Positions 1-64,000 of a stretch of 64,000 nucleotides of DNA are shown in pieces (within the stretch, counting starts at the first letter, position 1; the number at the start of each line of letters is the position of its first letter). The stretch is from the NCBI RefSeq assembly GCF_005311025.1, contig NZ_CP031747.1:620001-684000 (forward strand), in the 5' to 3' direction. This DNA is from Alcaligenes faecalis (GTDB taxonomy: Bacteria > Pseudomonadota > Gammaproteobacteria > Burkholderiales > Burkholderiaceae_B). Position numbers and translations under genes: made by a program. The notes beneath the pieces were generated by a model, which saw nothing but the letters and a program-made list of their open reading frames with translations, did no database searches and had not been told where the DNA came from.

Positions 1-3000
1 GCTTGGGGCGTGCCGCATGACCAAATCCAGGCGTTTTTGCACGACGTATGGCGCCTGTGTAGCGATGAGCTTGAGCTGCTCACCCAGGTCCAGCTTAAGG
101 GTGCCCGTGGCAAGAACCTGCCGGGCTGTCACGGCTCCACCCAGGTGCACGTGGACAACCTGATGTTGGTGCCCTCCACCGGCATGTACCGCTGCCAGAC
201 CTGCCGTCGGCTGCATGCCCGGGTCAACCCGGGGATGACCTGTATGGCCTGGCGTTGTAACGGCAAGCTGGTGTTCGAGGAGGAAAACCCGGACAACTAC
301 GACTTGCTCTTGCTGGATCAAGAATTTTCCATGCTGCGCGCCCGCGAGCATTCGGCACAGATTCCCGGCCCTGAACGTGAGCGCATCGAGAATGCCTTCA
401 AGGGTGAAAGTGAGCGCATCAATACGCTGGTGTGTACACCTACGCTGGAAATGGGCGTGAATATCGGTGCGCTGGATGCGGTGCTGATGCGCAACGTACC
501 GCCATTGCCGGCCAACTACTGGCAGCGTGCCGGCCGGGCTGGGCGCCAGTTCCGCATGGCGCTGGATCTGACCTATGCCCGCACCACCAGCCATGACCGC
601 GCCTACTTCAACGAGCCATTGAAAATGCTCGAAGGGTTGGTGGAGCCACCCAGCTTCAACCTGCGCAACCCGGTGATGGTCGCCAAACACGTTAATGCCA
701 CGGTGTTGACCACCCTGCTGCAGATGCTGCGCTCCAACAGCTTGCCAGACACGCAGGCAAGGAATCTGGAGCAGGCGCTGGGTACTTGTTTGCCAGGCCA
801 GATCCGGCCTTATCTGTTTACTGCCGAAGGCATGGTGCGTGAGGCACCTTTGTCGGTTACGCCACTGGCTCAACAAATTGCTGCGCACCAATCCAGCCTG
901 TTAAGTGCGGTATTGAAGGCCTTCCAGCAGGGTTGGCCTGTAGGCGATAGCGAAGTGGTCAGCCGTGAACAGCTAGAATCGGTCATTGGCGGCTTTGCCG
1001 ATCAGTTGCAAGGAGTGATCGATCGCCTGTTCCAGCGCTTGCAGTGGGCGCTCGCGCAGCTGGAGCGGCTGCGTAAGGTCGCCGCAGGCAAAGGTGCGCT
1101 GGATGCGGACGAAGAGGCGCTGCGTGCCCGTTGCGAGCGTCTGGTGAAAAAACTCAAGGGTGAGGCGCGCCGCAACCGCAATCAGGCTGAAGGCATCGAC
1201 GATACCAACACCTACGGCGTGCTGGCGGCTGAAGGCTTCCTGCCGGGTTACGGCCTAGATACCGGCGCGGTCACCCTGACCCATGTGGCACCCCGCCACA
1301 GCAGTGACATCAGCGATTGGGAGCTGCGGCGCAATACGGCGCTCGCTGTGCGCGAGTATGTACCCGGCAACTTGATCTATGCCAACGCTCACAAGTTTGT
1401 GCCGCGGCATTTTCATCTGATTCCTGAAGAACCGTTGACCTTTGCCGTGGATGTTGCCAGTGAATCTGTTCAGGAGACAGGCCCGACATCCAAGTCGGGC
1501 AGCGAAGCCAGCTCGATGTCGATAGCGCAGATTCCCGGCGTCGTCATCTGCGATGTGGACGCGCCGCACCATTCCTACATTTCCGATGATGAGGACTACC
1601 GCTTTCAGATGTCGGTGGCGGTGTTTGCCCAGGATCAGGGGCGGCATTCCGGCGGCAGTCTTTACGAGTGGGGTAAATCCCAGCTGCAACTCAAACACGG
1701 TATGCACATGCGTCTGGTCAATGTCGGCGCTGCCTCCCAGGTACGCTCTGGCACCTTGTTGGGCTATCCCTTATGTCTGGTCTGCGGCGCCAGCCGCTCG
1801 GCCATGAGCAGTCAGCAGGAACTCGACAAGTTTAACGAGCACCATGTCGAACGATGCGGGCGGCCGATTCAGAACATTGCTTTTTACGCTGAGGTGGTGG
1901 CTGATGCACTGGTGCTGCAGGACTGTGCCTCCCAGGAAACAGCCTACAGCGTCATGGAGTCGCTGCGACAGGGTGCGGCCGATGTGCTGGATATGGAAAT
2001 TTCCGACCTGCAGGTACAGGTGATTGGCAAGCCGGGTAGTGAAACGGTCGATGCCTTGCTGTATGACCCTATGCCGGGAGGTTCTGGCCTACTGGAGCAG
2101 TTGCTGGCTCACTGGCCAGATGTGGTGGCCGCAGCCCGCCGACTGGCCGAAGAGTGCCCATCGGCCTGCGAGGCATCCTGTGTGGATTGTCTGCAGCATT
2201 TCCGTAACTCCTTCTATCACGACAAGCTGAACCGCCATACGGCACTGGAAACATTCAATGACTGGGGCGATACCCTGAGTTTCAGCCACGAGCTGGCGCC
2301 AGTTTTGCCGGATGAAACCCTGACCCAGCAACCGGGTAATCCCCCTGAACAGCAATTGGTGGCGCTGCTCAAAGCCGCCGGTATGCCGACATTCGAAACA
2401 GAGCGCCCGATAGCGCTTTCTGGGGGTATTACTACCCGCCCGGATGTGTATTTCCATGAACCCAACGACCAGTACGAAGGTGTCTGCATTTATCTGGATG
2501 GTATGAGTGAGCACTTGCATGGCAACGCCCAGACAGCCGCCAAGGACCGCCAGATCCGTCAGGAGCTGCTGAATACCGAGTATGAAGTCATCGAGATCCA
2601 GTATCAGGAACTGTATGACAAGACGGTGATGCGCGAGCATATGCGGCGGATTGCCCGAGCTGTGGTTGGCAGGGCGAAAGCCAAGGAGCTGGCTGACGAT
2701 GATGCATGGTTTGATCAGGCCGGGAGGGGAGCTACTGTGCCTAATGCGGTAAAAAGCAATGTGCTGCCCTTCAGAACGGTCAGCCCCTCTGATTCTGCCT
2801 TCGAGCCCTACGCGAATTGCGTACCTCTGGTAGGGCTGCAGGCTGCCGCAGGCGCCTGGAGTCATGAGCAGGACAGCCTGGTGGCACTGGCTGACTATGC
2901 TGAGGAGTGGGTGAGCATTGATAACCACAAGCTGGAGCCGGGGATGTTCCTGGCTCAGGTCGTGGGGCGTTCCATGGAGCCACTGGTACCTGATGGTAGC

Positions 3001-3267
3001 TACTGCCTGTTCCGGCCAGTCCCCGCCGGCAGCCGGCAGGGGCGGAAGTTATTGGTTTGGCACGCAGGGGTAACCGATGCCGACACTGGGGGCGAGTACA
3101 CGTTGAAGGTGTATAGCAGTGAAAAAGTTGCCCACGCTGACGGAGAATGGCAGCACGACCGCATTACGCTGAAACCCTTGAATTCTGTTTATCAGCCACT
3201 GTTCCTGGAGCCTAAAGATGAAGGGTCTGTTCGAGTGATTGCTGAGTTTGTAAAGGTGGTGGGATGA
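1..3267 (+). CDS. DUF1998 DEAD/DEAH helicase with nuclease-like and S24 (LexA-like) C-terminal domains, partial
   Basis: The frame is open to the window edge, so the N-terminal half (helicase ATP-binding lobe) is missing. Residue numbers count from the GTG at 10. A Cys cluster lies at about 57-84. The helicase C lobe follows, with motif VI QRAGRAGR near 175-182. A DUF1998/MZB region contains YDPMPGGSGLLEQL and a Cys-rich CPSACEASCVDC near 720-730. Next comes a Vsr/DUF559-like nuclease fold (RPDVYF, IYLDG, near 815-835). The last 150 residues look like peptidase S24: an Ala947-Gly948 cleavage-type pair, Ser988 in GRSMEPLVPDG and Lys1033 in TLKVY. The stop overlaps the mcrB-like start by ATGA, so the genes are co-translated. 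The likely role is DNA translocation or remodelling in an antiphage restriction system. DruE and DrmAB share DUF1998, but this S24 fusion is not one I recognise as a named system. Confidence 0.85.
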   Translation, partial: AWGVPHDQIQAFLHDVWRLCSDELELLTQVQLKGARGKNLPGCHGSTQVHVDNLMLVPSTGMYRCQTCRRLHARVNPGMTCMAWRCNGKLVFEEENPDNYDLLLLDQEFSMLRAREHSAQIPGPERERIENAFKGESERINTLVCTPTLEMGVNIGALDAVLMRNVPPLPANYWQRAGRAGRQFRMALDLTYARTTSHDRAYFNEPLKMLEGLVEPPSFNLRNPVMVAKHVNATVLTTLLQMLRSNSLPDTQARNLEQALGTCLPGQIRPYLFTAEGMVREAPLSVTPLAQQIAAHQSSLLSAVLKAFQQGWPVGDSEVVSREQLESVIGGFADQLQGVIDRLFQRLQWALAQLERLRKVAAGKGALDADEEALRARCERLVKKLKGEARRNRNQAEGIDDTNTYGVLAAEGFLPGYGLDTGAVTLTHVAPRHSSDISDWELRRNTALAVREYVPGNLIYANAHKFVPRHFHLIPEEPLTFAVDVASESVQETGPTSKSGSEASSMSIAQIPGVVICDVDAPHHSYISDDEDYRFQMSVAVFAQDQGRHSGGSLYEWGKSQLQLKHGMHMRLVNVGAASQVRSGTLLGYPLCLVCGASRSAMSSQQELDKFNEHHVERCGRPIQNIAFYAEVVADALVLQDCASQETAYSVMESLRQGAADVLDMEISDLQVQVIGKPGSETVDALLYDPMPGGSGLLEQLLAHWPDVVAAARRLAEECPSACEASCVDCLQHFRNSFYHDKLNRHTALETFNDWGDTLSFSHELAPVLPDETLTQQPGNPPEQQLVALLKAAGMPTFETERPIALSGGITTRPDVYFHEPNDQYEGVCIYLDGMSEHLHGNAQTAAKDRQIRQELLNTEYEVIEIQYQELYDKTVMREHMRRIARAVVGRAKAKELADDDAWFDQAGRGATVPNAVKSNVLPFRTVSPSDSAFEPYANCVPLVGLQAAAGAWSHEQDSLVALADYAEEWVSIDNHKLEPGMFLAQVVGRSMEPLVPDGSYCLFRPVPAGSRQGRKLLVWHAGVTDADTGGEYTLKVYSSEKVAHADGEWQHDRITLKPLNSVYQPLFLEPKDEGSVRVIAEFVKVVG

Positions 3268-5471
3268 GTGTGGAGCACCGTGCAACCTGGTTCGTCGGGG
3301 CCAGTTACGGCGGTACTGATGACCAGATGCCGCGATTTCTTGCAGATGGAATTTGGGAGAATGGCTATGACGACAAACTCCTCGATGTAGTGCGTTCCAT
3401 GCGCCCGGGAGAGCGGATCGCCATCAAGTCGTCTTATACGCGAAAACACGGTCTGCCTTTCGATAGCCGAGGTCGAGCGGTTTCGGTTATGGGCATCAAG
3501 GCGGTCGGCACCATCACTGAAAATCTGAACGACGGGAAGAGGGTGAAGGTGGACTGGGCCAAGGTCGAGCCGGTACGAGAATGGTACTTCTACACTCACC
3601 GAGGGACCGTCTGGCGTGTGCTTCCCGGCGAATGGATGAATGATGCGCTGATTGCATTTGCGTTTGACGGCCAGCCGCAGGATGTGGATCGCTTTCGCAA
3701 CCAGCCCTTTTGGCGGGAGCGTTACGGCACGACGTTGCCAGAAAAGCAGCGCTTCGAGTGGACGGACTTCTACGAGGCAGTGGCCGAAAAGCTGCTGGCC
3801 CACGCAGACGATCGAACTTCGCTCATCGAGGGCATCCACGAGATCGCGTCCCGGGTGCCGGGGCTGACCTATCTCCAGGATAAGTTTCCCGATGGAACCA
3901 GTGGTTCGCTGAGGGACATTTGCCCATTCACCACGATGGGCACCTTTAACCGATCCATGACCGATGCCAACCGCAAGATCATCGCGGGTGAACTTGCCAA
4001 GTTGCTGGGTGTGACGGTGCCGGTCCCGCCTTCATTCGAAGGCATTCCCGTTCTTAACAACCAACGTTCCTGGTTTTTTGCCTATGCCGACAAGCGTGGT
4101 GCGGGCGACATCGACGCGCTATGGAAGGTATTCGTTGCCGCGAGCAAGATGGTCGATGGCGACCAGTTGGACACTCGCGATGCCTTCATCCGGGCTTATG
4201 ACGAGGCAACCCAAGTATGGGGTGTCGCATGGAACCTTTCGACAGGTCTCTACTGGGCGCATCCGTGGGAATTCCTGACCCTGGATAGCCAGTCGCGCCA
4301 CTACATCAACAAGCGGCTCGGCCTGAATGTCGCCATCAGTGGTCAGCAAGGCCCATGTGATGGTCAGGCCTATTTGAAGCTGCTGGACGATTTGCGTTCG
4401 CGCTTCGGCGAAGACGGCTATCCGGTCCACAGTTTCCCTGACTTGTCGCTTGCGTCCTGGATGTACAAAGACACGGTTGACGAGCCTGTGCCGGCTGGCG
4501 ATATCGGTACCAATGCCGGAGCAGAACAGGAAACTGAAGGTGAAGTTCGCGAAGCCTTTCAGGTGGCAGCGCCAATCGTTCCCTACTCGGTGGAGGACAT
4601 CCTCAAGGACGGCTGTTTCCTGGAGCGGGCCGAGATTGACCGCTTGCTCGATCGTCTGCGCACAAAAAAGAACCTCATCCTTCAGGGGCCTCCGGGCACG
4701 GGCAAGACCTGGCTAGCCAAACGGCTCGCGTTCGCGCTCATGGGCCAGAAGGACGACAGCAAGGTCCGCGCAGTGCAGTTCCACCCCAACCTGTCCTACG
4801 AGGACTTTGTTCGAGGATGGCGCCCCACTGGCGAAGGCAAGTTGTCGCTGGCGGACGGCGTCTTCATGGAAGCCATTAAGGCCGCATCAAAGGACCCTTC
4901 GTCGAAGTTTGTCGTGGTGATCGAGGAGATCAACCGTGGAAACCCAGCGCAGATCTTCGGCGAGTTGCTGACGCTGCTTGAGGCCGGCAAGCGGACGCCC
5001 AACGAAGCGCTGGAACTCTGTTATCCGGATGCGGACGGCAAACGACGTCCCGTCCATATTCCCGAGAATCTCTATGTGGTCGGCACCATGAATATCGCCG
5101 ACCGATCGCTTGCACTGGTCGATCTGGCATTGCGTCGCCGCTTTGCTTTCGTTGGGCTGGAGCCAAGACTGGGCCAGGTTTGGCGGGAGTGGGTGGTCAA
5201 GGAGTGTGCTGTCGATCCGGGCTTAGTCGCGGACATCGAGCGCCGTATCACCGAGCTGAACGACCAGATCGCGGCGGATGCGCGCCTTGGCAAGCAATTC
5301 CGAATTGGTCACAGCTATGTGACACCTGCACATCGACTGGAGGCGGGAGACACGAAGAAGTGGTTCCAGCAGGTCGTGGAGACGGAGGTCGGCCCGTTGC
5401 TGGATGAGTACTGGTTCGATGCGCCCGACGAAGCACAAAAGGCGATTGCACGGCTGACGCAGGGCTGGTGA
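3264..5471 (+). CDS. McrB-like AAA+ GTPase with an EVE/PUA-like N-terminal domain
   Basis: 735 aa. Residues about 1-150 resemble the EVE/PUA-like modified-base readers found at the N-terminus of some McrB proteins (opening with a WFVGA-type strand, then GERIAIKS, VKVDWAKVEP). The C-terminal AAA+ domain is clearly McrB-type: Walker A GPPGTGKT near 474-481, the McrB signature FHPNLSYEDFVRGW, Walker B VVVIEEINRGN near 550 and MNIADRS near 609, where canonical McrB has MNTADRS. In the family, a GTP-driven hexamer recruits the McrC nuclease to modified DNA. The middle region (about 155-450) has no domain I recognise. It overlaps both neighbours by a few bases and sits between the helicase and mcrC-like genes. 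The specificity is unknown; a modified base is inferred from the N-terminal fold only. Confidence 0.85.
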   Translation: MSVEHRATWFVGASYGGTDDQMPRFLADGIWENGYDDKLLDVVRSMRPGERIAIKSSYTRKHGLPFDSRGRAVSVMGIKAVGTITENLNDGKRVKVDWAKVEPVREWYFYTHRGTVWRVLPGEWMNDALIAFAFDGQPQDVDRFRNQPFWRERYGTTLPEKQRFEWTDFYEAVAEKLLAHADDRTSLIEGIHEIASRVPGLTYLQDKFPDGTSGSLRDICPFTTMGTFNRSMTDANRKIIAGELAKLLGVTVPVPPSFEGIPVLNNQRSWFFAYADKRGAGDIDALWKVFVAASKMVDGDQLDTRDAFIRAYDEATQVWGVAWNLSTGLYWAHPWEFLTLDSQSRHYINKRLGLNVAISGQQGPCDGQAYLKLLDDLRSRFGEDGYPVHSFPDLSLASWMYKDTVDEPVPAGDIGTNAGAEQETEGEVREAFQVAAPIVPYSVEDILKDGCFLERAEIDRLLDRLRTKKNLILQGPPGTGKTWLAKRLAFALMGQKDDSKVRAVQFHPNLSYEDFVRGWRPTGEGKLSLADGVFMEAIKAASKDPSSKFVVVIEEINRGNPAQIFGELLTLLEAGKRTPNEALELCYPDADGKRRPVHIPENLYVVGTMNIADRSLALVDLALRRRFAFVGLEPRLGQVWREWVVKECAVDPGLVADIERRITELNDQIAADARLGKQFRIGHSYVTPAHRLEAGDTKKWFQQVVETEVGPLLDEYWFDAPDEAQKAIARLTQGW

Positions 5472-6637
5472 TGACCGCCGTCGCAGAACAGGTGGAAAGT
5501 GCATCCATGAGCGCTGAGGGGTTCATCGGACGCATTCCGGTGCGCAACCTCTGGCTGCTGATGCTCTACGCCTCTGACCTGTTCCGCACTCGCGGCATCG
5601 GCAAGATCGGCTTGGAAGACAGCCCGGACGATCTACCGGATCTAGTTGCGGAGATCCTTGCCCACGCGGTTGAGGTGCGGCAGCGTCGCCGCTTGAGTCT
5701 TGGATATCGACCTCGTGACGCAGTCATCAATCGCGTGCGTGGCCGGATCGACGTCTTGACCACCGAACGCCATCAGTTGATGGATAGAGGCCTGGTGGCG
5801 TGCCGGTTTGACGAACTCACCATCGACACCCCACGCAATCGTTTCGTCCGAGCAGCTTTGGAATCCATCTCCAGAATCGTTCAGAGGAAGGACGTTGCTC
5901 ATCGGTGCCGCGCACTTGCGGGTGGCATGAAGGCAATGGGTGTATCAGGCGACGCTCCGACCCGTGCCCAAATGAGCACCGATCGTTTTGGCCGTAACGA
6001 TGCGGACGACCGCTTCATGGTTGCGGCCGCAAAGCTGGCGTTCGATCTGGCGCTGCCTACGGAGGCGTCTGGTGCGAATGTGCTTTCTCTGCCAGACCGC
6101 GAGGCAACTTGGGTGCGCCGTTTATTCGAGCGAGCTGTCGGCGGCTTCTACGAAGTCGTATTGAGCCCGCAGGGCTGGCGTGTGCGTTGCGGCGGGACAC
6201 TGTCCTGGCAGATCGAGCAGAAGACGGCGGGAATCGACAAGATTCTGCCGACGATGCGAACGGATATCGTGCTCGAAAACCCGTCGACCGGGCGGCGGAT
6301 TGTCATCGATACCAAGTTCACCTCGATCGTGACGAGCGGTTGGTACCGTGAGGAAACCCTGCGCAGCGGATACGTGTACCAGATCTATGCCTATCTGCGC
6401 TCCCAGGTTGGGTGCGGCGATGCGCTTGCAGATCGCGCGAGCGGATTAATGTTGCATCCTGCGATCGGCCAGATGGTGGACGAGACAGTGCTGATCCAGG
6501 GGCACGCCATTCGGTTCGCCACTGTGGATTTGACGGCAACTCCTGCGCTCATTCGAGCGCAGCTGCTGCGACTCTGCGCGCCAGACCGCGCGATGCAGAT
6601 CATGGATTTTCCCTTCGAGAAAACTCGTACGGGCTAA
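5471..6637 (+). CDS. McrC-like nuclease subunit
   Basis: 388 aa. The start ATG overlaps the stop of the mcrB-like gene (TGATG); an in-frame GTG lies one codon earlier. The N-terminus GRIPVRNLWLLMLYASDL is typical of the McrC/LlaJI family. The PD-(D/E)xK nuclease core is visible as RTDIVLENP followed by IVIDTKF around residues 264-281, supplying the Asp and D-x-K metal ligands. In the family this subunit cuts DNA after GTP hydrolysis by McrB. The last 38 bases overlap, on the opposite strand, the tail of a broken integrase gene, so the mcrC end is at the edge of older mobile DNA. The neighbouring helicase distinguishes the operon from a plain two-gene type IV system. Confidence 0.85.
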   Translation: MTAVAEQVESASMSAEGFIGRIPVRNLWLLMLYASDLFRTRGIGKIGLEDSPDDLPDLVAEILAHAVEVRQRRRLSLGYRPRDAVINRVRGRIDVLTTERHQLMDRGLVACRFDELTIDTPRNRFVRAALESISRIVQRKDVAHRCRALAGGMKAMGVSGDAPTRAQMSTDRFGRNDADDRFMVAAAKLAFDLALPTEASGANVLSLPDREATWVRRLFERAVGGFYEVVLSPQGWRVRCGGTLSWQIEQKTAGIDKILPTMRTDIVLENPSTGRRIVIDTKFTSIVTSGWYREETLRSGYVYQIYAYLRSQVGCGDALADRASGLMLHPAIGQMVDETVLIQGHAIRFATVDLTATPALIRAQLLRLCAPDRAMQIMDFPFEKTRTG

Positions 6638-7046
6638 CCGCCTTTTCCCTGTTCGCATCCAGAAAATCCGCCCACCACTGCATCATCAGCCGCCTTTCCT
6701 CCAAGTGCTCGGCCTTATGAATATACGCAGCCCGGACGGAGTTCCGTTCCTGGTGGCTCATTTGCCGTTCAACTGCGTCTCTCGACCACAAGCCCGATTC
6801 GATCAGAGCGCTACATGCCACGGTTCGAAAACCATAGCCGCACACCTCAGACTTGGTGTCATAGACCATGGTCCGAAGCGCCTTGTTGATGGTGTTCTCA
6901 CTCATGGCTGTTTGGGAATTATTGTCGCTCGTAAAAATCAGTTCTTTATCACCCGACCAATTATAAATGCGTCTCATTAATATTATTGCTTTTATACCCG
7001 ACGGGGCGGCAGGGGACATGCACTTCTTGGCGTACATAAGCCTCAC
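6600..7046 (-). pseudogene. C-terminal remnant of a P4-type tyrosine recombinase
   Basis: The 148-residue frame corresponds to the catalytic C-terminal third of a P4/CP4-type integrase. It has MSENTINKALRTM, the Arg of YGFRTVACSALIESGLW, the His of QMSHQER, the nucleophile region RAAYIHKAEHLEERR and the usual WWADFLDANRE tail. The arm-binding and core-binding domains are missing. It begins with GTG overlapping the stop of the intact integrase, but the first 30 residues do not look like integrase, so this is a fusion point, not a true start. It is unlike the intact integrase next to it (different subfamily), so it records an earlier integration event. Probably not functional. Confidence 0.8.
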
Positions 7047-8251
7047 ATCAACGGCGCCAGTTTTCTGGCCAGTAGTTCCAACACCTCCCTTCGTTCATTG
7101 AAGTAGTCGTGACGGTTGTAGATACCCTCCACGCCCTTCAGTGTGTGGTTAAGGCATCGCTCGGCCACATGGCCAGGCACCCCTAATGAGGCCAACAGGC
7201 TGCGGCACGTGCGTCGCAGGTCATGGACGGTGAAGTGTTCAAGATCACCCATCTTGTTCTCAGGCTGTACTGCTCTTCCTGGCTCTCTCCCAAACAGTTT
7301 GGATATCGCCCGATTTAAAGTGTCCGAGCCCATGTGGGGCATTTTGCTTGCTCGTCTGTTAGGGAAGACATAAGCGGAACCAAAAGCGCGCACCTTGAGT
7401 TCGTTCAGCCATTGGATAGCCAGGTCTGGCAGGGGGATGTCAATGGCTACACGGGATTTGCTGCGCTCCTGAGGCAGATACCAAACCTTTTCCTCCAGAT
7501 CGAACTCGCTCCACCTTGCTTCAGTTAGCTCGGCTTTTCTGACTCCGAGCAAGACCAAGAGCGCACAGGCCAAGTAGTTGTCCCGGGTGAAGCTATCTGA
7601 TTCTTCCCGGAATATCTTGAAGATGAAGGCCAGCTCTTCGGTGGTGAGCGCTCTGTCTCTGCTTTTTTCTATGCCGCCCGCATCGTCTACGGCGAAGGCG
7701 CTGGCCGGGTTGCTGGCAATCAAATCCAGCTTGACGGCATGGTTAAACAGTTGCTTGCAGTACATCAACGCATCGTTGGCGGTGCTCGGTCTATTGCTTT
7801 CCGCTATGTTTCTCAAGACCTGCCTGATGTCGCGGCCCGTGACAGTATCTGGCTTCATTTGCCCAATGACAGGTGAAATTTCTTTGGTGTAGACCCGAAA
7901 GGGGATGTGGTGGTGCTTCAGACGCTTGACGTTGCCTTCGTGCCAGTCGTTGAACAGGTCATCAACACATTTGATGTCGCTATAGCTGGCTCTTTTCTTT
8001 TCAACAAGAGGGTCCAGACCCTCACGAAGCTGCTTCATCTGTAAAGCAGCGGCTAGCCGTGCATCAGCAAGAGACAGGTCATCCACGTTACCCAGCGTCA
8101 TTTGCTTGCGCTTAGCGTTGGTCGTGAAGCGCAGCGCCCAATAGGAGCGTCCCCGGGCTGGTACTACAAGGTATAGGCCGTTGCCATCAGCAAAATGTCC
8201 GGGTGGTCCTTTGAGCTTTGCACTAACTGACTTGCTTGTAAGTACTGCCAT
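7043..8251 (-). CDS. Tyrosine recombinase (phage/island integrase)
   Basis: 402 aa, full length for the DUF4102-type integrases of genomic islands. The N-terminal arm-binding domain contains GNGLYLVVPARGRSYWALRF. The catalytic set is present: Arg in LLGVRKAELTEARW, H-x-x-R in HDLRRTCRSLL, His in CLNHTLKGVEG and Tyr in YNRHDY. A Shine-Dalgarno AGGAAG lies 6-7 nt before the ATG. It is transcribed away from the junction with the split SNF2 gene, and arm-type repeats lie just upstream, as expected for an integrase next to its attachment site. It probably mobilises the island with the helicase/McrBC operon. The target appears to be a protein-coding gene rather than a tRNA (inference). Confidence 0.92.
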   Translation of the reverse strand: MAVLTSKSVSAKLKGPPGHFADGNGLYLVVPARGRSYWALRFTTNAKRKQMTLGNVDDLSLADARLAAALQMKQLREGLDPLVEKKRASYSDIKCVDDLFNDWHEGNVKRLKHHHIPFRVYTKEISPVIGQMKPDTVTGRDIRQVLRNIAESNRPSTANDALMYCKQLFNHAVKLDLIASNPASAFAVDDAGGIEKSRDRALTTEELAFIFKIFREESDSFTRDNYLACALLVLLGVRKAELTEARWSEFDLEEKVWYLPQERSKSRVAIDIPLPDLAIQWLNELKVRAFGSAYVFPNRRASKMPHMGSDTLNRAISKLFGREPGRAVQPENKMGDLEHFTVHDLRRTCRSLLASLGVPGHVAERCLNHTLKGVEGIYNRHDYFNERREVLELLARKLAPLM

Positions 8252-8267
8252 AACGTCTTCCTCTAAA

Positions 8268-8359
8268 TGTACTCACCACTGGCCGCAGAGAATTTCTGCT
8301 TATTGAGCATTGTACTCACCATTGTACTCACCACTTGGTGCTTGATTCTGGTGAGTGCA
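8268..8359. repeat. Arm-type repeats upstream of the integrase
   Basis: The 11-mer TGTACTCACCA occurs three times in direct orientation (8268-8278, 8311-8321, 8323-8333). A 10/11 inverted copy, TGGTGAGTGCA, lies at 8349-8359. A cluster between an integrase start and an island end is the usual place for integrase arm-binding sites; they could also be an autoregulatory operator. Confidence 0.6.
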
Positions 8360-8420
8360 GGTAGACCTTGGTTGACTAGGAAATACGTTATCTAATTGAT
8401 TTTTATAATAAAAATTGAGA

Positions 8421-8432
8421 TTGGTTGACCCG
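8421..8432. other. Probable island end (attachment junction)
   Basis: TTGGTTGAC at 8421-8429 repeats the sequence at 8368-8376. The open frame of the SNF2 helicase remnant begins directly after an in-frame TGA at 8426-8428. The integrase starts 170 bp away. Together these place the island end near here. The exact core cannot be fixed without the other end, which lies outside the window. Confidence 0.45.
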
Positions 8433-8983
8433 GGTTTCCATCACTCAATGTTCTGCGCCTGTGCCTGGAAACGCTCAAAACACCATTCCTGATTGAAACG
8501 GTTGAAGGTCTGCAGGCTGAAGATAAGATCATCATCTTTTGCGAGTACATGAGCACAGTCAACGCCATGCATGACGCCTTCACGGCGGCCGGCATTAAGG
8601 CCGTGCGTCTGGTTGGGGCTGACTCTGCGACCAAGCGGCAGAAGGCAATCGATATGTTCCAGGATGACCCCGAGGTCAGGGTGTTCATCGGCACCACGAT
8701 GGCAGCGGGTGTTGGGATTACTCTGACTGCTGCTAACTACGTGGCCTTTGCTTCTATGCCCTGGACCCCGGCGCTTATGCGCCAAGCCGAGGATAGGGCG
8801 TATCGAATGGGCCAGCAGCGGGATGTGATGGTTATCGTCCCGCTTATACCCGACACGATTGATGAGGCTGTGTGGAAGATTCTGGAGGGCAAGCGTGAGA
8901 CAGAAATTGATGTTGTAGAAGCTGTAACGACGCTGCAAACGAGTGATGCCGCAGTGATCATGCTTATTGAATCGCTCCGATAA
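8429..8983 (+). pseudogene. SNF2-family helicase, C-terminal fragment
   Basis: About 184 residues of helicase C lobe without an N-terminal lobe. Motif IV-like KIIIFCEYMS, motif V TTMAAGVGITLTAANYV and motif VI QAEDRAYRMGQQRDV are typical of SNF2/SMARCAL1-like remodellers. Family-like sequence continues upstream of the first ATG (8549) back to a TGA at 8426, so the gene was cut there, most simply by insertion of the island on the left. It is not a duplicate of the SNF2 gene at 22.8 kb, which has a different C-terminus. The missing half should lie beyond the left edge if the split was clean. Confidence 0.8.
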
Positions 8984-9310
8984 TCAAGGAGGGCAAATGG
9001 TTCAAGTCGGGTGATAGCCGACGGATCTGAAAGCAACTCCTGCAAAGCAGCTATCGGGCTTTTCACATCGTACTTCCAATTTGGGGCGGTTCCGGCTACT
9101 AGGATTTGGCTGCAATCGGCCACAAATCGACGTTTAAGTGTGGCTACGGTGAACGTCCAGGCGTCGACCCACTATCTAACCAGTCACTCGATTATCGAAG
9201 GGAAATGCTCCTTGGCCGGTAAGGCATTGCCTTAGGCAAAGGGAGCCTTGTAGACTGCAGCAACATTCAGTGTCGAACAGCCTGAGGGGCGCTATAGGAG
9301 GACTGGGCCG
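8984..9310. other. Intergenic region with a five-codon ORF behind a strong Shine-Dalgarno
   Basis: AAGGAGG is followed by ATG at 8997 and a five-codon ORF (MVQVG, 8997-9014). This looks like the start of a former gene downstream of the SNF2 helicase that was lost when the next module was inserted. The remainder shows no ORF or RNA I can support. AGGAGG near 9296-9301 serves the next gene. Confidence 0.35.
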
Positions 9311-11737
9311 GTGATTAATCAGATAGACATAGCAAGCTTTGGTAGCTTCCAAGGTCTGGAGTGGAAACAGACCGTTCGGGACAGCGGCAAAAACGTCAAG
9401 TTCTTCCAGCGTCTGAACATCCTCTACGGACGCAACTACTCTGGCAAGACGACTCTCTCTCGTGTTTTTCGTGCTCTGGAAACGCGCAAACTACCCTTGA
9501 ACTATATTGACTCATCCTTCATCGTGACTGGTGAGCAAGGTGCCGTCACCGATGCGGAACTGCTGACCCACAACTATGACGTGCGGGTCTACAACCGCGA
9601 CTTCGTGACCGACAACCTGAGCTTCCTGGTCAGTCAGGAGATCGGAGGCGTTATTAAGACCTTCGCCATCGTCGGTGAGCAGAACAAAGAGATTGACGAC
9701 GCCATTGCTGCTCTCGAGGCCAAGCTTGGTAGTGTGGAGGGCAAGGCTGGACTGCGCTTTGATCTGGAGGCCAAGAAGAGAGAGCGCGATCGCACCAAGA
9801 CGGCCCACAGCACGGCTTTGAAGGGCTTGGAACAGAAGCTGCGCTCACATGCTGCTGAGAAAATCAAGAAGAACCCCCTGTACCGCGTGCCCGTCTACAC
9901 CATCGACCACATCAAACGCGACATTGCTTCCACCAGTAAGCCCGGCTTCATCGCACTGACCCCTGAGGAGCAAGCAAGCAAACTCATCTTGCTCAAGCAG
10001 GAAGCCTTACCTGACATTCAAGGCACTCTGGCCATCACCCTCAAGCTGGAGTCGCTGAGGGCCACTGCTGAACCTCTTCTGTCCAAGATGATAACGCCTA
10101 CCAAAGCGATTGAAGAACTGCTCAAGGACAGCGCTTTGCAGCTATGGGTCAAACAAGGTATCGGATACCACCGGGACAAACGGGATACCTGTGCTTTCTG
10201 CCAACAAGACTTGCCGCACGACATTTGGCAAGTGCTGGACGAGCACTTCAGCAAAGAGTCGGGCGACTTAGAAACTGCCTTGGATGCTGCTATAGCGTCG
10301 GTTATGGACGAGATAAAATCCATTGCTGGGCTCATTACCTTCACAGGTGCTCAGTTTTATGCGGATGAGCGTACTACGTTTGAAGCGAGCAGCAAGGCAC
10401 TGTCGGAAGCGCTTGATGTCTACAAAAAAGATTTGGAATTCCTGAAGAAGTCGCTTGAGGCTCGAAAAAACAATCTGTTCCAGCTCGTGCTTCTGAAGCC
10501 CCCTTCGCACGACGCCAAAGAGATCGAGAAGCATGTTCAGGACATTAATGCGCTGATCGTCACGAGCAACGGCAAGACAAGGACCCTGGAAAAAGACAAG
10601 ACTGCTGCCAGAGATGCGCTTCGCTTGACCGACGTGTTCGCGTTTATTGATGCGATCACCTATAGCAAGGAGATTGCCCGCATAGCTACCCTCAAGACCA
10701 GCGCCGACACGGCAGGCATGGCCTATACGGACGCGGAAAAAGAGATCCGTGACGCGGAAGCAGAAGTCCAAAATTTCCGAGCCAAGCAAAAGGATGAGCG
10801 GAAGGGGGCCGAGCGAGTCAACTCTCTGCTCAACAACTTCTTCGGCCATGATGGTATCAAGCTTGAGGCCCGCGACGGCGCAGACAACGCCACTGTCAAG
10901 TTTGAAATCACGCGAAACGGCAAAGCCGCGTACAACCTCAGCGAAGGCGAGTGCAGCCTGATTGCCTTCTGCTATTTCATTGCCAAGCTAGAAGAACCTG
11001 AGAGCAAAGGCAAAGAACTGATCATCTACATTGATGATCCAATTTCTAGCCTAGACGGGAACCATATCTTCTTCATGTTCAGTTTAATTGAGAGTTTGAT
11101 TGCCAAGCCGATCAAGAATGCTGACGGCTCAAACGCCTACCGCTACAAGCAGCTTTTTATCTCCACTCATAATCTGGACTTCCTGAAGTACCTCAAGCGC
11201 CTGTCCATTCCGAAGAAGAAAATCCCTGCTGGTGACGGCAGGACGAAAAGTGTCGATGACCACGAGCATTTCATGATCGAGCGCAACGGCGCTTCAAGCA
11301 ACATCTTACTCATGCCGTCTTATCTCAAAGACTACATAACTGAGTTTCACTACCTCTTTCATCAAATCTACAAATGCAAAGATCAAGCTGCCGCAGCAGA
11401 TAGCCATGAACCATTTTTCGGCTTTGGCAACAACCTGCGGAAATTTCTCGAAGCCTTTCTGTTCTTCAAGTACCCCTATCATGATGATAAAAACGACGCC
11501 TTTGAACGGATTAAGAAATTCTTTGGGGAAGAGGAAGATGCAGCAGTTGCACTGGTTAATCGGCTTAATAACGAGTTTTCCCACCTGGAGGCAGTCCCAG
11601 ATAGAGGTTTTAAGCCCGTGGAGATTCCCGAGATCGCCAAGGTAGCTAACTATGTCTTGGATAAGATTTACACTGCCGACAAGGTGCAATACAACGCTCT
11701 GTTGAAGAGCATTGGCGAGCCTGAGCGAGTAGGCTAA
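9311..11737 (+). CDS. RloC/PrrC-like anticodon nuclease (AAA_13 ABC-type ATPase)
   Basis: 808 aa, GTG start with AGGAGG 9 nt upstream. ABC ATPase parts: Walker A GRNYSGKT (40-47), signature LSEGECSL near 541 and Walker B LIIYIDDPISSLDG near 572-585, followed by a switch His in STHNLDFLK. Long charged helices flank a CxxC (Cys294, Cys297), which fits the zinc-hook coiled coil of RloC. The C-terminus shows an Arg-x3-Glu pair (LRKFLE, near 709) and a His in NEFSHLE (758), the order expected for the Arg-Glu-His triad of PrrC/RloC anticodon nucleases. The likely role is tRNA cleavage on phage-induced DNA stress, causing abortive infection. It stands alone here with no linked restriction enzyme genes, as is common for RloC. 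Nuclease activity is inferred from the residue pattern. Confidence 0.75.
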   Translation: MINQIDIASFGSFQGLEWKQTVRDSGKNVKFFQRLNILYGRNYSGKTTLSRVFRALETRKLPLNYIDSSFIVTGEQGAVTDAELLTHNYDVRVYNRDFVTDNLSFLVSQEIGGVIKTFAIVGEQNKEIDDAIAALEAKLGSVEGKAGLRFDLEAKKRERDRTKTAHSTALKGLEQKLRSHAAEKIKKNPLYRVPVYTIDHIKRDIASTSKPGFIALTPEEQASKLILLKQEALPDIQGTLAITLKLESLRATAEPLLSKMITPTKAIEELLKDSALQLWVKQGIGYHRDKRDTCAFCQQDLPHDIWQVLDEHFSKESGDLETALDAAIASVMDEIKSIAGLITFTGAQFYADERTTFEASSKALSEALDVYKKDLEFLKKSLEARKNNLFQLVLLKPPSHDAKEIEKHVQDINALIVTSNGKTRTLEKDKTAARDALRLTDVFAFIDAITYSKEIARIATLKTSADTAGMAYTDAEKEIRDAEAEVQNFRAKQKDERKGAERVNSLLNNFFGHDGIKLEARDGADNATVKFEITRNGKAAYNLSEGECSLIAFCYFIAKLEEPESKGKELIIYIDDPISSLDGNHIFFMFSLIESLIAKPIKNADGSNAYRYKQLFISTHNLDFLKYLKRLSIPKKKIPAGDGRTKSVDDHEHFMIERNGASSNILLMPSYLKDYITEFHYLFHQIYKCKDQAAAADSHEPFFGFGNNLRKFLEAFLFFKYPYHDDKNDAFERIKKFFGEEEDAAVALVNRLNNEFSHLEAVPDRGFKPVEIPEIAKVANYVLDKIYTADKVQYNALLKSIGEPERVG

Positions 11738-11996
11738 AGGATCGCTCCCAATATCTGATTGCCTGAGCGAGCGCCAAATAAATCATTCCATGCCGCATGG
11801 CCGTAACGGGTCTAAAGCTGACTTAGTTACCGGGGTTTTGCGGCGTTATATGCCTAGATTTTTTGAACAGGTCTTCCCTTGGGGGCCTATGATTTACGCC
11901 GGCTCTAGGAGAATTCAGTCTTCAGAATATCCCGCACGGTCCTGTTTATCCCGCAGGCCTTGCGATCTAAATTATCTTATGAATCGGATGACCGCT

Positions 11997-12704
11997 ATGG
12001 GCGAAGCTAAGAGGAAGAAAATGTCTGGAGAGAGCGATTATTGGTATCACGGAACTGAAGAGTATTTCTTGGAGTGGGCTACGCCGCCCACAACTCCCAA
12101 GTACAAGCCCGAACTGCATCTGCATCCATTCATTTCATTAACGAAGGACGTGAAACTGGCTCGAGGCGCTGGCGAAATTTGCGGAGGCCTATGCAGAGCT
12201 AAGCTCGTAGACTCGGCAAAGGTGCTCGATCTTCGTCAGAAATCTGATGTTACTAAAGAGCACTGGACGCGTCTCATTAAGAAAGATATTGCGAGACACC
12301 ATGCCCTCGTGCAGAGCTTTGGCACCTGGATTGACGCATGTTCTACGGGAGAAATTCTTCGCCTGCATACAAAAAATCAGGAGCTAGGAAGTCGCCTTGG
12401 CCATCTCCAAAAAATAGCGAATGATGGTTCCACTTCCATAAAAGAAAGAGCGCATGCGCACCAGGAGGTGCAGAACTTTACGCGCCTATGGATCAACGAG
12501 GTCATAACACCAGCGAAGGAGCTCGGTTACCATGCAGTTATTTGCGCAGAAGTCGATCGCTATCGTGCTGGTGGCGCGAAGGGTTGCCTAAACCTCTATG
12601 TGTTCGCTCCTGCGGCTATTACTCCTCCAGATTGGGTGTCCGTTCCAGACGAAGCATTGATGTTGCCTTATCTAGAAAAGTTGAAGGCATTAGGTCTTGG
12701 CTAA
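11997..12704 (+). CDS. Unknown protein with ADP-ribosyltransferase-like N-terminal pattern
   Basis: 235 aa from ATG 11997, beginning MGEAKRKK, an opening often seen in plasmid and ICE proteins. ATG 12021, preceded by AAGAGGAAG, has the better Shine-Dalgarno and is an alternative start. An upstream extension to 11790 does not read like protein. YWYHGTEEYFLEWA, HLHPFISLTKD, ARGAGEICGG and AKVLDLRQ resemble the H-G-T / L-S-x-D strands seen in some ART-fold or RES-type toxins, but no catalytic set can be proven. It lies between an anticodon nuclease and a SIR2 protein, suggesting a toxic or defence role. No partner antitoxin is visible. Confidence 0.55.
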   Translation: MGEAKRKKMSGESDYWYHGTEEYFLEWATPPTTPKYKPELHLHPFISLTKDVKLARGAGEICGGLCRAKLVDSAKVLDLRQKSDVTKEHWTRLIKKDIARHHALVQSFGTWIDACSTGEILRLHTKNQELGSRLGHLQKIANDGSTSIKERAHAHQEVQNFTRLWINEVITPAKELGYHAVICAEVDRYRAGGAKGCLNLYVFAPAAITPPDWVSVPDEALMLPYLEKLKALGLG

Positions 12705-13053
12705 ATTGATGCATAACCTGTCAGTCGGGTGGACCTGCGCGAAAAGCCCGCAGGCCGCTCACTTCTAATTTGAGAGACCGCTTTCACCAGTCACCACCGA
12801 CTGCTTCTGGCCGATTACAGCCAAAACCCATTGGTCGAGCACGACCTGTAGCAGCCCTTCGCGGAGAGCTGCAATCCGCTAAATCCTGCCTATGACGGTG
12901 AGCTGCTTCAGGTAATTAACCGCCCACAAGCGCCGGCAGGATTCGTCACTTAGTCGATTAAAATTCCCTGTTAGTGTATATGAATCGCAGTCTGTGATGT
13001 CTGCTGCTGCTTACTGTGATATCGTTTTGCTGTCTAACTCGGGATAACCTAAA
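12705..13053. other. Intergenic region without a recognised feature
   Basis: About 350 bp between the ART-like and SIR2 genes. Base composition drops towards the SIR2 gene. I see no ORF, RNA gene or clear promoter hexamers here. Confidence 0.4.
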
Positions 13054-14577
13054 ATGATAATTGACGATATCGTTGCAAAGATAGAAGAAGGGGGGATGAG
13101 CAGTTATCATTCTTTTGAAGTTTTCATTCTGAATTTACTTAAACATCACCTGCAGCTTCAAAATAAATCCCTAACAATTTTGGATGGGGAGAATTATATT
13201 GGCGATGCTGTAGCCCCCGATGGAATGGATGAATTTGAAGGGCCAGTAATTTTCGAAATTAAATTCAACTTAGAAAGGGGCATGAAAAATATTAAAGACG
13301 CCCTATTGTCTTATTTTTTTACCCATGAAAAAGTAAATTACTCTAAATCTAGACCAAAAAATTTAATATTTATAAGCGCAAAACCTTTATCTAAAAAATT
13401 CAGATCTACAATGCCAATTTCCATGGGGTCTGGTGCTAATGATTATTTAAAAATAACGTATTGGGGCCCTGAGGATGTTAATAGAATCGTAAGCCAGCAC
13501 AGAGCAAAAACATCTGAAATCGTCAATAATCTATTTTCACTTCGCATCGAGGCTGCGGTAACTAAAGCACCGTCAAATTGGAGCGCTGAGCGAGAGGAAA
13601 TTGTAGCGAAACTGAAGGAGAGCTATGATCGAGGGCAATTTACCCTATTTCTTGGTGCTGGTGTTTCCAGCAGTGCGGGGATGCCTAACTGGGACAACCT
13701 TTTAAACTCGCTCTTCGTAGCATATCTGTCTCGCGAGTTCGACAATGTCAAAGCAATTGATAGTTCTGATATAAGTGAGTTGGTTGGTCGCTTAAATAAA
13801 GTTTCAGAGTCTTCTGCACTAATGGGAGCAAGATATCTAAGAAAAGGTTTAGTCGGAAACTCTGCTGAAGCGAACACTTTCGTAAATGCGATAACTAAAA
13901 GCCTATATGAACTGCGAAACAAAGATTTCGACATAGACTCTCGACTACTTCGCGCAATTGCAGCAACCTGTATGCCTCAGCGAACTGGTGCCCGGGTTCG
14001 TTCCGTTGTTAACTATAACTTTGATGATTTATTAGAAAAACAGCTTTCCAAGACTGGTATTGCGTATCGTAGCGTTTACACCGAAACGGAGGTTTACGAC
14101 CCGGACGAACTGCCTGTGTATCATGTGTATGGGTTTCTTCCCGAGGATCGATCAAAATACGGTGCGCTAGCGAATTCTACTCTTGTTTTTTCAGAAGAAG
14201 GGTATCACCATATATATACAAATGCTTATCACTGGTCAAATCTTGTACAGCTTAATTGCTTAAGAGAAAACAATTGCCTAATGATTGGCTTGTCGATGAC
14301 CGATCCAAACCTCAGGCGACTTATGGATATATCGGCGCGTAGTCTTGAGCAGAACAAGCATTTTGCATTTATGAAGCGACTCTCTATCGATGAATTTTGT
14401 TATGACACAACAGAGTCAGGCCAAAAATCCGCAATACGAAATATAGCTGGCGCAGAAAAATTTTTAGAAACGCACCACGCACTTAATGAAGCCTTAATGA
14501 GAGAACTCGGCGTCACAGTTATCTGGTACGAAGGCTATGACGAGATTCCTGAGATCTTGGAGAAACTTACAAAATGA
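13054..14577 (+). CDS. PD-(D/E)xK nuclease-like and SIR2 NADase-like fusion, probable defence effector
   Basis: 507 aa, distinctly AT-rich. Residues 1-130 have the spacing of a restriction-endonuclease fold: Glu22, Asp51 in GDAVAPDG, then Glu68-x-Lys70 in IFEIKF. Residues about 195-430 are SIR2_2-like: LFLGAGVSSSAG (near 197), NYNFDDLLEKQL (near 321), the catalytic-type His in VYHVYGF (near 355) and MIGLSMTDPNLRRL. SIR2-domain defence proteins such as the DSR and Thoeris effectors deplete NAD+ on infection. The N-terminal nuclease-like domain may be a DNA or phage sensor, or a second effector. It appears to be a single-gene unit with no obvious partner. AT-rich codon use differs from neighbours and points to separate acquisition. 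Confidence 0.75.
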   Translation: MIIDDIVAKIEEGGMSSYHSFEVFILNLLKHHLQLQNKSLTILDGENYIGDAVAPDGMDEFEGPVIFEIKFNLERGMKNIKDALLSYFFTHEKVNYSKSRPKNLIFISAKPLSKKFRSTMPISMGSGANDYLKITYWGPEDVNRIVSQHRAKTSEIVNNLFSLRIEAAVTKAPSNWSAEREEIVAKLKESYDRGQFTLFLGAGVSSSAGMPNWDNLLNSLFVAYLSREFDNVKAIDSSDISELVGRLNKVSESSALMGARYLRKGLVGNSAEANTFVNAITKSLYELRNKDFDIDSRLLRAIAATCMPQRTGARVRSVVNYNFDDLLEKQLSKTGIAYRSVYTETEVYDPDELPVYHVYGFLPEDRSKYGALANSTLVFSEEGYHHIYTNAYHWSNLVQLNCLRENNCLMIGLSMTDPNLRRLMDISARSLEQNKHFAFMKRLSIDEFCYDTTESGQKSAIRNIAGAEKFLETHHALNEALMRELGVTVIWYEGYDEIPEILEKLTK

Positions 14578-14667
14578 TGATTGTTTATACTGCATAAAAA
14601 GGAAGATCTATTTAAAAAATTAGCGTATGAAATTTTAATAAATTATCGGTTTTGTTAAAAGCGAACA

Positions 14668-14841
14668 ATGTTGTCTTCTAATCGGAGCGTACCTGAATCG
14701 CCTCTATGTTTCAAAGAGTTTAACGACCGCTTGGATTGGAAGAAAACCCCCAGTCCAACTGCTGTTGAGCCAGAGCAAACGGCCACTAACGACCAAGTTA
14801 ATCCAACAGCCCAAGACGTGCCAGCTTGGGTGCAAATTTAG
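14668..14841 (+). CDS. Small ORF, 57 aa, uncertain
   Basis: ATG at 14668 gives a hydrophilic peptide with FKEFNDRLDWKK and a Pro/Thr/Gln-rich tail ending DVPAWVQI. No Shine-Dalgarno is visible, and a stop lies four codons upstream in frame. Its last 4 bases overlap the end of the convergent gene below. It could be the tail of a decayed larger gene. I do not recognise it. Confidence 0.3.
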   Translation: MLSSNRSVPESPLCFKEFNDRLDWKKTPSPTAVEPEQTATNDQVNPTAQDVPAWVQI

Positions 14842-15197
14842 TTGCGAGACAAAACCAGTTTTCCCCCAGAATTGGAAACAATTTTGTACTTACGCAAGGA
14901 GTTTAGGGCGCCGCTACCACCAGCAGCTACCGCGATACTGACTGCCGACAAAGCGGTAGGGAGCCCAAGCACAGTGACGGCACCTGCACCAACCACCCCA
15001 CTGACTGGCGCGCCAACTCCATCAGTCCCTAAAGTGACAGCTACCGCAATAGCGATGGCACCGATGGCGATGAGCCAGGCTACCGAACCCATTGCTTTGA
15101 TTCTCAGAACTTTCTTTTGCAGGTCGCCTTCTATTTCAATAGTGTCTTGATCATTTTTTAGTGCTTCTCCAAGCTCTTTCTCAGATCGAATTGTCAT
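14838..15197 (-). CDS. Small two-helix membrane protein, unknown
   Basis: 119 aa. A charged N-terminus (MTIRSEKELGEALKND and an EIEGDL strand) is followed by two hydrophobic, glycine- and alanine-rich segments at about 38-60 and 62-95, then a basic tail. Glycine-rich paired helices with a cytosolic head resemble small membrane toxins or holin-like proteins, but no family is recognised. It is convergent with the SIR2 side and transcribed away from the ICE maintenance block. Confidence 0.5.
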   Translation of the reverse strand: MTIRSEKELGEALKNDQDTIEIEGDLQKKVLRIKAMGSVAWLIAIGAIAIAVAVTLGTDGVGAPVSGVVGAGAVTVLGLPTALSAVSIAVAAGGSGALNSLRKYKIVSNSGGKLVLSRN

Positions 15198-15473
15198 AAT
15201 TCTTTCAGTCGGTAACCACTTGATTTTGAGGCTGTATGTAATATTTTATTATTCCCCTTAACACCTTAAAAGTAAACAGTATTTGGGGTAAATGTACTTT
15301 CATATCGCTTGCGCTAGTCTGAAGAGTTCAAAGCTAAATTAATGGCTAAAACGCGAAACCCATCCGGCGAATATATGCTGTTTTGGGCCGGTAGCGGACG
15401 CTCTTGGGCCGTTGAGTCCGAATCAGTAGGCGCCTCTAAATCAAGCCTGAGTTAGCGTATATCAGTCGTGCTA

Positions 15474-15502
15474 TTGACTTTATCACTACGCATTGATAAC
15501 TT
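15474..15502 (+). promoter_or_regulatory. Putative sigma-70 promoter for the DUF3577 gene
   Basis: TTGACT and TAACTT are separated by 17 bp, about 200 bp before the start codon. The -35 is good and the -10 weak. Transcription from here would include the leader hairpins. Confidence 0.35.
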
Positions 15503-15611
15503 TGCCTCGTGAACCGCCATAAGGCACCCCACAGCGGCGTCTCAACTCTTGAAAGACGCACGTACTGATCCTCTAAGGCAGTACCAGAGTACATTTTCTT
15601 CTTTGCTACCC

Positions 15612-15690
15612 GGACAGGGAACCCGCTTTCCCTGTCCAGGCCATTCGGCTTTTGGGTGGGTGCGTGTTCCTCCAGTCCATTTTTCTGGAG
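15612..15690 (+). promoter_or_regulatory. Structured leader 1, Shine-Dalgarno hairpin
   Basis: An upstream hairpin pairs GGACAGGG (15612-15619) with CCCTGTCC (15630-15637). A second pairs CTCCAG (15670-15675) with CTGGAG (15685-15690), which contains the Shine-Dalgarno, with a U-run in the loop. It shares the layout of leaders 2 to 9 but lacks a clear upstream competitor strand. Confidence 0.6.
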
Positions 15691-15699
15691 TTCACCATC

Positions 15700-16398
15700 A
15701 TGACTACCGCTTCCACTCAAACTTCCAACCACTTCAATCTTCACGTTAACGGTCTCGGTTATCTGAACCGTGTGCGCTGGGTTGAAACCAAAGGTTCTGG
15801 CCGCAAGGCACAACCCTTTCTTGCTTGCTCGATTTCCGCCGTGCGTGGAAATAAGGATGAGCCCGACTACACCTACTTTGACCTTCGGGTATCTGGGAGC
15901 GAAGCCATCGAAATGGTGGAGAAGCTCATGGGTGATGTTGAGGCGAAACGCAAGGTTTTCGTATCGTTTCGTGTGGGTGATATCTACACACACGTTTACA
16001 TGCGCAACCTTCGAGATGAGAAGGGACGTACAACTGGCGAGCAAGAGCCTGCCGCACTTATCAAGGGACGTCTGTTGTTGATCAACAGTGTCACTGTCGA
16101 TGGCGTTAATATTTTCCGACGTGAATTGCAAGAAGAGTCCAGCATGGATAACATTCCTTTTCAGGAGGATGCTCCTTTGCAGAACTCCTCGACCGATGAT
16201 GAATCTTCTCAGGATGTGCCTGAGCAAGGCCAGTCTGAAAATAAAGCACCACAGGAAAACGCTCACGGTACAGCAACGCCAAAGTTCAACAGCACTCCGG
16301 TGCCCGTTAACCAAGGCGCTGCGGCATATCAAGCAGGATATGGAGCAAGTAGTGCGCTTCAATACGCTGCAAGCTATGCCCATCAGAGCGTTGCTTAA
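15700..16398 (+). CDS. STY4534-family ICE replication protein (DUF3577)
   Basis: 232 aa from ATG 15700, with GGAG 10 nt upstream; upstream in-frame codons belong to the structured leader. The conserved core (about 1-145) includes HVNGLGYLNRVRWVETKG, FLACSISAVRG, YFDLRVSGSEA and LIKGRLLLINSVTVDG, matching DUF3577. The family is typical of the maintenance module of PFL_46xx-type ICEs and is annotated as replication-associated; its OB-like strand pattern suggests single-stranded DNA binding (inference). The C-terminal 85 residues are acidic and low complexity, as in SSB-like proteins. It opens a run of plus-strand ICE genes, each with its own structured leader. Confidence 0.85.
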   Translation: MTTASTQTSNHFNLHVNGLGYLNRVRWVETKGSGRKAQPFLACSISAVRGNKDEPDYTYFDLRVSGSEAIEMVEKLMGDVEAKRKVFVSFRVGDIYTHVYMRNLRDEKGRTTGEQEPAALIKGRLLLINSVTVDGVNIFRRELQEESSMDNIPFQEDAPLQNSSTDDESSQDVPEQGQSENKAPQENAHGTATPKFNSTPVPVNQGAAAYQAGYGASSALQYAASYAHQSVA

Positions 16399-16416
16399 CT
16401 TTTAATGCTTCATCCA

Positions 16417-16465
16417 AACCCTCGTTACTGTTCCCACTAGGGGCTGTGCGAGGGTTTTCTTTTCC
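16417..16465 (+). terminator. Probable Rho-independent terminator
   Basis: AACCCTCG (16417-16424) pairs with CGAGGGTT (16449-16456), followed by TTCTTTTCC. The loop of about 24 nt is long, but position and U-rich tail fit the end of the DUF3577 transcript. Confidence 0.55.
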
Positions 16466-16755
16466 TTGATGCTGGGAAAATTAGCGACTAAACTAATTCG
16501 GTTTTGCGAGTGTTTTCAGGTGTCACTTGAATAACCTGGTCGCCTTCGGGCATGACACGTCAACCCCTGAAACGTGAACGCTCTGTATAGAGTTGGGGTA
16601 CATTTCACACGAGTACGTCCGTTGAATTGCACGTTCAAACAGGAACCTCACGTGCTCCAAAGTACTATCTGATCGCAAGTTGGATAGCCACCATTTAAGC
16701 CCCCCTGTACCCGTCCGGCGTAAGCTGAACGGGTACTTTCATTTCACACCCCACC
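16466..16755. other. Intergenic region before the DUF3275 gene
   Basis: No ORF supported. It contains a hairpin of GTACCCGT with ACGGGTAC (16707-16736), continuing the pattern of stem-loops before the start of each ICE gene here. No promoter hexamers were convincing. Confidence 0.4.
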
Positions 16756-16806
16756 GGGAGATCTCTTCCGGCTGGATGTGGTCTCCCTGTCTTTCTGAAG
16801 GAGATC
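16756..16806 (+). promoter_or_regulatory. Structured leader 2, three-strand switch
   Basis: Middle strand GGTCTCCC (16780-16787) can pair upstream with GGGAGA (16756-16761), followed by a U-rich TGTCTTTCT, or downstream with GGAGATC (16800-16806), which is the Shine-Dalgarno. The two pairings exclude each other. Confidence 0.6.
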
Positions 16807-16809
16807 ACG

Positions 16810-17409
16810 ATGATCCGTATAGATGGAGCGCAGCTGCGCGTAAAGCGGATTCGACAAAGTCGAAATGGTGCGTTCTGCGTTGCAGACCTTTCAACTGCTT
16901 TTGGTGAGTTCAAGGTCAAAGACCCGCTCCTGGATCAGTTTGAGGAAGGTGAGTACCAGGCAACTGTGTGGATTAGTGAAATCTATCTGTCGCAATACAT
17001 CGCGTTTGGCAAAGGTGTGACAGAGATTCGTGCGCGTTTGCACGATTTACAAGTGGAGAGCCAGGCCGAATTATCGACTGCTCATGAGCAAGCTGAGCCT
17101 GACCCCATTGACGAGCAACGGCCTGTACGGGTTGCAGCCTCTAAAAAGTCAGTACCCCCGCCATCTACCGCAAAAGACTTCAGCCACTTTAATAAGGGTG
17201 GGAAGCCTCAGTCAGGGTCTCTGGATTCTACGCAGGGAGAGCACGATGGGTTGCTTGACGCAGAAATGCTCCATACCATTGCCAATCGCGATCCCATCAA
17301 ACTTGATGCGACTGTAGAACGTGCGCTGCTACGACGGCAAGCAGCTGAACTTGGCCAACGTCATGGCTACCGTTTCGATGCGAAGCAACAAATCTGGTTT
17401 GCCCAGTAA
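16810..17409 (+). CDS. DUF3275-family ICE protein
   Basis: 199 aa, strong Shine-Dalgarno AAGGAGA. Residues 1-85 carry the conserved DUF3275 core (VKRIRQSRNGAFCVADL, FGEFKVKDPLLDQFEEGEY, WISEIYLSQYIAFGKG). A Pro/Ser-rich linker follows, and a C-terminal helical segment ends in GYRFDAKQQIWFAQ. The core reads as an OB-like beta barrel, so nucleic-acid or replication-protein binding is plausible, but no function is established that I know of. Members are constant companions of the DUF3577 gene in these ICEs. A strong hairpin follows the stop. Confidence 0.8.
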   Translation: MIRIDGAQLRVKRIRQSRNGAFCVADLSTAFGEFKVKDPLLDQFEEGEYQATVWISEIYLSQYIAFGKGVTEIRARLHDLQVESQAELSTAHEQAEPDPIDEQRPVRVAASKKSVPPPSTAKDFSHFNKGGKPQSGSLDSTQGEHDGLLDAEMLHTIANRDPIKLDATVERALLRRQAAELGQRHGYRFDAKQQIWFAQ

Positions 17410-17421
17410 ACCCTCATTTCT

Positions 17422-17444
17422 AAACCGCCCAAAGGTGGCGGTTT
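17422..17444. terminator. Symmetric hairpin terminator
   Basis: AAACCGCC pairs perfectly with GGCGGTTT across a short loop, 12 bp after the DUF3275 stop. A-run before and T-run after the stem fit a bidirectional terminator. Confidence 0.7.
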
Positions 17445-17700
17445 GACTTATGTTCTTGGTTCGATCGAGACCATGAGCCAGACCGCACAGTGCATTGGTG
17501 CATCGTTGAATCTGGGAGGCGGCGTCCCCATGCGCCCGCAGCTTTTGCGCTAAGCCGGAGCTGGTGATAGCAAAATCAGCTACGTACCTTGCGCGCCGTT
17601 TCATTTGTCACCAGGACCTCCATTTCGGTGACGCACACCTTGGATCCACCAAGGGGAGTGAGGGGGTATGAATTTTAATTTGTTATGTAAGCCCGGAACC
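17445..17700. other. Intergenic region upstream of RNA element copy 1
   Basis: About 255 bp. A minus-strand frame here is not convincing as protein. An AT-rich stretch at 17668-17690 could hold the promoter for the downstream RNA element, but no clear hexamer pair was found. Confidence 0.35.
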
Positions 17701-17834
17701 TAGATGGGTTCCCTTGCGAGCCAGGACAATCAGGCCAGGCCTGCAAGGGAAATCATCTAAGCAAACCAACGATGGTTTCAATTAGGTGCGTTCAACCCTG
17801 TAAACGCGCCAAGGCAGTCAGTGCTGCCTGGGTA
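17701..17834 (+). ncRNA. Four-hairpin RNA element, copy 1
   Basis: Stems: GATGGGTTCCCTTGC (17703-17717) with GCAAGGGAAATCATC (17743-17757); AAACCA with TGGTTT (17763-17778); GCGTT with AACGC (17788-17807), inside a block identical to copy 2; GGCAG with CTGCC (17813-17828). Copy 2 at 20.7 kb keeps the same stems, order and spacing with compensatory base changes. It lies about 105 nt before the next start codon, directly ahead of leader 3. Either a cis-acting leader domain or a separate RNA. Confidence 0.65.
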
Positions 17835-17885
17835 ACTCGCTTTATTCATTCACGCAGACTTAACCTGCGCTTCTTACTAACCCCG

Positions 17886-17937
17886 TGGGGACACCGTGTC
17901 CCCTGGGGCTTGGTCGTCCCCATTTTTTGGAAGACGA
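17886..17937 (+). promoter_or_regulatory. Structured leader 3, three-strand switch
   Basis: TGGGGAC (17886-17892) pairs perfectly with GTCCCCA (17916-17922), followed by six T: a classic intrinsic terminator shape. Alternatively TCGTCC (17914-17919) pairs with GG...GACGA (17929-17937), enclosing the Shine-Dalgarno GGAAG. Confidence 0.65.
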
Positions 17938-17939
17938 TC

Positions 17940-18215
17940 ATGGCTCAACTGCATTTTTTCCCTATCACTACGGCTCAGCGCAAGAGTTTGCATTCCCTCT
18001 TTAATGACTGGCTTTCCCAGGCCAATGAAGAGGGATTTGAGCAGTTTCTGGCTGTTCGACATGAGTTGGCACCCGCACAGGTGTGCTCGTTCGTACGTCT
18101 GGTCCAAGGTTGCTCTGTTCGACAAGATTTGGCCCAACGCTTGCCAGGTGATCTCAAGCAGCGTCTGCAAGCACTTCATTGGCTGCGATTCGGCGCTTCA
18201 GCGGTAGCCGCTTGA
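17940..18215 (+). CDS. Small conserved-looking ICE protein, unknown
   Basis: 91 aa from ATG 17940, GGAAG Shine-Dalgarno; in-frame sequence upstream is leader RNA. The protein is a small soluble helical protein (SLHSLFNDWLSQANEEGFEQF, then a basic QDLAQRLPGDLKQRLQ helix). No domain recognised. It has the longest leader in the block together with the RadC-like gene, both carrying the four-hairpin RNA. Confidence 0.65.
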   Translation: MAQLHFFPITTAQRKSLHSLFNDWLSQANEEGFEQFLAVRHELAPAQVCSFVRLVQGCSVRQDLAQRLPGDLKQRLQALHWLRFGASAVAA

Positions 18216-18232
18216 TTCTTTAACTGACCCTT

Positions 18233-18281
18233 GGGGGCTTTGACCCTCGCGGGTTGATAGCCCTCTTGATTTTTTAAGGGG
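18233..18281 (+). promoter_or_regulatory. Structured leader 4, three-strand switch
   Basis: GGGGGCT (18233-18239) pairs with AGCCCTC (18259-18265) around an inner GACCC/GGGTT hairpin, followed by TTGATTTTTT. Alternatively CCTCTT (18262-18267) pairs with AAGGGG (18276-18281), the Shine-Dalgarno. Confidence 0.65.
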
Positions 18282-18287
18282 TACTAT

Positions 18288-18602
18288 ATGTCAATGAGTT
18301 CATCTGACTTGTTCCTGCTGCGGCAGGGCCTGGTTGATGCCGGTATGAAGCAAGAGGTTGCCGAAAAGGTGGCCATCGCAATGGAGGGTGCTATGGCACT
18401 CACACTTGATCAAGTGCTGGAGAAGTGGACAGCCAAGGTTGAACACGACATTGCCGCGCTTCGCACTGAACTGAAGCACGACATTGAGGTGACCAGAAAA
18501 GACATCGAGGTGACCAAGCGGGATATGACCATCCGTCTTGGCTTGATGCTGGCTGGTTTTGCCGGTCTGATCTTAAGCGGCATGAAAATGTTCATGCCCT
18601 AG
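18288..18602 (+). CDS. Small coiled-coil protein with C-terminal membrane anchor
   Basis: 104 aa. Helical N-terminus (LRQGLVDAGMKQEVAEKVA), a coiled coil with a near-tandem repeat (DIEVTRKDIEVTKRDM) at about 62-82, and a C-terminal hydrophobic segment (LGLMLAGFAGLILSGMKMF). The layout is that of DUF1640/CCDC90-like proteins, found in many bacteria and mobile elements without a defined role. Expected to sit on the inner membrane facing the cytoplasm. Confidence 0.65.
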   Translation: MSMSSSDLFLLRQGLVDAGMKQEVAEKVAIAMEGAMALTLDQVLEKWTAKVEHDIAALRTELKHDIEVTRKDIEVTKRDMTIRLGLMLAGFAGLILSGMKMFMP

Positions 18603-18738
18603 CGTTTAGCACGCGACCATTTCAGCACACCTCGGTGTGCGCGATGAGGAGTGCGCTCCTCCAAATTAGCGAATGTATACCAGGTCTTTCATAGGCTTGG
18701 TGACATTCGCTTTTCTTTTGTTTTTCCATTTTCACCCC

Positions 18739-18788
18739 TGCGGGCACAGACCCGCATGGGTATGGCCTGCGCATTTTTTAGTGAGGCC
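18739..18788 (+). promoter_or_regulatory. Structured leader 5, three-strand switch
   Basis: GCGGG (18740-18744) can pair with CCTGC (18766-18770), followed by GCA and six T. Alternatively GGCCT (18764-18768) pairs with AGGCC (18784-18788), covering the weak Shine-Dalgarno. Confidence 0.55.
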
Positions 18789-18792
18789 GACT

Positions 18793-19128
18793 ATGACTGA
18801 ACAGACTCAACCAGTGTGCAGAGATTCCTTCGATCTCTCGCCTCTTGCCGATGTGCTGCCGCGCTTTGAGCTCGGTGTGGTTGTGGCTACGCCAGGTGTT
18901 ACCAAGCTGGATCAAGAAGGCACGATCAACGCTTGTGAGTACCTGGCTCGTCACGCTGTTGGTGATTGGGGGGATCTGTGCCACGAAGATTGGCGATTTA
19001 ACCAGCGGTCCCTAGCGTGTGGAGGGCGACTGATGTCGTCGTATCGCGTCAATGACCATCTCAAAATCTGGATCGTTACAGAATCGGATCGATCCTGCAC
19101 CACGCTGACATTGCCATCGGAGTACTGA
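18793..19128 (+). CDS. Conserved plasmid/ICE protein of unknown function
   Basis: 111 aa from ATG 18793. The core ACEYLARHAVGDWGDLCHED, NQRSLACGGRLMSSYRV and the C-terminal KIWIVTESDRSCTTLTLPSEY match a family common on plasmids and islands, often labelled plasmid-related protein. No enzymatic motif is evident and no function is known to me. A perfect hairpin follows 11 bp after the stop. Confidence 0.7.
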   Translation: MTEQTQPVCRDSFDLSPLADVLPRFELGVVVATPGVTKLDQEGTINACEYLARHAVGDWGDLCHEDWRFNQRSLACGGRLMSSYRVNDHLKIWIVTESDRSCTTLTLPSEY

Positions 19129-19139
19129 TCCTCTAACCC

Positions 19140-19167
19140 ATGCAAACCCATCTGAATGGGTTTGCAT
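19140..19167. terminator. Perfect inverted repeat after the gene
   Basis: ATGCAAACCCAT and ATGGGTTTGCAT form a 12-bp perfect stem with a 4-nt loop. T-rich sequence follows. Likely a terminator, possibly also the first hairpin of the next leader. Confidence 0.6.
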
Positions 19168-19188
19168 TATCTCTATCACTTTCCCGGC

Positions 19189-19233
19189 GGGACGATCCGT
19201 CTGGGTCTCTCGTCGTGTATTTTTCGGAGACCC
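19189..19233 (+). promoter_or_regulatory. Structured leader 6, three-strand switch
   Basis: GGGTCTC (19203-19209) pairs perfectly with GAGACCC (19227-19233), which holds the Shine-Dalgarno, with a T-run in the loop. The upstream competitor GGGAC (19189-19193) with GTCTC (19205-19209) is weaker. Confidence 0.55.
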
Positions 19234-19235
19234 AT

Positions 19236-19541
19236 ATGATCGTTGTCCGTTATTTCACCTTACCGCTCTACACAACTGACAGAAACCGTACCGATGATCG
19301 ACTGATCTGGACCGGACCAGAACCTGTTCCAGCCATGGGCGAAACAGTGATGGTCAGGTTCAACAATATTGGTGAATGCAGAATCGTTTGCTTTGCCTCA
19401 CAAGGTCCGTACCTTGGGCTGCTTGTTTACCCCCTTCAACCACCCAGTTGGTGGATTTCTCAGAATGGCGAGCCTTCGCCTGAAACAGCAGGCCTGGTGT
19501 TTGGCCGTGAGATCTCGCTCGTTGATGGTCAGGGGGTGTGA
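19236..19541 (+). CDS. Small ICE protein, unknown
   Basis: 101 aa from ATG 19236, whose GGAGA lies in leader 6. Beta-rich (MIVVRYFTLPLY, GETVMVRFNNIGECRIVCF, LGLLVYPLQPPSWW), no domain recognised. The next gene starts 1 bp after its stop, so it is probably co-translated with the DNA methylase and may assist it. Confidence 0.65.
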   Translation: MIVVRYFTLPLYTTDRNRTDDRLIWTGPEPVPAMGETVMVRFNNIGECRIVCFASQGPYLGLLVYPLQPPSWWISQNGEPSPETAGLVFGREISLVDGQGV

Positions 19542-19542
19542 A

Positions 19543-20658
19543 ATGGCGCTTTTGTTCACCCGCTTGGCTCGCAACTTCGTCAAAGCCGGGTACTACCCGA
19601 CCGATGATGAGACTTTGCAGCGGATTCAACACTTTCTCATGCCAGCATCAAGACCTATGCGATTGCTTGACCCATGTTGCGGGGAAGGTGCGGCGCTGGC
19701 TGACATTCGTCTTGGCCTACAGGAGCGGGCTGGTGAGGCTTCAGTAAGCATTGAGGCTCTGGGTGTTGAGTTTGATAAAGAACGTGCCTGGCACGCGAAA
19801 ACCCTCTTGGATAGGGTTATTCATGCGGACCTTCATGATGTCGTGGTTAAGGCTCGCAGTATTGGCCTACTGTTTCTGAATCCTCCATACGGGTTTGGAA
19901 TCAGTGATGCGGCGAACATGGCCAACGCCGACTCTGACAAAGCCGAGCGTCTGGAGCGTACGTTCTTAAAGAAAACGGCATCATTCCTGGTTGAGGGTGG
20001 GGTGCTTATCTACATCATTCCGTATTACGCCTTAGATGCTGAGATTCGGACATTTTTGGCCCGTAATTTCGACAATTTGCGGTTTTTTATGGCCCCCGAG
20101 CAGCAATTCAAACAATGTGTGATCTTCGGGACCAAAATCCGAAGCACACATCCACGTAAAAGCGTTCTTGATTGGCTTGCGCAGGCTCAGGCCGGAGAGT
20201 TCGTAGATCAAGTATTGCCAGAGGTCTGGGATGACGAGCCCTACCAAGTGCCAGCAGCTGATGCGGAACTTGACTTTCATGCGGTGCGAATCGATGCCGC
20301 TCAATTGAAAGACGAGCTCAATACATGGAAAGCGAGCCTGTTGTGGCAAGGCTTTGATGTTCATTTCTCTCAGGTGCGGACCAGTCACAGAAGGCCGCTT
20401 CGTACTATGACTCAATGGCACCTGGCGCTTGCGCTGGCAGCTGGACAGGTGACTGGCTGCATTGAATCTAAAGAGGGGCGAATTTTTCTGATTAAGGGGG
20501 ATACCTTTAAGAAGAAAGAACGCATCCAGAACCTGGAGGTGGATGAGAAGGGGAATGTTTCAGAGACCATCACGATGCTGGATAAGTTTGTACCTATGAT
20601 CAATGCCATTGAATTTACTGCCGATCATCGGCTTGGTCAGATAGTAAAGATCAGCTGA
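19543..20658 (+). CDS. N6-adenine-type DNA methyltransferase (DUF6094-like)
   Basis: 371 aa from ATG 19543, one base after the preceding stop. SAM-binding motif I LLDPCCGEGAAL (about 45-56) and catalytic motif IV LLFLNPPYGFG (about 108-118) identify an amino-methyltransferase of the NPPY class. GVLIYIIPYYAL is a typical following strand. There is no linked restriction enzyme, so it is an orphan methylase, likely protecting the ICE or regulating it. Such genes are regular members of this ICE family's maintenance block. It shares the transcript of the 101-aa protein. Confidence 0.8.
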   Translation: MALLFTRLARNFVKAGYYPTDDETLQRIQHFLMPASRPMRLLDPCCGEGAALADIRLGLQERAGEASVSIEALGVEFDKERAWHAKTLLDRVIHADLHDVVVKARSIGLLFLNPPYGFGISDAANMANADSDKAERLERTFLKKTASFLVEGGVLIYIIPYYALDAEIRTFLARNFDNLRFFMAPEQQFKQCVIFGTKIRSTHPRKSVLDWLAQAQAGEFVDQVLPEVWDDEPYQVPAADAELDFHAVRIDAAQLKDELNTWKASLLWQGFDVHFSQVRTSHRRPLRTMTQWHLALALAAGQVTGCIESKEGRIFLIKGDTFKKKERIQNLEVDEKGNVSETITMLDKFVPMINAIEFTADHRLGQIVKIS

Positions 20659-20704
20659 TGCTTTAATCCTCGGTGCCAATAGTTGGCGCTATTCACCCTT
20701 CGTT

Positions 20705-20830
20705 AGAAGGGTTCCTCAAGGGGCCTGGCCCAGGCCATTTGGGGAAACCTTCTTATCAAGCCTAAAGAGGTTTCTATAGGTGCGTTCAACCCTGTAAACG
20801 CATCAAGGTGGTCTTTGACTGTCTGGGTAG
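20705..20830 (+). ncRNA. Four-hairpin RNA element, copy 2
   Basis: Stems: AGAAGGGTTCCTCAA (20705-20719) with TTGGGGAAACCTTCT (20739-20753); AAGCCT with AGGTTT (20758-20773); GCGTT with AACGC (20782-20801); GGTGGTC with GACTGTC (20807-20823). Stems 1, 2 and 4 differ from copy 1 yet still pair, including an A-U to U-A swap in stem 2, and both copies keep one G-A mismatch in stem 1. About 107 nt separate it from the RadC-like start, as in copy 1. Confidence 0.65.
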
Positions 20831-20885
20831 TTTTTCTTATCTGCTGCAGTCATGCATGGCATGTCAGCAGCCCGTCGTATCCCTT

Positions 20886-20931
20886 GGGGACATCCGTCCT
20901 CAAGGGGCCGGCTGTCTCCACTTTTTGGAGA
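20886..20931 (+). promoter_or_regulatory. Structured leader 7, three-strand switch
   Basis: GGGGACA (20886-20892) pairs with TGTCTCC (20913-20919), followed by ACTTTTT. Alternatively TCTCC (20915-20919) pairs with GGAGA (20927-20931), the Shine-Dalgarno. Confidence 0.65.
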
Positions 20932-20936
20932 TACCC

Positions 20937-21494
20937 ATGTCTTCTTTTGATACGTCGATTTTACCTATTGCGCCGCCTGTATACGCTCAGGCTGCGCCTG
21001 AACCCGCGCAACTGCATGTTGCTGATGCGCATGGGCACTACGTGTTGGCGACTCCAGGCCAGATATTGGAGGCCGCACGTGAGGCGATTGTGTCTTTAGT
21101 GCCTTCGGGAACTCCCATGTCAACGCCGAGCATTGCGGAACGCTATGCCGTCGCTCGTTTGGCTGGCCTAGAACACGAGGTTTTTGCTGTCTTCTTTTTA
21201 GACAGCCAGCTTCGCCTGATCCAGTATCGGGAATTGTTCCAAGGCACCCTGAATCAAACGGCTGTCTATCCTCGTGAGGTCGTTAAAGAGGTGCTCAGGA
21301 GCAATGCTGGCGCAGTCATTTTGGCTCACAACCATCCAAGCGGAAAGTTAGAGCCTAGCCAGGTAGACCGCCAAGTCACTGAGCGGCTTAAAAAAGCATT
21401 GGAGCTGATCGATGTAAGGGTTCTGGACCATTTGATCGTCGGGCCTTCAGCCAACACCACTAGCTATTCGTTCGCTGAGCATGGCGACCTGTAA
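20937..21494 (+). CDS. RadC-like JAB/MPN-domain protein
   Basis: 185 aa from ATG 20937. After a divergent 60-residue N-terminus, the MPN(+) core runs to the end: EVFAVFFLDSQLRLIQYREL, the metal motif HNHPSGKLEPSQVD (His-x-His and Asp ligands, near 130-143), then a helix ERLKKALELIDVRVLDHLIVG. Shorter than chromosomal RadC because it lacks the helix-hairpin-helix region, as in ICE and CP4-type copies. The biochemical role of the family is unsettled; it is not a proven DNA repair factor. It carries the long leader with RNA element copy 2. Confidence 0.88.
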   Translation: MSSFDTSILPIAPPVYAQAAPEPAQLHVADAHGHYVLATPGQILEAAREAIVSLVPSGTPMSTPSIAERYAVARLAGLEHEVFAVFFLDSQLRLIQYRELFQGTLNQTAVYPREVVKEVLRSNAGAVILAHNHPSGKLEPSQVDRQVTERLKKALELIDVRVLDHLIVGPSANTTSYSFAEHGDL

Positions 21495-21518
21495 CTTGAG
21501 TCATTTCTTGTTTGTTTA

Positions 21519-21537
21519 GCCCGCTTTTGGGCGTTTT
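21519..21537 (+). terminator. Short Rho-independent terminator
   Basis: GCCC and GGGC form a short stem followed by GTTTTT, 25 bp after the RadC-like stop. Stem is only 4 bp, so strength is uncertain. Confidence 0.45.
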
Positions 21538-21552
21538 TAACCTGTACCCATG

Positions 21553-21598
21553 GGGTCGCTGCGGCCCTTATGGGGCGTTGCGACTCATTTTCTGGAGT
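21553..21598 (+). promoter_or_regulatory. Structured leader 8, three-strand switch
   Basis: GGGTCGC (21553-21559) pairs with GCGACTC (21580-21586), followed by ATTTTCT. Alternatively ACTC (21583-21586) pairs with GAGT (21595-21598), the Shine-Dalgarno. Confidence 0.6.
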
Positions 21599-21603
21599 TT
21601 GTC

Positions 21604-21945
21604 ATGAGTCGTCATTACTTTGAAACCACCTATAAAGATCATCCCGTTACCGTGCTGTTAGGTTGGGATAGGGCTTTGGGGCATTATTTTTTGGTCATCG
21701 AAAAGCAGGTGGATTTTGTGGATCCGGATGTGACCGGGTTCGATGATCAGTATCTGTATAGCAATCTTTATGAGTCCAACCCATTTGGTTTGAGCCTGGA
21801 GCATTTTAAAGCGGTGTTGCACCGGCTCAAAATCACTGTGCCAGCAAATATGTTCACTGAGGTCGAACGCGACTCCTGGAACAACGTGGGGAATCGAGAC
21901 ATCACCCATCAAGCTGACGGCTCATTTGCCGTGCGCTCGGCTTGA
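21604..21945 (+). CDS. Small ICE protein, unknown
   Basis: 113 aa from ATG 21604 with GGAG in leader 8. Beta-strands then helices (HPVTVLLGWDRALGHYFLVI, EHFKAVLHRLKITVPANMF), acidic, soluble. I recognise no domain; members of this kind accompany the SNF2 and RadC genes in these ICEs. Confidence 0.65.
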   Translation: MSRHYFETTYKDHPVTVLLGWDRALGHYFLVIEKQVDFVDPDVTGFDDQYLYSNLYESNPFGLSLEHFKAVLHRLKITVPANMFTEVERDSWNNVGNRDITHQADGSFAVRSA

Positions 21946-21967
21946 CCATCTCTCTAAACGGCGCGGC

Positions 21968-22003
21968 CTGGCCTCTTCCTCCTTTTTGCGAGGAAGGGGC
22001 CAG
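21968..22003 (+). promoter_or_regulatory. Strong leader hairpin before the 22.0-kb gene
   Basis: CTGGCCTCTTCCTC (21968-21981) pairs with GAGGAAGGGGCCAG (21990-22003), 14 bp with one G-U, and a T-run in the loop. It lies 23 nt before the start, so here the Shine-Dalgarno itself is not in the stem. A variant of the leader pattern or a terminator. Confidence 0.6.
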
Positions 22004-22026
22004 TCGCATAACTATGGAGCTCGGTG

Positions 22027-22653
22027 ATGTACCAAGTAGAGGAGTTTTCTGAAGTCTGGGCAGATGCCTGCATCCGAGAGTCGGACGGTCGCTTTTTGTT
22101 CGTTTCGCTGTATGGACGCGATGGATCGCTGATGCAATTCATGGCTGCGATGCAGTTGGGCAATAAGGAAGGCGGTATACAACGCTTTCACTTGCGCGGC
22201 GATGATGGCCAACGCCACTTAGTGGAGGTTGGCGGTGTGGATCGCTTAGGCAAACACACCGGCAGGTTGCCTAAGCAAAACCTGTTTGGTCCTCTGGGGC
22301 AACTGTGGGTATTTGACAAGAATCTACAGGAGCCAGACCGTGCCAATCGAATCGGTTGGGCTCTTCACTACTCAGCAGAGAGCGACCTGGCCAGCATTAA
22401 CGAGGCTCAGGAGCATGATCTTGATGATCGTGCCTGGCAACTGATCAAAAGCTTGTCGCCGGTGACCCTTCTGGACCATTGGCGTGCAGAGGTTTTGGCT
22501 TGGTGCCGTGATAAGCAAGCTGTGCAGATAATGGGCAGCGATTTGTATCCCACGCTTGGCCCTGTCAAGGCAGTTCGGGTGAGCCTAAGTGAGCATTTTC
22601 TTGATTTCATCTCTGATGGGGTCAGGGAAGGGCGCCTACGTTTGCAGTTGTAA
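22027..22653 (+). CDS. ICE protein of unknown function
   Basis: 208 aa. ATG 22027 is preferred over the GTG at 22024 because GGAG sits 7 nt before it. N-terminal beta-rich half (GRFLFVSLYGRDGSLMQFMA, KQNLFGPLGQLWVFDK) and helical C-terminal half ending HFLDFISDGVREGRL. No known domain seen. Position between a small ICE gene and the SNF2 helicase suggests a role in the same maintenance function. Confidence 0.65.
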   Translation: MYQVEEFSEVWADACIRESDGRFLFVSLYGRDGSLMQFMAAMQLGNKEGGIQRFHLRGDDGQRHLVEVGGVDRLGKHTGRLPKQNLFGPLGQLWVFDKNLQEPDRANRIGWALHYSAESDLASINEAQEHDLDDRAWQLIKSLSPVTLLDHWRAEVLAWCRDKQAVQIMGSDLYPTLGPVKAVRVSLSEHFLDFISDGVREGRLRLQL

Positions 22654-22714
22654 TTTTCTAAGCTGATTGGCTGATTTCCGGATCCAGCCTTTCCTAATTT
22701 TTTTCCAACCCATG

Positions 22715-22760
22715 CGGGGAGCAGCCTCGCTGGCTCCCCGTATTCCTTTTGTGGAGAGCC
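22715..22760 (+). promoter_or_regulatory. Structured leader 9, three-strand switch
   Basis: CGGGGAGC (22715-22722) pairs with GCTCCCCG (22733-22740), followed by TATTCCTTTT. Alternatively GGCTCCCC (22732-22739) pairs with GGAGAGCC (22753-22760), the Shine-Dalgarno, with one mismatch. Confidence 0.65.
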
Positions 22761-22763
22761 AGT

Positions 22764-25061
22764 ATGGGCGCTATACATCCTCAGCTAGATACCCCAGAGC
22801 AAGATGCCGATGATCGGCATATGCCTCTGGCCACTTTTATTGATCAGTTTGGTGAGGGCTTGTTAGAGCAGGTCCGACGCCAGAGCCCGCCTATTTACGA
22901 TCCGGACCTGGACACTCAAACTCCCGTTTGGCGTGCGCGGCAACACGTTCTGGACAATCTGACCCGTCAGCCATTTGAAGCCCAGGCCCATGCTGTACAC
23001 GCCGTTGTGAAGCTATTGTTAGATCACAATGAACCGGCAGCGGTACTCAATGCGGATATGGGCACGGGCAAAACCATGATGGCCATATGTGTTGCGGCTT
23101 TAATGCAGAGTACGCATCCACGTACCCTGATCGTTTCGCCGCCTCACCTGGTCTATAAGTGGCGACGTGAGATCCTGGCCACCGTCCCTGGTGCTAAGGT
23201 TTGGATTCTGAATGGGCCAGATACGCTACGCAAACTGTTGGCGCTACGAAATGCCCTCGGTTTGAAAACAAGCAAGCCAGAGTTCTTTGTGCTTGGGCGT
23301 GTGCGTATGCGCATGGGGTTTCACTGGAAACCGGCATTTTTGACTCGCCAGGTATTGCAAGATGGTCAACGGTTTAGGTTTGCTTGCTGCCCTGATTGCA
23401 TGGAACCCATCGAACGTGAGAATGCGGATGGTGAAATGATGCCGCTCTCGGCTGAGGCGGCCTCACTCATGCTTGCAGACAGACGTTGTAAATGCGGCCA
23501 CTGCGATAGCACCTTGTGGACGTTGATTCGTGCAGGTAAGCGTATCGACTCCATGCACGATCTAGTATTGGGTGCCTTGAAGCAAATGCCGACGATCGGA
23601 GATAAAACCGCTCGCAAGTTGCTCTCGATCTTTGGGGAGGATCTGCTTGGGGGAATGCTCGACGATAACGTCTATGAGTTTCTCAACCTCATGGATGAGT
23701 CTGGCGAGCTTGTTTTCTCCGATCGGCAGGCCATGCGTATGGAGCGATCCCTCGCGTCCTTTGAGTTCAGTATAGGGGAGGGGGGCTATCAAGCCACTGA
23801 GTTCATCAAACGCTACTTGCCTCGTGGGTATTTCGGTCTTTTGGTTGTAGATGAAGGCCATGAATACAAAAATGAGGGCTCAGCCCAAGGCCAGGCCATG
23901 GGCGTGCTGGCCAGCCAATGCCAAAAAACACTGCTGCTCACAGGGACACTGATGGGGGGCTATGCCGATGACTTGTTTCATCTTTTGTGGAGAATAAATC
24001 CGACACAGATGATTCAAGATGGCTTCAAACCTGCTCGTAATGGGTCAATGGGAAGCGCAGCTATGGCGTTCATGCGTGAGCATGGCGTGCTCAAAGACGT
24101 GTACAAGGAAAGCACTGGCCCATCGCATCGCACCGCTAAAGGTAAGCAGATGACGGTACGGACCAGTAAAGCTCCTGGCTTTGGTCCGGTTGGCATTATG
24201 CGGTATGTAGTGCCGATCACCGTTTTCCTGAAGTTGCGCGACATTGGCCAGAACGTCTTGCCTGACTATGACGAGCACTTCATTAACGTACCAATGAGCC
24301 AGGCGCAGGATGAGGCCTATCAGCGCATGGCAAAGCACCTGGTGTACGAGCTCAAGAAGGCGTTGGCCCAAAAGGACAATAGCTTGCTTGGGGTTGTGAT
24401 GAATACGCTACTGGCTTGGCCAGAGTGCTGCTTTCGCCCAGAAACCGTCCGGCACCCTCGAAGTAAGGCAGTCTTGTTTTCGCAAGGGCCTGTTTTTCAG
24501 GAGGCTGAACTTACCCCCAAAGAGCAACAGCTCTTGGATCTGTGCAAACAGGAGAAGGCCCAAGGAAGAAAGGTGCTGGTGTACTCGATTTACTCGGGTA
24601 CACGTGATACCACCGCTCGGCTCAAAAGCCACCTTGAGATGAACGGCTTCAAAGTTGCTGTGTTGCGTGCTTCTGTTGACGCAGCTCGACGCGAAGATTG
24701 GGTTGCTGACCAGGTGGAGCGGGGTATTGACGTCCTTGTCACCAATCCAGAGCTGGTTAAGACTGGCCTGGATCTGCTGGAGTTTCCTACGATTGTGTTC
24801 ATGCAGTCTGGCTTTAACGTCTACACGTTAATGCAGGCGGCCAGGCGGTCATGGCGGATTGGCCAGAAGCATCCAGTCAAGGTCGTGTTCTTGGGCTACT
24901 CAGGTTCCAGCCAGGTGGAGTGTTTAAGGCTGATGGCCAAGAAGATCGCTGTTACACAGTCAACATCTGGTGATATGCCTGACTGCGGCTTGGATGTTCT
25001 CAATGATGCCGGTGACAGCATCGAGGTCCAGTTGGCAAAGCAGTTGTTAGCTAATTCGTAG
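22764..25061 (+). CDS. SNF2-family DEAD/DEAH helicase of ICE maintenance module
   Basis: 765 aa from ATG 22764 (GGAGA). Walker A DMGTGKTMM near 100, motif Ia LIVSPPHLVYKWRRE, a zinc-ribbon insertion with CCPDC and CKCGHC near 210-245, a DEGHEYKN motif II near 370, motif III LLLTGTLMGG, and a C lobe with VLVYSIYSGTRDT, TNPELVKTGLDLLEF and QAARRSWRIGQKHPV (motif VI). SNF2-type translocases are regular in these ICEs; the substrate is unknown. It differs from the disrupted SNF2 gene at 8.4 kb. A perfect terminator follows. Confidence 0.88.
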   Translation: MGAIHPQLDTPEQDADDRHMPLATFIDQFGEGLLEQVRRQSPPIYDPDLDTQTPVWRARQHVLDNLTRQPFEAQAHAVHAVVKLLLDHNEPAAVLNADMGTGKTMMAICVAALMQSTHPRTLIVSPPHLVYKWRREILATVPGAKVWILNGPDTLRKLLALRNALGLKTSKPEFFVLGRVRMRMGFHWKPAFLTRQVLQDGQRFRFACCPDCMEPIERENADGEMMPLSAEAASLMLADRRCKCGHCDSTLWTLIRAGKRIDSMHDLVLGALKQMPTIGDKTARKLLSIFGEDLLGGMLDDNVYEFLNLMDESGELVFSDRQAMRMERSLASFEFSIGEGGYQATEFIKRYLPRGYFGLLVVDEGHEYKNEGSAQGQAMGVLASQCQKTLLLTGTLMGGYADDLFHLLWRINPTQMIQDGFKPARNGSMGSAAMAFMREHGVLKDVYKESTGPSHRTAKGKQMTVRTSKAPGFGPVGIMRYVVPITVFLKLRDIGQNVLPDYDEHFINVPMSQAQDEAYQRMAKHLVYELKKALAQKDNSLLGVVMNTLLAWPECCFRPETVRHPRSKAVLFSQGPVFQEAELTPKEQQLLDLCKQEKAQGRKVLVYSIYSGTRDTTARLKSHLEMNGFKVAVLRASVDAARREDWVADQVERGIDVLVTNPELVKTGLDLLEFPTIVFMQSGFNVYTLMQAARRSWRIGQKHPVKVVFLGYSGSSQVECLRLMAKKIAVTQSTSGDMPDCGLDVLNDAGDSIEVQLAKQLLANS

Positions 25062-25076
25062 TCTACCTACCATCAT

Positions 25077-25111
25077 GAAGAATAGCCCCTCTTTTTGAGG
25101 GGCTATTCTTC
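25077..25111. terminator. Strong Rho-independent terminator
   Basis: GAAGAATAGCCCCTC and its perfect complement GAGGGGCTATTCTTC flank a TTTTT loop: a 15-bp stem. It ends the SNF2 transcript. Confidence 0.85.
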
Positions 25112-25220
25112 TGCAAGGCGGTGTGAATATTGTAAAGGTCAAAGAGTTTAGAAACCTCTTTTTCTGAGAGCAGTTTGAGTGCTGGTACCCGATTAACGTG
25201 TGGATATTTGGAGGGAAAGG

Positions 25221-26087
25221 GTGTCGATTAAGCAAGAACCTGTGCCAATGGAAACAGTGCTGCCATCATTTGGAGAATGGAAGCGTAACGGTGAGATCGT
25301 TAAGCCTCAGATCCTTGTGTTGGACATCAAAGATAAGGACGGCTTAACGGATGAAGCTTTAGGGTTTGTTCTTGTTGAACGCCACGAGTCCTATAAGCAC
25401 TATTCGGACGGCCCACTTGAGGCTGCTGGTATTTGTCTTTCATTTAAGCGTGTAGCAGGAAAATACACCTATGGAAGTCGTGGGCAGGGGTACTTCCTGG
25501 GCGGTTTCACACAGTCTATCAATACTGTTTCGCTTACATCATCAATTGCGTGGTCGGAGGGAGCGGTGTTTCTTGATTTGCCTGGGCTTGCGGGGCAGCG
25601 GATAGGCACATATCTGATGAATGAGATAGTTCAGTGGGCGCAGCAGTGGCCAGAGGCCACGGTCGCTAGTATTAGGTTGTATGCTGGCCAAGCACAGTCT
25701 GACAACAAGGAACGGCGTAATCGGTTCTATGAGCAATTTGGAATAGTCTTTGATTACGACGATGAACAACGCCGTTCAGGTCAGTCTCGCCCTATGCTGG
25801 TTAAGGACCTGAAAACGGTTGAGACATGGAAGAAAAATATTGTTGAACACAATATGCACGATTATTTGGGCTCGATCTTAGATTTAAATGAACGCATTTT
25901 ATCTGATCTGAATGTTCGTGATCGCGCATGCGCTAACCTCATTGCTGAGCGGAAACGGGCTGAAGCTCGACCCCTCCGCTGGGCATTGGGACAGTTGTAT
26001 TTCAGGCATTCAAAATCAGTCTTTGTTGGGCTTGTTCTGATAGTGATTATTGGTGCTAGTTGGGCCAAGGCAATATACGGCGGTTGA
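25221..26087 (+). CDS. GNAT-like protein with C-terminal membrane anchor
   Basis: 288 aa from GTG 25221, chosen because GGAGG lies 6-7 nt upstream; GTG 25200 gives 7 extra residues. The middle region shows an acetyl-CoA-binding-like stretch (LAGQRIGTYLMNEIVQWA, near 125-142) and an ERRNRFYEQFGI helix typical of GNAT folds. A coiled/basic region follows, then one hydrophobic segment at the C-terminus (VFVGLVLIVIIGAS). Membrane-bound GNAT-like proteins are uncommon. Substrate unknown. It is monocistronic, between the SNF2 terminator and the defence block. Confidence 0.6.
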   Translation: MSIKQEPVPMETVLPSFGEWKRNGEIVKPQILVLDIKDKDGLTDEALGFVLVERHESYKHYSDGPLEAAGICLSFKRVAGKYTYGSRGQGYFLGGFTQSINTVSLTSSIAWSEGAVFLDLPGLAGQRIGTYLMNEIVQWAQQWPEATVASIRLYAGQAQSDNKERRNRFYEQFGIVFDYDDEQRRSGQSRPMLVKDLKTVETWKKNIVEHNMHDYLGSILDLNERILSDLNVRDRACANLIAERKRAEARPLRWALGQLYFRHSKSVFVGLVLIVIIGASWAKAIYGG

Positions 26088-26465
26088 CTGGAGAGCTTTC
26101 CAACATTGCGGGCCCAGCCTAGGAACGTAGCCGATTCATGGGGTAATAAAGCCGATGGCATTCCGCTGGTACGGATACCCGCTTAATGTGTAGAAAACCT
26201 GACCTAAGTTGACGACACCTGTTAGATTTGATCTTGACCTGATATCGCAGTGGAAATGACCCTTTTCGGCCTGAAAAAACCTTTGTTGGCTGCGCAGCCA
26301 CGGCATTTGAGAGGGGGGCTAATTCGCAAGCGGTCGTTTGAACGATGAGAGCCTGAGTTAGGTGATGAGATGCTGATACCGCACGCCTGCTTAGGGTTTC
26401 TATCGAGTGATAGTTGCGATACAAGGGTGTTCAGATAAAATCCCCCACATAATGATGCTTGGCAT
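26088..26465. other. Intergenic region between ICE backbone and second defence block
   Basis: About 380 bp. Open frames here on the minus strand do not resemble protein. The 3' end holds GATGC/GCATC stem sequence leading into the Shine-Dalgarno hairpin at 26466. This is a likely cargo insertion boundary. Confidence 0.35.
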
Positions 26466-26489
26466 CTCGTCTCCACTAGGGGAGGCGAG
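26466..26489 (+). promoter_or_regulatory. Shine-Dalgarno-sequestering hairpin
   Basis: CTCGTCTCC (26466-26474) pairs with GGAGGCGAG (26481-26489), nine pairs with one G-U. The 3' arm contains the only strong Shine-Dalgarno (GGGGAGG) before the defence operon. Confidence 0.65.
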
Positions 26490-26492
26490 CCT

Positions 26493-26510
26493 ATGGATAT
26501 AGTAAAGTGA
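26493..26510 (+). CDS. Five-codon leader ORF overlapping the DUF262 start
   Basis: ATG GAT ATA GTA AAG TGA encodes MDIVK. It starts 3 nt after the GGAGG hairpin, where the Shine-Dalgarno would direct ribosomes. Its TGA overlaps the GTG start of the DUF262 gene (GTGA), so the large gene would be reached by reinitiation. Confidence 0.45.
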   Translation: MDIVK

Positions 26511-27700
26511 CGACTCAAACATACGCTGCTTCAGAAGAACTTGCTGACGAAGGGGTAAATGCCGGTGTCGAGAGGGACGAGGCGGAACATTTATCAACGC
26601 ACGAGCCTTTCGACCCAGCATCCATATCCATTTCGTCTAAGATCGTTGCATTGGATACCGTGCTGCGTCGTATCAGGAACTCGACTATCAAGCTCGCACC
26701 GAACTTTCAGCGTAATTATGTCTGGGACGATCAGCGGAAGAGTTTGTTGATTGAGTCTATGATGCTGCGAATTCCGTTGCCAATGTTCTATGTTTCGGAG
26801 GGCAAGGACGGCGTCTGGGAGGTCGTGGATGGTCTGCAGCGGCTAACTACGATTCGCGATTTTATTCTTGGGCAGGATGCCGACGGAAAAGGCTTTGCGT
26901 TGAAGGGGCTCGAGTTTTGGGGGGAGCTTTTCGATGGCAAAAAATTTTTTGATATTGAAAAAAAAATGAACGTACCAAGAATTATTAATAATATTATGGA
27001 GTCCGAATTGTCGTTCACCATAATAAATCCTGGGACGCCCGAGAAGGTCAAAAGGAATATTTTCAAAAGAATTAACACGGGCGGAATGCGCCTATCTGCT
27101 CAGGAAATCCGTCACGCGCTTTATCAAGGTGAGGCAACTGATTTGCTTAAATATCTCGTTAATTCAAATGGATATAAATCAGTTATAGGTGAGACGGTGA
27201 AGGATAATCGAATGGCTGGGCGCGAGTTAATTATACGTTATTTGTCTTTTAATTTAAGGGGCTGGCGGTCTTTTAAAGGCGATATGGATTCATTTATCTC
27301 GGATACTATGCGTTTTATAAACGGAGATATTAAAATTGACCAAGCAAAGTCATATGATCGGGCGCTAGTTGATTCTAAGTTTCAGTTGGCATTGTCGCGA
27401 AATAAAAAGCTATTCGGTGATCATGCTTTTCGACGATCGCGAGGTGATCAGCGTCGTACACCTGTGAATAAATCTCTTTTTGAAATTTGGATGTATTGCT
27501 TCTCAAGGATATCCGATGAGTTTTTTGAAAATATTATTTTTCGAAAAAAAGAATTCCAGGTTAAATATCATGATTTACTTGATTATGATGACGATTTTAT
27601 CGATTCAATTGGAAGGCATGGTGGGAACCTTGTCGGTGTGAAAAATAGATATACCAAAGTTATTGAATTGTTGAACGAGTTTAGGCCGAGTAATGATTGA
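26507..27700 (+). CDS. DUF262-family (GmrSD/ParB-like) protein
   Basis: 397 aa from GTG 26507, the only in-frame start before the conserved domain. An acidic 35-residue N-terminus precedes the DUF262 core: IKLAPNFQRNYVWDDQRK, SLLIESMMLRIPLPMFYV, the signature VDGLQRLTTI (DGQQR in most members) near 107-116, and FKRINTGGMRLSAQEIRHAL. DUF262 proteins share the ParB/GmrS fold and are often NTP-dependent nuclease parts of defence systems. No GmrD-type HNH domain is attached. It overlaps the ATPase gene by 8 bp. AT-rich in its second half, suggesting transfer. Confidence 0.8.
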   Translation: MTTQTYAASEELADEGVNAGVERDEAEHLSTHEPFDPASISISSKIVALDTVLRRIRNSTIKLAPNFQRNYVWDDQRKSLLIESMMLRIPLPMFYVSEGKDGVWEVVDGLQRLTTIRDFILGQDADGKGFALKGLEFWGELFDGKKFFDIEKKMNVPRIINNIMESELSFTIINPGTPEKVKRNIFKRINTGGMRLSAQEIRHALYQGEATDLLKYLVNSNGYKSVIGETVKDNRMAGRELIIRYLSFNLRGWRSFKGDMDSFISDTMRFINGDIKIDQAKSYDRALVDSKFQLALSRNKKLFGDHAFRRSRGDQRRTPVNKSLFEIWMYCFSRISDEFFENIIFRKKEFQVKYHDLLDYDDDFIDSIGRHGGNLVGVKNRYTKVIELLNEFRPSND

Positions 27701-28772
27701 TTCCATTCAAATAAACGCGTTTAAATCCTTTAGATCGTGTAAGGTCAATCTTGGTCGATTAACTGTTCTAGCAGGATTGAATAATTCTGGGAAAAGTAGT
27801 CTGATACAGGCGATTCGAATGTGTTTAGCCGCTCGGGATGTTAGTAATCCGTATATTGATGGGTATGGAGGCTATAGTGAATTGAAATCCCGATCGTCTG
27901 CAATTGATGAGGTAATGTCAATCTCGCTTGAGATTAAAGGAAATAAAACTGTTCTAAATTTATTTGAATCGAAGCATGAGATTGTTCATTCTGAGATGCT
28001 ACCTCTCGCACAGTTTGTTTGCGCGGATCGTTACGGGCCACGCGTCCAATTGCCAGCAATGAGGGAGGATATTGCCGCGATGAGCGTGGGCGTTCACGGC
28101 GAATACACGGCCCATTACGCGTCAATCCTTGAACGAATGATCGTAGCCGAGCCTTTGCGCTATACCGACGTCGTAGCCAACACCCTCAAGCATCAGCTAA
28201 CGAGGTGGATGAGTGAAATTTCTCCTGGCATCAAGCTCGATTTTGATGTTTTAAAAAAGTATGACGCGTCTCAGTTGCAAGTGGACGACGCTAGACCGAC
28301 AAATTCCGGATTCGGCATTAGCTACGTCATGCCAATAGTACTCTGTCTTCTGACAATGTCAGGGACGATGGGAGAAGACGACTCTGACTGGCGCGTTAGA
28401 TCTTGGTTCACCTCTTTGCAACAGCAAGGTGGTTTACTTTTAATCGAGAACCCCGAGGCCCATCTGCATCCGCGCGGCCAAACTTGTCTCGGTCAGTTGG
28501 CAGCCCTTGCATCTGCTTGCGGCCTTCAAGTAATTGTTGAGACACATAGCGATCATTTCATAGATGGTATTCGTATCGCAGTGAAACACACTGACTTCGT
28601 TGAGCATAGCGATATAGCAATAAAATATTTTGCAAAAAACGTTGATGAGGTCACGGAAATAGAAGAAATAGAGGTGCTGCCAGATGGGAAACTGTCGAAA
28701 TGGCCGAACGGCTTTTTTGACCAAATGTCCATCAATCTTCGTAAGCTGGCCCAAAAAAATGAAAAAGGCTAA
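27693..28772 (+). CDS. DUF3696-type AAA ATPase
   Basis: 359 aa. ABC/SMC-like ATPase: Walker A GLNNSGKSS (about 29-37), a long middle insertion, NSGFGISYVMPIVLCLL as signature region, Walker B with LLLIENPEAHLHPRGQ near 249-264 and a switch motif VETHSDHFIDGIR. This is the AAA_21/DUF3696 arrangement, related to ATPases of OLD and PARIS-like systems. No TOPRIM or nuclease domain is fused. Overlaps both neighbours (8 and 14 bp), so all three genes are translated together. Likely the sensor or motor of the system. Confidence 0.82.
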   Translation: MIDSIQINAFKSFRSCKVNLGRLTVLAGLNNSGKSSLIQAIRMCLAARDVSNPYIDGYGGYSELKSRSSAIDEVMSISLEIKGNKTVLNLFESKHEIVHSEMLPLAQFVCADRYGPRVQLPAMREDIAAMSVGVHGEYTAHYASILERMIVAEPLRYTDVVANTLKHQLTRWMSEISPGIKLDFDVLKKYDASQLQVDDARPTNSGFGISYVMPIVLCLLTMSGTMGEDDSDWRVRSWFTSLQQQGGLLLIENPEAHLHPRGQTCLGQLAALASACGLQVIVETHSDHFIDGIRIAVKHTDFVEHSDIAIKYFAKNVDEVTEIEEIEVLPDGKLSKWPNGFFDQMSINLRKLAQKNEKG

Positions 28773-29661
28773 GCTAATTCTCGATGAGCTTGCGTTTTCC
28801 AGATTGATTTTTAATATACGTCAGAACGTAAGCGAACTAGAGTGCATAATTTCCGCAGCAGAATCGGCTAATCTTGAAATAACCGAAATATTTGGAATCA
28901 AAGATGAGGAATTCTACTCTCTTGAATCTGATGGAAAAAATGTAAATGAAGAATTGTTCTCTGAGGAAAACACAGAGTTCCGCGATTTGGTTGTTCGTTT
29001 ACAAATTCTTGTATCGAAATGGAGTTCGCTGCCGGAGAGGGGCGTTGGGGATAAAGATAAAGGTATCGGGGTTTCTATTTTAAAAGCCGACGGTTACGGG
29101 GCGCTACTCGCGAGCACACGACCTGATCCGTCGTGCTGGTGGGACGACGTCAAAATGCATCTGGTTTCGGTACCCGAAGACTTACCCCTAGCGTTACGCA
29201 AGCATTTTATTGAATCAAGAATTGAGCAAAAGTATTTTCCCTTTTTCTGCCAGGGAATGTTCCCAAACCTTTATTTTCACGTTTCATCTAATAATTTAAA
29301 AAATCTTGGTGTTTCCTACACGGAACATGCACGATTGATAATTGACCATTTTTCATATCTCAATGATTTTGCGTCGGACCATTTTGACTCGGACGAGGAT
29401 CATATTATTATCGCAAATGCAAGTTCAATGGGAGTGACGATCTCGCCGGAGAGCCCGAAGACTAGAAGAAATTCTGATGCCATGGCAGAGCGTGACATAG
29501 AAATCAATGGTGGAAAATTACGATGTGAATGGCATGCAAAAATAACTGCTACTTGTGGCAGGATTCACTTTTATGCGCGAAAAGGAAGGCCTGAAAAGGT
29601 AAAGGAAAAAACTGGTGCAAGGGTTGTTATTGGGGTTTTGGCGGCCCATCTAAATATTTGA
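28759..29661 (+). CDS. Unknown third component of the DUF262/ATPase operon
   Basis: 300 aa from ATG 28759, inside the end of the ATPase gene. The N-terminal 200 residues are mixed, with aromatic WWDDVK and HFIESRIEQKYFPFFCQG. The C-terminus carries KLRCEWHAKI, CGRIHFYARKG and ARVVIGVLAAHLNI, a His-Lys, Arg-Ile-His-Phe and Gly-x-x-x-x-His-Leu arrangement. I have the impression of similar endings in uncharacterised proteins beside AAA ATPases, and it could be a compact RNase- or RelE-like fold, but this is inference. Most likely the effector of the operon. AT-rich. Confidence 0.6.
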   Translation: MKKAKLILDELAFSRLIFNIRQNVSELECIISAAESANLEITEIFGIKDEEFYSLESDGKNVNEELFSEENTEFRDLVVRLQILVSKWSSLPERGVGDKDKGIGVSILKADGYGALLASTRPDPSCWWDDVKMHLVSVPEDLPLALRKHFIESRIEQKYFPFFCQGMFPNLYFHVSSNNLKNLGVSYTEHARLIIDHFSYLNDFASDHFDSDEDHIIIANASSMGVTISPESPKTRRNSDAMAERDIEINGGKLRCEWHAKITATCGRIHFYARKGRPEKVKEKTGARVVIGVLAAHLNI

Positions 29662-30277
29662 CAGATCCGATATGCACTCGGCTTGTAAATATTATTTTCA
29701 GAGCAGCCTCGTTGAGAGACATAGCCTCTCTCTGAGAGCTGTGCTCGATACAAACCAAACCGGATTGATTTCCCCTGTCTACCACAGGGCTAGAAGATAA
29801 GTCAGCTGCACTTTTAAACTTGTGAGTTAGCGGATGTCGGAACCAGTCATCCAGTTGCACAGTTTTGCCATCGTTCACAGCCTGTGTACTGCTGACGTGG
29901 GGAGCGACCTTGTCGAACGCCAGTAAAGCCGATCTACTGCACCCCTAGGCTGAGTCAGGTGATTGCATTGTCCTGTTACCTGGCTTTTCACTACAGACAA
30001 TGTGAACGTCGCCAACGGGTCGATAGCTGCTATTCATCACCATTAGCTATCAACCTCAAACAAGCCTCTACTTTTATTTCAATCGATCTGAGACTAGAAC
30101 TAGGATCCCAGCAGTTGAATTTAGGAGGTTGTTTGCAAGCAGCGAATTGACAGGTTTTAGGCAATATCTTGTACAAACCCTAGAATTTTCTCATAGCGAA
30201 GAATATCCTTAGGCACCGTGAAATTTTTTAGTTTTTGCAGCGGTGGAAGCTGGCTGATTCGACCGAAAACAAGATGT
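29662..30277. other. Intergenic region between two convergent defence operons
   Basis: About 615 bp. Short frames on both strands were judged non-coding. No clear terminator, tRNA or repeat was found. The two operons converge here, so a junction between separately acquired modules is likely. Confidence 0.4.
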
Positions 30278-31489
30278 TCAGCGGGGCGTGTAGTAGATGG
30301 CGTCCAGTAGCGCTGCGCGCCCCAGCCAGATTTCGGCGTCAGCCGCATTGCGTGGTTGTGGATGCCGCCACCACGCATCTCCATGCATAGGCTCGATGAT
30401 ACGCTGCCAGTAGTTCTCCATTGTCGTTGTGCTTGGGCTGACACCGAAGTTCTCGCATAGGTCCTTTTTATTGGCGGAATCGATGCACACGAATGAATCA
30501 GGTCTCTTCATCGCTAAGAGCCTAGTCGCGCTCGGTAGGCCGCCGATTCTCCCCTCCTGATCGAAGGCTGCTATGAACGCTTCGCAGTAGCGGTCGTAGT
30601 CGTCCTGTGTGACGGCGCCTATCAAAGGGATGAAATCGAGGGCGTCGGAGAGACCTGTTGGTGCTTCGATGACTCGATTTGCGAACGTTCCACTTGCCCC
30701 CATTCTCCCGAAAAGCCCGTAGTTCACGCCTGGCTGCTTGGACTTCTTGGGCCCGAGAGTTCCGGCGACCAGTTTGCGGTCATCCTCGCTCCACTCTGCG
30801 TAAGGTATGCCGGTTGCGAAAAGGGTGCGTGCTTTTGTTAATACTCTAAAACGTTCCTCGAGCAAGTGCGCAGATGGGTGTGATGAGTTTCGGACCTGCA
30901 CGAGGTAATCTGCCCAGCTCATGTCATGTGGCGCTCGCTTAGTATCTGGCTTAGTCGGTGGCTTAACAGCAGCGAACTTGGTGAGCTCTTCTCGTGCTGC
31001 CGCTTTGGCTGCGTACTGGTGGCGGTATTGATAGAGAAATTCGTGTGAGATAGCTTGCGCTCCCCTCCAAGCCTCTGCGATGAAGTGACTGAGTTCTGCC
31101 AGCGCCTCCTCGTCTGAAGAGCCATCCAGCAGGACACTTGCTTCTATGTTGTGGCTCATCGCGGCGTTCGTAAGATTTGGACTACCGACTACGCAGCGGA
31201 TGCGTCGGCCGTTGCGAAAGAGGTAGACCTTTGGATGGAACAGATCGCCAGTGGGTGGAACAAAGGCCGCGGCCCTTAGCGTTGCGGCTCGATCAAGAAC
31301 TTCGGGCTGTGTCTGGAACATGTGAGTACCGATGACGAGGTGCTCAAACTTCGAGCCGTTTGTCATTGCTGCGTCGAAGACTGCGTTCTCGGTGCCCCAG
31401 GCTACTGCCCATTGCATCGCTTCGCAACTCTCGACCAGTGCTATGAGAGTTGCCTGTGTCTGCGAGGCGGATAGGAATTTCACATTCAT
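30278..31489 (-). CDS. Phospholipase D-like nuclease domain protein
   Basis: 403 aa from the ATG at 31489, two bases after the stop of the helicase gene, preceded by AGGA sequences. One PLDc_2-type active-site set is visible near 84-120: FHPKVYLFRNG and VVGSPNLTNAAM with a following Asn-x-Glu (HNIEASVLL). The single motif implies a dimer, as in NucT-like nucleases. The C-terminal 200 residues (RFRVLTKARTLFATG, FVCIDSANKKDLCENFG, LLDAIYYTP) are not recognised. Third gene of the AddB-like/AddA-like operon, so probably its extra nuclease. PLD nucleases also occur in DISARM (DrmC) and other defence operons. Confidence 0.78.
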   Translation of the reverse strand: MNVKFLSASQTQATLIALVESCEAMQWAVAWGTENAVFDAAMTNGSKFEHLVIGTHMFQTQPEVLDRAATLRAAAFVPPTGDLFHPKVYLFRNGRRIRCVVGSPNLTNAAMSHNIEASVLLDGSSDEEALAELSHFIAEAWRGAQAISHEFLYQYRHQYAAKAAAREELTKFAAVKPPTKPDTKRAPHDMSWADYLVQVRNSSHPSAHLLEERFRVLTKARTLFATGIPYAEWSEDDRKLVAGTLGPKKSKQPGVNYGLFGRMGASGTFANRVIEAPTGLSDALDFIPLIGAVTQDDYDRYCEAFIAAFDQEGRIGGLPSATRLLAMKRPDSFVCIDSANKKDLCENFGVSPSTTTMENYWQRIIEPMHGDAWWRHPQPRNAADAEIWLGRAALLDAIYYTPR

Positions 31490-31491
31490 TC

Positions 31492-34400
31492 CTACTTTTC
31501 CTCGTGTTTCTGTTGAGGTGAGCGTGGCGCACTGTTTGGAGAACAGGATAGACGAACTGCTCGTGCAGCGACCGGTAGGTATAGCCATCGCTGTTTCACG
31601 GGTTTCCCGGTCGCATTGAGAAGAGCGTAAGCATAGGACTCGATTTGTGGGCCATGCTCGGCTACTAAATCTTCGTCTCTGTCGGCACCGCCGGGGTTCG
31701 ACTTGTGGTCCAGTAGAATCCAGCCGTTTGATTCTTCTATCAGCAGATCGATGCGGCCGCGGATGCGAGTGCCGTTTGGACCATCTGCTTCTATGGGCAC
31801 CTCGACATAAACGGGACAGTTTGGCCAGCGCTGGGCTATCCAAGCCAGGAACGCTTCGACCTGGGCGCAAACGGCATTCTTGTCCACAGAGTCAGCTACC
31901 GCCCATGCCCTCAGAATGCGCTCTATGTCTGGGCTTGGAACGTCACCAAGGACTGCGGCGCGTGCAATGCATAGATGAAGTGCCGTGCCCAACGATGCCA
32001 TATCGGGCTTGCCAGCTAAGCTCAGTCTGACGCCTATGGTGTCGGTTTCGGTGGCCTTGAACAGACCGCCTGAGGAAGAGCTCGGTTGATGCCACAACGG
32101 CTCAGCCTGCACGCGTGGTTTAGGTCTGAACCAGTAGCAATCCGAAGATATCTTGGCAGGCGGCTCCACTGTACAGTCATTCTTGTTCCAAGACTGTGAC
32201 TGTCTGGAGATTTGTTGTCCATCTGGCAGCGCCAAGATTTCTGAGTCGCCGAATAATAGTGCGCCTGCGTCTTGAATCTCGTTAACCCAAGCTCGCCCCG
32301 GTCCGCGAGGACGAATGAACGAGACCGCGACATTTATATCGCGAGCGCGGGTCAGGCCGACATACAACAGGCGTTTGTTCTCCGCTAGAGCTTCAGCTTG
32401 CATGGCTTGACCAGTGACACTAGCCTCGGCGTTGAGGGCAGCCTGGGGCTGGGACCGTTTACCCCAAGTTTTCAGCCAGCAGTGGACGAAGCGGTTGGCA
32501 AGTGGCTGCTGAGGATCAAAGTCACCAACAGTCCTAGCACGGACGCCCCAAAGTGAACTGCGTGCCGTCGCATCAAGGCTTGTCAGTATGGCGACCGGCC
32601 ATTCCAGGCCCTTGGCTCCGTGATAAGTGAGGATCGAGACGGAGTTGTCTGACGACGTAGCACGATTGTCGTCCTCCTCACTAGAGAGTTCGTCCAGCCA
32701 ACGCAGCATACTGCTGACGGTAGCTGGACGCTTTGCGGCAACAGACTCGTCTTCGAATGTTTTGCCGAGCTCTACTAGTGCTTCAACATTGGCCAGTCGA
32801 TTGCGGGCTTCGTGGGGGGAGGAAGACCATTGGCCGACCAGACGGGCGACTTGGGACTCCGCAGCGGCAAGCCGCAGTGCCTCCTGTGGTGTCAATGAAT
32901 TGAGCGTTGGGCGCAGTTCTTCCAATCGGGCTAAAAGTGGATTAGCACTGTCGCCTTTTATCCTCCATTCGTGGGACCTTGCTCCATTCGTGGTGAGGTA
33001 CTGCAATCGGTCTTGGAGCCATGTCTCGACCGGAGTGCCCTCGGAGAGGGTGAGAATCAGTGCTGTCGCGATTGTGTCGGTCGGGTCGTTCATGCGCCTG
33101 AGGCAAGCCAGTACGTAAATGGCTTCTGCGGTCTCCAGCAGGCCAGAACGCGGGCTGGCGGATGGAATCCCCCATTGCGTGAGCGACGTGACGGCAGACT
33201 CGACTTGCTCGTTGTAGCGACACAGCACTCCAATATCGCCGGGCTGGATCGGACGGAGCTTCTTGGTTTCTTTATCTTCTACCTTGATTCCGGATTCCAG
33301 TAATTCACGAATGGCCTGTCCAAGGCCCAGATAGTCGGTGTCGTTCCGGCTACTCTCAAAGTTCCAGTTGATCAGCGCTGCCTGGTTTGGGATGTCCTTT
33401 CGGAACGGCTGCAAATGAACCTGTGCAGGGGTTAGATCAGGTTCGAATGCCGACTGAAATACGCTGTTAGTTAGCGAGACGAGGCTCTCGATGGAGCGCC
33501 TAGACGTGTCTAAGGCCTTTCCTACGGCCCCGCCCCAGTCCTTGATTGCACCGAGGACACCTGTGATCAGGCTTGCGTCCGTTCCGCGGAATCCGTAGAT
33601 TGCCTGTTTGGGGTCACCGACCCAGACCGACCGCTTGGCGAGTTTAGCCAACTCTACGAAGAGCGCCAGTTGAAGGGGGCTTGTGTCCTGGAACTCATCG
33701 ACCATGATGAGGTCCAACTCTGCTGCCAAGACTTCGCGGACGGTAGCGTTTGCTCTTAGTGCACGCAGCAGCAGGATCTCCTGGTCGCTAAAGTCAACGG
33801 CACCCAGGGCCTTTTTGGACTGCTCATAAGCATCTAGAACGTCGGCTGCGAGTTTAAACAACAGGTCTAGATAACGACGGACCTCGGTATGAAAGGTCGG
33901 GTGAGTTTCGTGGGCCTGGGCAGCAGCTTTTACAGGTTCCAGTATGTCTCTGACCTTGGCGCCAGCGTCAATCCCAGCCGCGCCAATCCAGTCAGGCCAA
34001 TTCCAACGGTCCTCACGGAAAACGCGGTTTAGCTTCTGCAGCCCTTCGAGTCCTTTACGAAGGTTGTCTGCAACCTTAGTACCGGCAGCCTGTTGCTCTT
34101 CGACATAAGTTACCACCTTCTGGTGCGCTTCATTCAGCGCGGCTGTCAATGCCTCAGTTAGACCTAGATCTGTACTTGGAACTGGCCAGTTTGCGAGCAT
34201 AGAGTCTGCATTCTGAGCACCCATTGTGCTAAGTGCCTCTGGCGCTATATCGTTGTCAAGTGCGGCCTTGACGATACCCTCTAAAGTTTTCGACCAGTCT
34301 GCTTGCTCGATGCCAAATCGCTCGGTGAGACGAACCAACTCTGCTTGCTCGGCTGTGTCCATTGACTCTGCCAGGGTGGCTTTGAGCAGCCGCTTGGATT

Positions 34401-34725
34401 GGCCTTGGTTCAGGACAGTCTGATCGGGGGACAGACCCAGCTCGAAGCAAAAGCGTTTGAGCATCTGGCCACAGACGCTGTTGACGGTACCTAAACGGGC
34501 CTGACCAATGGCTGTGGCTAGGTCAATTTGCCCTTTCTCGAGAAGCCAGGAGCGGGCTCGTTCGCGAAGCTCTGTAGCGGCCTTCACTGTGAAGGTTGTG
34601 GCTAGGATGGCATGGGGTCGAGCCGTGCCGGACTCGAGGGCTTGGGCGAGCGTTTCAGTCAGCTTGTAAGTCTTGCCGCTACCAGCGCCTGCACTGATGA
34701 ACTCGATGTTACGTATCATTCCCAA
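31492..34725 (-). CDS. UvrD/AddA-like helicase-nuclease
   Basis: 1077 aa. Superfamily 1A helicase: Walker A SAGAGSGKTYKL (11-22), motif II DLIMVDEFQDTS near 340, motif III VWVGDPKQAIYGFRG, and motifs V/VI SILTYHGAKGLEWPVAIL and KRLLYVGLTRARDINVAV. The C-terminal 150 residues form a RecB-type nuclease: TALHLCIARA, GRIDLLIEE and WILLDHKSN, with DHK where AddA has DYK. Shorter than B. subtilis AddA (about 1230 aa). It overlaps the AddB-like gene by 10 bp. In the family it unwinds and degrades linear DNA from double-strand ends. Its mobile location suggests a defence role instead of host repair. Confidence 0.85.
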   Translation of the reverse strand: MGMIRNIEFISAGAGSGKTYKLTETLAQALESGTARPHAILATTFTVKAATELRERARSWLLEKGQIDLATAIGQARLGTVNSVCGQMLKRFCFELGLSPDQTVLNQGQSKRLLKATLAESMDTAEQAELVRLTERFGIEQADWSKTLEGIVKAALDNDIAPEALSTMGAQNADSMLANWPVPSTDLGLTEALTAALNEAHQKVVTYVEEQQAAGTKVADNLRKGLEGLQKLNRVFREDRWNWPDWIGAAGIDAGAKVRDILEPVKAAAQAHETHPTFHTEVRRYLDLLFKLAADVLDAYEQSKKALGAVDFSDQEILLLRALRANATVREVLAAELDLIMVDEFQDTSPLQLALFVELAKLAKRSVWVGDPKQAIYGFRGTDASLITGVLGAIKDWGGAVGKALDTSRRSIESLVSLTNSVFQSAFEPDLTPAQVHLQPFRKDIPNQAALINWNFESSRNDTDYLGLGQAIRELLESGIKVEDKETKKLRPIQPGDIGVLCRYNEQVESAVTSLTQWGIPSASPRSGLLETAEAIYVLACLRRMNDPTDTIATALILTLSEGTPVETWLQDRLQYLTTNGARSHEWRIKGDSANPLLARLEELRPTLNSLTPQEALRLAAAESQVARLVGQWSSSPHEARNRLANVEALVELGKTFEDESVAAKRPATVSSMLRWLDELSSEEDDNRATSSDNSVSILTYHGAKGLEWPVAILTSLDATARSSLWGVRARTVGDFDPQQPLANRFVHCWLKTWGKRSQPQAALNAEASVTGQAMQAEALAENKRLLYVGLTRARDINVAVSFIRPRGPGRAWVNEIQDAGALLFGDSEILALPDGQQISRQSQSWNKNDCTVEPPAKISSDCYWFRPKPRVQAEPLWHQPSSSSGGLFKATETDTIGVRLSLAGKPDMASLGTALHLCIARAAVLGDVPSPDIERILRAWAVADSVDKNAVCAQVEAFLAWIAQRWPNCPVYVEVPIEADGPNGTRIRGRIDLLIEESNGWILLDHKSNPGGADRDEDLVAEHGPQIESYAYALLNATGKPVKQRWLYLPVAARAVRLSCSPNSAPRSPQQKHEEK

Positions 34726-37334
34726 CCTCCTAACAAAACGAGGTGGTCACGGTCCCATTTGCTTGGGCCATTAACCTGAAGAGTTCCACCTGGGCCTTGG
34801 AACTCGTCGGATGGGTTTTCCGGAACGACGTCGATGCGCCCTGCGTCCAGTTGTTGCTTGCGCCAATTCCAAGTGATGCGTGCGCGGTCTAATAGTGTGG
34901 CGGTAGTCACGTCGTCTGGAGGGTTTCTAACCTGAGCCTTTGGGAATATGTCGGCGGCAGTGACATACAATGCGCCGCTTTCCAGGATGAAGTAGCCAAG
35001 CGCGGCGGGTGCGACACCTTTCATTTGCTCGATGAGGCTTGAGTAAAGTGCCAGTTGCAGGTGGTCGCCAGAGCGAAGCAAGCCGGCATAGTAGTTGTCG
35101 CTTCGCCACTTCATATCCAGGGCGGCAGTTCGTTTGTCGCCAAACGTGATAAGAAGGTCAATCTTGCCAATCAGTGGGATTGCACCTAAGGTTCCGATGC
35201 ACTCAACTTCGGTTTGCACCTGTATTGCCCCAGCGGATTTCAGGTGATCGAGGAGACTGCAGATGGCTCCCTCGCAGATCTTGCGGAAGTGCTGTTGGCT
35301 TACACCTGCACCTTGCATCAGTAATACAGCCCCTTCGGTCAGCAGGAGCCTGTCTGCTTCAGTACGAAACCAGGCTGTTGCAGCGTTGTTTGACCAAGAC
35401 AAGGCGTCATTGTGGGCGAAGAGTTTCTCGAAAACTCGGTGCGCAAGGATACCCAGCAGGCGATTGTCTTCCTCCACTGCTAGGGCGTAGCTGGGTTCTA
35501 GATTGGCCACACGTTTCAGTGCAAATAGGGCGGGGTTATTGAAGAGTTCGTTTAGCGTAGTAAACGACTGTTCGACGTTTTCAAGCTGTACAGGGGTAGG
35601 TAGACAGATTTTACTCGGTGTTGCGGGAAGAGGCTGAGGCAGAAGCACTTCGGCCATTGTTCCGAGAAGTGAGGAGCCAAGTGCGGTATCCAGATCGATT
35701 GCGCCAGACTCGATGTTAGGTGCAAGCTTCTTCAGAAGCTGGCGAACCGGATGCACTTCTGCATTAGGGGGTGGGCAGACTAGGATGAATCTCTTCTTCG
35801 CGGCAAGTAGTGGTCTTAGCCATTGTTGTGTCAAGGAAACTAACTCACGTGCCGGGTCTCGCAGTTGGACACCCTGTTGGGTAAGGGCTTCCAATTCCGA
35901 GGGGGACCAAGGAAGTGGGGGGGGAAGGGCAGGCGTAGATGGTATCCACCAGATAACTTCGTCGGCTGCTTCGACGCATGCGGCTGCCACCCTTGCTGAA
36001 CGCATGCAGCCCACATGTGGCATCGCAGCGGGGTTGGTTGCATCTGCAGGAGTAGCGTGGGAGATTAGCTGTTCAATTTGCCGTGGCAGCACGCTCGCCA
36101 GTCCTTGTCGAGCTAGCTCGGTCAGTGCGTCATAGACGGCGGTACATTGGCGATATGCCGCCGAAAAGTTCGCGTCAACGGCGGAATCTCCAGTGAGGCG
36201 ACGTCGCATCGCTTCCTTAAGCCGCTCGATCCGAGCGATGAGCTCATCCGTGGGCACTCCGTTAGAGCGAGTCCAACGTTCGGATTCCAGCCAGAATTTG
36301 ATGTTTTCTGCGATTTCTTTGGCGTCCTCACCCTCGGCTAGTTTAATCTTGGCAGCAGTCCAGGCTTCGCCGCCAATTCCAGGCTGCTTGGCGAGCGCGC
36401 GAGCGAGTGTGCTTCTTGCTCGACGGCTGAATGGGCCGACAGGATGGGTCAAAAAATCTAGCAATCTATTAATGTCGAGCGGATCCCAGCACATTTCTAC
36501 GGCAAGCGGTAAAGCCTGAAGCGCTGGTCGAAGCGGACTGGGTCGTTCGAAACCACAGTTGACCCCGCCTGCTGCGACAAGAGATACATCCAGGGAGTCG
36601 CCAGTGTTTTCGGCTAGGATCAGCCGGTCACCTGGTACGTACGAGTGTTGTGCCCTCAACCAGTTCTCGGCAGTCGTGGCTGTGAGGGAGTGCACAAACA
36701 AGACGCTACCATCAGTTGGCGCGGCCAAACTACTTGCAGCGCCACCAGCCAGCGCGGTTAGGGCCCTGTCTTGCAATTCACGGAGTTGGCCTTCGCCCTG
36801 AGGTTCAGGAAGGCGGAGTTTCACATTAGGTAGGCAGTCAAGCACGTTTTGCCAGAGGAGTGGGAAGTCCTCTGGCATGTCAACTAGCGTGACTGACTTG
36901 ATGGGGCCAGAGCTGGACTTGCGTAACGCTTGTACCACAAGGTGCAAGCGTTCTGCTTCTCCGTGCGGCAGTACTTCGAGCGCAGCCTTTTCGATAGCGG
37001 CAAGTTCCTGGAGTCGTACAGGGTGCATTGGCTTTGCGTTGCCATCCCAGCCACCGAGTCGCCATTCGTCTCGCCAGGCTAGCAGGCGCGCAGCCGTACC
37101 GATGCTGTCGGCTTTTAAAGACTCACTGTAGAAACGTGAGTCGTTGTCATGTTTGCGAAGCAATCCGGAGTAGACCGCAACACGTTTGGCCTTAGACGCT
37201 TCCGGTGCGCTTAGGCCAAGGTAGGTTTCAAGTAGGGACAAAAATCCGAGGCGGCCGACGACCGGTGCGTTGAAGAAGTTTGTTGGTGATGGACCCTGGC
37301 GTGCGTCCAGGAACAGGCCAAAAGTGATATGCAT
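34716..37334 (-). CDS. AddB-like PD-(D/E)xK nuclease/inactive helicase subunit
   Basis: 872 aa from ATG 37334 (MHITFGLFLD); ATG 37361 and TTG 37370 extend it slightly, and no start has a strong Shine-Dalgarno. The N-terminal 600 residues show the divergent helicase-like organisation of AddB without a Walker A. The C-terminal RecB-family nuclease has AHRVFEKLF, IGKIDLLITFGD, TAALDMKWRSDNYYAG and LQLALYSSLIEQ, giving the Asp, D-x-K and Gln-Tyr positions. The cysteines of AddB's iron-sulphur cluster are not evident. First gene of a three-gene operon with the AddA-like and PLD genes, coupled by overlap. Confidence 0.75.
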   Translation of the reverse strand: MHITFGLFLDARQGPSPTNFFNAPVVGRLGFLSLLETYLGLSAPEASKAKRVAVYSGLLRKHDNDSRFYSESLKADSIGTAARLLAWRDEWRLGGWDGNAKPMHPVRLQELAAIEKAALEVLPHGEAERLHLVVQALRKSSSGPIKSVTLVDMPEDFPLLWQNVLDCLPNVKLRLPEPQGEGQLRELQDRALTALAGGAASSLAAPTDGSVLFVHSLTATTAENWLRAQHSYVPGDRLILAENTGDSLDVSLVAAGGVNCGFERPSPLRPALQALPLAVEMCWDPLDINRLLDFLTHPVGPFSRRARSTLARALAKQPGIGGEAWTAAKIKLAEGEDAKEIAENIKFWLESERWTRSNGVPTDELIARIERLKEAMRRRLTGDSAVDANFSAAYRQCTAVYDALTELARQGLASVLPRQIEQLISHATPADATNPAAMPHVGCMRSARVAAACVEAADEVIWWIPSTPALPPPLPWSPSELEALTQQGVQLRDPARELVSLTQQWLRPLLAAKKRFILVCPPPNAEVHPVRQLLKKLAPNIESGAIDLDTALGSSLLGTMAEVLLPQPLPATPSKICLPTPVQLENVEQSFTTLNELFNNPALFALKRVANLEPSYALAVEEDNRLLGILAHRVFEKLFAHNDALSWSNNAATAWFRTEADRLLLTEGAVLLMQGAGVSQQHFRKICEGAICSLLDHLKSAGAIQVQTEVECIGTLGAIPLIGKIDLLITFGDKRTAALDMKWRSDNYYAGLLRSGDHLQLALYSSLIEQMKGVAPAALGYFILESGALYVTAADIFPKAQVRNPPDDVTTATLLDRARITWNWRKQQLDAGRIDVVPENPSDEFQGPGGTLQVNGPSKWDRDHLVLLGGWE

Positions 37335-37513
37335 ACTGAGGTTGATTTCCCTGAAAACCATCGAATGCAAGTGTTCTATTGCTTCTTGCCCACCTGCTTA
37401 ATGTCTACGAGTGTAATCGATAGTAACTATTCACGCAGATTGGCATATAGTAATCTGTTTCTCGTTGCCTGTTGGCTATTTCGGTTTTTCACGATTGAGC
37501 CAACGTAGTGCCA

Positions 37514-37711
37514 ATGCTAATCGGTAATAACTCTGATTTATTAGCCCTCTATGGATCGCCTGATGATAATTTGAATAATGGAGTAACCAGGAATTTGCCT
37601 ATGTCTGTAGCTAAACTTATTTTTTTTACATTGATGGGGGGTTTTTGGATCTTATTTTGGTGTGCTGTGCTAGAAATACTGAGCACTACTCAGTTAGAAG
37701 CAGGATCTTAG
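37514..37711 (+). CDS. Possible small single-helix membrane protein
   Basis: 65 aa from ATG 37514, or 36 aa from the internal ATG (MSVAKLIFF). One strong hydrophobic segment (LIFFTLMGGFWILFWCAVLEIL). No Shine-Dalgarno of note at either start. It lies divergently upstream of the AddB-like operon. Could be a small toxin or a chance frame. Confidence 0.3.
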   Translation: MLIGNNSDLLALYGSPDDNLNNGVTRNLPMSVAKLIFFTLMGGFWILFWCAVLEILSTTQLEAGS

Positions 37712-37801
37712 CGACATTCAATAACTAAAAGAATGAGCAGCATTAAATAATAACCGTCTTATATTGATCACTAAAAAAATTTGTCTCTATTTTAAAATAG
37801 T

Positions 37802-38122
37802 TCAGTCATGGTTGATCGCAAAATCTTCACGTGAATGACCTTCCGATTCGATCTGCTTGATCCACGTGGGTATGCGCCCTCTACCACTCCAGGCATGCCC
37901 ATCTGGATGCTGATATCTGACTTTTGATACCGCTTTGGATCGTGAAGGTTTGTGATGAAACGCCTGGGCAATATCTTCAGGTGTTAGGTCGTGCTCTTTC
38001 ATTGAACGAAGAATATCGCTAATTACCTTAGATCTTGTTTTTTGTTTTAATTTATCGGCATCACGTTTCAAACGAGTAATTTCTTTTCTGATTTCGGTGA
38101 TGGAGTTAAGTTTTTTTCTCAT
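37802..38122 (-). CDS. H-NS-like nucleoid silencer
   Basis: 106 aa from ATG 38122, preceded by AGAGGA at good spacing. A helical, Arg/Lys-rich oligomerisation region (KEITRLKRDADKLKQKTR) is followed by a linker and the H-NS DNA-binding motif YQHPDGHAWSGRGRIPTWI at about 75-93. The W-x-G-R-G-R hook inserts into the minor groove of AT-rich DNA. Mobile elements often carry such proteins to silence their own AT-rich cargo and limit fitness cost. AT-rich modules at 13, 27 and 44 kb are natural targets (inference). Confidence 0.88.
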   Translation of the reverse strand: MRKKLNSITEIRKEITRLKRDADKLKQKTRSKVISDILRSMKEHDLTPEDIAQAFHHKPSRSKAVSKVRYQHPDGHAWSGRGRIPTWIKQIESEGHSREDFAINHD

Positions 38123-38175
38123 GCGTTCCTCTTGATTGTCTCTCAACCGGCTAAACGGAGAGGTGGCCCTTCATT

Positions 38176-38198
38176 GGCCAGGCATCAACGGCCTGGCC
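38176..38198 (-). promoter_or_regulatory. Hairpin between the lysozyme-like gene and the H-NS gene
   Basis: GGCCAGGC and GCCTGGCC form a perfect 8-bp stem with a 7-nt loop. On the minus strand it follows the lysozyme-like stop and precedes the H-NS start by about 55 nt. Either a weak terminator without U-run or a leader hairpin. Confidence 0.5.
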
Positions 38199-38205
38199 AA
38201 CCGAG

Positions 38206-39096
38206 TTAGAACAACGACATCACAACAATGAATGACATTCCGATCATGATGGTTCTCTGTACGCCACTTACAAGTTCGACCTTCTCGATTGAGCCCGTTG
38301 AGTAGTTACGAAAAAGCGCCGTAATAAACGACATCAAGATAAGGATAACAAACGCAGTGGATGTCGCAAAAATGATGAGTCGCAAGTTACCCATGCTGAC
38401 GCCAGATCCAGATGCAAATCCTTGCTCCAGGCTTTCGGTTAAAGGCAGGCAGCCTTCACCTTCACGGATACACGGATCAACGGGTGGTCGGTAGGTGCCA
38501 CCTTGATCAGGGTTTGGTCGAATGATGTCGTCTACTGGATCGCCGTTATTACCCGTAGGCGGGCCATTTCGTATACGGTCAGCCATTTTGCAGATGGTCG
38601 TCCCATTGATATCCGCAAAGCCGTTACAACTGCCTGAGTTGATCATTTTCTGGCAATTCCCGATTCCGAGCTGGACGCATGCCAGTACCATATCACCATC
38701 GACTTCTCGGCCATCGAACGTTCCCAGTCCCGCAAGAGTCTTGGGAGCCCGTGCTTGCATGGCATCAGTGGTCAGTTTTGTCCAAGCATCGACTTGGCGT
38801 TGCAAGTCCCAAGTTGCAAAATCATCGGGGGTTGTTTTTGCATATTCACGGATATTGGTTTTGTTCATCTGCAGGATGCCTGTACAACAAGACCCGTTAT
38901 AGATGTCAAGCTGCCCACTCGATTCAAACATGGCCAACCGGCCTACGGCATCCGCATTTGCCTTGAGCCATGGGCTGGCGTTGGGTGAGTTGCGGACAGC
39001 ATCCGCCACTTGTGCTGCCGTAACAAGTGCTGCTGCGAACGCTACCGCTGAGGCTGTATATAAAAGCCACCCTGAGATCGATCGCTTGCGTATCAC
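38206..39096 (-). CDS. Lysozyme-like protein fused to a PFL_4701-type membrane segment
   Basis: 296 aa. An N-terminal signal-anchor (WLLYTASAVAFAAALVTAAQV) leads to a periplasmic domain with GRLAMFESSGQLDIYNGS and CCTGILQMNKTNIREY, a lysozyme/transglycosylase-like Glu context, and several Cys likely in disulphides. A proline-rich linker follows. The C-terminal 75 residues, FASGSGVSMGNLRLIIFATS then two hydrophobic segments, mirror the small PFL_4701/DUF3262 protein encoded at 59.8 kb. It probably opens peptidoglycan for the mating apparatus. The active-site call is moderate. Upstream genes encode a secreted protein and a DsbC-like oxidoreductase. Confidence 0.6.
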   Translation of the reverse strand: MIRKRSISGWLLYTASAVAFAAALVTAAQVADAVRNSPNASPWLKANADAVGRLAMFESSGQLDIYNGSCCTGILQMNKTNIREYAKTTPDDFATWDLQRQVDAWTKLTTDAMQARAPKTLAGLGTFDGREVDGDMVLACVQLGIGNCQKMINSGSCNGFADINGTTICKMADRIRNGPPTGNNGDPVDDIIRPNPDQGGTYRPPVDPCIREGEGCLPLTESLEQGFASGSGVSMGNLRLIIFATSTAFVILILMSFITALFRNYSTGSIEKVELVSGVQRTIMIGMSFIVVMSLF

Positions 39097-39107
39097 TGTT
39101 TTGCCTT

Positions 39108-39707
39108 TTATTGGATTCGTAGGGTTCTATCGCACGATTTCACGTGCTTGCCATGTTGGATAATGCGAAAATAAGCAGTCATCGTGTTTCGGTCGAAAGC
39201 AATTTGAGATTGATTGATTTCTCCCGGTTTATCAGCTGGCTCAGGATAGAGATGGCAGTATTCAGGAAAATCCTTCGATACGGACTTGCTGCTATTCATT
39301 TGAGTCACGCGCATCGGGCAGACGGAATACATATCTTCAATTCCACGACCGTTGGCGGGAGGAATGCAGCCATTGGAAAAACCGGAGCTAAAGATAGAAA
39401 AAACGAATTGGCTGCCGTTTACTGAATACGGTTTTATTAAGATGAAAGACGCCATTTTCGATCCGGACGTTAAGCCAGATCCAGTTGATTCAATTTCCTT
39501 TTCCCAAATATTTCTAGCAAGGCTCATTTCCGCACGAGAAGCGTGAGGAAGCTCCATAGATCCTGTATTAAAACCGACCACCGTCATCGGCTCCCACTTA
39601 AGCCCAGGCGGTAGATTGCTTTGGCTGTTAGTGCCTTGTGCCTGTACTAGGTTAGAAATTACTAGCGAGAATGAAAATGCGATGCTGGCTAATTTATTAA
39701 ACTTCAT
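39108..39707 (-). CDS. Secreted protein of unknown function
   Basis: 199 aa with a clear signal peptide (MKFNKLASIAFSFSLVISN, ending VQAQG). The mature part is beta-rich with several Cys (GCIPPANG, SVCPMRV, EYCHLY, SCDRTLRIQ), suggesting disulphides made by the adjacent DsbC-like protein. No domain recognised. It lies between the lysozyme-like and DsbC-like genes with 11-12 bp gaps, so the three form one envelope operon. Confidence 0.6.
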   Translation of the reverse strand: MKFNKLASIAFSFSLVISNLVQAQGTNSQSNLPPGLKWEPMTVVGFNTGSMELPHASRAEMSLARNIWEKEIESTGSGLTSGSKMASFILIKPYSVNGSQFVFSIFSSGFSNGCIPPANGRGIEDMYSVCPMRVTQMNSSKSVSKDFPEYCHLYPEPADKPGEINQSQIAFDRNTMTAYFRIIQHGKHVKSCDRTLRIQ

Positions 39708-39719
39708 CTTTATCTTCCC

Positions 39720-40478
39720 TTAGTTTTTTGATAACTCTGAAGCATCTAATTCTGCAATAAATTGCTCTGGAGGTGTTGCGCCAACTAACCGCTTTCCGTT
39801 GCCCAATATAACTGTAGGTGTGTTAGCGATATTGTTTGCTTCTCCAAACTTTAAAATCCCCACCAGACCAGAAATGTCGCAGTCCTCACGGCCATCGATA
39901 TTCCGTCCGTTCATGACCATGTTCCAGGCAGCGTTTCGATCTGGAGAGCACCAGGCTTTGCGGGCGATGGGGGCTGATTGCGGGTCAATAACGGGAAAGA
40001 CAAATCGATAGACCGTTACGTTTTCAAGCTGATCGACGAATTTTGTGAACACGCGGCAGATGGGACAAAGAGGATCCTCAAAGACGGCCATCTTGCGTTG
40101 TCCGTTGCCATGGACTTGCACAATGGCTTGACTCAGCGGTAGTGATTCCCATGGGATCGTGTTGAGCTTTTCAAGGGCTGGTGCGGTCACGTCACGGCGG
40201 TCTTTCATGTCCATGAGGGCGCCGCCGACAAATGCGTACCGCCCGGTCGAGTCGCTGTAGAAAATCTCGTTGCCACTGGTGACCTGGTAGATGCCGGCAA
40301 TAGGCGTGGTTGAGATGCTATCGATGGGGACAGAGCCTTGAGTGTGTTCCTCAATAGCTGCTTGCACGTCAGACGGTACGCCTTGAGCCCAGGACGCTGT
40401 GGCCAGTCCCAGGCTAAGGCTTGAACTGACTGCCAGGCGAATCAGCAAAGAAGAAGGGGAATAGGTTGAGGTAAGCAT
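39720..40478 (-). CDS. DsbC-like thiol:disulphide interchange protein
   Basis: 252 aa. Signal peptide (SSLSLGLATASWAQG), an N-terminal dimerisation-like region (IAGIYQVTSGNEIFYSDSTG) and a thioredoxin fold with active site DPLCPICRVF near 138-147 and a cis-Pro NTPTVILGNGK near 224. The CPIC site replaces the CGYC of DsbC. In these ICEs a DsbC-like gene usually lies within the secretion locus; here it sits apart with other periplasmic genes. Expected to isomerise disulphides in TraU-like and pilus components. Confidence 0.8.
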   Translation of the reverse strand: MLTSTYSPSSLLIRLAVSSSLSLGLATASWAQGVPSDVQAAIEEHTQGSVPIDSISTTPIAGIYQVTSGNEIFYSDSTGRYAFVGGALMDMKDRRDVTAPALEKLNTIPWESLPLSQAIVQVHGNGQRKMAVFEDPLCPICRVFTKFVDQLENVTVYRFVFPVIDPQSAPIARKAWCSPDRNAAWNMVMNGRNIDGREDCDISGLVGILKFGEANNIANTPTVILGNGKRLVGATPPEQFIAELDASELSKN

Positions 40479-40499
40479 GGTTCGGAAGAATCCTGGTTG

Positions 40500-41009
40500 T
40501 CAGTAATCAAAGGCGCGAACGCCTCGGGCGACACGGCATTGTTCGACCGCGTCACGAATAAGTTGGGAGACGTGCTGAGGGCTAGCGATCGCGCTGATGT
40601 GCACGGTCGGCGTCGAGGCGTCAGTGGTTTGCAAAACGACACGGCCACGGCCAAACAGGGCTTGAAAGAGGGTGCCGGAAACGGCGATGTCTTTTACCCG
40701 GTATAACTCCAGGGTTTCGACACGTTTGACGAGGATCCCGCTGTACTCCAGTAGGCGTTGGTTCGTCAGTTCATAGCGATGATTGGCAACCTTAAGGTAT
40801 CGGTAGATCGCCCACAGGACAGGAATGACTGTCCAGCAGAACAGGATAGCGACAATGAACCAGCCCGCATTGATGAGCTGGCCTTCTGTGCCTACCCAGA
40901 TAAGTTCTGTCTCTCGCGTGGATGCAGGAGGCGCAATGTGGCTGGCAGCTGCCTGTGATAGTGGAGTAGGAGTGTCGAATGGGTCCATGTGGCCACTGTA
41001 GGGCCGCAT
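40500..41009 (-). CDS. PH-domain (bPH_2) membrane protein
   Basis: 169 aa from ATG 41009; the internal ATG 40988 (MDPFDTP) is an equally plausible start, and neither has a Shine-Dalgarno. A short N-terminus, one hydrophobic hairpin (GWFIVAILFCWTVIPVLWAIYRY), then the bacterial PH-like domain: YELTNQRLLEYSGIL, VKRVETLELYRVKDIAV, GRVVLQTTDAS. Such proteins sit in the inner membrane with the PH fold in the cytoplasm; function unknown. It is 21 bp upstream of the DsbC-like gene. Confidence 0.75.
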   Translation of the reverse strand: MRPYSGHMDPFDTPTPLSQAAASHIAPPASTRETELIWVGTEGQLINAGWFIVAILFCWTVIPVLWAIYRYLKVANHRYELTNQRLLEYSGILVKRVETLELYRVKDIAVSGTLFQALFGRGRVVLQTTDASTPTVHISAIASPQHVSQLIRDAVEQCRVARGVRAFDY

Positions 41010-41026
41010 GAAGTGTGTGTCTGTTC

Positions 41027-41054
41027 AAACCCTTGGGCACATAACCAAGGGTTT
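41027..41054. terminator. Perfect hairpin between SprT-like and PH genes
   Basis: AAACCCTTGG and CCAAGGGTTT form a 10-bp stem with an 8-nt loop, 26 bp beyond the SprT-like stop. Likely terminator of the SprT-like gene. Confidence 0.65.
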
Positions 41055-41080
41055 CGACTTGACAAGCCTTTAAATCAATT

Positions 41081-41887
41081 CTAGGCCGATTCGCTGTTGG
41101 TGCTTAGTCGAGCTGCGTCCGGCGATGTGAATGGGCTTTCACAGGATCCGCAGATAATCTTCAACTTTGGTTTACCCCAGACGCTTGTGCCGCATGGGCA
41201 GACGTACTTCCATCGGTTTGAATTGCCGGTGGGTTTTACTGGCATACTCTCGTCGCCCTGGGCGGCGTTGCTTGTGGAGGTGGCACTGGATGCCAAAGCT
41301 TGAGTGAGTGCTGGAAGTGCGATGTATGGAGGAGCTCCACCTCCTACTGAGATGTCCAAGCGCTCAGCGGCGCTACGAGGTGCGTCGGCATGTGAGAAGC
41401 GATCGTACCAGGTCAGACAAAATGACTGGGTGAGCAGATCGGCGCATGCTTTCACAAATTTGCCATCCTCAATCGCATAATCAGCCATGAGTTGGCCAGT
41501 GCGAGCGCCACCAGGTTGGCCAGTCGAAGAGGGCATCAGTCCAATCGCTTCCATCTTCGAGGCCCACTCTTCATTGTGATACCTGCCACGCCCAGGCTTG
41601 CCGAAATGGAATTGCCAGAGATGGCACATTTCATGTACCAAAGTTTGCATAGTTTCGATCAAGGGCACGACAGCAAAGTAGGCCGGGTTCATCGCTATTT
41701 CGTCTGTATAGGTGCCTTGAGCATCTACAAATCGCTGGCTTGAGAAATAGCCCATTGAGCGTTTCTCGCGTTGCAAGGTAATCAGGCAGTTAGGCAACCT
41801 ACCGTCGTATAGGGCGCGATTGAAATGATCGTAGGCTTGTTGCAGCTCGGTATATGTTTGATGGGTCGGTACCGTTTTCTTGTTCAT
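41081..41887 (-). CDS. SprT-like zinc metalloprotease
   Basis: 268 aa from ATG 41887. SprT-like core: LQQAYDHFNRALYDGRLPNC, GYFSSQRFVD, the zinc motif TLVHEMCHLWQFHFG near 86-100 (HExxH) and HNEEWASKMEAIGL. The C-terminal zinc ribbon WKYVCPCGTSVWGKPK plus ICGSC is intact. In eukaryotes related Spartan proteases clear DNA-protein crosslinks; ICE and plasmid copies may act on the relaxase-DNA adduct or on host proteins (inference). An inverted repeat lies just upstream of the start. Confidence 0.82.
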   Translation of the reverse strand: MNKKTVPTHQTYTELQQAYDHFNRALYDGRLPNCLITLQREKRSMGYFSSQRFVDAQGTYTDEIAMNPAYFAVVPLIETMQTLVHEMCHLWQFHFGKPGRGRYHNEEWASKMEAIGLMPSSTGQPGGARTGQLMADYAIEDGKFVKACADLLTQSFCLTWYDRFSHADAPRSAAERLDISVGGGAPPYIALPALTQALASSATSTSNAAQGDESMPVKPTGNSNRWKYVCPCGTSVWGKPKLKIICGSCESPFTSPDAARLSTNSESA

Positions 41888-41908
41888 GGTGGTCTTAATG
41901 TATGAATT

Positions 41909-41924
41909 TGTATTGCACAATACA
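41909..41924. promoter_or_regulatory. Palindromic operator candidate
   Basis: TGTATTG and CAATACA form a perfect 7-bp inverted repeat with a 2-bp spacer, 21 bp upstream of the SprT-like start and within the divergent intergenic region. Size and placement fit a dimeric repressor site. Confidence 0.4.
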
Positions 41925-42039
41925 CTACATTTGTCGTCAAAGCATTGGCCGAATTTGAGGCTGAAGATAGTTAAACTAGTCACTGCGTGAGATCTCGTGC
42001 TCTTGAAACTGCAGTTTTTTAAAGCCTATATGGATTGAA

Positions 42040-42411
42040 ATGAGTACATCCAACATTGAGGCCCTGGCCAGCATTTGGGCACGGATTGCTGAGGAAACGG
42101 AATTCCCGACCGACTACGAAGGGACGGCCACGCCTGCGGCACACCAAGCCAGCGTAGCAATACAGGAGCGGATTCGGGAGCATATCGTCGCGACCAACGA
42201 CATGCGGTTGTTCGGCCTGCTGCACTTGCTGGGGCAGGCGTCGCTGTGCATGGAGCAGGTGCTATGGCCGGAGGAATACGAGCGGATGGCCCGCGAGGTT
42301 GAAGAAGCTCTGGGTGAAGTCAGTGATCCCAATGCCAGGTTGTACACCCATGAGGAAGTAATGCAGGTGATGCAAGAGCGGAACCACCAGGCACGAAGCA
42401 AGCTCCGTTGA
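42040..42411 (+). CDS. Small helical protein, unknown
   Basis: 123 aa, mostly helical and acidic (NIEALASIWARIAEE, MRLFGLLHLLGQASLCMEQV, EEYERMAREVEEALGEV). GGATTG lies shortly before the ATG. No family recognised. Divergent from the SprT-like gene. Confidence 0.55.
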   Translation: MSTSNIEALASIWARIAEETEFPTDYEGTATPAAHQASVAIQERIREHIVATNDMRLFGLLHLLGQASLCMEQVLWPEEYERMAREVEEALGEVSDPNARLYTHEEVMQVMQERNHQARSKLR

Positions 42412-42522
42412 TGGGGTGATGCAATTGATGGCTGTTTCGGCCTGAGCGGGTGACGCTGGGCTATCGATCACGAACTCAAGGAGCCTTGTCTTGGCATTAT
42501 CCAACAATTGCTGAACTGGATG

Positions 42523-42562
42523 TTGCATGTAACGGGTGATGGCCGTACTATAAGTGCATAGT
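42523..42562 (+). promoter_or_regulatory. Promoter and operator of the toxin-antitoxin pair
   Basis: TTGCAT (42523-42528) and TACTAT (42546-42551) are spaced 17 bp. The inverted repeat ACTAT/ATAGT (42547-42562) overlaps the -10 and start region, the usual place for MazE-type autoregulation. Confidence 0.5.
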
Positions 42563-42575
42563 TATGGAGATCAAG

Positions 42576-42794
42576 ATGGCAAATGTAAATGCAAGAGTTC
42601 AGAAGCACCGGGACTCGCTCCGGCAAGCAGGATTGCGCCCAGTGCAGCTTTGGGTGCCTGATACCCGTCAGCCTGATTTTGCGGCGGAATGCCGTCGTCA
42701 GGCGCTGCGGGTAGCCAAGGCAGATAAGGCTGACGTGGATACAGAACATTTTATGGATGAGGCTCTGGCTGACCTGGATGGTTGGACAGAATGA
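42576..42794 (+). CDS. MazE-like antitoxin (DUF3018)
   Basis: 72 aa from ATG 42576, which has GGAG 5-6 nt upstream. NARVQKHRDSLRQAGLRPVQ and LWVPDTRQPDFAAECRRQ match DUF3018 antitoxins; the acidic C-terminus (EHFMDEALADLDGW) is the likely toxin-binding tail. Its stop overlaps the toxin start. It should bind the palindrome in its promoter. Confidence 0.85.
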   Translation: MANVNARVQKHRDSLRQAGLRPVQLWVPDTRQPDFAAECRRQALRVAKADKADVDTEHFMDEALADLDGWTE

Positions 42795-43117
42795 GGCGTG
42801 GGGATCTAGTTACTGTTGCAATGCAAGGGGATTTTGGAAAGCCTCGGCCTGCGTTAGTGATCCAGGCGGATTTATTTGCTGCCCATTCCTCGGTCACTGT
42901 ACTTCCAGTGACCAGCACAATTGTGAATGCGCCCTTATTGCGCATTAGCATTCAGCCAGACCCAGAAAATGGTCTACAAAAACCATCACAAATCATGATC
43001 GATAAGGCATTGACCGTTAAACGGGATAAGATTGGCCAGGCGTTTGGTTCTGTTAGTGCTGATACACTGGTAGAAATTGAACGGTGCCTTGCTGTTTTCT
43101 TGGGGATCGCTAAGTAA
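42791..43117 (+). CDS. MazF/PemK-family endoribonuclease toxin
   Basis: 108 aa from ATG 42791 (ATGA overlap with the antitoxin stop). Typical fold: RRGDLVTVAMQGDFGKPRPA, LVIQADLF, TVLPVTSTIV, the Arg of LLRISIQPDPENGL and SQIMIDKALTVKRDKIGQ with the Lys/Asp and Lys-Arg positions. Family members cleave mRNA at short sequences. Stabilises the element or contributes to abortive defence. Confidence 0.88.
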   Translation: MRRGDLVTVAMQGDFGKPRPALVIQADLFAAHSSVTVLPVTSTIVNAPLLRISIQPDPENGLQKPSQIMIDKALTVKRDKIGQAFGSVSADTLVEIERCLAVFLGIAK

Positions 43118-43144
43118 TACCGAGTCTAGGGAGGATTAGGGCAG

Positions 43145-43366
43145 ATGAAACATGCTCTGAAGTTAGCACGTCATGGGAGTGTTTTTCTTGCAAGGGTGAT
43201 GTGGATCGGGTTAATGCTCGTGTTTGATTTTTTTCTATTATTAATAAATTCAAGTACTAGACGAGATGATCATAATGCAGAGACAGAGATCCCCGATCCG
43301 TTTGATCAGATGCATCCAAATTGGCGTTTTTATTGGGATCAGCAGAGAAGTGATTTAGATCAGTGA
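43145..43366 (+). CDS. Small single-pass membrane protein
   Basis: 73 aa, with GGGAGG before the ATG. A basic N-terminus and one hydrophobic helix (FLARVMWIGLMLVFDFFLLLI) precede an acidic tail (DPFDQMHPNWRFYWDQQRSD). It resembles small Pro/Trp-tailed proteins found in ICE regions without known role. 27 bp after the toxin gene. Confidence 0.55.
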   Translation: MKHALKLARHGSVFLARVMWIGLMLVFDFFLLLINSSTRRDDHNAETEIPDPFDQMHPNWRFYWDQQRSDLDQ

Positions 43367-43828
43367 TGAATTTAAAGAATAGTTCAAGCCCTTAAAATCA
43401 CGGTTGATTTATGTCAGCTCGGCTTTAGCTGTATAAATCGAGACCTGATCTCATAGCATCTGTTAGAACTGTCCGTTGGGGTGGTGCCATTGCAGTTTTT
43501 TGATATAAATAAGTGCACGGTTCATACCCAAATATAGCCAATTATGCCCCTCGAGAATCTCTTATGTGATGGGCGGTTTTATAATTTTCCCCATACTCCT
43601 ACACACTAGACATGACCTCAGGAGATACGGAAACAAGTGCTGAATACTACTTTCCTCCTGGGCTGCGTGCTGAGTGGCTCGAGCGTGAGTGTGCGTTTTC
43701 CCCACAAGCCTTCTTTGTACCTATGCCTACAACGCCGATCAACACAAGCTTTAGCCTAACAAGTCTATGTTCATCGTAATATCCACGCGTTATGCAATAA
43801 AAATGAATAAGGCCTAGCTTGGTTGACT
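43367..43828. other. Intergenic region with a short ORF (43612-43779)
   Basis: About 460 bp. A 55-codon frame from ATG 43612 reads with YYFPPGLRAEWLERE early on, which looks like a genuine protein N-terminus, then loses quality. It may be a truncated gene start left by rearrangement. No other feature was found. Confidence 0.35.
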
Positions 43829-44551
43829 ATGAAAGCTCTTTTGCTGCAGATAAAAGACCAAATAACAGAGAAATTGATGAGTAAATCAGAATGGCCCCGC
43901 CCAAAACGCTCTCGCGATGTAATGGCGCTTACTGTAAAACTAGTTCTCATTTTTTTGAGTATGGTTGCATTACTAGCGACACTTTACCCGCTCATAGATC
44001 TAGAGAAGATAACCCCTGCCACCGCCTCAGTCATATCTATAGTAGGTACCGTCTTAGTCGTTCTTTATGGGCTGCTTATCTTTTTTGAAATTTATACTGC
44101 GGAAGGAAAGAGAGTTTTTAAGCAATCCGACTCCGAATCAATTTGTAATTACATGCTTTACTGGATAGCTTATGGTGGCCGAGTGGCTATCTGGACTCGC
44201 GATATGAGCTGGGCTAAAGACGATGAATCCAAAGAACTTCTACTAGAGAAGGCAAAAAATGATGAGCTGATTATCTGTTTGCCAACTCATACTACCTTCA
44301 CTAAGGAGCTGAAAAAAGAAGGAGCGCAAATCTATACGTACGGTACAGAATTACTCAGTGAGCCAGGTACACGCTTTACTATTGCTTATTATGGTAGAGA
44401 TGGGAGCAAAGTTGCTATTGGTAGGGCTAAGGCAGATCAGCATGTGGTTGAGGAGTTTAATTCTGGCTCCCATCCCGCTTTCCATTTGGCCTATGAGCTC
44501 GTGCAAATTGCGAAGAATGTTTCCTCGAAAAATGAAGGGGCCCAACCATGA
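43829..44551 (+). CDS. Two-helix membrane protein with cytoplasmic domain, unknown
   Basis: 240 aa from ATG 43829. Two hydrophobic segments (about 35-57 and 67-90) are followed by a 150-residue soluble domain with GGRVAIWTRDMSW, DELIICLPTHTTF and FTIAYYGRDGSKVAIGRAK. The strand order recalls half of a phospholipase D fold, but the HxK motif is absent, so it may be a sensor or inactive relative. The methyltransferase gene starts in its last codons (ATGA). AT-rich. Confidence 0.55.
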   Translation: MKALLLQIKDQITEKLMSKSEWPRPKRSRDVMALTVKLVLIFLSMVALLATLYPLIDLEKITPATASVISIVGTVLVVLYGLLIFFEIYTAEGKRVFKQSDSESICNYMLYWIAYGGRVAIWTRDMSWAKDDESKELLLEKAKNDELIICLPTHTTFTKELKKEGAQIYTYGTELLSEPGTRFTIAYYGRDGSKVAIGRAKADQHVVEEFNSGSHPAFHLAYELVQIAKNVSSKNEGAQP

Positions 44552-45315
44552 TATCGAAGTTCTCTCATGTTGAGAGTATCTCATCGCAGGAGCTCATTGA
44601 TGAGTGGGACTGTTTGGCGTCTGAGAGGCATAATCAGATATCTACTGGCTTAGATATCACATTTACGCATGTAATGGTGCCCTTAGTTGAATCGCTTGTT
44701 GGCCAGAATCTTGACGCAACGCTCGTGGATATAGGATCAGGTACGGGTGAGCTAACAGAACGTCTCGCCATGCATTTCAAAAAGGTTATATGTATCGAGC
44801 CATCAACTCAAAGCTTGGAAATTGCAAAGTCTATCCTGTCCGATTTCTCAAATATCCATTTTATTAATTCAGCCTTTGAAGACTGTGGAGATCAGTTGCG
44901 TCGTGCTACCCATAAGAAGGTTATTTTCTTAGCAGCCATGATGCTATCGGCAAACCCACAGATTGATAAGTTTTCCCAGGTGTTATCTAGAATTGCGCAT
45001 AAAGGAGATGAGTTTATTGCAACCATCCCTCATCCATGTTTTTGGCCTCGATACTGGGGGTATGAGAAAGAACCTTGGTTTTCATACGAAAAAGAACTTA
45101 TGATTGAGGCTCCCTTCAAGATATCCTTATCTGACTCAGAGTTCAAAACCACACACATCCATCGGCCTATAGAGAAATATATATCGACCTTTTCAAAGTA
45201 TGGCTTCCAGTTACTTGCTTTATCAGAACCAGTTCCTGATCAAAATATTCAATCTCATTACCCTAAAAAATGGGAGTTTCCTCGTTTCTTGGCTTTTAAA
45301 TGGGTTAAAGGATGA
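44548..45315 (+). CDS. Class I SAM-dependent methyltransferase
   Basis: 255 aa, start overlapping the previous stop. Motif I LVDIGSGTGELTERLA (about 60-75), motif II VICIEPSTQSLEIAKS and a post-I region typical of UbiE-like small-molecule or nucleoside methyltransferases. No NPPY motif, so not a DNA adenine methylase. Coupled to the membrane protein, suggesting a two-gene unit. Substrate unknown. Confidence 0.75.
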   Translation: MISKFSHVESISSQELIDEWDCLASERHNQISTGLDITFTHVMVPLVESLVGQNLDATLVDIGSGTGELTERLAMHFKKVICIEPSTQSLEIAKSILSDFSNIHFINSAFEDCGDQLRRATHKKVIFLAAMMLSANPQIDKFSQVLSRIAHKGDEFIATIPHPCFWPRYWGYEKEPWFSYEKELMIEAPFKISLSDSEFKTTHIHRPIEKYISTFSKYGFQLLALSEPVPDQNIQSHYPKKWEFPRFLAFKWVKG

Positions 45316-45434
45316 CTCATATTTACTGATGGTCGAATAAGTAGTCACTCCATCAACGACCGTGTCTAACTAATGGCTGATCGACAGAAACCCAAGACCT
45401 TTTTACGTGTTCTGCAGAATGATGAAATCAGTTT

Positions 45435-46352
45435 CTATTTCTTCGCTGCATCGGCTTCTGCTACTAAAAGAATGCTGCTAGCAGTAAGGTTGAGTGCATA
45501 ACGAGCAAAATATTCTGGTACGACGATACTATCTGTGCCTTGGCCATGCCCTCCCAACTTATTTCGTATTGTCGGCACACCACTTTCTAGTAACGACCGA
45601 ACGGCACCCATTTGGGACTCCAAAAATGACGGAAGAAGCCCTTCAGTCAAACATGTATTGATTAGTGCTTTGGCTGTATCTGTAGACTTTATATTCCATC
45701 TACGTTTTGAACAAATTGCCTTTAGTGTGCTTTCAAATGATTTCAGTGCGTCGACAAGACATTCCTTGTATCGTCCATGACGGTAATGCTCATGGGCCTT
45801 TAGGAATTCTTCGTTTGCTCCCTTGAACTTACCATCACGGAGGATCGCCAGAGTTGGCTTAACAGCTTCAGAGTGGAGGTAGTCCGAATCGATGCGTATT
45901 AATTCAGACGACTCGAACTGAAACCCTATTCCATGCTCTTTAAATCTGTCGTTTAACTCTTCAATGGCATCGTTTGGCCCGATTTTCGTCCTACTGTTGC
46001 TGGGATATTGATCTCTGACATAAGTGTCAATAATTTTGAATGAAAGCTCTATTACATCAAGGGCCCTTTCAACAGACTGTTCAGCCAAGAAGAAACTGAA
46101 AACAGACTCATCGAATGAACGAGAGTATTTAGTTAACTCGAACAGTCCATACTCACGGCATAGCGTATTGTTAATAAACTCATATGTTTTTGATGCGTGG
46201 TTGCTGCTGACGCTGTCCAGGCCAAGCGCATCGCGAATGATGTGAACGATCTGAACCCGAAGTGCGTTCGGCAGATCATCATAGCTATACACATCAGGAA
46301 ACTCACCTCGAAGCCTACGCTGACGTTTGGAGAAAAGATCGATGATTCCCAT
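45435..46352 (-). CDS. AbiJ-like abortive infection protein (STM4504/CBY_0614 family)
   Basis: 305 aa. The N-terminus MGIIDLFSKRQRRLRGEFPD with YDDLPNALRVQIVHIIRDAL is the AbiJ_NTD4 signature of this family. The C-terminal region is the helical Abi_C/HEPN-like domain, with FEATURES KAHEHYRHGRYKECLVDALK and VPTIRNKLGGHGQG; the R-x5-H in RNKLGGH fits HEPN RNases. Expected to cleave RNA and abort phage growth. Single gene, convergent with the methyltransferase, adjacent to the end of the conjugation locus. Confidence 0.8.
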   Translation of the reverse strand: MGIIDLFSKRQRRLRGEFPDVYSYDDLPNALRVQIVHIIRDALGLDSVSSNHASKTYEFINNTLCREYGLFELTKYSRSFDESVFSFFLAEQSVERALDVIELSFKIIDTYVRDQYPSNSRTKIGPNDAIEELNDRFKEHGIGFQFESSELIRIDSDYLHSEAVKPTLAILRDGKFKGANEEFLKAHEHYRHGRYKECLVDALKSFESTLKAICSKRRWNIKSTDTAKALINTCLTEGLLPSFLESQMGAVRSLLESGVPTIRNKLGGHGQGTDSIVVPEYFARYALNLTASSILLVAEADAAKK

Positions 46353-46574
46353 ATTTTTCAGTGGATCTACACCTAACTAAATTTAGACAACGCTCAAACA
46401 GCTATCGCCTATTTAACACGATGAAAAGCGTAACAATGATAGTGCAAAATCGCAAGATAGGTTTTGAGAACACCTAAAGACTTTAAGATCTTTGTTGGTG
46501 GTGGAACCGGAAAAAGATTGGGAATAGATAAACCACTATTTGTCAGATAAAATCCGGGCTAGTACAAAGGATAG

Positions 46575-48203
46575 TTAATTTTTTCCACCAAATAATTTTC
46601 CCAATAAGGGAGGTCTACCGGAGGCTGCCGCAGAACCCCCATTCCTGTTCATTAGCTCATCTATGCCGCCTACCACTCTCAAACCAGCCCAGGCCATCAT
46701 TGAAGACCAAATGACAGGTAGCCCGACATACAACGACAATAAAATCGTGTTCAGAACCATTCGTTTATAGCCTGCTGGAATCGCTCCTTTGCCGATCATC
46801 ATGGCTTCTTGAACAAATATATTGCCCAGAGCGCCAGGGTACATGGCGTTGATGAGATGACCATCGATCCAGGTGGCGATGTACCACATCGACGCCCACA
46901 TCTTGATGGTAAGAATGGCCATAGCACCTAAGAACAACACCCGAAGACTGAAGCCGCTGACTAGGGTGGCCAAGGGAAGAAAGGCGTAGATCCCCATGAG
47001 GACCAATGCCTGGATCATGGGTAACGAGGTCACCAATGGCATCCATGCCATGCTGGCCATGAAAGCTGCCCCACCAACACCGAGCGTGCTCCCAGCGCCC
47101 GTTATCGTTCGACCTGCGACTGTAGCAGCGTCATAAGGGTTCCCCATCATTTGGTCAAAATCAACAAAGACGGGATTGGCTGCGGTTGATGCTAGCCGAG
47201 CCACTTCATCCTTTTGCTTATCGAACGACGTAAAGGTGAGGACGTTCGCCGCTCTGGATGCGAACGCTCGAACACCAGGGCTGCCATCGATCAGCTTTTC
47301 TCGCAGTTGATCCTCCCACCATTGCTTGCAGGTTGGGCGACCAAACTCTGGGTTTACTGCGCCGGTGACTTGTGGGTCCACGTCGCTCGATGGGTCGTAG
47401 TACTCCGTATCGCGGGAGTAATCGATCGCAAAACCAGTGACCGGAGCACGGCTGCGCATGGAGGCGTAATACCCAGGCTCAGTTCTGAAAAACTGGCTGC
47501 CCATCCAATCCACATCAGTTGGCCCATAGTCGGTATTAGATTCTGCCAAGATCGAGGCACCTGATGCACTGATTCTGCTGCGATCGCTGCGCAGATACTG
47601 ACTCCGTGCCGGGATAAAGCATTCGCTATAGAAGCGTTGCACATCACCGAGCAAGGCGGGGTCTTCGATTGTGGCATTTTTGGCCATATCCTCCAGAACC
47701 CGCATATCAGAGCCGGAGTTATTCATGCCATTACGAAAGGCATTGTTTATCCCAGAGCTGATGGACATGATGGAATACCACCATAGGGGCACGTTACTCA
47801 GCCCACTGGCCTGGCTCATACTTCCATCAATAGCGTCGCGCAGTGCTGTATCGTAGGTGCTACCGCTGGCTCCAGGCGTAGCCTCTACAGGGTTAGGGTT
47901 GTCAATTGAAGGAGGGGGCATGTACGACAAGCGCGCATACGTTAGGCTTGTGATGGGCGATGTGAAAAAGCAGACCGACATCACAAATAGCATGACGATG
48001 AGCTGTGTTTGTACGCTTTTGATGACACCCATTACACCGATGTCTTGCATTCCCCGCTGGCCAGCTTCGCGCCAGGCATTGAGAATTATCACCAGAAAAG
48101 GGATGACGACCAAACCCGTACCGGTGACTATCTCGCCAAAAATATTGGCAAAAGCCCACCCGTAGAAAGTGGTAAAGAGTTCGAGGTAACTGTCTAGTTG
48201 CAT
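46575..48203 (-). CDS. TraG N-terminal-like mating-pair stabilisation protein
   Basis: 542 aa. Multi-spanning inner-membrane protein: hydrophobic segments near 15-40, 62-85 and four more at 370-520, with a large periplasmic loop (90-360) between. This arrangement matches the TraG N-terminal domain (TraG_N) proteins that end the conjugation locus of PFL-type ICEs. It stabilises mating pairs and may mediate entry exclusion. Last gene of the transcript; no clear terminator was found before the AbiJ-like gene. Confidence 0.82.
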   Translation of the reverse strand: MQLDSYLELFTTFYGWAFANIFGEIVTGTGLVVIPFLVIILNAWREAGQRGMQDIGVMGVIKSVQTQLIVMLFVMSVCFFTSPITSLTYARLSYMPPPSIDNPNPVEATPGASGSTYDTALRDAIDGSMSQASGLSNVPLWWYSIMSISSGINNAFRNGMNNSGSDMRVLEDMAKNATIEDPALLGDVQRFYSECFIPARSQYLRSDRSRISASGASILAESNTDYGPTDVDWMGSQFFRTEPGYYASMRSRAPVTGFAIDYSRDTEYYDPSSDVDPQVTGAVNPEFGRPTCKQWWEDQLREKLIDGSPGVRAFASRAANVLTFTSFDKQKDEVARLASTAANPVFVDFDQMMGNPYDAATVAGRTITGAGSTLGVGGAAFMASMAWMPLVTSLPMIQALVLMGIYAFLPLATLVSGFSLRVLFLGAMAILTIKMWASMWYIATWIDGHLINAMYPGALGNIFVQEAMMIGKGAIPAGYKRMVLNTILLSLYVGLPVIWSSMMAWAGLRVVGGIDELMNRNGGSAAASGRPPLLGKLFGGKN

Positions 48204-48218
48204 GGCTTATTCCCCCAC

Positions 48219-48620
48219 CTAAGCCGTAATGAGCGCTATTGCCAAGCGCCAGATACGGTCGAGGCCAATCGGGATCAAGATTAAGTACAGTGCGATAAAT
48301 GCGGCCACCTTGCGGCGGCTGGCCAGCACGGCGTCATATTCGAATTCTTGAACAATATGTCTGGCTTGAAGCCAGCGAACGACGGCTGGCCAGCGCCCGA
48401 TGATGAGTAGTGCTGCGATACATTGAGCGATAGCACCGATATCTCGCACTGACGTCGTTCCCTCAAGCAGGGTCAGGAGTTTATGTTCCTGGCCGATAAA
48501 TGACTGTGCTAGTGCGCCGAGCAGCCCAATGAGCAGCAGAAATCCGGTCAAACCGATGGCGAGCCATATCAGTGCTCGCCACAGCCAGCTGCGTTTTTTG
48601 GTGAGAGAGACTTGTGTCAT
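48219..48620 (-). CDS. Small membrane protein of the conjugation locus
   Basis: 133 aa. Hydrophobic segments at about 12-40, 58-75 and 105-128 separated by basic loops. Its start overlaps the stop of the PFL_4711-family gene. Found between the PFL_4711 and TraG-N genes in this ICE type; specific role unknown. Confidence 0.65.
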   Translation of the reverse strand: MTQVSLTKKRSWLWRALIWLAIGLTGFLLLIGLLGALAQSFIGQEHKLLTLLEGTTSVRDIGAIAQCIAALLIIGRWPAVVRWLQARHIVQEFEYDAVLASRRKVAAFIALYLILIPIGLDRIWRLAIALITA

Positions 48621-50008
48621 AGTCCAGGTACCCGTCCACCCACTGCTGGGGCAGGATCAACAGGGTTGCCACCCGGTACGTTCAGTGATTGTGTGTCAAT
48701 GGCGGACTGGGTGTTGATGATCGACAATGCCGTCTGGGACGTCAGATCCTTGCGGATCCGAGCCTCATACATCAAATCGTCAATGTAGCCACTTAAGCGA
48801 TCGACCGAAGCCTGGGTGTTTTGGATGGCATCTCCTGCGGCCGTAACCTCCGGTAAGGTCAGACCTGTCATCAACACGCTACGCGCCACCAGTGCTTTAT
48901 TGATCACCCGGTGCATCGCCATTTCCTGAGCAATGCGGTTCACAGCGATGCTGCGGGTGTCAGGCGGCATTGCTCGTAAGGAGTCAAGCAACTGAGGAGA
49001 CACGGCAAAGCCAGGAGCTGAGATTTCTGCGAGGTCGGCATAAGTGGCTGAGTTCGATGGGTTGGCCATTGCCTCAAGCTTAGGCTGGACGAAATCGACT
49101 TCGGCTTCATATTTGGGCCCCAGGCCGCTGGAGGTCACGACCGTGGTTGGGGCAGGGCAGTGATGTTGCCCGCAGGTATAGACCTTCTGATCCCCCAGGA
49201 CTTCGGTTGTCCATTGGGCAAGTTCTGCCGGTGATTTAAACGCACGAACCAGGCGAGAGTTTTTCTCGGCAGGTGAGTTACTGTAGTCCGTGGTCTCTGA
49301 TGCGGTGATTGGTTTGTTGAGGGTAGCGTTATAGCCTGCCACAGAGAGATCTCGCACCGGCTCAATAGGTCGGCCTCCTACACCCCCGGCATTTTGGCCA
49401 AAGACCCATGGCACCCCGGCTTTATTGGCCTCTTCATTCTTCTCAATGTCGATTTTTGCCTGGTAAATATCACCTTGCGCGGAGGCCTTGATCTTCCAGC
49501 CTTCACCTTTGGCCATCTTGATCCAATCCTCATAGGGGTTCTGCCCCGCTTTGACCATGGCCTCCATCTCTTCGCAGGATTTAAGGCTGGCCCCGAGCAG
49601 GAGATCCACCTTTTGCGAATAGTTTTGAAGAATCTGATACAGGCCTGGCTGTGCGCGTTGCAAGACGTACAAGGGGAGGGCAGCGATACCAGATTGAATC
49701 GCCCCAGTCACCGTCTGGCCCAGGTTGTTGAGGTTGTTCATGATGTTGGCCCAAGATAGGCCTATATCAAACTTGCCACATGAATAGTTCAGTCGAGCAT
49801 TTCCTCCAAAGCCTAAGTTGTGAGCGACCTGGCCGCGATAATTTGCAGAGCCGCCGGGCGAGCCGCCTCCCATTCGGTAATACAGCGAAGAGCCGCGTAC
49901 GGGTTGCGCGTAGGCGTCGGGTATCACGCTCATGGAGGTCAACGCAAGAGCCAGCATCATGGCGGCTGGTTTCAAGCGCAGTGTGAACGGGCATTGTGGT
50001 TGTTGCAT
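48617..50008 (-). CDS. PFL_4711-family ICE protein (TIGR03755)
   Basis: 463 aa from ATG 50008. Signal peptide (MMLALALTSMSVIPDAYAQ) then SLYYRMGGGSPGGSANYRGQ and LNYSCGKFDIGLSWANIMN, typical of TIGR03755. Periplasmic component equivalent in position to TraH/TraF-type pilus assembly proteins (inference). Cysteines (SCGKFD, LKSCEEM, YTCGQHHCP) may need the DsbC-like protein. The region upstream of 50008 in frame overlaps the neighbour's end region and is not used. Confidence 0.85.
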   Translation of the reverse strand: MQQPQCPFTLRLKPAAMMLALALTSMSVIPDAYAQPVRGSSLYYRMGGGSPGGSANYRGQVAHNLGFGGNARLNYSCGKFDIGLSWANIMNNLNNLGQTVTGAIQSGIAALPLYVLQRAQPGLYQILQNYSQKVDLLLGASLKSCEEMEAMVKAGQNPYEDWIKMAKGEGWKIKASAQGDIYQAKIDIEKNEEANKAGVPWVFGQNAGGVGGRPIEPVRDLSVAGYNATLNKPITASETTDYSNSPAEKNSRLVRAFKSPAELAQWTTEVLGDQKVYTCGQHHCPAPTTVVTSSGLGPKYEAEVDFVQPKLEAMANPSNSATYADLAEISAPGFAVSPQLLDSLRAMPPDTRSIAVNRIAQEMAMHRVINKALVARSVLMTGLTLPEVTAAGDAIQNTQASVDRLSGYIDDLMYEARIRKDLTSQTALSIINTQSAIDTQSLNVPGGNPVDPAPAVGGRVPGL

Positions 50009-50027
50009 AGATATTCTCGTCCTTCGC

Positions 50028-51374
50028 TTAAGGGATGCTGTATAAAAACTCACCACGGATGCGGCAGCAGTCATAGTGGTTCCACATATTCCACATATAG
50101 CCATCGGCACCATCGGTTTTGTAATCGCCAAAGCTGGCCAGGCTCATTGAGTCATCTGCACCAAAGGTCATGCAGGACCGCTGAGCGCTCGGATAGATCA
50201 TCTGCCAGGTAGTGGGCTTGGAGGTGGGGAAGTACTTGTAGCCACTACCGGGTTGCAGACGCTTGTAAATGTGGGGCTGTGCAGATTGCGAGATGATGCT
50301 TCCGACACGCGTGGCCAGCACGGCGGAGGCCTTTACTGGGTGTGACTGCACAAGCTCGCCGTTACGTGGGTATATAGGCCCCCAGGTAGTGGAAAGGGGC
50401 GAGGTGCTTACTTCCCCTGTACCAGGCACCCATGATTGGGGGTAGAGCATCTCCAGCGGCCAAAACCCTCGCCAGCTCATCGCGTCCATGTCTGACTGAA
50501 AATGCAGATTGAACACCGACGCTGAGCCGGGGCAGAACATTTCAGATAGCCCACCGGAGGCACCCAGGCGCTGAGCGATCTGCACCATGTCTCTGATTGG
50601 CCCAAGATCTGCACCCACCGTATCGACGCCGGACAAGCCAATGGCTTGGGTGCTGACGCTTCCACCAAAGACATTGCCTAAATTTCCAATTGATGAGCTC
50701 AGCTCGCCAAGTTTTGCCGGAAATGCAGAGACGGAGGAAATAATGTCTGCTGGTGCATTGGCCATGGCACGGGCTGCTTCGATGAATTCGTTGCCTAGCT
50801 GTTGGGGGACTTGCCGCCAAGACTGCGCGATACGAGGCAGTTCTGTGCGAGTGAAGGCCAACAATTCGCTATAGCCCGGAAACTGGAATGAACTGCCAAA
50901 GCTGGGGATGTAGCCGCTGGCGATGCTGGCAATCAAGCCTGCGGGGTTGCCAATGGCGTCCGCACTTTTATATGTAGTCACCTCTGTGCCCTCGCGCTGT
51001 GTTCCTGCTGATGCGTCGATCGGGGCGCCGACTACGGCTGATCCCACTGAGGATATAGCTGTCGCCAATGGCTTACCCACCTCAGCCCAAGGGTGAGCCA
51101 GAGGATCGTTGTAGGTGCTGATCACGACATCGGGCACGTAATGTGCAATCCGAGCCGACGTCCGGATGAAGCAGCCAATGAGCGGGATGCAAACCAGCCA
51201 GACGCAAATGCCTTTGACCTGATAGGACGTGCAACTGGGGAGTGCTGCAACCGTATTGGTGACGACGCCCGCCGTGGTTGTGGCAGCTGTTGCTGGAACA
51301 GGCCGCAGCGCGGTTGCCAGCACCAGCAAACTAATCGCAAGCATGTGCCGAAAGCGCATAGTAGTGATTGACAT
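50028..51374 (-). CDS. PFL_4710-family ICE protein, TraU-like (TIGR03756)
   Basis: 448 aa. Signal peptide (MLAISLLVLATALRPVPATA), then CTSYQVKGICVWLVCIPLIG near the N-terminus and CPGSASVFNLHFQSDMDAMS, WRGFWPLEMLYPQSW and MWNHYDCCRIRG near the C-terminus, a cysteine pattern shared with TraU. Periplasmic pilus-assembly or DNA-transfer protein. Ten bp after the PFL_4709 gene. Confidence 0.85.
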   Translation of the reverse strand: MSITTMRFRHMLAISLLVLATALRPVPATAATTTAGVVTNTVAALPSCTSYQVKGICVWLVCIPLIGCFIRTSARIAHYVPDVVISTYNDPLAHPWAEVGKPLATAISSVGSAVVGAPIDASAGTQREGTEVTTYKSADAIGNPAGLIASIASGYIPSFGSSFQFPGYSELLAFTRTELPRIAQSWRQVPQQLGNEFIEAARAMANAPADIISSVSAFPAKLGELSSSIGNLGNVFGGSVSTQAIGLSGVDTVGADLGPIRDMVQIAQRLGASGGLSEMFCPGSASVFNLHFQSDMDAMSWRGFWPLEMLYPQSWVPGTGEVSTSPLSTTWGPIYPRNGELVQSHPVKASAVLATRVGSIISQSAQPHIYKRLQPGSGYKYFPTSKPTTWQMIYPSAQRSCMTFGADDSMSLASFGDYKTDGADGYMWNMWNHYDCCRIRGEFLYSIP

Positions 51375-51383
51375 GAGTGCCCC

Positions 51384-51872
51384 TTAATTTTGGCTGTCAC
51401 GCCAGGCCATAAGCGCCTGGTCAACGTCGATATAGCCAAAGACTACATAGCGTTGGTTGATGACCACCGCTGGTAATCGGTCAATCTGATAACGCTGCGC
51501 GCGTGCCAGGCCGTTAACGGCACTCGCGACCATGGGTTGGATCATTTGTCGTAAGCGGGCTTCATTGTTGGCAACCCATAGACGTGCTTCTGCTTCGTCT
51601 TGTGGCATACCTTCATTCATCTGAGCTTCGAGATTATTCATTGCATCCAAGCGGTAGATGGACAAGGCATAGTGTGGTGAAGTGCTTGGTGTTACCGGCA
51701 TGGCAGTGTTGGCAAACACCTCTACGGTCATGACGCCTGCGTACAGATCTTGGTTAGGCTGTTGCGCAGTCGCTGGTGTGACGACGGCAAGCAGTGCCGT
51801 CGAAACCGCGATGCAAGCCGTGAGACGAGAAACTCCTTTGCTAAGTGAGCGTATCTTGATCATGCGCGACAC
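51384..51872 (-). CDS. PFL_4709-family ICE protein (TIGR03757, DUF1525)
   Basis: 162 aa. Signal peptide ending ATAQQ, then VMTVEVFANTAMPV and LPAVVINQRYVVFGYIDVDQAL, the two hallmark stretches of DUF1525, a thioredoxin-like fold without the CxxC. Periplasmic conjugation factor. Its start overlaps the end of the VirB4-like gene. Confidence 0.85.
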   Translation of the reverse strand: MSRMIKIRSLSKGVSRLTACIAVSTALLAVVTPATAQQPNQDLYAGVMTVEVFANTAMPVTPSTSPHYALSIYRLDAMNNLEAQMNEGMPQDEAEARLWVANNEARLRQMIQPMVASAVNGLARAQRYQIDRLPAVVINQRYVVFGYIDVDQALMAWRDSQN

Positions 51873-54781
51873 CGCGCAAGCTCTTGTGCCACCATTTGAG
51901 CAGCCCCCATTTCGTTGATTCCATGCTTTTCCATCAGGCGACGTCGGTGTGCTTTCTCATGGCCCTCAGTCATGGCCAATGCAATCGGGAGAGCTGGAGG
52001 GACGTTGCGAAAGAGCATCTGGCCGGTCGCGGAAATCAGAACCCCTTCCGTGTATTTCGGCGGCTCTTTTTGGGCGGATTCCATCATGGCTCGCTGCTCG
52101 TTGGTGAGCGACCGAAATCGCACCACTTCTTCAATCTCTGCTTTGTCCATGGTCAGTAGCATCCAGTACTCACACATCGAGAGCACGCGCTCCATGGAGT
52201 CGGGGAAGTCTTTCAGGTTTTGTGTGGCAAGCCAGAACCAGGTATTGAATTTGCGCCACATTTTGGTGCCCTTGGCTATCTTGGGGCCAAGCAGCTCATT
52301 GGTTGTGATCAAGTGGCCCTCGTCCGTAAGGAACACCATCGGGCGACCAGAGTGTTGGTTCAGCTCGGCACGGGACTGTACTGAGTCGATGAGGCTTGTG
52401 TACGCAACTGCCAAGGCATCTTCATAGCCGTCTTGAGTGAGCGTACCCATCTCGACCAGAGTGACGTCTGCATCTGGCCAGTCCTGTCCCTCACGATTGA
52501 ATAATTTGCCTCGCAGCGCCTGGGTGAAGGTCATCATGGACTGACCCATTTCTTCGGCGCGGGACCGCCGCGCCGGTGACATGGTCTGGTCCTTATTCAT
52601 GTGCATCAGCTGCAGGGCCACATCTTGTGTCAACGGGTGCTTGGCTCCCCGTTCTTTGCAACTGATCGCGGCCATGATGATGGCGCGTGATACCAAGTAC
52701 CGGTCGGCTCGACTCATCTGTGCGACTTCGTCCGCTTCACCGCCTGTGATCATCAGGATCGCGGCAATCAGCATCTCGCCCAGCAAGTCTCTTTTATCCA
52801 GCTCGTCGTCCTGCTCTTCGTCCTCTTCCCTGGCCTGGAACGTTTCATGAAAAGACACGTCGGCAGTCGACGGCTCATCATCTTGGCCAAGCAGGGCATT
52901 GAGCAGTTCGTCATCGGGCAGGCCTGCGTTGCTTCGTGCCTGCTGCTCGGCCGCCACAAAACTCTCCATCACTTCACTATCATCTAGTAGTTGGTACGCA
53001 TGAACGAACGGTGGCAAGGACACTTTTGCACTACTGTTCAGTTCAACTTTGTAGGTCGATAGCCCTCGGTCTTTAAAAAAATCCACCAAAAGACCGAAGG
53101 AGTTCCCGGCATCGACAATCACCAGCCGTGGCCGATGAATGGCCATCGTCATCATGGCGATGTAGTTCAAGGTGGCCGATTTACCGGCTCCGGTCGGTCC
53201 CAGCACCAGCATATGCGCGTTCTTTTTACGATCGCGTTTGTTGAGCGGATCCACAAACAAGGGTTCCCCGCCGCGATTCCAGAACCACATGCCGGGGTGA
53301 GGTGTGCCACGGGCACGGCCATACAATGGCAACAGACGCGCAATATGGGAGGCGAAGGTCAGGCGGGATCGACGAAGTACCTGATTATCGAAGGCGGGGT
53401 CATAGTTAAAGGGCAGCGCCCGCATGAATGTGTCCAGCGGGACCAGGTCATGCTGATTACTGATGAACTTCAGGCCCGATGGGATCAACAGCGCATTAAT
53501 CGTGTTGATGTTGCTATCGAGTTCATCTGTGCTGGTGGCAGTCGCGTACAGGGTCACCATCATTGGAAACAGGTGGTTGCCCCGAACTATTTCATTCAAA
53601 ACGTTGGTGCATTCCCGGTAGGTTTCGATGGCCTGCGCCGTCTTAGCGCGTGAGGCATCCCGGATGCGCTCAATTTGTGACTCGACGATGTGTTGCGGCG
53701 CAATCGTGATGGAGACCGAGAGCATCGAGCCAGGAGGCAGACGGTCAAACCGTGCAAATCGCTCTTTACCGTTGGCCAGCTCCGCCGTGAAATGACCAAT
53801 CTCAGGCTGCTTGCGCATATTTTGCAGGGTCAACGCCTTGACGGGTACGCCATCAAACTCAAACAATCCCTGTTCCAGGTTCGAACGGGGCTCATTGATG
53901 CTCAATAGCTCTGACAAGTCCCATCCAAAAATGGGCGTATCCTCGTCATCGGTCAACGGGGTGTCGCCGGGATAGGGTAATTCACGCATCATTTGCGTGC
54001 CTGGCGCCCAAGGCAGATCACGGTTAAAAAACGGCAGTAGCCACTCATACAGGTCTTTGCCGGTACAGCGGCGAACGGCCACACCGGCCTCGGAAAACGT
54101 GGCCATGATGGTGTTGGCCACCGACTCGATTTGCTGCACCGGCGTTTGTGGATCATCGGCTGCGCCGCCAAATCGACGATACAGGCAACAACGAACACGG
54201 CGGATTTGCCCGCGCCAGACTTGACCGGTGACAAGCGTATCGGTGAACAGGCCATTGGGTTGCGAGACATTCGACAGGTGAGAGCGCACCTCATCCAATA
54301 CCGCCTGGGTAAACGGCGAGTTCAGGATCTCCTGGCCCAGGCCATCGTCCTTGTGTTGCTCCAGGATATAGTCGGTAAAGGTGTCATTAAGATGATCCAG
54401 GTTACGGTCATCATTGACAAAAAACTGTGCGATCCACGGTGCGCCGTTGACCGATGGCATGGCTTGCAAGGCCTCCTGAATCTTCTGGGCGTGTTCATTC
54501 AGAATTTCGATAGGCATGGCCTCGGTCGCAATCGGAGAGAGCTCAAACAGTGCACCGAGCGTATTGCCATCACGCAACACGAAAATGCGCTCATCAGGGG
54601 CATAGCTGATATAGGGCAGCATGTCGGTAAACGACGGTGGCCGTAGGGCCATGCGTCGACGATCTGCAACGGTCTGGCCAGGAGACGATGCCTTTGCGGT
54701 GACTTGAGGAGCGCGCTTACTGCCTGGTTGCGCTGCACGTTGACGCGTGAATCCGAGCAAGCTGGCCACATTAGCGATCAT
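51860..54781 (-). CDS. VirB4/TraC-like conjugative transfer ATPase (PFL_4706 family, TIGR03744)
   Basis: 973 aa from ATG 54781, which overlaps the lipoprotein stop. N-terminal VirB4 domain (PPSFTDMLPYISYAPDERIF), Walker A LGPTGAGKSATLNY near 525-535, PRLVIVDAGNSFGLLVDFF nearby, and VFLTDEGHLITTNELLG with ATQNLKDFPDSMERVL in the C-terminal half. An acidic insertion (EEDEEQDDELDKRD) lies between. Energises pilus assembly at the inner membrane. Size and motifs are complete. Confidence 0.92.
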   Translation of the reverse strand: MIANVASLLGFTRQRAAQPGSKRAPQVTAKASSPGQTVADRRRMALRPPSFTDMLPYISYAPDERIFVLRDGNTLGALFELSPIATEAMPIEILNEHAQKIQEALQAMPSVNGAPWIAQFFVNDDRNLDHLNDTFTDYILEQHKDDGLGQEILNSPFTQAVLDEVRSHLSNVSQPNGLFTDTLVTGQVWRGQIRRVRCCLYRRFGGAADDPQTPVQQIESVANTIMATFSEAGVAVRRCTGKDLYEWLLPFFNRDLPWAPGTQMMRELPYPGDTPLTDDEDTPIFGWDLSELLSINEPRSNLEQGLFEFDGVPVKALTLQNMRKQPEIGHFTAELANGKERFARFDRLPPGSMLSVSITIAPQHIVESQIERIRDASRAKTAQAIETYRECTNVLNEIVRGNHLFPMMVTLYATATSTDELDSNINTINALLIPSGLKFISNQHDLVPLDTFMRALPFNYDPAFDNQVLRRSRLTFASHIARLLPLYGRARGTPHPGMWFWNRGGEPLFVDPLNKRDRKKNAHMLVLGPTGAGKSATLNYIAMMTMAIHRPRLVIVDAGNSFGLLVDFFKDRGLSTYKVELNSSAKVSLPPFVHAYQLLDDSEVMESFVAAEQQARSNAGLPDDELLNALLGQDDEPSTADVSFHETFQAREEDEEQDDELDKRDLLGEMLIAAILMITGGEADEVAQMSRADRYLVSRAIIMAAISCKERGAKHPLTQDVALQLMHMNKDQTMSPARRSRAEEMGQSMMTFTQALRGKLFNREGQDWPDADVTLVEMGTLTQDGYEDALAVAYTSLIDSVQSRAELNQHSGRPMVFLTDEGHLITTNELLGPKIAKGTKMWRKFNTWFWLATQNLKDFPDSMERVLSMCEYWMLLTMDKAEIEEVVRFRSLTNEQRAMMESAQKEPPKYTEGVLISATGQMLFRNVPPALPIALAMTEGHEKAHRRRLMEKHGINEMGAAQMVAQELARCRA

Positions 54782-55280
54782 CTGCGCCTCCCTTTTTCTT
54801 GGCGCTGGATTTAGCCTCAAAGTAGTCACCTCGCCACTGCAGCAGATCTTGGGTGACTTCACCAGGTAGCGCATACTGTGTCTGGTCATACATCGGGAAG
54901 ACGGTCACGTAGCCAGGAACCGGATACTGGCCCTTGGCCAAGTGAGGAAACACCACCATTACCAGGTCAGGGTTGGGCAGCCGAGCGAATCGCTGGTTCA
55001 TGGAATCAACAGCTGACCAATATCGCTGGGTTAACTCATCACCTGGATTAATCGGTCTAGCCTGAGTGCGCTCACGCGTCCGCTCCTGGGGGGTAATGCG
55101 CGACTGACGAGTCGCTTCGTTTCGATAATCAGTACCCCGGTAGACGTCCAGCACCGTTGGCGAATCCTTAGTGACCTCATTAAGTGGGGATTCGCGATCC
55201 ATCATGACGGTGCAACCGCTGAACATGGCGGTGGTGATTAGAGTCAGCGCCAGGCGTTGGGCAGTTTTATTCCAGACCAT
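54771..55280 (-). CDS. Conjugation lipoprotein (TIGR03751 family)
   Basis: 169 aa from ATG 55280. Lipoprotein signal with lipobox FSGC (MFSGCTVMMDRESPLNEV), then DVYRGTDYRNEATRQS and PVPGYVTVFPMYDQTQYALPGE, the conserved TIGR03751 parts. Outer-membrane or periplasmic lipoprotein in the TraV position of the secretion channel. Overlaps the TIGR03752 gene's stop. Confidence 0.85.
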   Translation of the reverse strand: MVWNKTAQRLALTLITTAMFSGCTVMMDRESPLNEVTKDSPTVLDVYRGTDYRNEATRQSRITPQERTRERTQARPINPGDELTQRYWSAVDSMNQRFARLPNPDLVMVVFPHLAKGQYPVPGYVTVFPMYDQTQYALPGEVTQDLLQWRGDYFEAKSSAKKKGGADDR

Positions 55281-56841
55281 AATGTGCTCCACGAGAAAGC
55301 TGCTGCGTCCCTTGCTGGCGGTACACCAGCTTGCGGGCGTTGGGCATCTTGTCAATTTGCAGTTCTTTATCCAGGTGAATAACTATTTGCTTGCCAGCCG
55401 GGGTTACAACGGCGTCGAAGCTATTCTTCAAACGGGAGGTCATCCATGCGACGATCTCATTGGTTGCGCCAGAGGCCGCTTGCCCCATGGCGTAGCCACT
55501 GCGTGAGCCGGTGATTTGAGAGGTGGTATTGCCCGTGCCCAGATTGTTGGAGACGGTGCGCTGGGCATCGGAGTAAGCTTGTGCGGCGACATCCAGCCCC
55601 TTGAGCATGGCCAGGTCGGCCAGATAGGCCGGGGCATTGGTGACGAATTTGCCGGGAATGCAGGGATTGCCGTGTACGTCAGAGATGTAGCCCAGGTCCT
55701 GGGTGCTACCGCCGCCATTGACGTTGGCATTCCCCCCGCCTTTGGAGCGCTCAGAAATGGTGCGAACCGTGCCGTCATTAAAGACAAAGGTGACCGAGCG
55801 CACTTTTCCTTCTGAGCACGACAGCGCCATATCGCCGATTGCCACACCGGTGACGATCATCCCCTCAATGTCTGCTGGTAATTCAAAGCCATTGGCTGCC
55901 AGGTTGTCGCGGCCGACAATCGCTTTAAACTGCATCGGGTCAGTGACACGGCCATCAATGGGCACACGTCCGATGAGACTGGTCATCGATACTGCGCCGA
56001 CCAGTGTCGAGTTCTCGGGAACAGTAAAGTACGGAATCGGTTCAGGCTTGGCGGCTTGTGGTGCTGACCGTGTTTGTGTGGCGGTGGTCCTGGACACAGG
56101 GCCCATGGAGCTATTGGCATAGGCCTGATTGCCACTGGTGCGGACATAGCGCGTAATGGCTGGTCCGTCATTGCCATTGCGGCCCTGCTCGGACTGCGTT
56201 ACCGCGCTATACCCCATAGGAGGTAAAACACGGTATGGCCCTGATGAGGTAACAGTCGGAGTGAGCGATTCTGTTCCCAGGGAAAATGATTGTTGTGGGA
56301 CCAGGGGAGTCGTTCGCGTCTGAGCAGCTCGATTGGCTGCTTCGGTCTCAGAGCGGGCCGGTGACAGTTGAAAGGCGCGTGAAAACGTATCGACTGCTTC
56401 GGAGCCACGCTTCAAGGTGAGGTTGACTGCGTTTTTGGCGCCCGTCTCGTCGCCGGTTGGGTCGATCGAGTCCGTACGGGGTCCGTCAAGATTGAGCGTG
56501 TCGCGTTGCTCTTGTTCGATGCGACGCGAGACCGTGGCATTAGCACCGCCCACGCGCTTATTCTCGGCGATGAGTTGATTGTTCATCTCGATCACGCGTG
56601 CCACATCACGCCGCAACTGTTCATTGCTGGCGGTGACGGTGCGTAGGGTTTCGGCGGCGTTGTCGTTGTCCGCTCCTTGCGCGGTAGGCAGTGTGGCACT
56701 TTCAGGTGTAGGAATGGAGGTCAATACCGAGTTGGTAGATTCTCCTGAACCCGTAAATTGCCTGTATATCACCACGCTGACTATTAAGACTGCGACACCA
56801 CCGAGGATGGGGATCAGTTTGTTGCTGGACGTGCTGCTCAT
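55267..56841 (-). CDS. PFL_4705-family ICE protein, TraB/VirB10-like (TIGR03752)
   Basis: 524 aa. A single N-terminal transmembrane helix (LIPILGGVAVLIVSVVIY), a coiled region (ETLRTVTASNEQLRRDVARV), a Pro/Thr-rich linker and a C-terminal barrel-like domain (IPYFTVPENSTLVGAVSMTS, GRVPIDGRVTDPMQFKAIVG). This is the TraB/VirB10 layout, linking inner and outer membrane channel parts. Confidence 0.88.
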   Translation of the reverse strand: MSSTSSNKLIPILGGVAVLIVSVVIYRQFTGSGESTNSVLTSIPTPESATLPTAQGADNDNAAETLRTVTASNEQLRRDVARVIEMNNQLIAENKRVGGANATVSRRIEQEQRDTLNLDGPRTDSIDPTGDETGAKNAVNLTLKRGSEAVDTFSRAFQLSPARSETEAANRAAQTRTTPLVPQQSFSLGTESLTPTVTSSGPYRVLPPMGYSAVTQSEQGRNGNDGPAITRYVRTSGNQAYANSSMGPVSRTTATQTRSAPQAAKPEPIPYFTVPENSTLVGAVSMTSLIGRVPIDGRVTDPMQFKAIVGRDNLAANGFELPADIEGMIVTGVAIGDMALSCSEGKVRSVTFVFNDGTVRTISERSKGGGNANVNGGGSTQDLGYISDVHGNPCIPGKFVTNAPAYLADLAMLKGLDVAAQAYSDAQRTVSNNLGTGNTTSQITGSRSGYAMGQAASGATNEIVAWMTSRLKNSFDAVVTPAGKQIVIHLDKELQIDKMPNARKLVYRQQGTQQLSRGAHYGLE

Positions 56842-56856
56842 GCTGTTGTTCCTTTA

Positions 56857-58032
56857 TTACCGGCAGGCTTCAAATCGGCGCTGGCACACCAGATAAATGG
56901 CGGTGGTGTCCGTCTCGGAACCGGCTGGGCCAATTCGACCGTGCTGCGCGGTGGCTGCAATCCATTGGCCGCGCACTTGCTCAAGTGGAATCTCCAAGGG
57001 GTTATGTGACCGGTTCTTGATGAGAACGGCTGTCACATAGAGCTGGCCAGAACGCCATTGACCGACGGGGGTGGATACAACATTGACGCCGCGTATTAGG
57101 TTGGCAATTGGCTCAGCTGTGACTTCGACCTGCTGTACACCAGAGAATGGCGTGGCAAGCCGCTTTGGGGCATAAAGCTGGCGTGCGGCGTAGCGGGTGA
57201 GCTGGACCATATCTGTCGGTGCCGATTCCGCCATTTGCTGGCTCAATGTGTGTGCATTCGCTATGCTGGTCGCTTGCGCTGCCGCTTGGGAGGCGGGACC
57301 ATCACCTCCGATCCCCTCTGTACCAGGCGATGATGAAGCAACGACAAAAACCTGAAGTTCGCTACGGGCACTGGCTGTTGTGCTGTCGGCAACCAGATCG
57401 AAGGGAATTTGCTGCCCAGAGTCAATGAGCTCAGCAATGATTCGCACGGGTGTGAACTGCTGGAGGGCCGTGATGTACATCGTGCGATCAATGACTTCGA
57501 TTCGGGCAATCTTGGACATATCCGATGGCACATGCAGGGCGGCAGGCGCAGGCAAGGTAATCATGCGTTCGATGCCCACAGGCAGTGGCGCACGTACCGG
57601 AGCTCGATTAAACACGGCTCGCTCGACGCCATGCGGTTTGTTTTGTGGTGGTTTGCGGATGGTCGTGCCGCTTTCGTCCTGATTATCCTTGGCCTGTTGA
57701 ATGGCCGCATCCACAGTGCTCACCACCATAGCTTGGTCACCCATCACATTGACGCTAGGGTTTTGATACTCAGCGTTAGAGGGTGAGGAGCCAAGATTGG
57801 GAATCTCTCCCAGATCGGGCGCGTTATTCACTGCTGCGTTTGTTGCAGAACCCACATTGACACTTGAGTTGACGCTGTCAGGGGCTGGAGCAATAAGATC
57901 TGCTGGTACGCTCTCCAAGTTTGGCCCCAAGTCTCGCACTTGTGCCTGTGCGTACTGGGCCAGCCCCAAAAGAGCGCAGGCCAGAGCTGTTTTGCGAATG
58001 CTAAGAATGGCTTTCATGGATGACAATCTCAC
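56857..58032 (-). CDS. PFL_4704-family ICE protein, TraK/VirB9-like (TIGR03749)
   Basis: 391 aa from GTG 58032 (GTGA overlap with the upstream stop); ATG 58017 (MKAILSIRK) is the alternative. Signal peptide (TALACALLGLAQYAQAQ) and conserved HGVERAVFNRAPVRAPLPVG, RTMYITALQQFTPVRIIAEL and YVTAVLIKNRSHNPLEIPLE. Secretin-like outer-membrane channel partner of the VirB10- and lipoprotein-like proteins. Confidence 0.87.
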   Translation of the reverse strand: MRLSSMKAILSIRKTALACALLGLAQYAQAQVRDLGPNLESVPADLIAPAPDSVNSSVNVGSATNAAVNNAPDLGEIPNLGSSPSNAEYQNPSVNVMGDQAMVVSTVDAAIQQAKDNQDESGTTIRKPPQNKPHGVERAVFNRAPVRAPLPVGIERMITLPAPAALHVPSDMSKIARIEVIDRTMYITALQQFTPVRIIAELIDSGQQIPFDLVADSTTASARSELQVFVVASSSPGTEGIGGDGPASQAAAQATSIANAHTLSQQMAESAPTDMVQLTRYAARQLYAPKRLATPFSGVQQVEVTAEPIANLIRGVNVVSTPVGQWRSGQLYVTAVLIKNRSHNPLEIPLEQVRGQWIAATAQHGRIGPAGSETDTTAIYLVCQRRFEACR

Positions 58033-58829
58033 TCGCTTTGAGGTTGGACGGGTCGCACCTGGATAGGTGTCGGAGCGGGGTCGGTCACGTTGGTTGCCGG
58101 GTCGGTGATCGTGCCGGGCAATGTGGCGGGCACGATTTCTGACTCAGTTGGCAGCTCGGGACTTTGGTTGTTCTTCTGGACTGCGGCGACTTCGTCAGGA
58201 TTCAGGCGGGCAGGGCGGTTGTTGCCGTAGCAGTCAATGGCCAGCTTCCAGGGGTTTTTCTCGGGGTCAACGTCATATCGCACGACACGCATCGGATACC
58301 GGATGTAGATGTCTTTGATTTGTTGACCACGAAATGTCTCTTGCAATTGCATGTCGAGCAGTACTGTCCAGGTGTTGGTGCCTTGCGAAATGACTCGTCT
58401 GGGTGAAAACCCAAACCCTGGAATCTCGGTCATGATGCGTGTGCGTGAGCGCAACTCACCGGCTCTATCCCGTGTGTTCATGTCGTTCTCTAGCTGAGCG
58501 CGACAAGACGGGGTGATGTAGGCCTGGTAGTAGTAGATTTGCTTGCCGTAGTCCTTGTACCCGTCGGCTTGCCAGCGGTTGACCTGCTGCCAGATGTAGT
58601 AGGCAAAGCCATACACATTGACGTCAGGGACCGGCGACTGGCCGTCGGTCACGGTGACGACATCCCCGCCTTGAATGTTGGGGTGCAAATTGACGTCGAT
58701 TCGATGCGGTGTGCGGGCAGCAAAGTACATACCCACAGCCCCAAGAGCGGCGACAACTAAAACAAGTGCGCCCAGTCTTTTATTTGTCGCCTGAACAGTG
58801 GCCAGGGCGTTTAAATATTTTGAACTCAT
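58029..58829 (-). CDS. PFL_4703-family ICE protein, TraE/VirB8-like (TIGR03746)
   Basis: 266 aa. One N-terminal transmembrane helix (LGALVLVVAALGAVGMYFAA) followed by a VirB8-like periplasmic domain (VNVYGFAYYIWQQVNRWQ, YYYQAYITPSCRAQLEND, DIYIRYPMRVVRYDVDP). A Pro/Thr-rich tail ends the protein. Inner-membrane scaffold of the channel. Overlaps the neighbours on both sides by 4 bp. Confidence 0.88.
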   Translation of the reverse strand: MSSKYLNALATVQATNKRLGALVLVVAALGAVGMYFAARTPHRIDVNLHPNIQGGDVVTVTDGQSPVPDVNVYGFAYYIWQQVNRWQADGYKDYGKQIYYYQAYITPSCRAQLENDMNTRDRAGELRSRTRIMTEIPGFGFSPRRVISQGTNTWTVLLDMQLQETFRGQQIKDIYIRYPMRVVRYDVDPEKNPWKLAIDCYGNNRPARLNPDEVAAVQKNNQSPELPTESEIVPATLPGTITDPATNVTDPAPTPIQVRPVQPQSE

Positions 58830-59365
58830 ACGTTGTTGCTCGCTTTATCCGCTATCGGTGTCACACCTTGAGCAGCGCAAGAAGAGGGGATGGCCGTTTC
58901 GCTCGTAGAAACAAGGTTCTGACGGGACGGTTTAGGGTTGAATGAAGTGGACAGGCTAAAGGGCAAGGTCCGGCCCAAGCTCCAATAACCGTTGTGGCGG
59001 ATGAAATTGGCTTTCACCCACCCACGAGAGGCCATCCAGTGGTGCATAGCCTGGTTGTAATAGCCGTCAGGACGGTTGCGCTTAAGTCCCGCCAGGTATT
59101 TAGAGGCAAACCACAAAATGACTAATGGTCCAAATAGCATGATGGCCAAAAGTGTTTGCCAGAAGCCGGTTATGGCCAGCAGTACCAAGCCCAGCAGCAG
59201 ACACACCGCGACGGAGATCAGACCGATGATTTGTGCTTCATCGACCGTCATACCGTTCAGAATGGCTGGTTGAACATTCACGCGATCGGTTATCGGCGTA
59301 GCGATGCCCTGGGTAACTTGCTCATCTAGCTGTTCAAGGTGTGGGGCAGAGGGCTTGCGAGCCAT
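58826..59365 (-). CDS. TIGR03750-family conjugation protein (DUF3487)
   Basis: 179 aa. Contains ITDRVNVQPAILNGMTVDE, two close membrane segments (IGLISVAVCLLLGLVLLAI and a second at about 70-90), and GYYNQAMHHWMASRGWVK, matching DUF3487. Corresponds by position to TraL/VirB3-like proteins. Confidence 0.87.
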   Translation of the reverse strand: MARKPSAPHLEQLDEQVTQGIATPITDRVNVQPAILNGMTVDEAQIIGLISVAVCLLLGLVLLAITGFWQTLLAIMLFGPLVILWFASKYLAGLKRNRPDGYYNQAMHHWMASRGWVKANFIRHNGYWSLGRTLPFSLSTSFNPKPSRQNLVSTSETAIPSSCAAQGVTPIADKASNNV

Positions 59366-59380
59366 ATCGACTTTTCCCCT

Positions 59381-59791
59381 TTACCCGAGCGTGGCGATGG
59401 CATACGTTGCCATAGCAACGAGTGCAATGGCCAACACGCCACCAGTAATCACGTACTCTTTCAGGTCACTGATATCAGCTTGACCGCGGGTGTATTGGTT
59501 CCACTTCGTGATCGCACCCATGACGACTTTCAGGAAAAAGTAGCCGACAAAGATCATGGCCAGAATAGTGATGCCCTGTTTCCAGTAAGCGCCCATCGCT
59601 CCAAGCCAATCGCCATCGGCAACTTGAGCCCCGTCAATGCCAGAACCCGGTGTGGGCATTGTGGGCAAAGCCGCCCTGGCAGGTGACGAAAGTAACGCTA
59701 CAGCAGGGATCAAAGCGGCTTGCGCGAAGTGACGCTTGGCTTTTTGCCACCCCGCTCGGGGTGCCGCCAACAGAGCGTTCAGTGTGGTCAT
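59381..59791 (-). CDS. PFL_4702-family ICE membrane protein, pilin-like (TIGR03745, DUF2976)
   Basis: 136 aa. Long signal region (AALIPAVALLSSPARAALP) then two hydrophobic segments (ITILAMIFVGYFFLKVVMG and ITGGVLAIALVAMATYAIA) separated by a short polar loop. This is the layout of TraA/VirB2-like pilins, and DUF2976 members are the likely pilin of these ICEs (inference). Confidence 0.85.
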   Translation of the reverse strand: MTTLNALLAAPRAGWQKAKRHFAQAALIPAVALLSSPARAALPTMPTPGSGIDGAQVADGDWLGAMGAYWKQGITILAMIFVGYFFLKVVMGAITKWNQYTRGQADISDLKEYVITGGVLAIALVAMATYAIATLG

Positions 59792-59836
59792 AGCTAAACT
59801 CCGTATGGTTTGATGTGTTAAGAAGTCCTGTGAGCG

Positions 59837-60088
59837 TCAAACCAACACCCACAGGATTAAGGACAACAGCACAACTAATTTGACGCAGGCCCAGACCACC
59901 TCTTCTTGCTTGAGTTGGTTCTCCCGGTAGTTCTCTAGAGCGGCCATTACCAACCACGCAAAGAACAGAGCCACAGCTGCTACCGTTATGACCGTCAGCA
60001 CGATCTTCATGGCGTTTGGGTCAACACCCGAGCCCGCTGCAAACGCCTCTCTCATGCTCGAACCCATCTGCGCATTGTTCATGCCCAT
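59837..60088 (-). CDS. PFL_4701-family ICE membrane protein (TIGR03758, DUF3262)
   Basis: 83 aa from ATG 60088, with AGGAG 11-12 nt upstream. FAAGSGVDPNAMKIVLTVIT and a second hydrophobic segment (ACVKLVVLLSLILWVLV) match TIGR03758. A homologous segment is fused to the lysozyme-like protein at 38.2 kb. Likely assembly partner of the pilin. Confidence 0.85.
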   Translation of the reverse strand: MGMNNAQMGSSMREAFAAGSGVDPNAMKIVLTVITVAAVALFFAWLVMAALENYRENQLKQEEVVWACVKLVVLLSLILWVLV

Positions 60089-60110
60089 AAGGAGATCTCC
60101 TGATGCTGCG

Positions 60111-60437
60111 TCATTGGCGGTAGTCGCCTCGCAGTGGCTCGACCGGACGCGGCTGCATAGGGGCATTAAGGTGTTGTTGAATTCCCCGACGCATCACGTC
60201 CAGGTCATTGATCAACCACTCATATCGAAAATTGACCCGTTGAGATGGAGGGGCATCACGAGAGGCCGCGGCCACCATCTGCTGCACGACGGCCAGCTCG
60301 TTTTCAATCCGTGCCAGACTTTCGCGCTCACTATCGGCATCCCCAGCCTGAACGGTGGCGCACGCGACGAGCATGAGCGCGGCTACCCAGGCGCGATGAG
60401 TCTTACGTTCTGAGGGGCCAGATTGCTGTGGTTTCAT
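60111..60437 (-). CDS. RAQPRD-family ICE protein (TIGR01690)
   Basis: 108 aa from ATG 60437. A signal peptide (WVAALMLVACATVQAGDA) precedes the helical RAQPRD-type domain (ARIENELAVVQQMVAAASRD, RVNFRYEWLINDLDVMRRG). Periplasmic protein constant in this ICE class, role unknown. The frame upstream of 60437 overlaps the PFL_4697 gene end and is not used. Confidence 0.85.
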   Translation of the reverse strand: MKPQQSGPSERKTHRAWVAALMLVACATVQAGDADSERESLARIENELAVVQQMVAAASRDAPPSQRVNFRYEWLINDLDVMRRGIQQHLNAPMQPRPVEPLRGDYRQ

Positions 60438-60477
60438 TTCTGTCGTTTCTCCAATGTCGTGATGTGAGCGAGAGGCG

Positions 60478-61260
60478 CTACATATATTTTTTGAGGGAAG
60501 CCACTGTGGTGCTGAGCGTTGCAGCAACCAGCGCGGTGAAAATCAGAACCATGTAAGCGGGGTTGAAGCCACCGAAGGGCCAAGTCAAATACAGTCCGAA
60601 TCCGCCAGTCAGCGCCCAGGCGGTGTATCGCTTAGCGTGGTGATATACAAAGGAGGACTCACGGCCGCCGCTCCACCGGCGCAAGTCACGCCGTACCAGG
60701 CCATCGACCGCACCCACTAGGCACGCAAGAACGAAGGCTGGCAGCGCATAAAGGGCAATCGAAAGTCGAAGCGCTACATCCATGGCGACATACATGGAAA
60801 GCACGAGTACCGTGCTGATAAATTGGCTGGCATCAGCGCCAATCGTTTTCAGCCTGGAGGAGAGGCTGTTGCCGTTTGCCTTTATTTCTTGTGCACGACG
60901 AAGGGCCTGTTGACGCTGCATGGCGGGGTCATGGCTATTGGCATACCACTGCAAGATTCCGAACTTCTCGTAAGGCCATGAGATGTAGCCGAGCATCTTG
61001 TTTGAGAAGGCCACTGTATTGGGAATAATCAGGCTCTTCGGGGCAGCCTCGATATAGCTCAGGTCCTGCTCCACGATAGAGCGAGCATGGCCCGTGCCTT
61101 GGTCTTTCCAAATCGTATGAATGCCGGCCAGTTCTATGAACAATCCCAGCACACACGCTGAGACAGAGACCATAAGCAAACCCATGACCATCTCAAATGT
61201 CATCAAAATGGGGCCGCGAGTGGTGGGCTTAACAGGGCGGCTGGTCGAGTTGGTACTCAT
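60478..61260 (-). CDS. PFL_4697-family ICE membrane protein (TIGR03747, DUF4400)
   Basis: 260 aa. Hydrophobic segments near 20-45, 150-185 and 215-255; conserved SFVYHHAKRYTAWALTGGFG and DGLVRRDLRRWSGGRES mark DUF4400. It follows traD with a 4-bp overlap and is thought to assist the coupling protein (inference). Confidence 0.87.
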   Translation of the reverse strand: MSTNSTSRPVKPTTRGPILMTFEMVMGLLMVSVSACVLGLFIELAGIHTIWKDQGTGHARSIVEQDLSYIEAAPKSLIIPNTVAFSNKMLGYISWPYEKFGILQWYANSHDPAMQRQQALRRAQEIKANGNSLSSRLKTIGADASQFISTVLVLSMYVAMDVALRLSIALYALPAFVLACLVGAVDGLVRRDLRRWSGGRESSFVYHHAKRYTAWALTGGFGLYLTWPFGGFNPAYMVLIFTALVAATLSTTVASLKKYM

Positions 61261-63521
61261 CCGTGCCCCCTTGTGATCAGGCCCATCGTGTCAGTGTTTA
61301 TCGCGCTGTTGCTTTGAGTGTCGTCATCGGGGTCAGGATCCTGCACCGCCAGATCAGTGGCGATCATGCCCGTGCCATCGGCGATTGGCTGGCTATTGAG
61401 CCAGTTTTCAGTGAACCAGTCGGTTTCACTGGCCCATTGCTCGGAAGTCCGGTAGCGGGCCTTCATTTGCGCGGCGACGTTTTGCAAAGACTGCGGTACA
61501 AATTCGTCGTTTCTTGCATCAGCCAACGGAATTCGGATCTTGAAGCGTCGATTGCCTTCAAGTAGCGCAAAGGCTTGGCCTTGCGGTAGTTCCAGCACAT
61601 CGGCTGGCTCAATCATAGGGACCTTGGTTTTGGTCCAGATATCATCGTTGCGACTGATGAAATCGACGCCGGTGCCTTGGGCGGCGGTGTCTGTGACGCC
61701 TGACATTGGCGTGAGATGGACCACCTCGACTTCGGGAACCTGGTCCGTCAGCAGCTTGGCCGTAGTGACACTACGCACGCGCAGCATGACCAGGTGGTTA
61801 AAGTTGTCCAGGATCTGGCCCGCTTTGGCCTTATCTCCGACTTTTGCCTCAATATCAAATGCTGACTGTGTGTACGCGGTGATCCGAAAGCCCGAGCCCC
61901 CCAGCTTGTTCACCATGGGCACAAATTCAGGGCCTGCAATCTCATTGACCTCGTCAAAGTGCGCACAAATGGTCGGCAACACGATTTTTCCGTCTGGGGC
62001 ATGAGGGTCCAGTCCGGTCTTGTAGAGTTTGCCGCCCACGCTGACCAAGTCGGCCAGCATGGAATTACCGACCGCAGAGCTGACCACGGAATCAGAGAGG
62101 GCATCTAAGCCTACGTAGACCACGCCTCCCTGCCGGATGACGCTCATCCAGTCGAAGATGGGACGCTTATCGGTTTGGTCGTAATAGTCAGGTGAGATCA
62201 GTTTGCCTACTGCGCCGGTGGTCAACTTCTCCAGGAATGGCCCCAAGGACGCGATGATCTTTTCGTAGAAACTACGCTCATAGCTAAAGGCGGCTGCCAG
62301 TCCTGCGAGGACCGTATCGTTGATCTTGGCCTCTTTGATGAGCAAAAACATTGCTACAAATTCGGGCTGTCGATCGGCCAAGGCTCTTGGCACCGGCGGC
62401 GCGGTTTTGCGATCCTGCAGCGCGAGCTCAAGGCTGGCCAGTCTTACTTCCCAGTCGATCAGACGGCCTTGGCGGGCTTGTTGGCCAAACACCATGCGGG
62501 CATAGTCCATGAACAGACCATCAATGCCGGTCACATCTTTGAGCAAGGCTTCATAGGTCGGGACACGACCCAGCGCAACTTGGGCCTGAGCCACAATATT
62601 GGTAAAACGCCAGGAGAACTCTTTAAAAGCGGCGGAGTTTCCGCTGCTGGGCAAGGCGTTGGTGGCACGAGTGGCGACTTCGGTGATACGGGAGAAGTTG
62701 CCGATGCCGTTGTACCTGGCTGAGATCTCGGGGTAGCCAAGATGGAACATGTAGAACTGGTCCAGGCGGCCTGCACGAGCGCATTCGGCATACATACGCA
62801 GCATCAGATCGGCATCCCCCTTGGGATCGATCACGATAGTGACGTGCCCAGCATGAATGTCCTGGGTGGCAAATAACTCCAGCAGCCTGGTCTTGCCCAC
62901 GCGCGTGGTGCCCATGACCAGCATGTGTCCATTGCGAGAAGATTGGCGAATCTTGACGGGGGCTTCGTCCATGCTGCCCACGCCATGCACGATGGGTGAG
63001 CCACCTAAGTCTGGATGAGGCTGCAATGGGTTGAGCCAATGATCAATGCCCGCAATTCCTGCAATGGCTCGCACAATGGGTTTGACGGGGCCTTTGCCTT
63101 GCGCTTGTTCGATGGCTTTTGAACCCAGGCTGCGTAGAGCCAGCTCTTTGCCCGATGGACGCACAAAACGCTTGGCCTGCGGTTGCAAGGCTTCACGTTT
63201 ACGTTGTGTGTGCGCTTGCGACCACTCGAACCCTTCGCCCAGGTAAAACTCGCCCGGTGCCACGGGAATTTTGGCGGGAGCAATTTTCGTGACTTTGTAG
63301 TATTTCAGGTGATGGTGATAACGCTTGATCCGCATCGCCTGCTTAAAGCGGACCCCGCCAAAGTAGCCCGATCCTGCTGCTGCAACGTAGCCCAAAGAAG
63401 GGGGCATCATCAGCGCCCAAGGCGCCAGGGCAGCCGTGGCCGTGACGGACCAGGCCGTTGCCGCACTCCAAATTTCGACAGGTGGACGCAGTAACGCTTC
63501 CAAGACGGCGTTATTTTTCAT
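61257..63521 (-). CDS. traD: Conjugative coupling factor TraD (TOL/SXT type)
   Basis: 754 aa from ATG 63521, with GAGGTG 8 nt upstream. Two short N-terminal membrane segments (about 20-60), then the VirD4/TraD motor: Walker A MGTTRVGKTRLLE near 203-213, Walker B VTIVIDPKGDADLM near 228-240, and AHFDEVNEIAGPEFVPMVNK with FRITAYTQSAFD further on. Brings the relaxase-DNA complex to the secretion channel and pumps DNA. Overlaps the PFL_4695 gene by 11 bp. Confidence 0.92.
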   Translation of the reverse strand: MKNNAVLEALLRPPVEIWSAATAWSVTATAALAPWALMMPPSLGYVAAAGSGYFGGVRFKQAMRIKRYHHHLKYYKVTKIAPAKIPVAPGEFYLGEGFEWSQAHTQRKREALQPQAKRFVRPSGKELALRSLGSKAIEQAQGKGPVKPIVRAIAGIAGIDHWLNPLQPHPDLGGSPIVHGVGSMDEAPVKIRQSSRNGHMLVMGTTRVGKTRLLELFATQDIHAGHVTIVIDPKGDADLMLRMYAECARAGRLDQFYMFHLGYPEISARYNGIGNFSRITEVATRATNALPSSGNSAAFKEFSWRFTNIVAQAQVALGRVPTYEALLKDVTGIDGLFMDYARMVFGQQARQGRLIDWEVRLASLELALQDRKTAPPVPRALADRQPEFVAMFLLIKEAKINDTVLAGLAAAFSYERSFYEKIIASLGPFLEKLTTGAVGKLISPDYYDQTDKRPIFDWMSVIRQGGVVYVGLDALSDSVVSSAVGNSMLADLVSVGGKLYKTGLDPHAPDGKIVLPTICAHFDEVNEIAGPEFVPMVNKLGGSGFRITAYTQSAFDIEAKVGDKAKAGQILDNFNHLVMLRVRSVTTAKLLTDQVPEVEVVHLTPMSGVTDTAAQGTGVDFISRNDDIWTKTKVPMIEPADVLELPQGQAFALLEGNRRFKIRIPLADARNDEFVPQSLQNVAAQMKARYRTSEQWASETDWFTENWLNSQPIADGTGMIATDLAVQDPDPDDDTQSNSAINTDTMGLITRGHG

Positions 63522-64000
63522 GCGCTTCACCTCGTTCAAAACCTTCTGAGAAGATGATCTGTCGCGCTTGACCGTCCAAGCCAATCAGCACGGGATAGAC
63601 AGTCACATGCGCTGCGGCAAGACGGCTCTGTAACCAGTGGCCGGGATCAGGGACGATTGGCAATGCGTTGGCTTGTCGCTGGATGTCTTTAAAGCGTTTT
63701 TCACTGGCTGCGGATACCACAATGACAGTGGCCTGCAGAGAAAGCAGGCGTTCCAAATGGAGCTTGAGCCATTCTTCTGAGCCTTTGTCGTCACCCACAA
63801 TGGCTAATGTTTGGGTCATCCATTTTGGGTTAAATACTGGAACAGCCGATGGCTTAAGCACGCCAGGTTGTAGCAAGTTCGACGTCAGCGGAAACTGGAT
63901 GCCGGCACCAACACCAGGTTGGTCTGCACCTGAAATTAAGGCCGAATAATAGGAAACAGCCGGAACCGAATCGTCCAGGACGACCGGTGCAGTCTGAGCG
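63511..64000 (-). CDS. PFL_4695-family ICE protein (TIGR03765), partial
   Basis: The frame is open to the right edge, so the N-terminus is missing; at least 162 residues are present. The visible part includes AVSYYSALISGADQPGVGAG, then FPLTSNLLQPGVL, WMTQTLAIVGDDKGSEEWL, TVIVVSAASEKRF and YPVLIGLDGQARQIIFSEGF. This matches the PFL_4695 family that sits immediately before TraD. The N-terminal signal expected for the family lies outside the window. Function unknown, probably periplasmic. Confidence 0.85.
   Translation of the reverse strand, partial: AQTAPVVLDDSVPAVSYYSALISGADQPGVGAGIQFPLTSNLLQPGVLKPSAVPVFNPKWMTQTLAIVGDDKGSEEWLKLHLERLLSLQATVIVVSAASEKRFKDIQRQANALPIVPDPGHWLQSRLAAAHVTVYPVLIGLDGQARQIIFSEGFERGEAHEK

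Follow-up and report, generated by a model that had tools for sequence, protein, structure and literature searches.

The locus was analysed in a window of 64,000 nucleotides from Alcaligenes faecalis, by which the whole stretch of DNA under study is meant. Genes for an AddB-like protein, an AddA-like protein and a PLD-superfamily nuclease were found consecutively on the minus strand, all three with open reading frames, along with the following features.

34716..37334, minus strand: AddB-like subunit, 872 aa, ATG start; helicase-like part and C-terminal RecB-family nuclease
31492..34719, minus strand: AddA-like subunit, 1,075 aa from ATG; UvrD/SF1 helicase and RecB-family nuclease
34716..34719, minus strand: 4-bp overlap of AddB stop and AddA start, from ORF coordinates and translations
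30278..31489, minus strand: PLD-superfamily nuclease, 403 aa, ATG start; profile matches to 7clg, 2c1l and 4rct
26507..29661, plus strand: neighbour genes NsnA, NsnB and NsnC (PADLOC 2.7e-122, 1.6e-91 and 1.6e-70); context only
7043-8251: phage-type integrase, mobile-element marker
46575-63584: TraG_N, TraU, TraC, DUF2895 and TraG/D C-terminal matches, mobile-element markers

The tight coupling of the three genes described in the original prediction was found, the 4-bp overlap being followed by a PLD start codon 2 bp past the AddA stop. A comparison with Pseudomonas L048, which is the nearest relative, gave dN/dS values of 0.145 for AddB, 0.109 for AddA and 0.131 for PLD. A promoter and terminator scan returned fewer sites than in shuffled sequences. 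The three-gene locus sits on an integrative element, and the integrase and Tra-type conjugation genes agree with the mobile setting proposed for it.

The AddB-like protein had zero Pfam matches up to E=1 and a single NCBIfam match, to TIGR02774, whose 10.3 bits fall far short of the 718.35-bit cut-off; an AddB profile run against PDB sequences gave four matches at E 0.65-0.88, which were not credible. The AF2 model had a pLDDT of 87.8. In the PDB fold search with this model the top five matches were AddB chains (Z 19.1-19.5, model residues 1-872), led by 4ceh_B, which aligned over 814 residues with Z 19.5 and an rmsd of 6.9, and RecC chains also matched but more weakly than AddB (Z 14.1 versus 19.5). 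Judged by this confident structure model, and not by the sequence searches, the 872-aa protein is AddB by fold. The C-terminal RecB-family nuclease spans residues about 585-872, and its residues H632, D726, D740, K742, Q760 and Y764 were identical in 87/87 alignment rows. The Walker A pattern was found in 0/87 rows within the first 120 aa of the family and is likewise missing from the host's own AddB-type protein, to which the window AddB has no significant similarity. The iron-sulphur-type cysteine motif of AddB, which we take to be C plus CxxCx5C, is missing from the window AddB and its clade, unlike some relatives; the C-terminal Cys triad was present in 31/87 family rows, each of which also had the upstream Cys, and three rows (L101, L114, L119) had the upstream Cys without the triad.

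The AddA-like protein was recognised by its Pfam domains, namely UvrD-helicase (E=1.3e-47), UvrD_C (E=3.7e-18) and PDDEXK_1 (E=1.6e-11), the UvrD and PDDEXK_1 matches being above their cut-offs. The family profile matched AddA 3u44_A in the PDB (E=2.2e-54), and the motor and nuclease residues checked were conserved in 68-70 of 70 rows. Against NCBIfam it scored 180.6 bits where the cut-off is 707.65 and 150.3 bits where it is 860.75. The AddAB-like identity suggested for the pair was upheld, by the fold for AddB and by the Pfam helicase and nuclease domains for AddA.

The PLD protein reached 22.3 of 27 bits against Pfam PLDc_2, which is under the cut-off. A 13-sequence profile matched 7clg (E=5.3e-17), 2c1l (E=4.6e-6) and R.NgoVII 4rct (E=5.9e-5) in the PDB; 2c1l is a restriction endonuclease, presumably BfiI. 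The protein carries a single H85-x-K87...N105 site, and its C-terminal half is conserved in the alignment and has no match to a known fold. The structure model, built from five close sequences, had a pLDDT of 39.5, too low for use. Together with the RecB-family sites of AddA and AddB, all three predicted nuclease sites were present.

The distribution of the genes was examined in relatives of AddB collected via two short patterns, which gave at least 79 loci, so that the numbers are counts and not frequencies. Among the 79 listed, 69 had an AddB-like ORF of at least 700 aa and 62 of those extended 3.3 kb beyond AddB. AddA lies immediately downstream of AddB in 56/62 assessable relatives among the matches listed (55 by script and L086 by hand, as the start of its AddA ORF lies 402 bp ahead of the AddB end, just over the script limit of 400), and the six loci without AddA are Bacteroidota (L091, L092, L094, L095, L103, L123). 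The near-duplicate loci L083/L069 and L122/L102 were each counted twice. In these gene orders the recurring unit is the AddB-AddA pair. The PLD gene, assessable in 50 loci by script and in L086, follows AddA in 5/51 relatives and is absent in 46/51 among the matches listed. All five PLD-carrying relatives are Pseudomonas, and together with the window they fall in one 8-row clade of the AddB tree, which was built by a quick method from 81 different rows of 87 with a midpoint root and several long branches; in L049, of the same clade, the sequence stops short of the PLD position. The gap between AddA and PLD is 37-55 bp in the five relatives compared to 2 bp in the window, because the AddA stop codon of the window has shifted. 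Among the six trio copies, L055 has lost the catalytic His and in L051 the PLD gene is split.

In 398 sampled genomes of the phylum, the AddB-like protein matched in 14 (two of them fragments) and PLD in 7, at limits of E 1e-20 and E 1e-25 respectively, the 398 being presumably the same set for both; both genes occurred in one genome only, that of the Alcaligenes faecalis window. The AddB-like protein matched in 0/9 genomes of the same genus. AddB was found in 26 plasmid records, of which 17 were typed conjugative. Five records hold both AddB and PLD at separate places: four Variovorax plasmids, on one of which (SRS16) roughly 100 kb separate the two genes, and the Sinorhizobium meliloti HM006 plasmid, on which a split PLD is found some 6 kb away from the AddB-AddA pair. 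Around PLD relatives, none of eight plasmid regions had an AddB-like gene. Viral contigs gave one AddB relative (L130) and none of PLD, and phage records gave one AddB relative (MT835507.1, 36.2%, unannotated). The original prediction had taken the trio as the system; the gene-neighbourhood survey finds PLD missing from most homologous operons, and the trio was rejected as a conserved unit. As PLD is found in 5/51 loci, all five in one clade, the genes rarely co-occur in genomes and they lie apart on plasmids, the trio appears to be a recent local arrangement.

The host had been assumed to have RecBCD. No recC match was found in its genome; the chromosome instead carries an AddAB-type pair, recognised from the arrangement of the genes and from the second of them.

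The surroundings of the locus are rich in defence genes. In the window these are NsnA, NsnB and NsnC, which we take to be the Menshen system, and AbiJ-domain genes. At 39 of the 79 loci, hand-picked, 142 neighbour ORFs were listed with ORFs >1,500 aa skipped, and six were dropped, four for their size, one because it lay at an edge and one as a part of AddA; some of the ORFs may be spurious because they were selected by length. The 136 proteins kept were matched by 213 PADLOC models at E up to 1e-15, a tally of models and not of proteins, including WYL (10 proteins), Gabija, Wadjet, Azaca, Shango, AbiE, cyclase and CARF. Four integrases and two plasmid RepB proteins were also among the neighbours. 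WYL-related ORFs occurred in the flanks of 15/69 loci among the matches listed, in a profile search run without a control set. The control for the PADLOC comparison was taken from 20 pieces of 6 kb, spread evenly over one host chromosome, whose 86 ORFs matched 6 models (mad2, mad3, CARF_ADA, DEDDh and two PDC-S48); since this control is one chromosome and not other mobile cargo, the excess may only reflect defence-rich mobile regions. A defence-rich setting was seen in the window and at the relatives' loci.

The locus was compared with known systems. With AddAB (3u4q, 4cei and others) it has in common the AddB fold across the whole model, an AddA that joins a helicase to a nuclease, a RecB-family nuclease site on each of the two subunits and adjacent genes. 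It differs in that the window AddB is 11-13% identical, has 872 aa compared to chains of 1,132-1,156 residues, and lacks Walker A, while its clade lacks the four-cysteine motif; the window AddA is far under the NCBIfam cut-offs and the context is mobile. In AddB of B. subtilis, Chi is bound by residues including F68 and F210, and E129 and R629 make up the latch pair (PMC4824097). Gabija (GajAB) resembles it as a small mobile defence module with a UvrD-type helicase, and in the PADLOC search GajB models reached E values down to 2.7e-36 on the helicase core of the AddA-like protein. However, the partner in the window is AddB-like with no GajA match, both window subunits carry a RecB-family nuclease, and membership was rejected; DruK was the sole PADLOC match of the AddB-like protein. 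The UvrD-Cas4 fusions that PMC5704561 describes from defence contexts likewise combine an SF1 helicase with a nuclease of the RecB/Cas4 family and lie close to WYL and modification genes. They form one fused protein, however, and the available text describes no AddB-like partner. According to PMC10910872, CRISPR-like repeats are accompanied by an AddB-like PD-(D/E)XK protein whose helicase domain is inactivated, a type of protein shared with the window locus. Such a repeat array was rejected for the window locus, which has short two-copy repeats only. An unrelated tandem repeat lies at 8308. The PLD nuclease half with its H-x-K...N site is common to BfiI, R.NgoFVII, DISARM DrmC and Azaca ZacB, whereas the C-terminal half of the window PLD has no match there. 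Membership was rejected for DISARM (DrmC, 22.6 of 133 bits) and for Azaca, whose ZacB profile of 586 positions matched at 36.7 bits in a stretch of about 100 residues (positions 293-384). PADLOC 2.0 has no model dedicated to an AddB-AddA pair, and neither a mobile AddB-AddA defence pair nor an AddB-AddA-PLD trio was found among the papers listed from the open-licence literature, which excludes supplements and most subscription journals.

The best explanation, to which we give about even chances, is that the two genes encode a mobile AddAB-like helicase-nuclease, which most likely serves in defence by acting on DNA ends. The gene layout, AddB fold, active-site conservation, pairing, restriction of the trio to a small clade and gene context were computed here, and the gene context makes a defence role of the pair plausible. 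This reading is supported by the AddB fold, by the residues kept in the AddA motor and in the nuclease site of either subunit, by the 56/62 loci with AddA next to AddB, by the sporadic spread, by the 17/26 plasmid records typed conjugative, by the defence and WYL matches among the neighbours and by the host's own AddAB-type pair; against it counts that AddAB enzymes are repair enzymes. AddB and AddA would form a heterodimer and load on free ends of invading phage or plasmid DNA; the AddA motor would unwind it and the two nuclease sites would cut both strands. The PLD nuclease may supply cuts creating ends for the pair, a cooperation that is speculative and is countered by the altered or split PLD in 2/6 trio copies.

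A spare AddAB of the mobile element, which repairs the element's own DNA breaks or aids establishment after conjugation and has no defence role, is somewhat unlikely. AddAB, AdnAB and RecBCD, the closest solved folds, are all repair enzymes and 17/26 AddB plasmid records are typed conjugative, but the host already has such a pair, the distribution is sporadic, and many neighbours match defence and WYL models, even though integrases and RepB occur among them. The pair could instead be a back-up engine taking over end degradation when a phage inhibitor (e.g. Gam) blocks the host RecBCD/AddAB. Because window and host AddB have no significant similarity, whatever inhibits the host enzyme would not necessarily fit the window AddB, and defence answering RecBCD inhibition has precedent in Gabija, OLD and retron Eco6 (PMC12904381); this reading is clearly unlikely.

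It is highly unlikely that AddB, AddA and PLD are obligate subunits of a single complex in which three nuclease sites come together. The spacing in the window, the identical gene order in five Pseudomonas loci, the low dN/dS of all three genes and the five plasmid records with AddB and PLD would fit such a complex, but are met by the 46/51 loci without PLD, the eight plasmid regions around PLD relatives, the single genome of 398 with both genes, the wider gap in relatives and the damaged PLD copies.

AddAB and RecBCD are repair enzymes which also destroy phage DNA. For the family as a whole we tentatively propose a widespread mobile, defence-dedicated AddAB class, undescribed in the literature searched, of which a large clade would lack the AddB iron-sulphur cluster. 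It may break down linear DNA of invaders free of Chi control, or replace a phage-inhibited host enzyme, and one branch may have recruited a PLD endonuclease for entry ends. If true, a core repair machine would have been turned into a transferable weapon with its active sites kept and the iron-sulphur-type cysteines missing in a large clade, and this would open the direct question of whether Chi control separates repair from defence.

The three genes of the original prediction were located on the minus strand, where the AddB-like and AddA-like genes overlapped by 4 bp and a gap of 2 bp separated the AddA-like and PLD genes. The features are as follows.

37334-34716, minus strand: AddB-like gene (ORF, 872 aa)
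34719-31492, minus strand: AddA-like gene (ORF, 1,075 aa)
31489-30278, minus strand: PLD nuclease gene (ORF, 403 aa)
26507-29661, plus strand: NsnA, NsnB and NsnC, beside the operon on the opposite strand

The dN/dS values against L048, the nearest relative (Pseudomonas), were 0.11-0.15 for each of the three genes, which therefore appear real and maintained. A phage-type integrase and conjugation genes lie on the same element, in accordance with the predicted mobility. The trio adjoins NsnABC, the Menshen system (PADLOC matches). Further likely defence cargo comprised an AAA_13 ATPase matching the PADLOC candidate PDC-S06 (9311-11737, plus) and a SIR2-domain protein (13054-14577, plus). An AbiJ N-terminal domain protein (45435-46352, minus) adjoins the conjugation genes, and a SprT-like domain protein (41081-41983, minus) belongs to the gene set of the element. 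An H-NS-like protein (37802-38146, minus) is encoded upstream of the AddB-like gene, at a distance of about 470 bp, and could silence the cargo.

The AddA-like protein contained UvrD helicase and PDDEXK_1 domains (Pfam), and its family profile matched AddA best among solved chains. The AddB-like protein matched nothing in Pfam at E values up to 1, and its profile found nothing credible among PDB sequences. Its AF2 model, built from 50 sequences, was confident (pLDDT 87.8, pTM 0.81). The five best PDB matches of this model were all AddB chains, with Foldseek E values from 4.6e-20 to 1.5e-19 and Z 19.1-19.5 spanning model residues 1-872; AdnA came next, and then, with weaker matches, UvrD-type helicases and RecC. 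The original AddB identification therefore holds at the level of predicted structure. The best PADLOC 2.0 match was DruK with 25.3 bits over about 100 residues, and the protein therefore has no PADLOC 2.0 model of its own. No such AddB-AddA pair appeared among the open-licence papers listed; the nearest published cases that came up were fusions of UvrD with Cas4 in a defence setting (PMC5704561) and a single AddB-like protein accompanied by repeats (PMC10910872).

The alignments revealed six residues invariant in all 87 AddB-like rows (H632, D726, D740, K742, Q760, Y764). Counted from the TTG at 34725, the AddA-like residues G17, K18, T19, D343, E344, D347 and H917 were invariant in 70/70 rows, and D993, D1006, K1008, Q1027 and Y1031 were kept in 68-69 of 70. 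The Walker A pattern was absent from the first 120 residues of all 87 AddB-like rows, and the host's own AddB-type protein likewise lacks it. A C-terminal CxxCx5C triad occurred in 31/87 AddB-like rows, all with an upstream Cys, a combination that resembles the AddB iron-sulphur site; three further rows had the upstream Cys alone. The four cysteines are together in loci such as L008, L011 and L009, in contrast to the window and L048. On the tree, one large group of 30 rows had the triad in 27, whereas the window's group (41 rows) and the Bacteroidota (10 rows) lacked it throughout. This distribution may reflect loss of the triad in the window's group, depending on where the tree is rooted.

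The AddB family was collected from 26 plasmid records and at least 79 named genome loci; in a sample of 398 phylum genomes it occurred in 14, of which two held fragments only. Among the matches listed, AddA lay directly behind AddB at 56 of 62 checkable loci, the six others being all Bacteroidota. The ORFs that follow, compared by length and initial residues in 39 entries (two without AddA on the contig), included no constant third gene. The recurring unit is the AddB-AddA pair. The Bacteroidota genes (L091-L096, L103, L123), mostly from Saprospiraceae and without AddA directly after them in the six assessable cases, may be a core-genome branch. AddB-like genes were also seen in one unannotated faecal phage record (MT835507.1 23847-26456, 36% identity) and in one viral contig (L130, 29% identity).

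The PLD gene is an add-on to this pair, and the trio as the system was not borne out: among the matches listed, 51 loci could be assessed and PLD followed AddA at 5 of them, each from Pseudomonas, and tblastn gave no further copies in the loci searched. The window and these five fall within one 8-row clade (SH-aLRT 95), which also holds L052 (Achromobacter) without PLD and L049, whose sequence ends too early. Of the six trio copies, L055 has a PLD without the catalytic His and L051 a split one. The window AddA stop lies 17 codons beyond that of the Pseudomonas relatives, and the AddA-PLD spacing is 2 bp versus 37-55 bp. PLD relatives (32-44% identity) in eight plasmid regions were in no case accompanied by an AddB-like gene. 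One of them, on a Rhizobium etli plasmid (L019, 6986-10995), is adjoined by McrC-family genes and a convergent UvrD-helicase gene weakly similar to AddA (56 bits). Five plasmid records carrying both genes, four of Variovorax and one of Sinorhizobium meliloti HM006, count against full independence of PLD from the pair; about 100 kb separates them in Variovorax SRS16, and in HM006 the PLD is split and some 6 kb away from the pair. PLD was present in 7/398 phylum genomes, and together with AddB in the present genome only. The PLD protein has one H-x-K...N site, and its profile matched 7clg, 2c1l and 4rct; by analogy with BfiI, the protein would have to dimerise. Its C-terminal half, which alone is matched by ORFs of 394-427 aa (L134-L137), may be a separate domain.

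The RecBCD assumed for the host gained no support from a recC search of its genome, which gave no match. At position 4.09 Mb the host chromosome carries an overlapping ORF pair of 886 and 1,140 aa. The larger matches recB and PDDEXK_1 models and shows patchy identity of 27-30% with the window AddA; the smaller, taken as AddB from its location and a C-terminal motif judged by eye, has no significant similarity to the window AddB. The mobile AddB-like family matched none of nine same-genus genomes. The pair might serve as a back-up for an inhibited host enzyme; defence systems that respond to inhibition of RecBCD have been described (PMC12904381).

Among 136 neighbour proteins at 39 loci, 213 PADLOC models matched at E up to 1e-15. 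They included WYL, with 10 proteins matched, together with components of Gabija, Wadjet, Azaca, Shango and AbiE, a cyclase and CARF proteins; six models matched among 86 host-chromosome proteins. The excess near AddB-AddA loci is only suggestive, since models overstate protein numbers and the control is core chromosome, without other mobile cargo. WYL-related ORFs flanked 15 of 69 loci among the matches listed, a count without control.

AddAB unwinds DNA from an end and cuts both strands before Chi. By analogy the AddB-AddA pair would most likely load on a free DNA end, then unwind the DNA and cut both strands, with PLD, speculatively, supplying entry cuts. From the context, the target would be phage or plasmid DNA.
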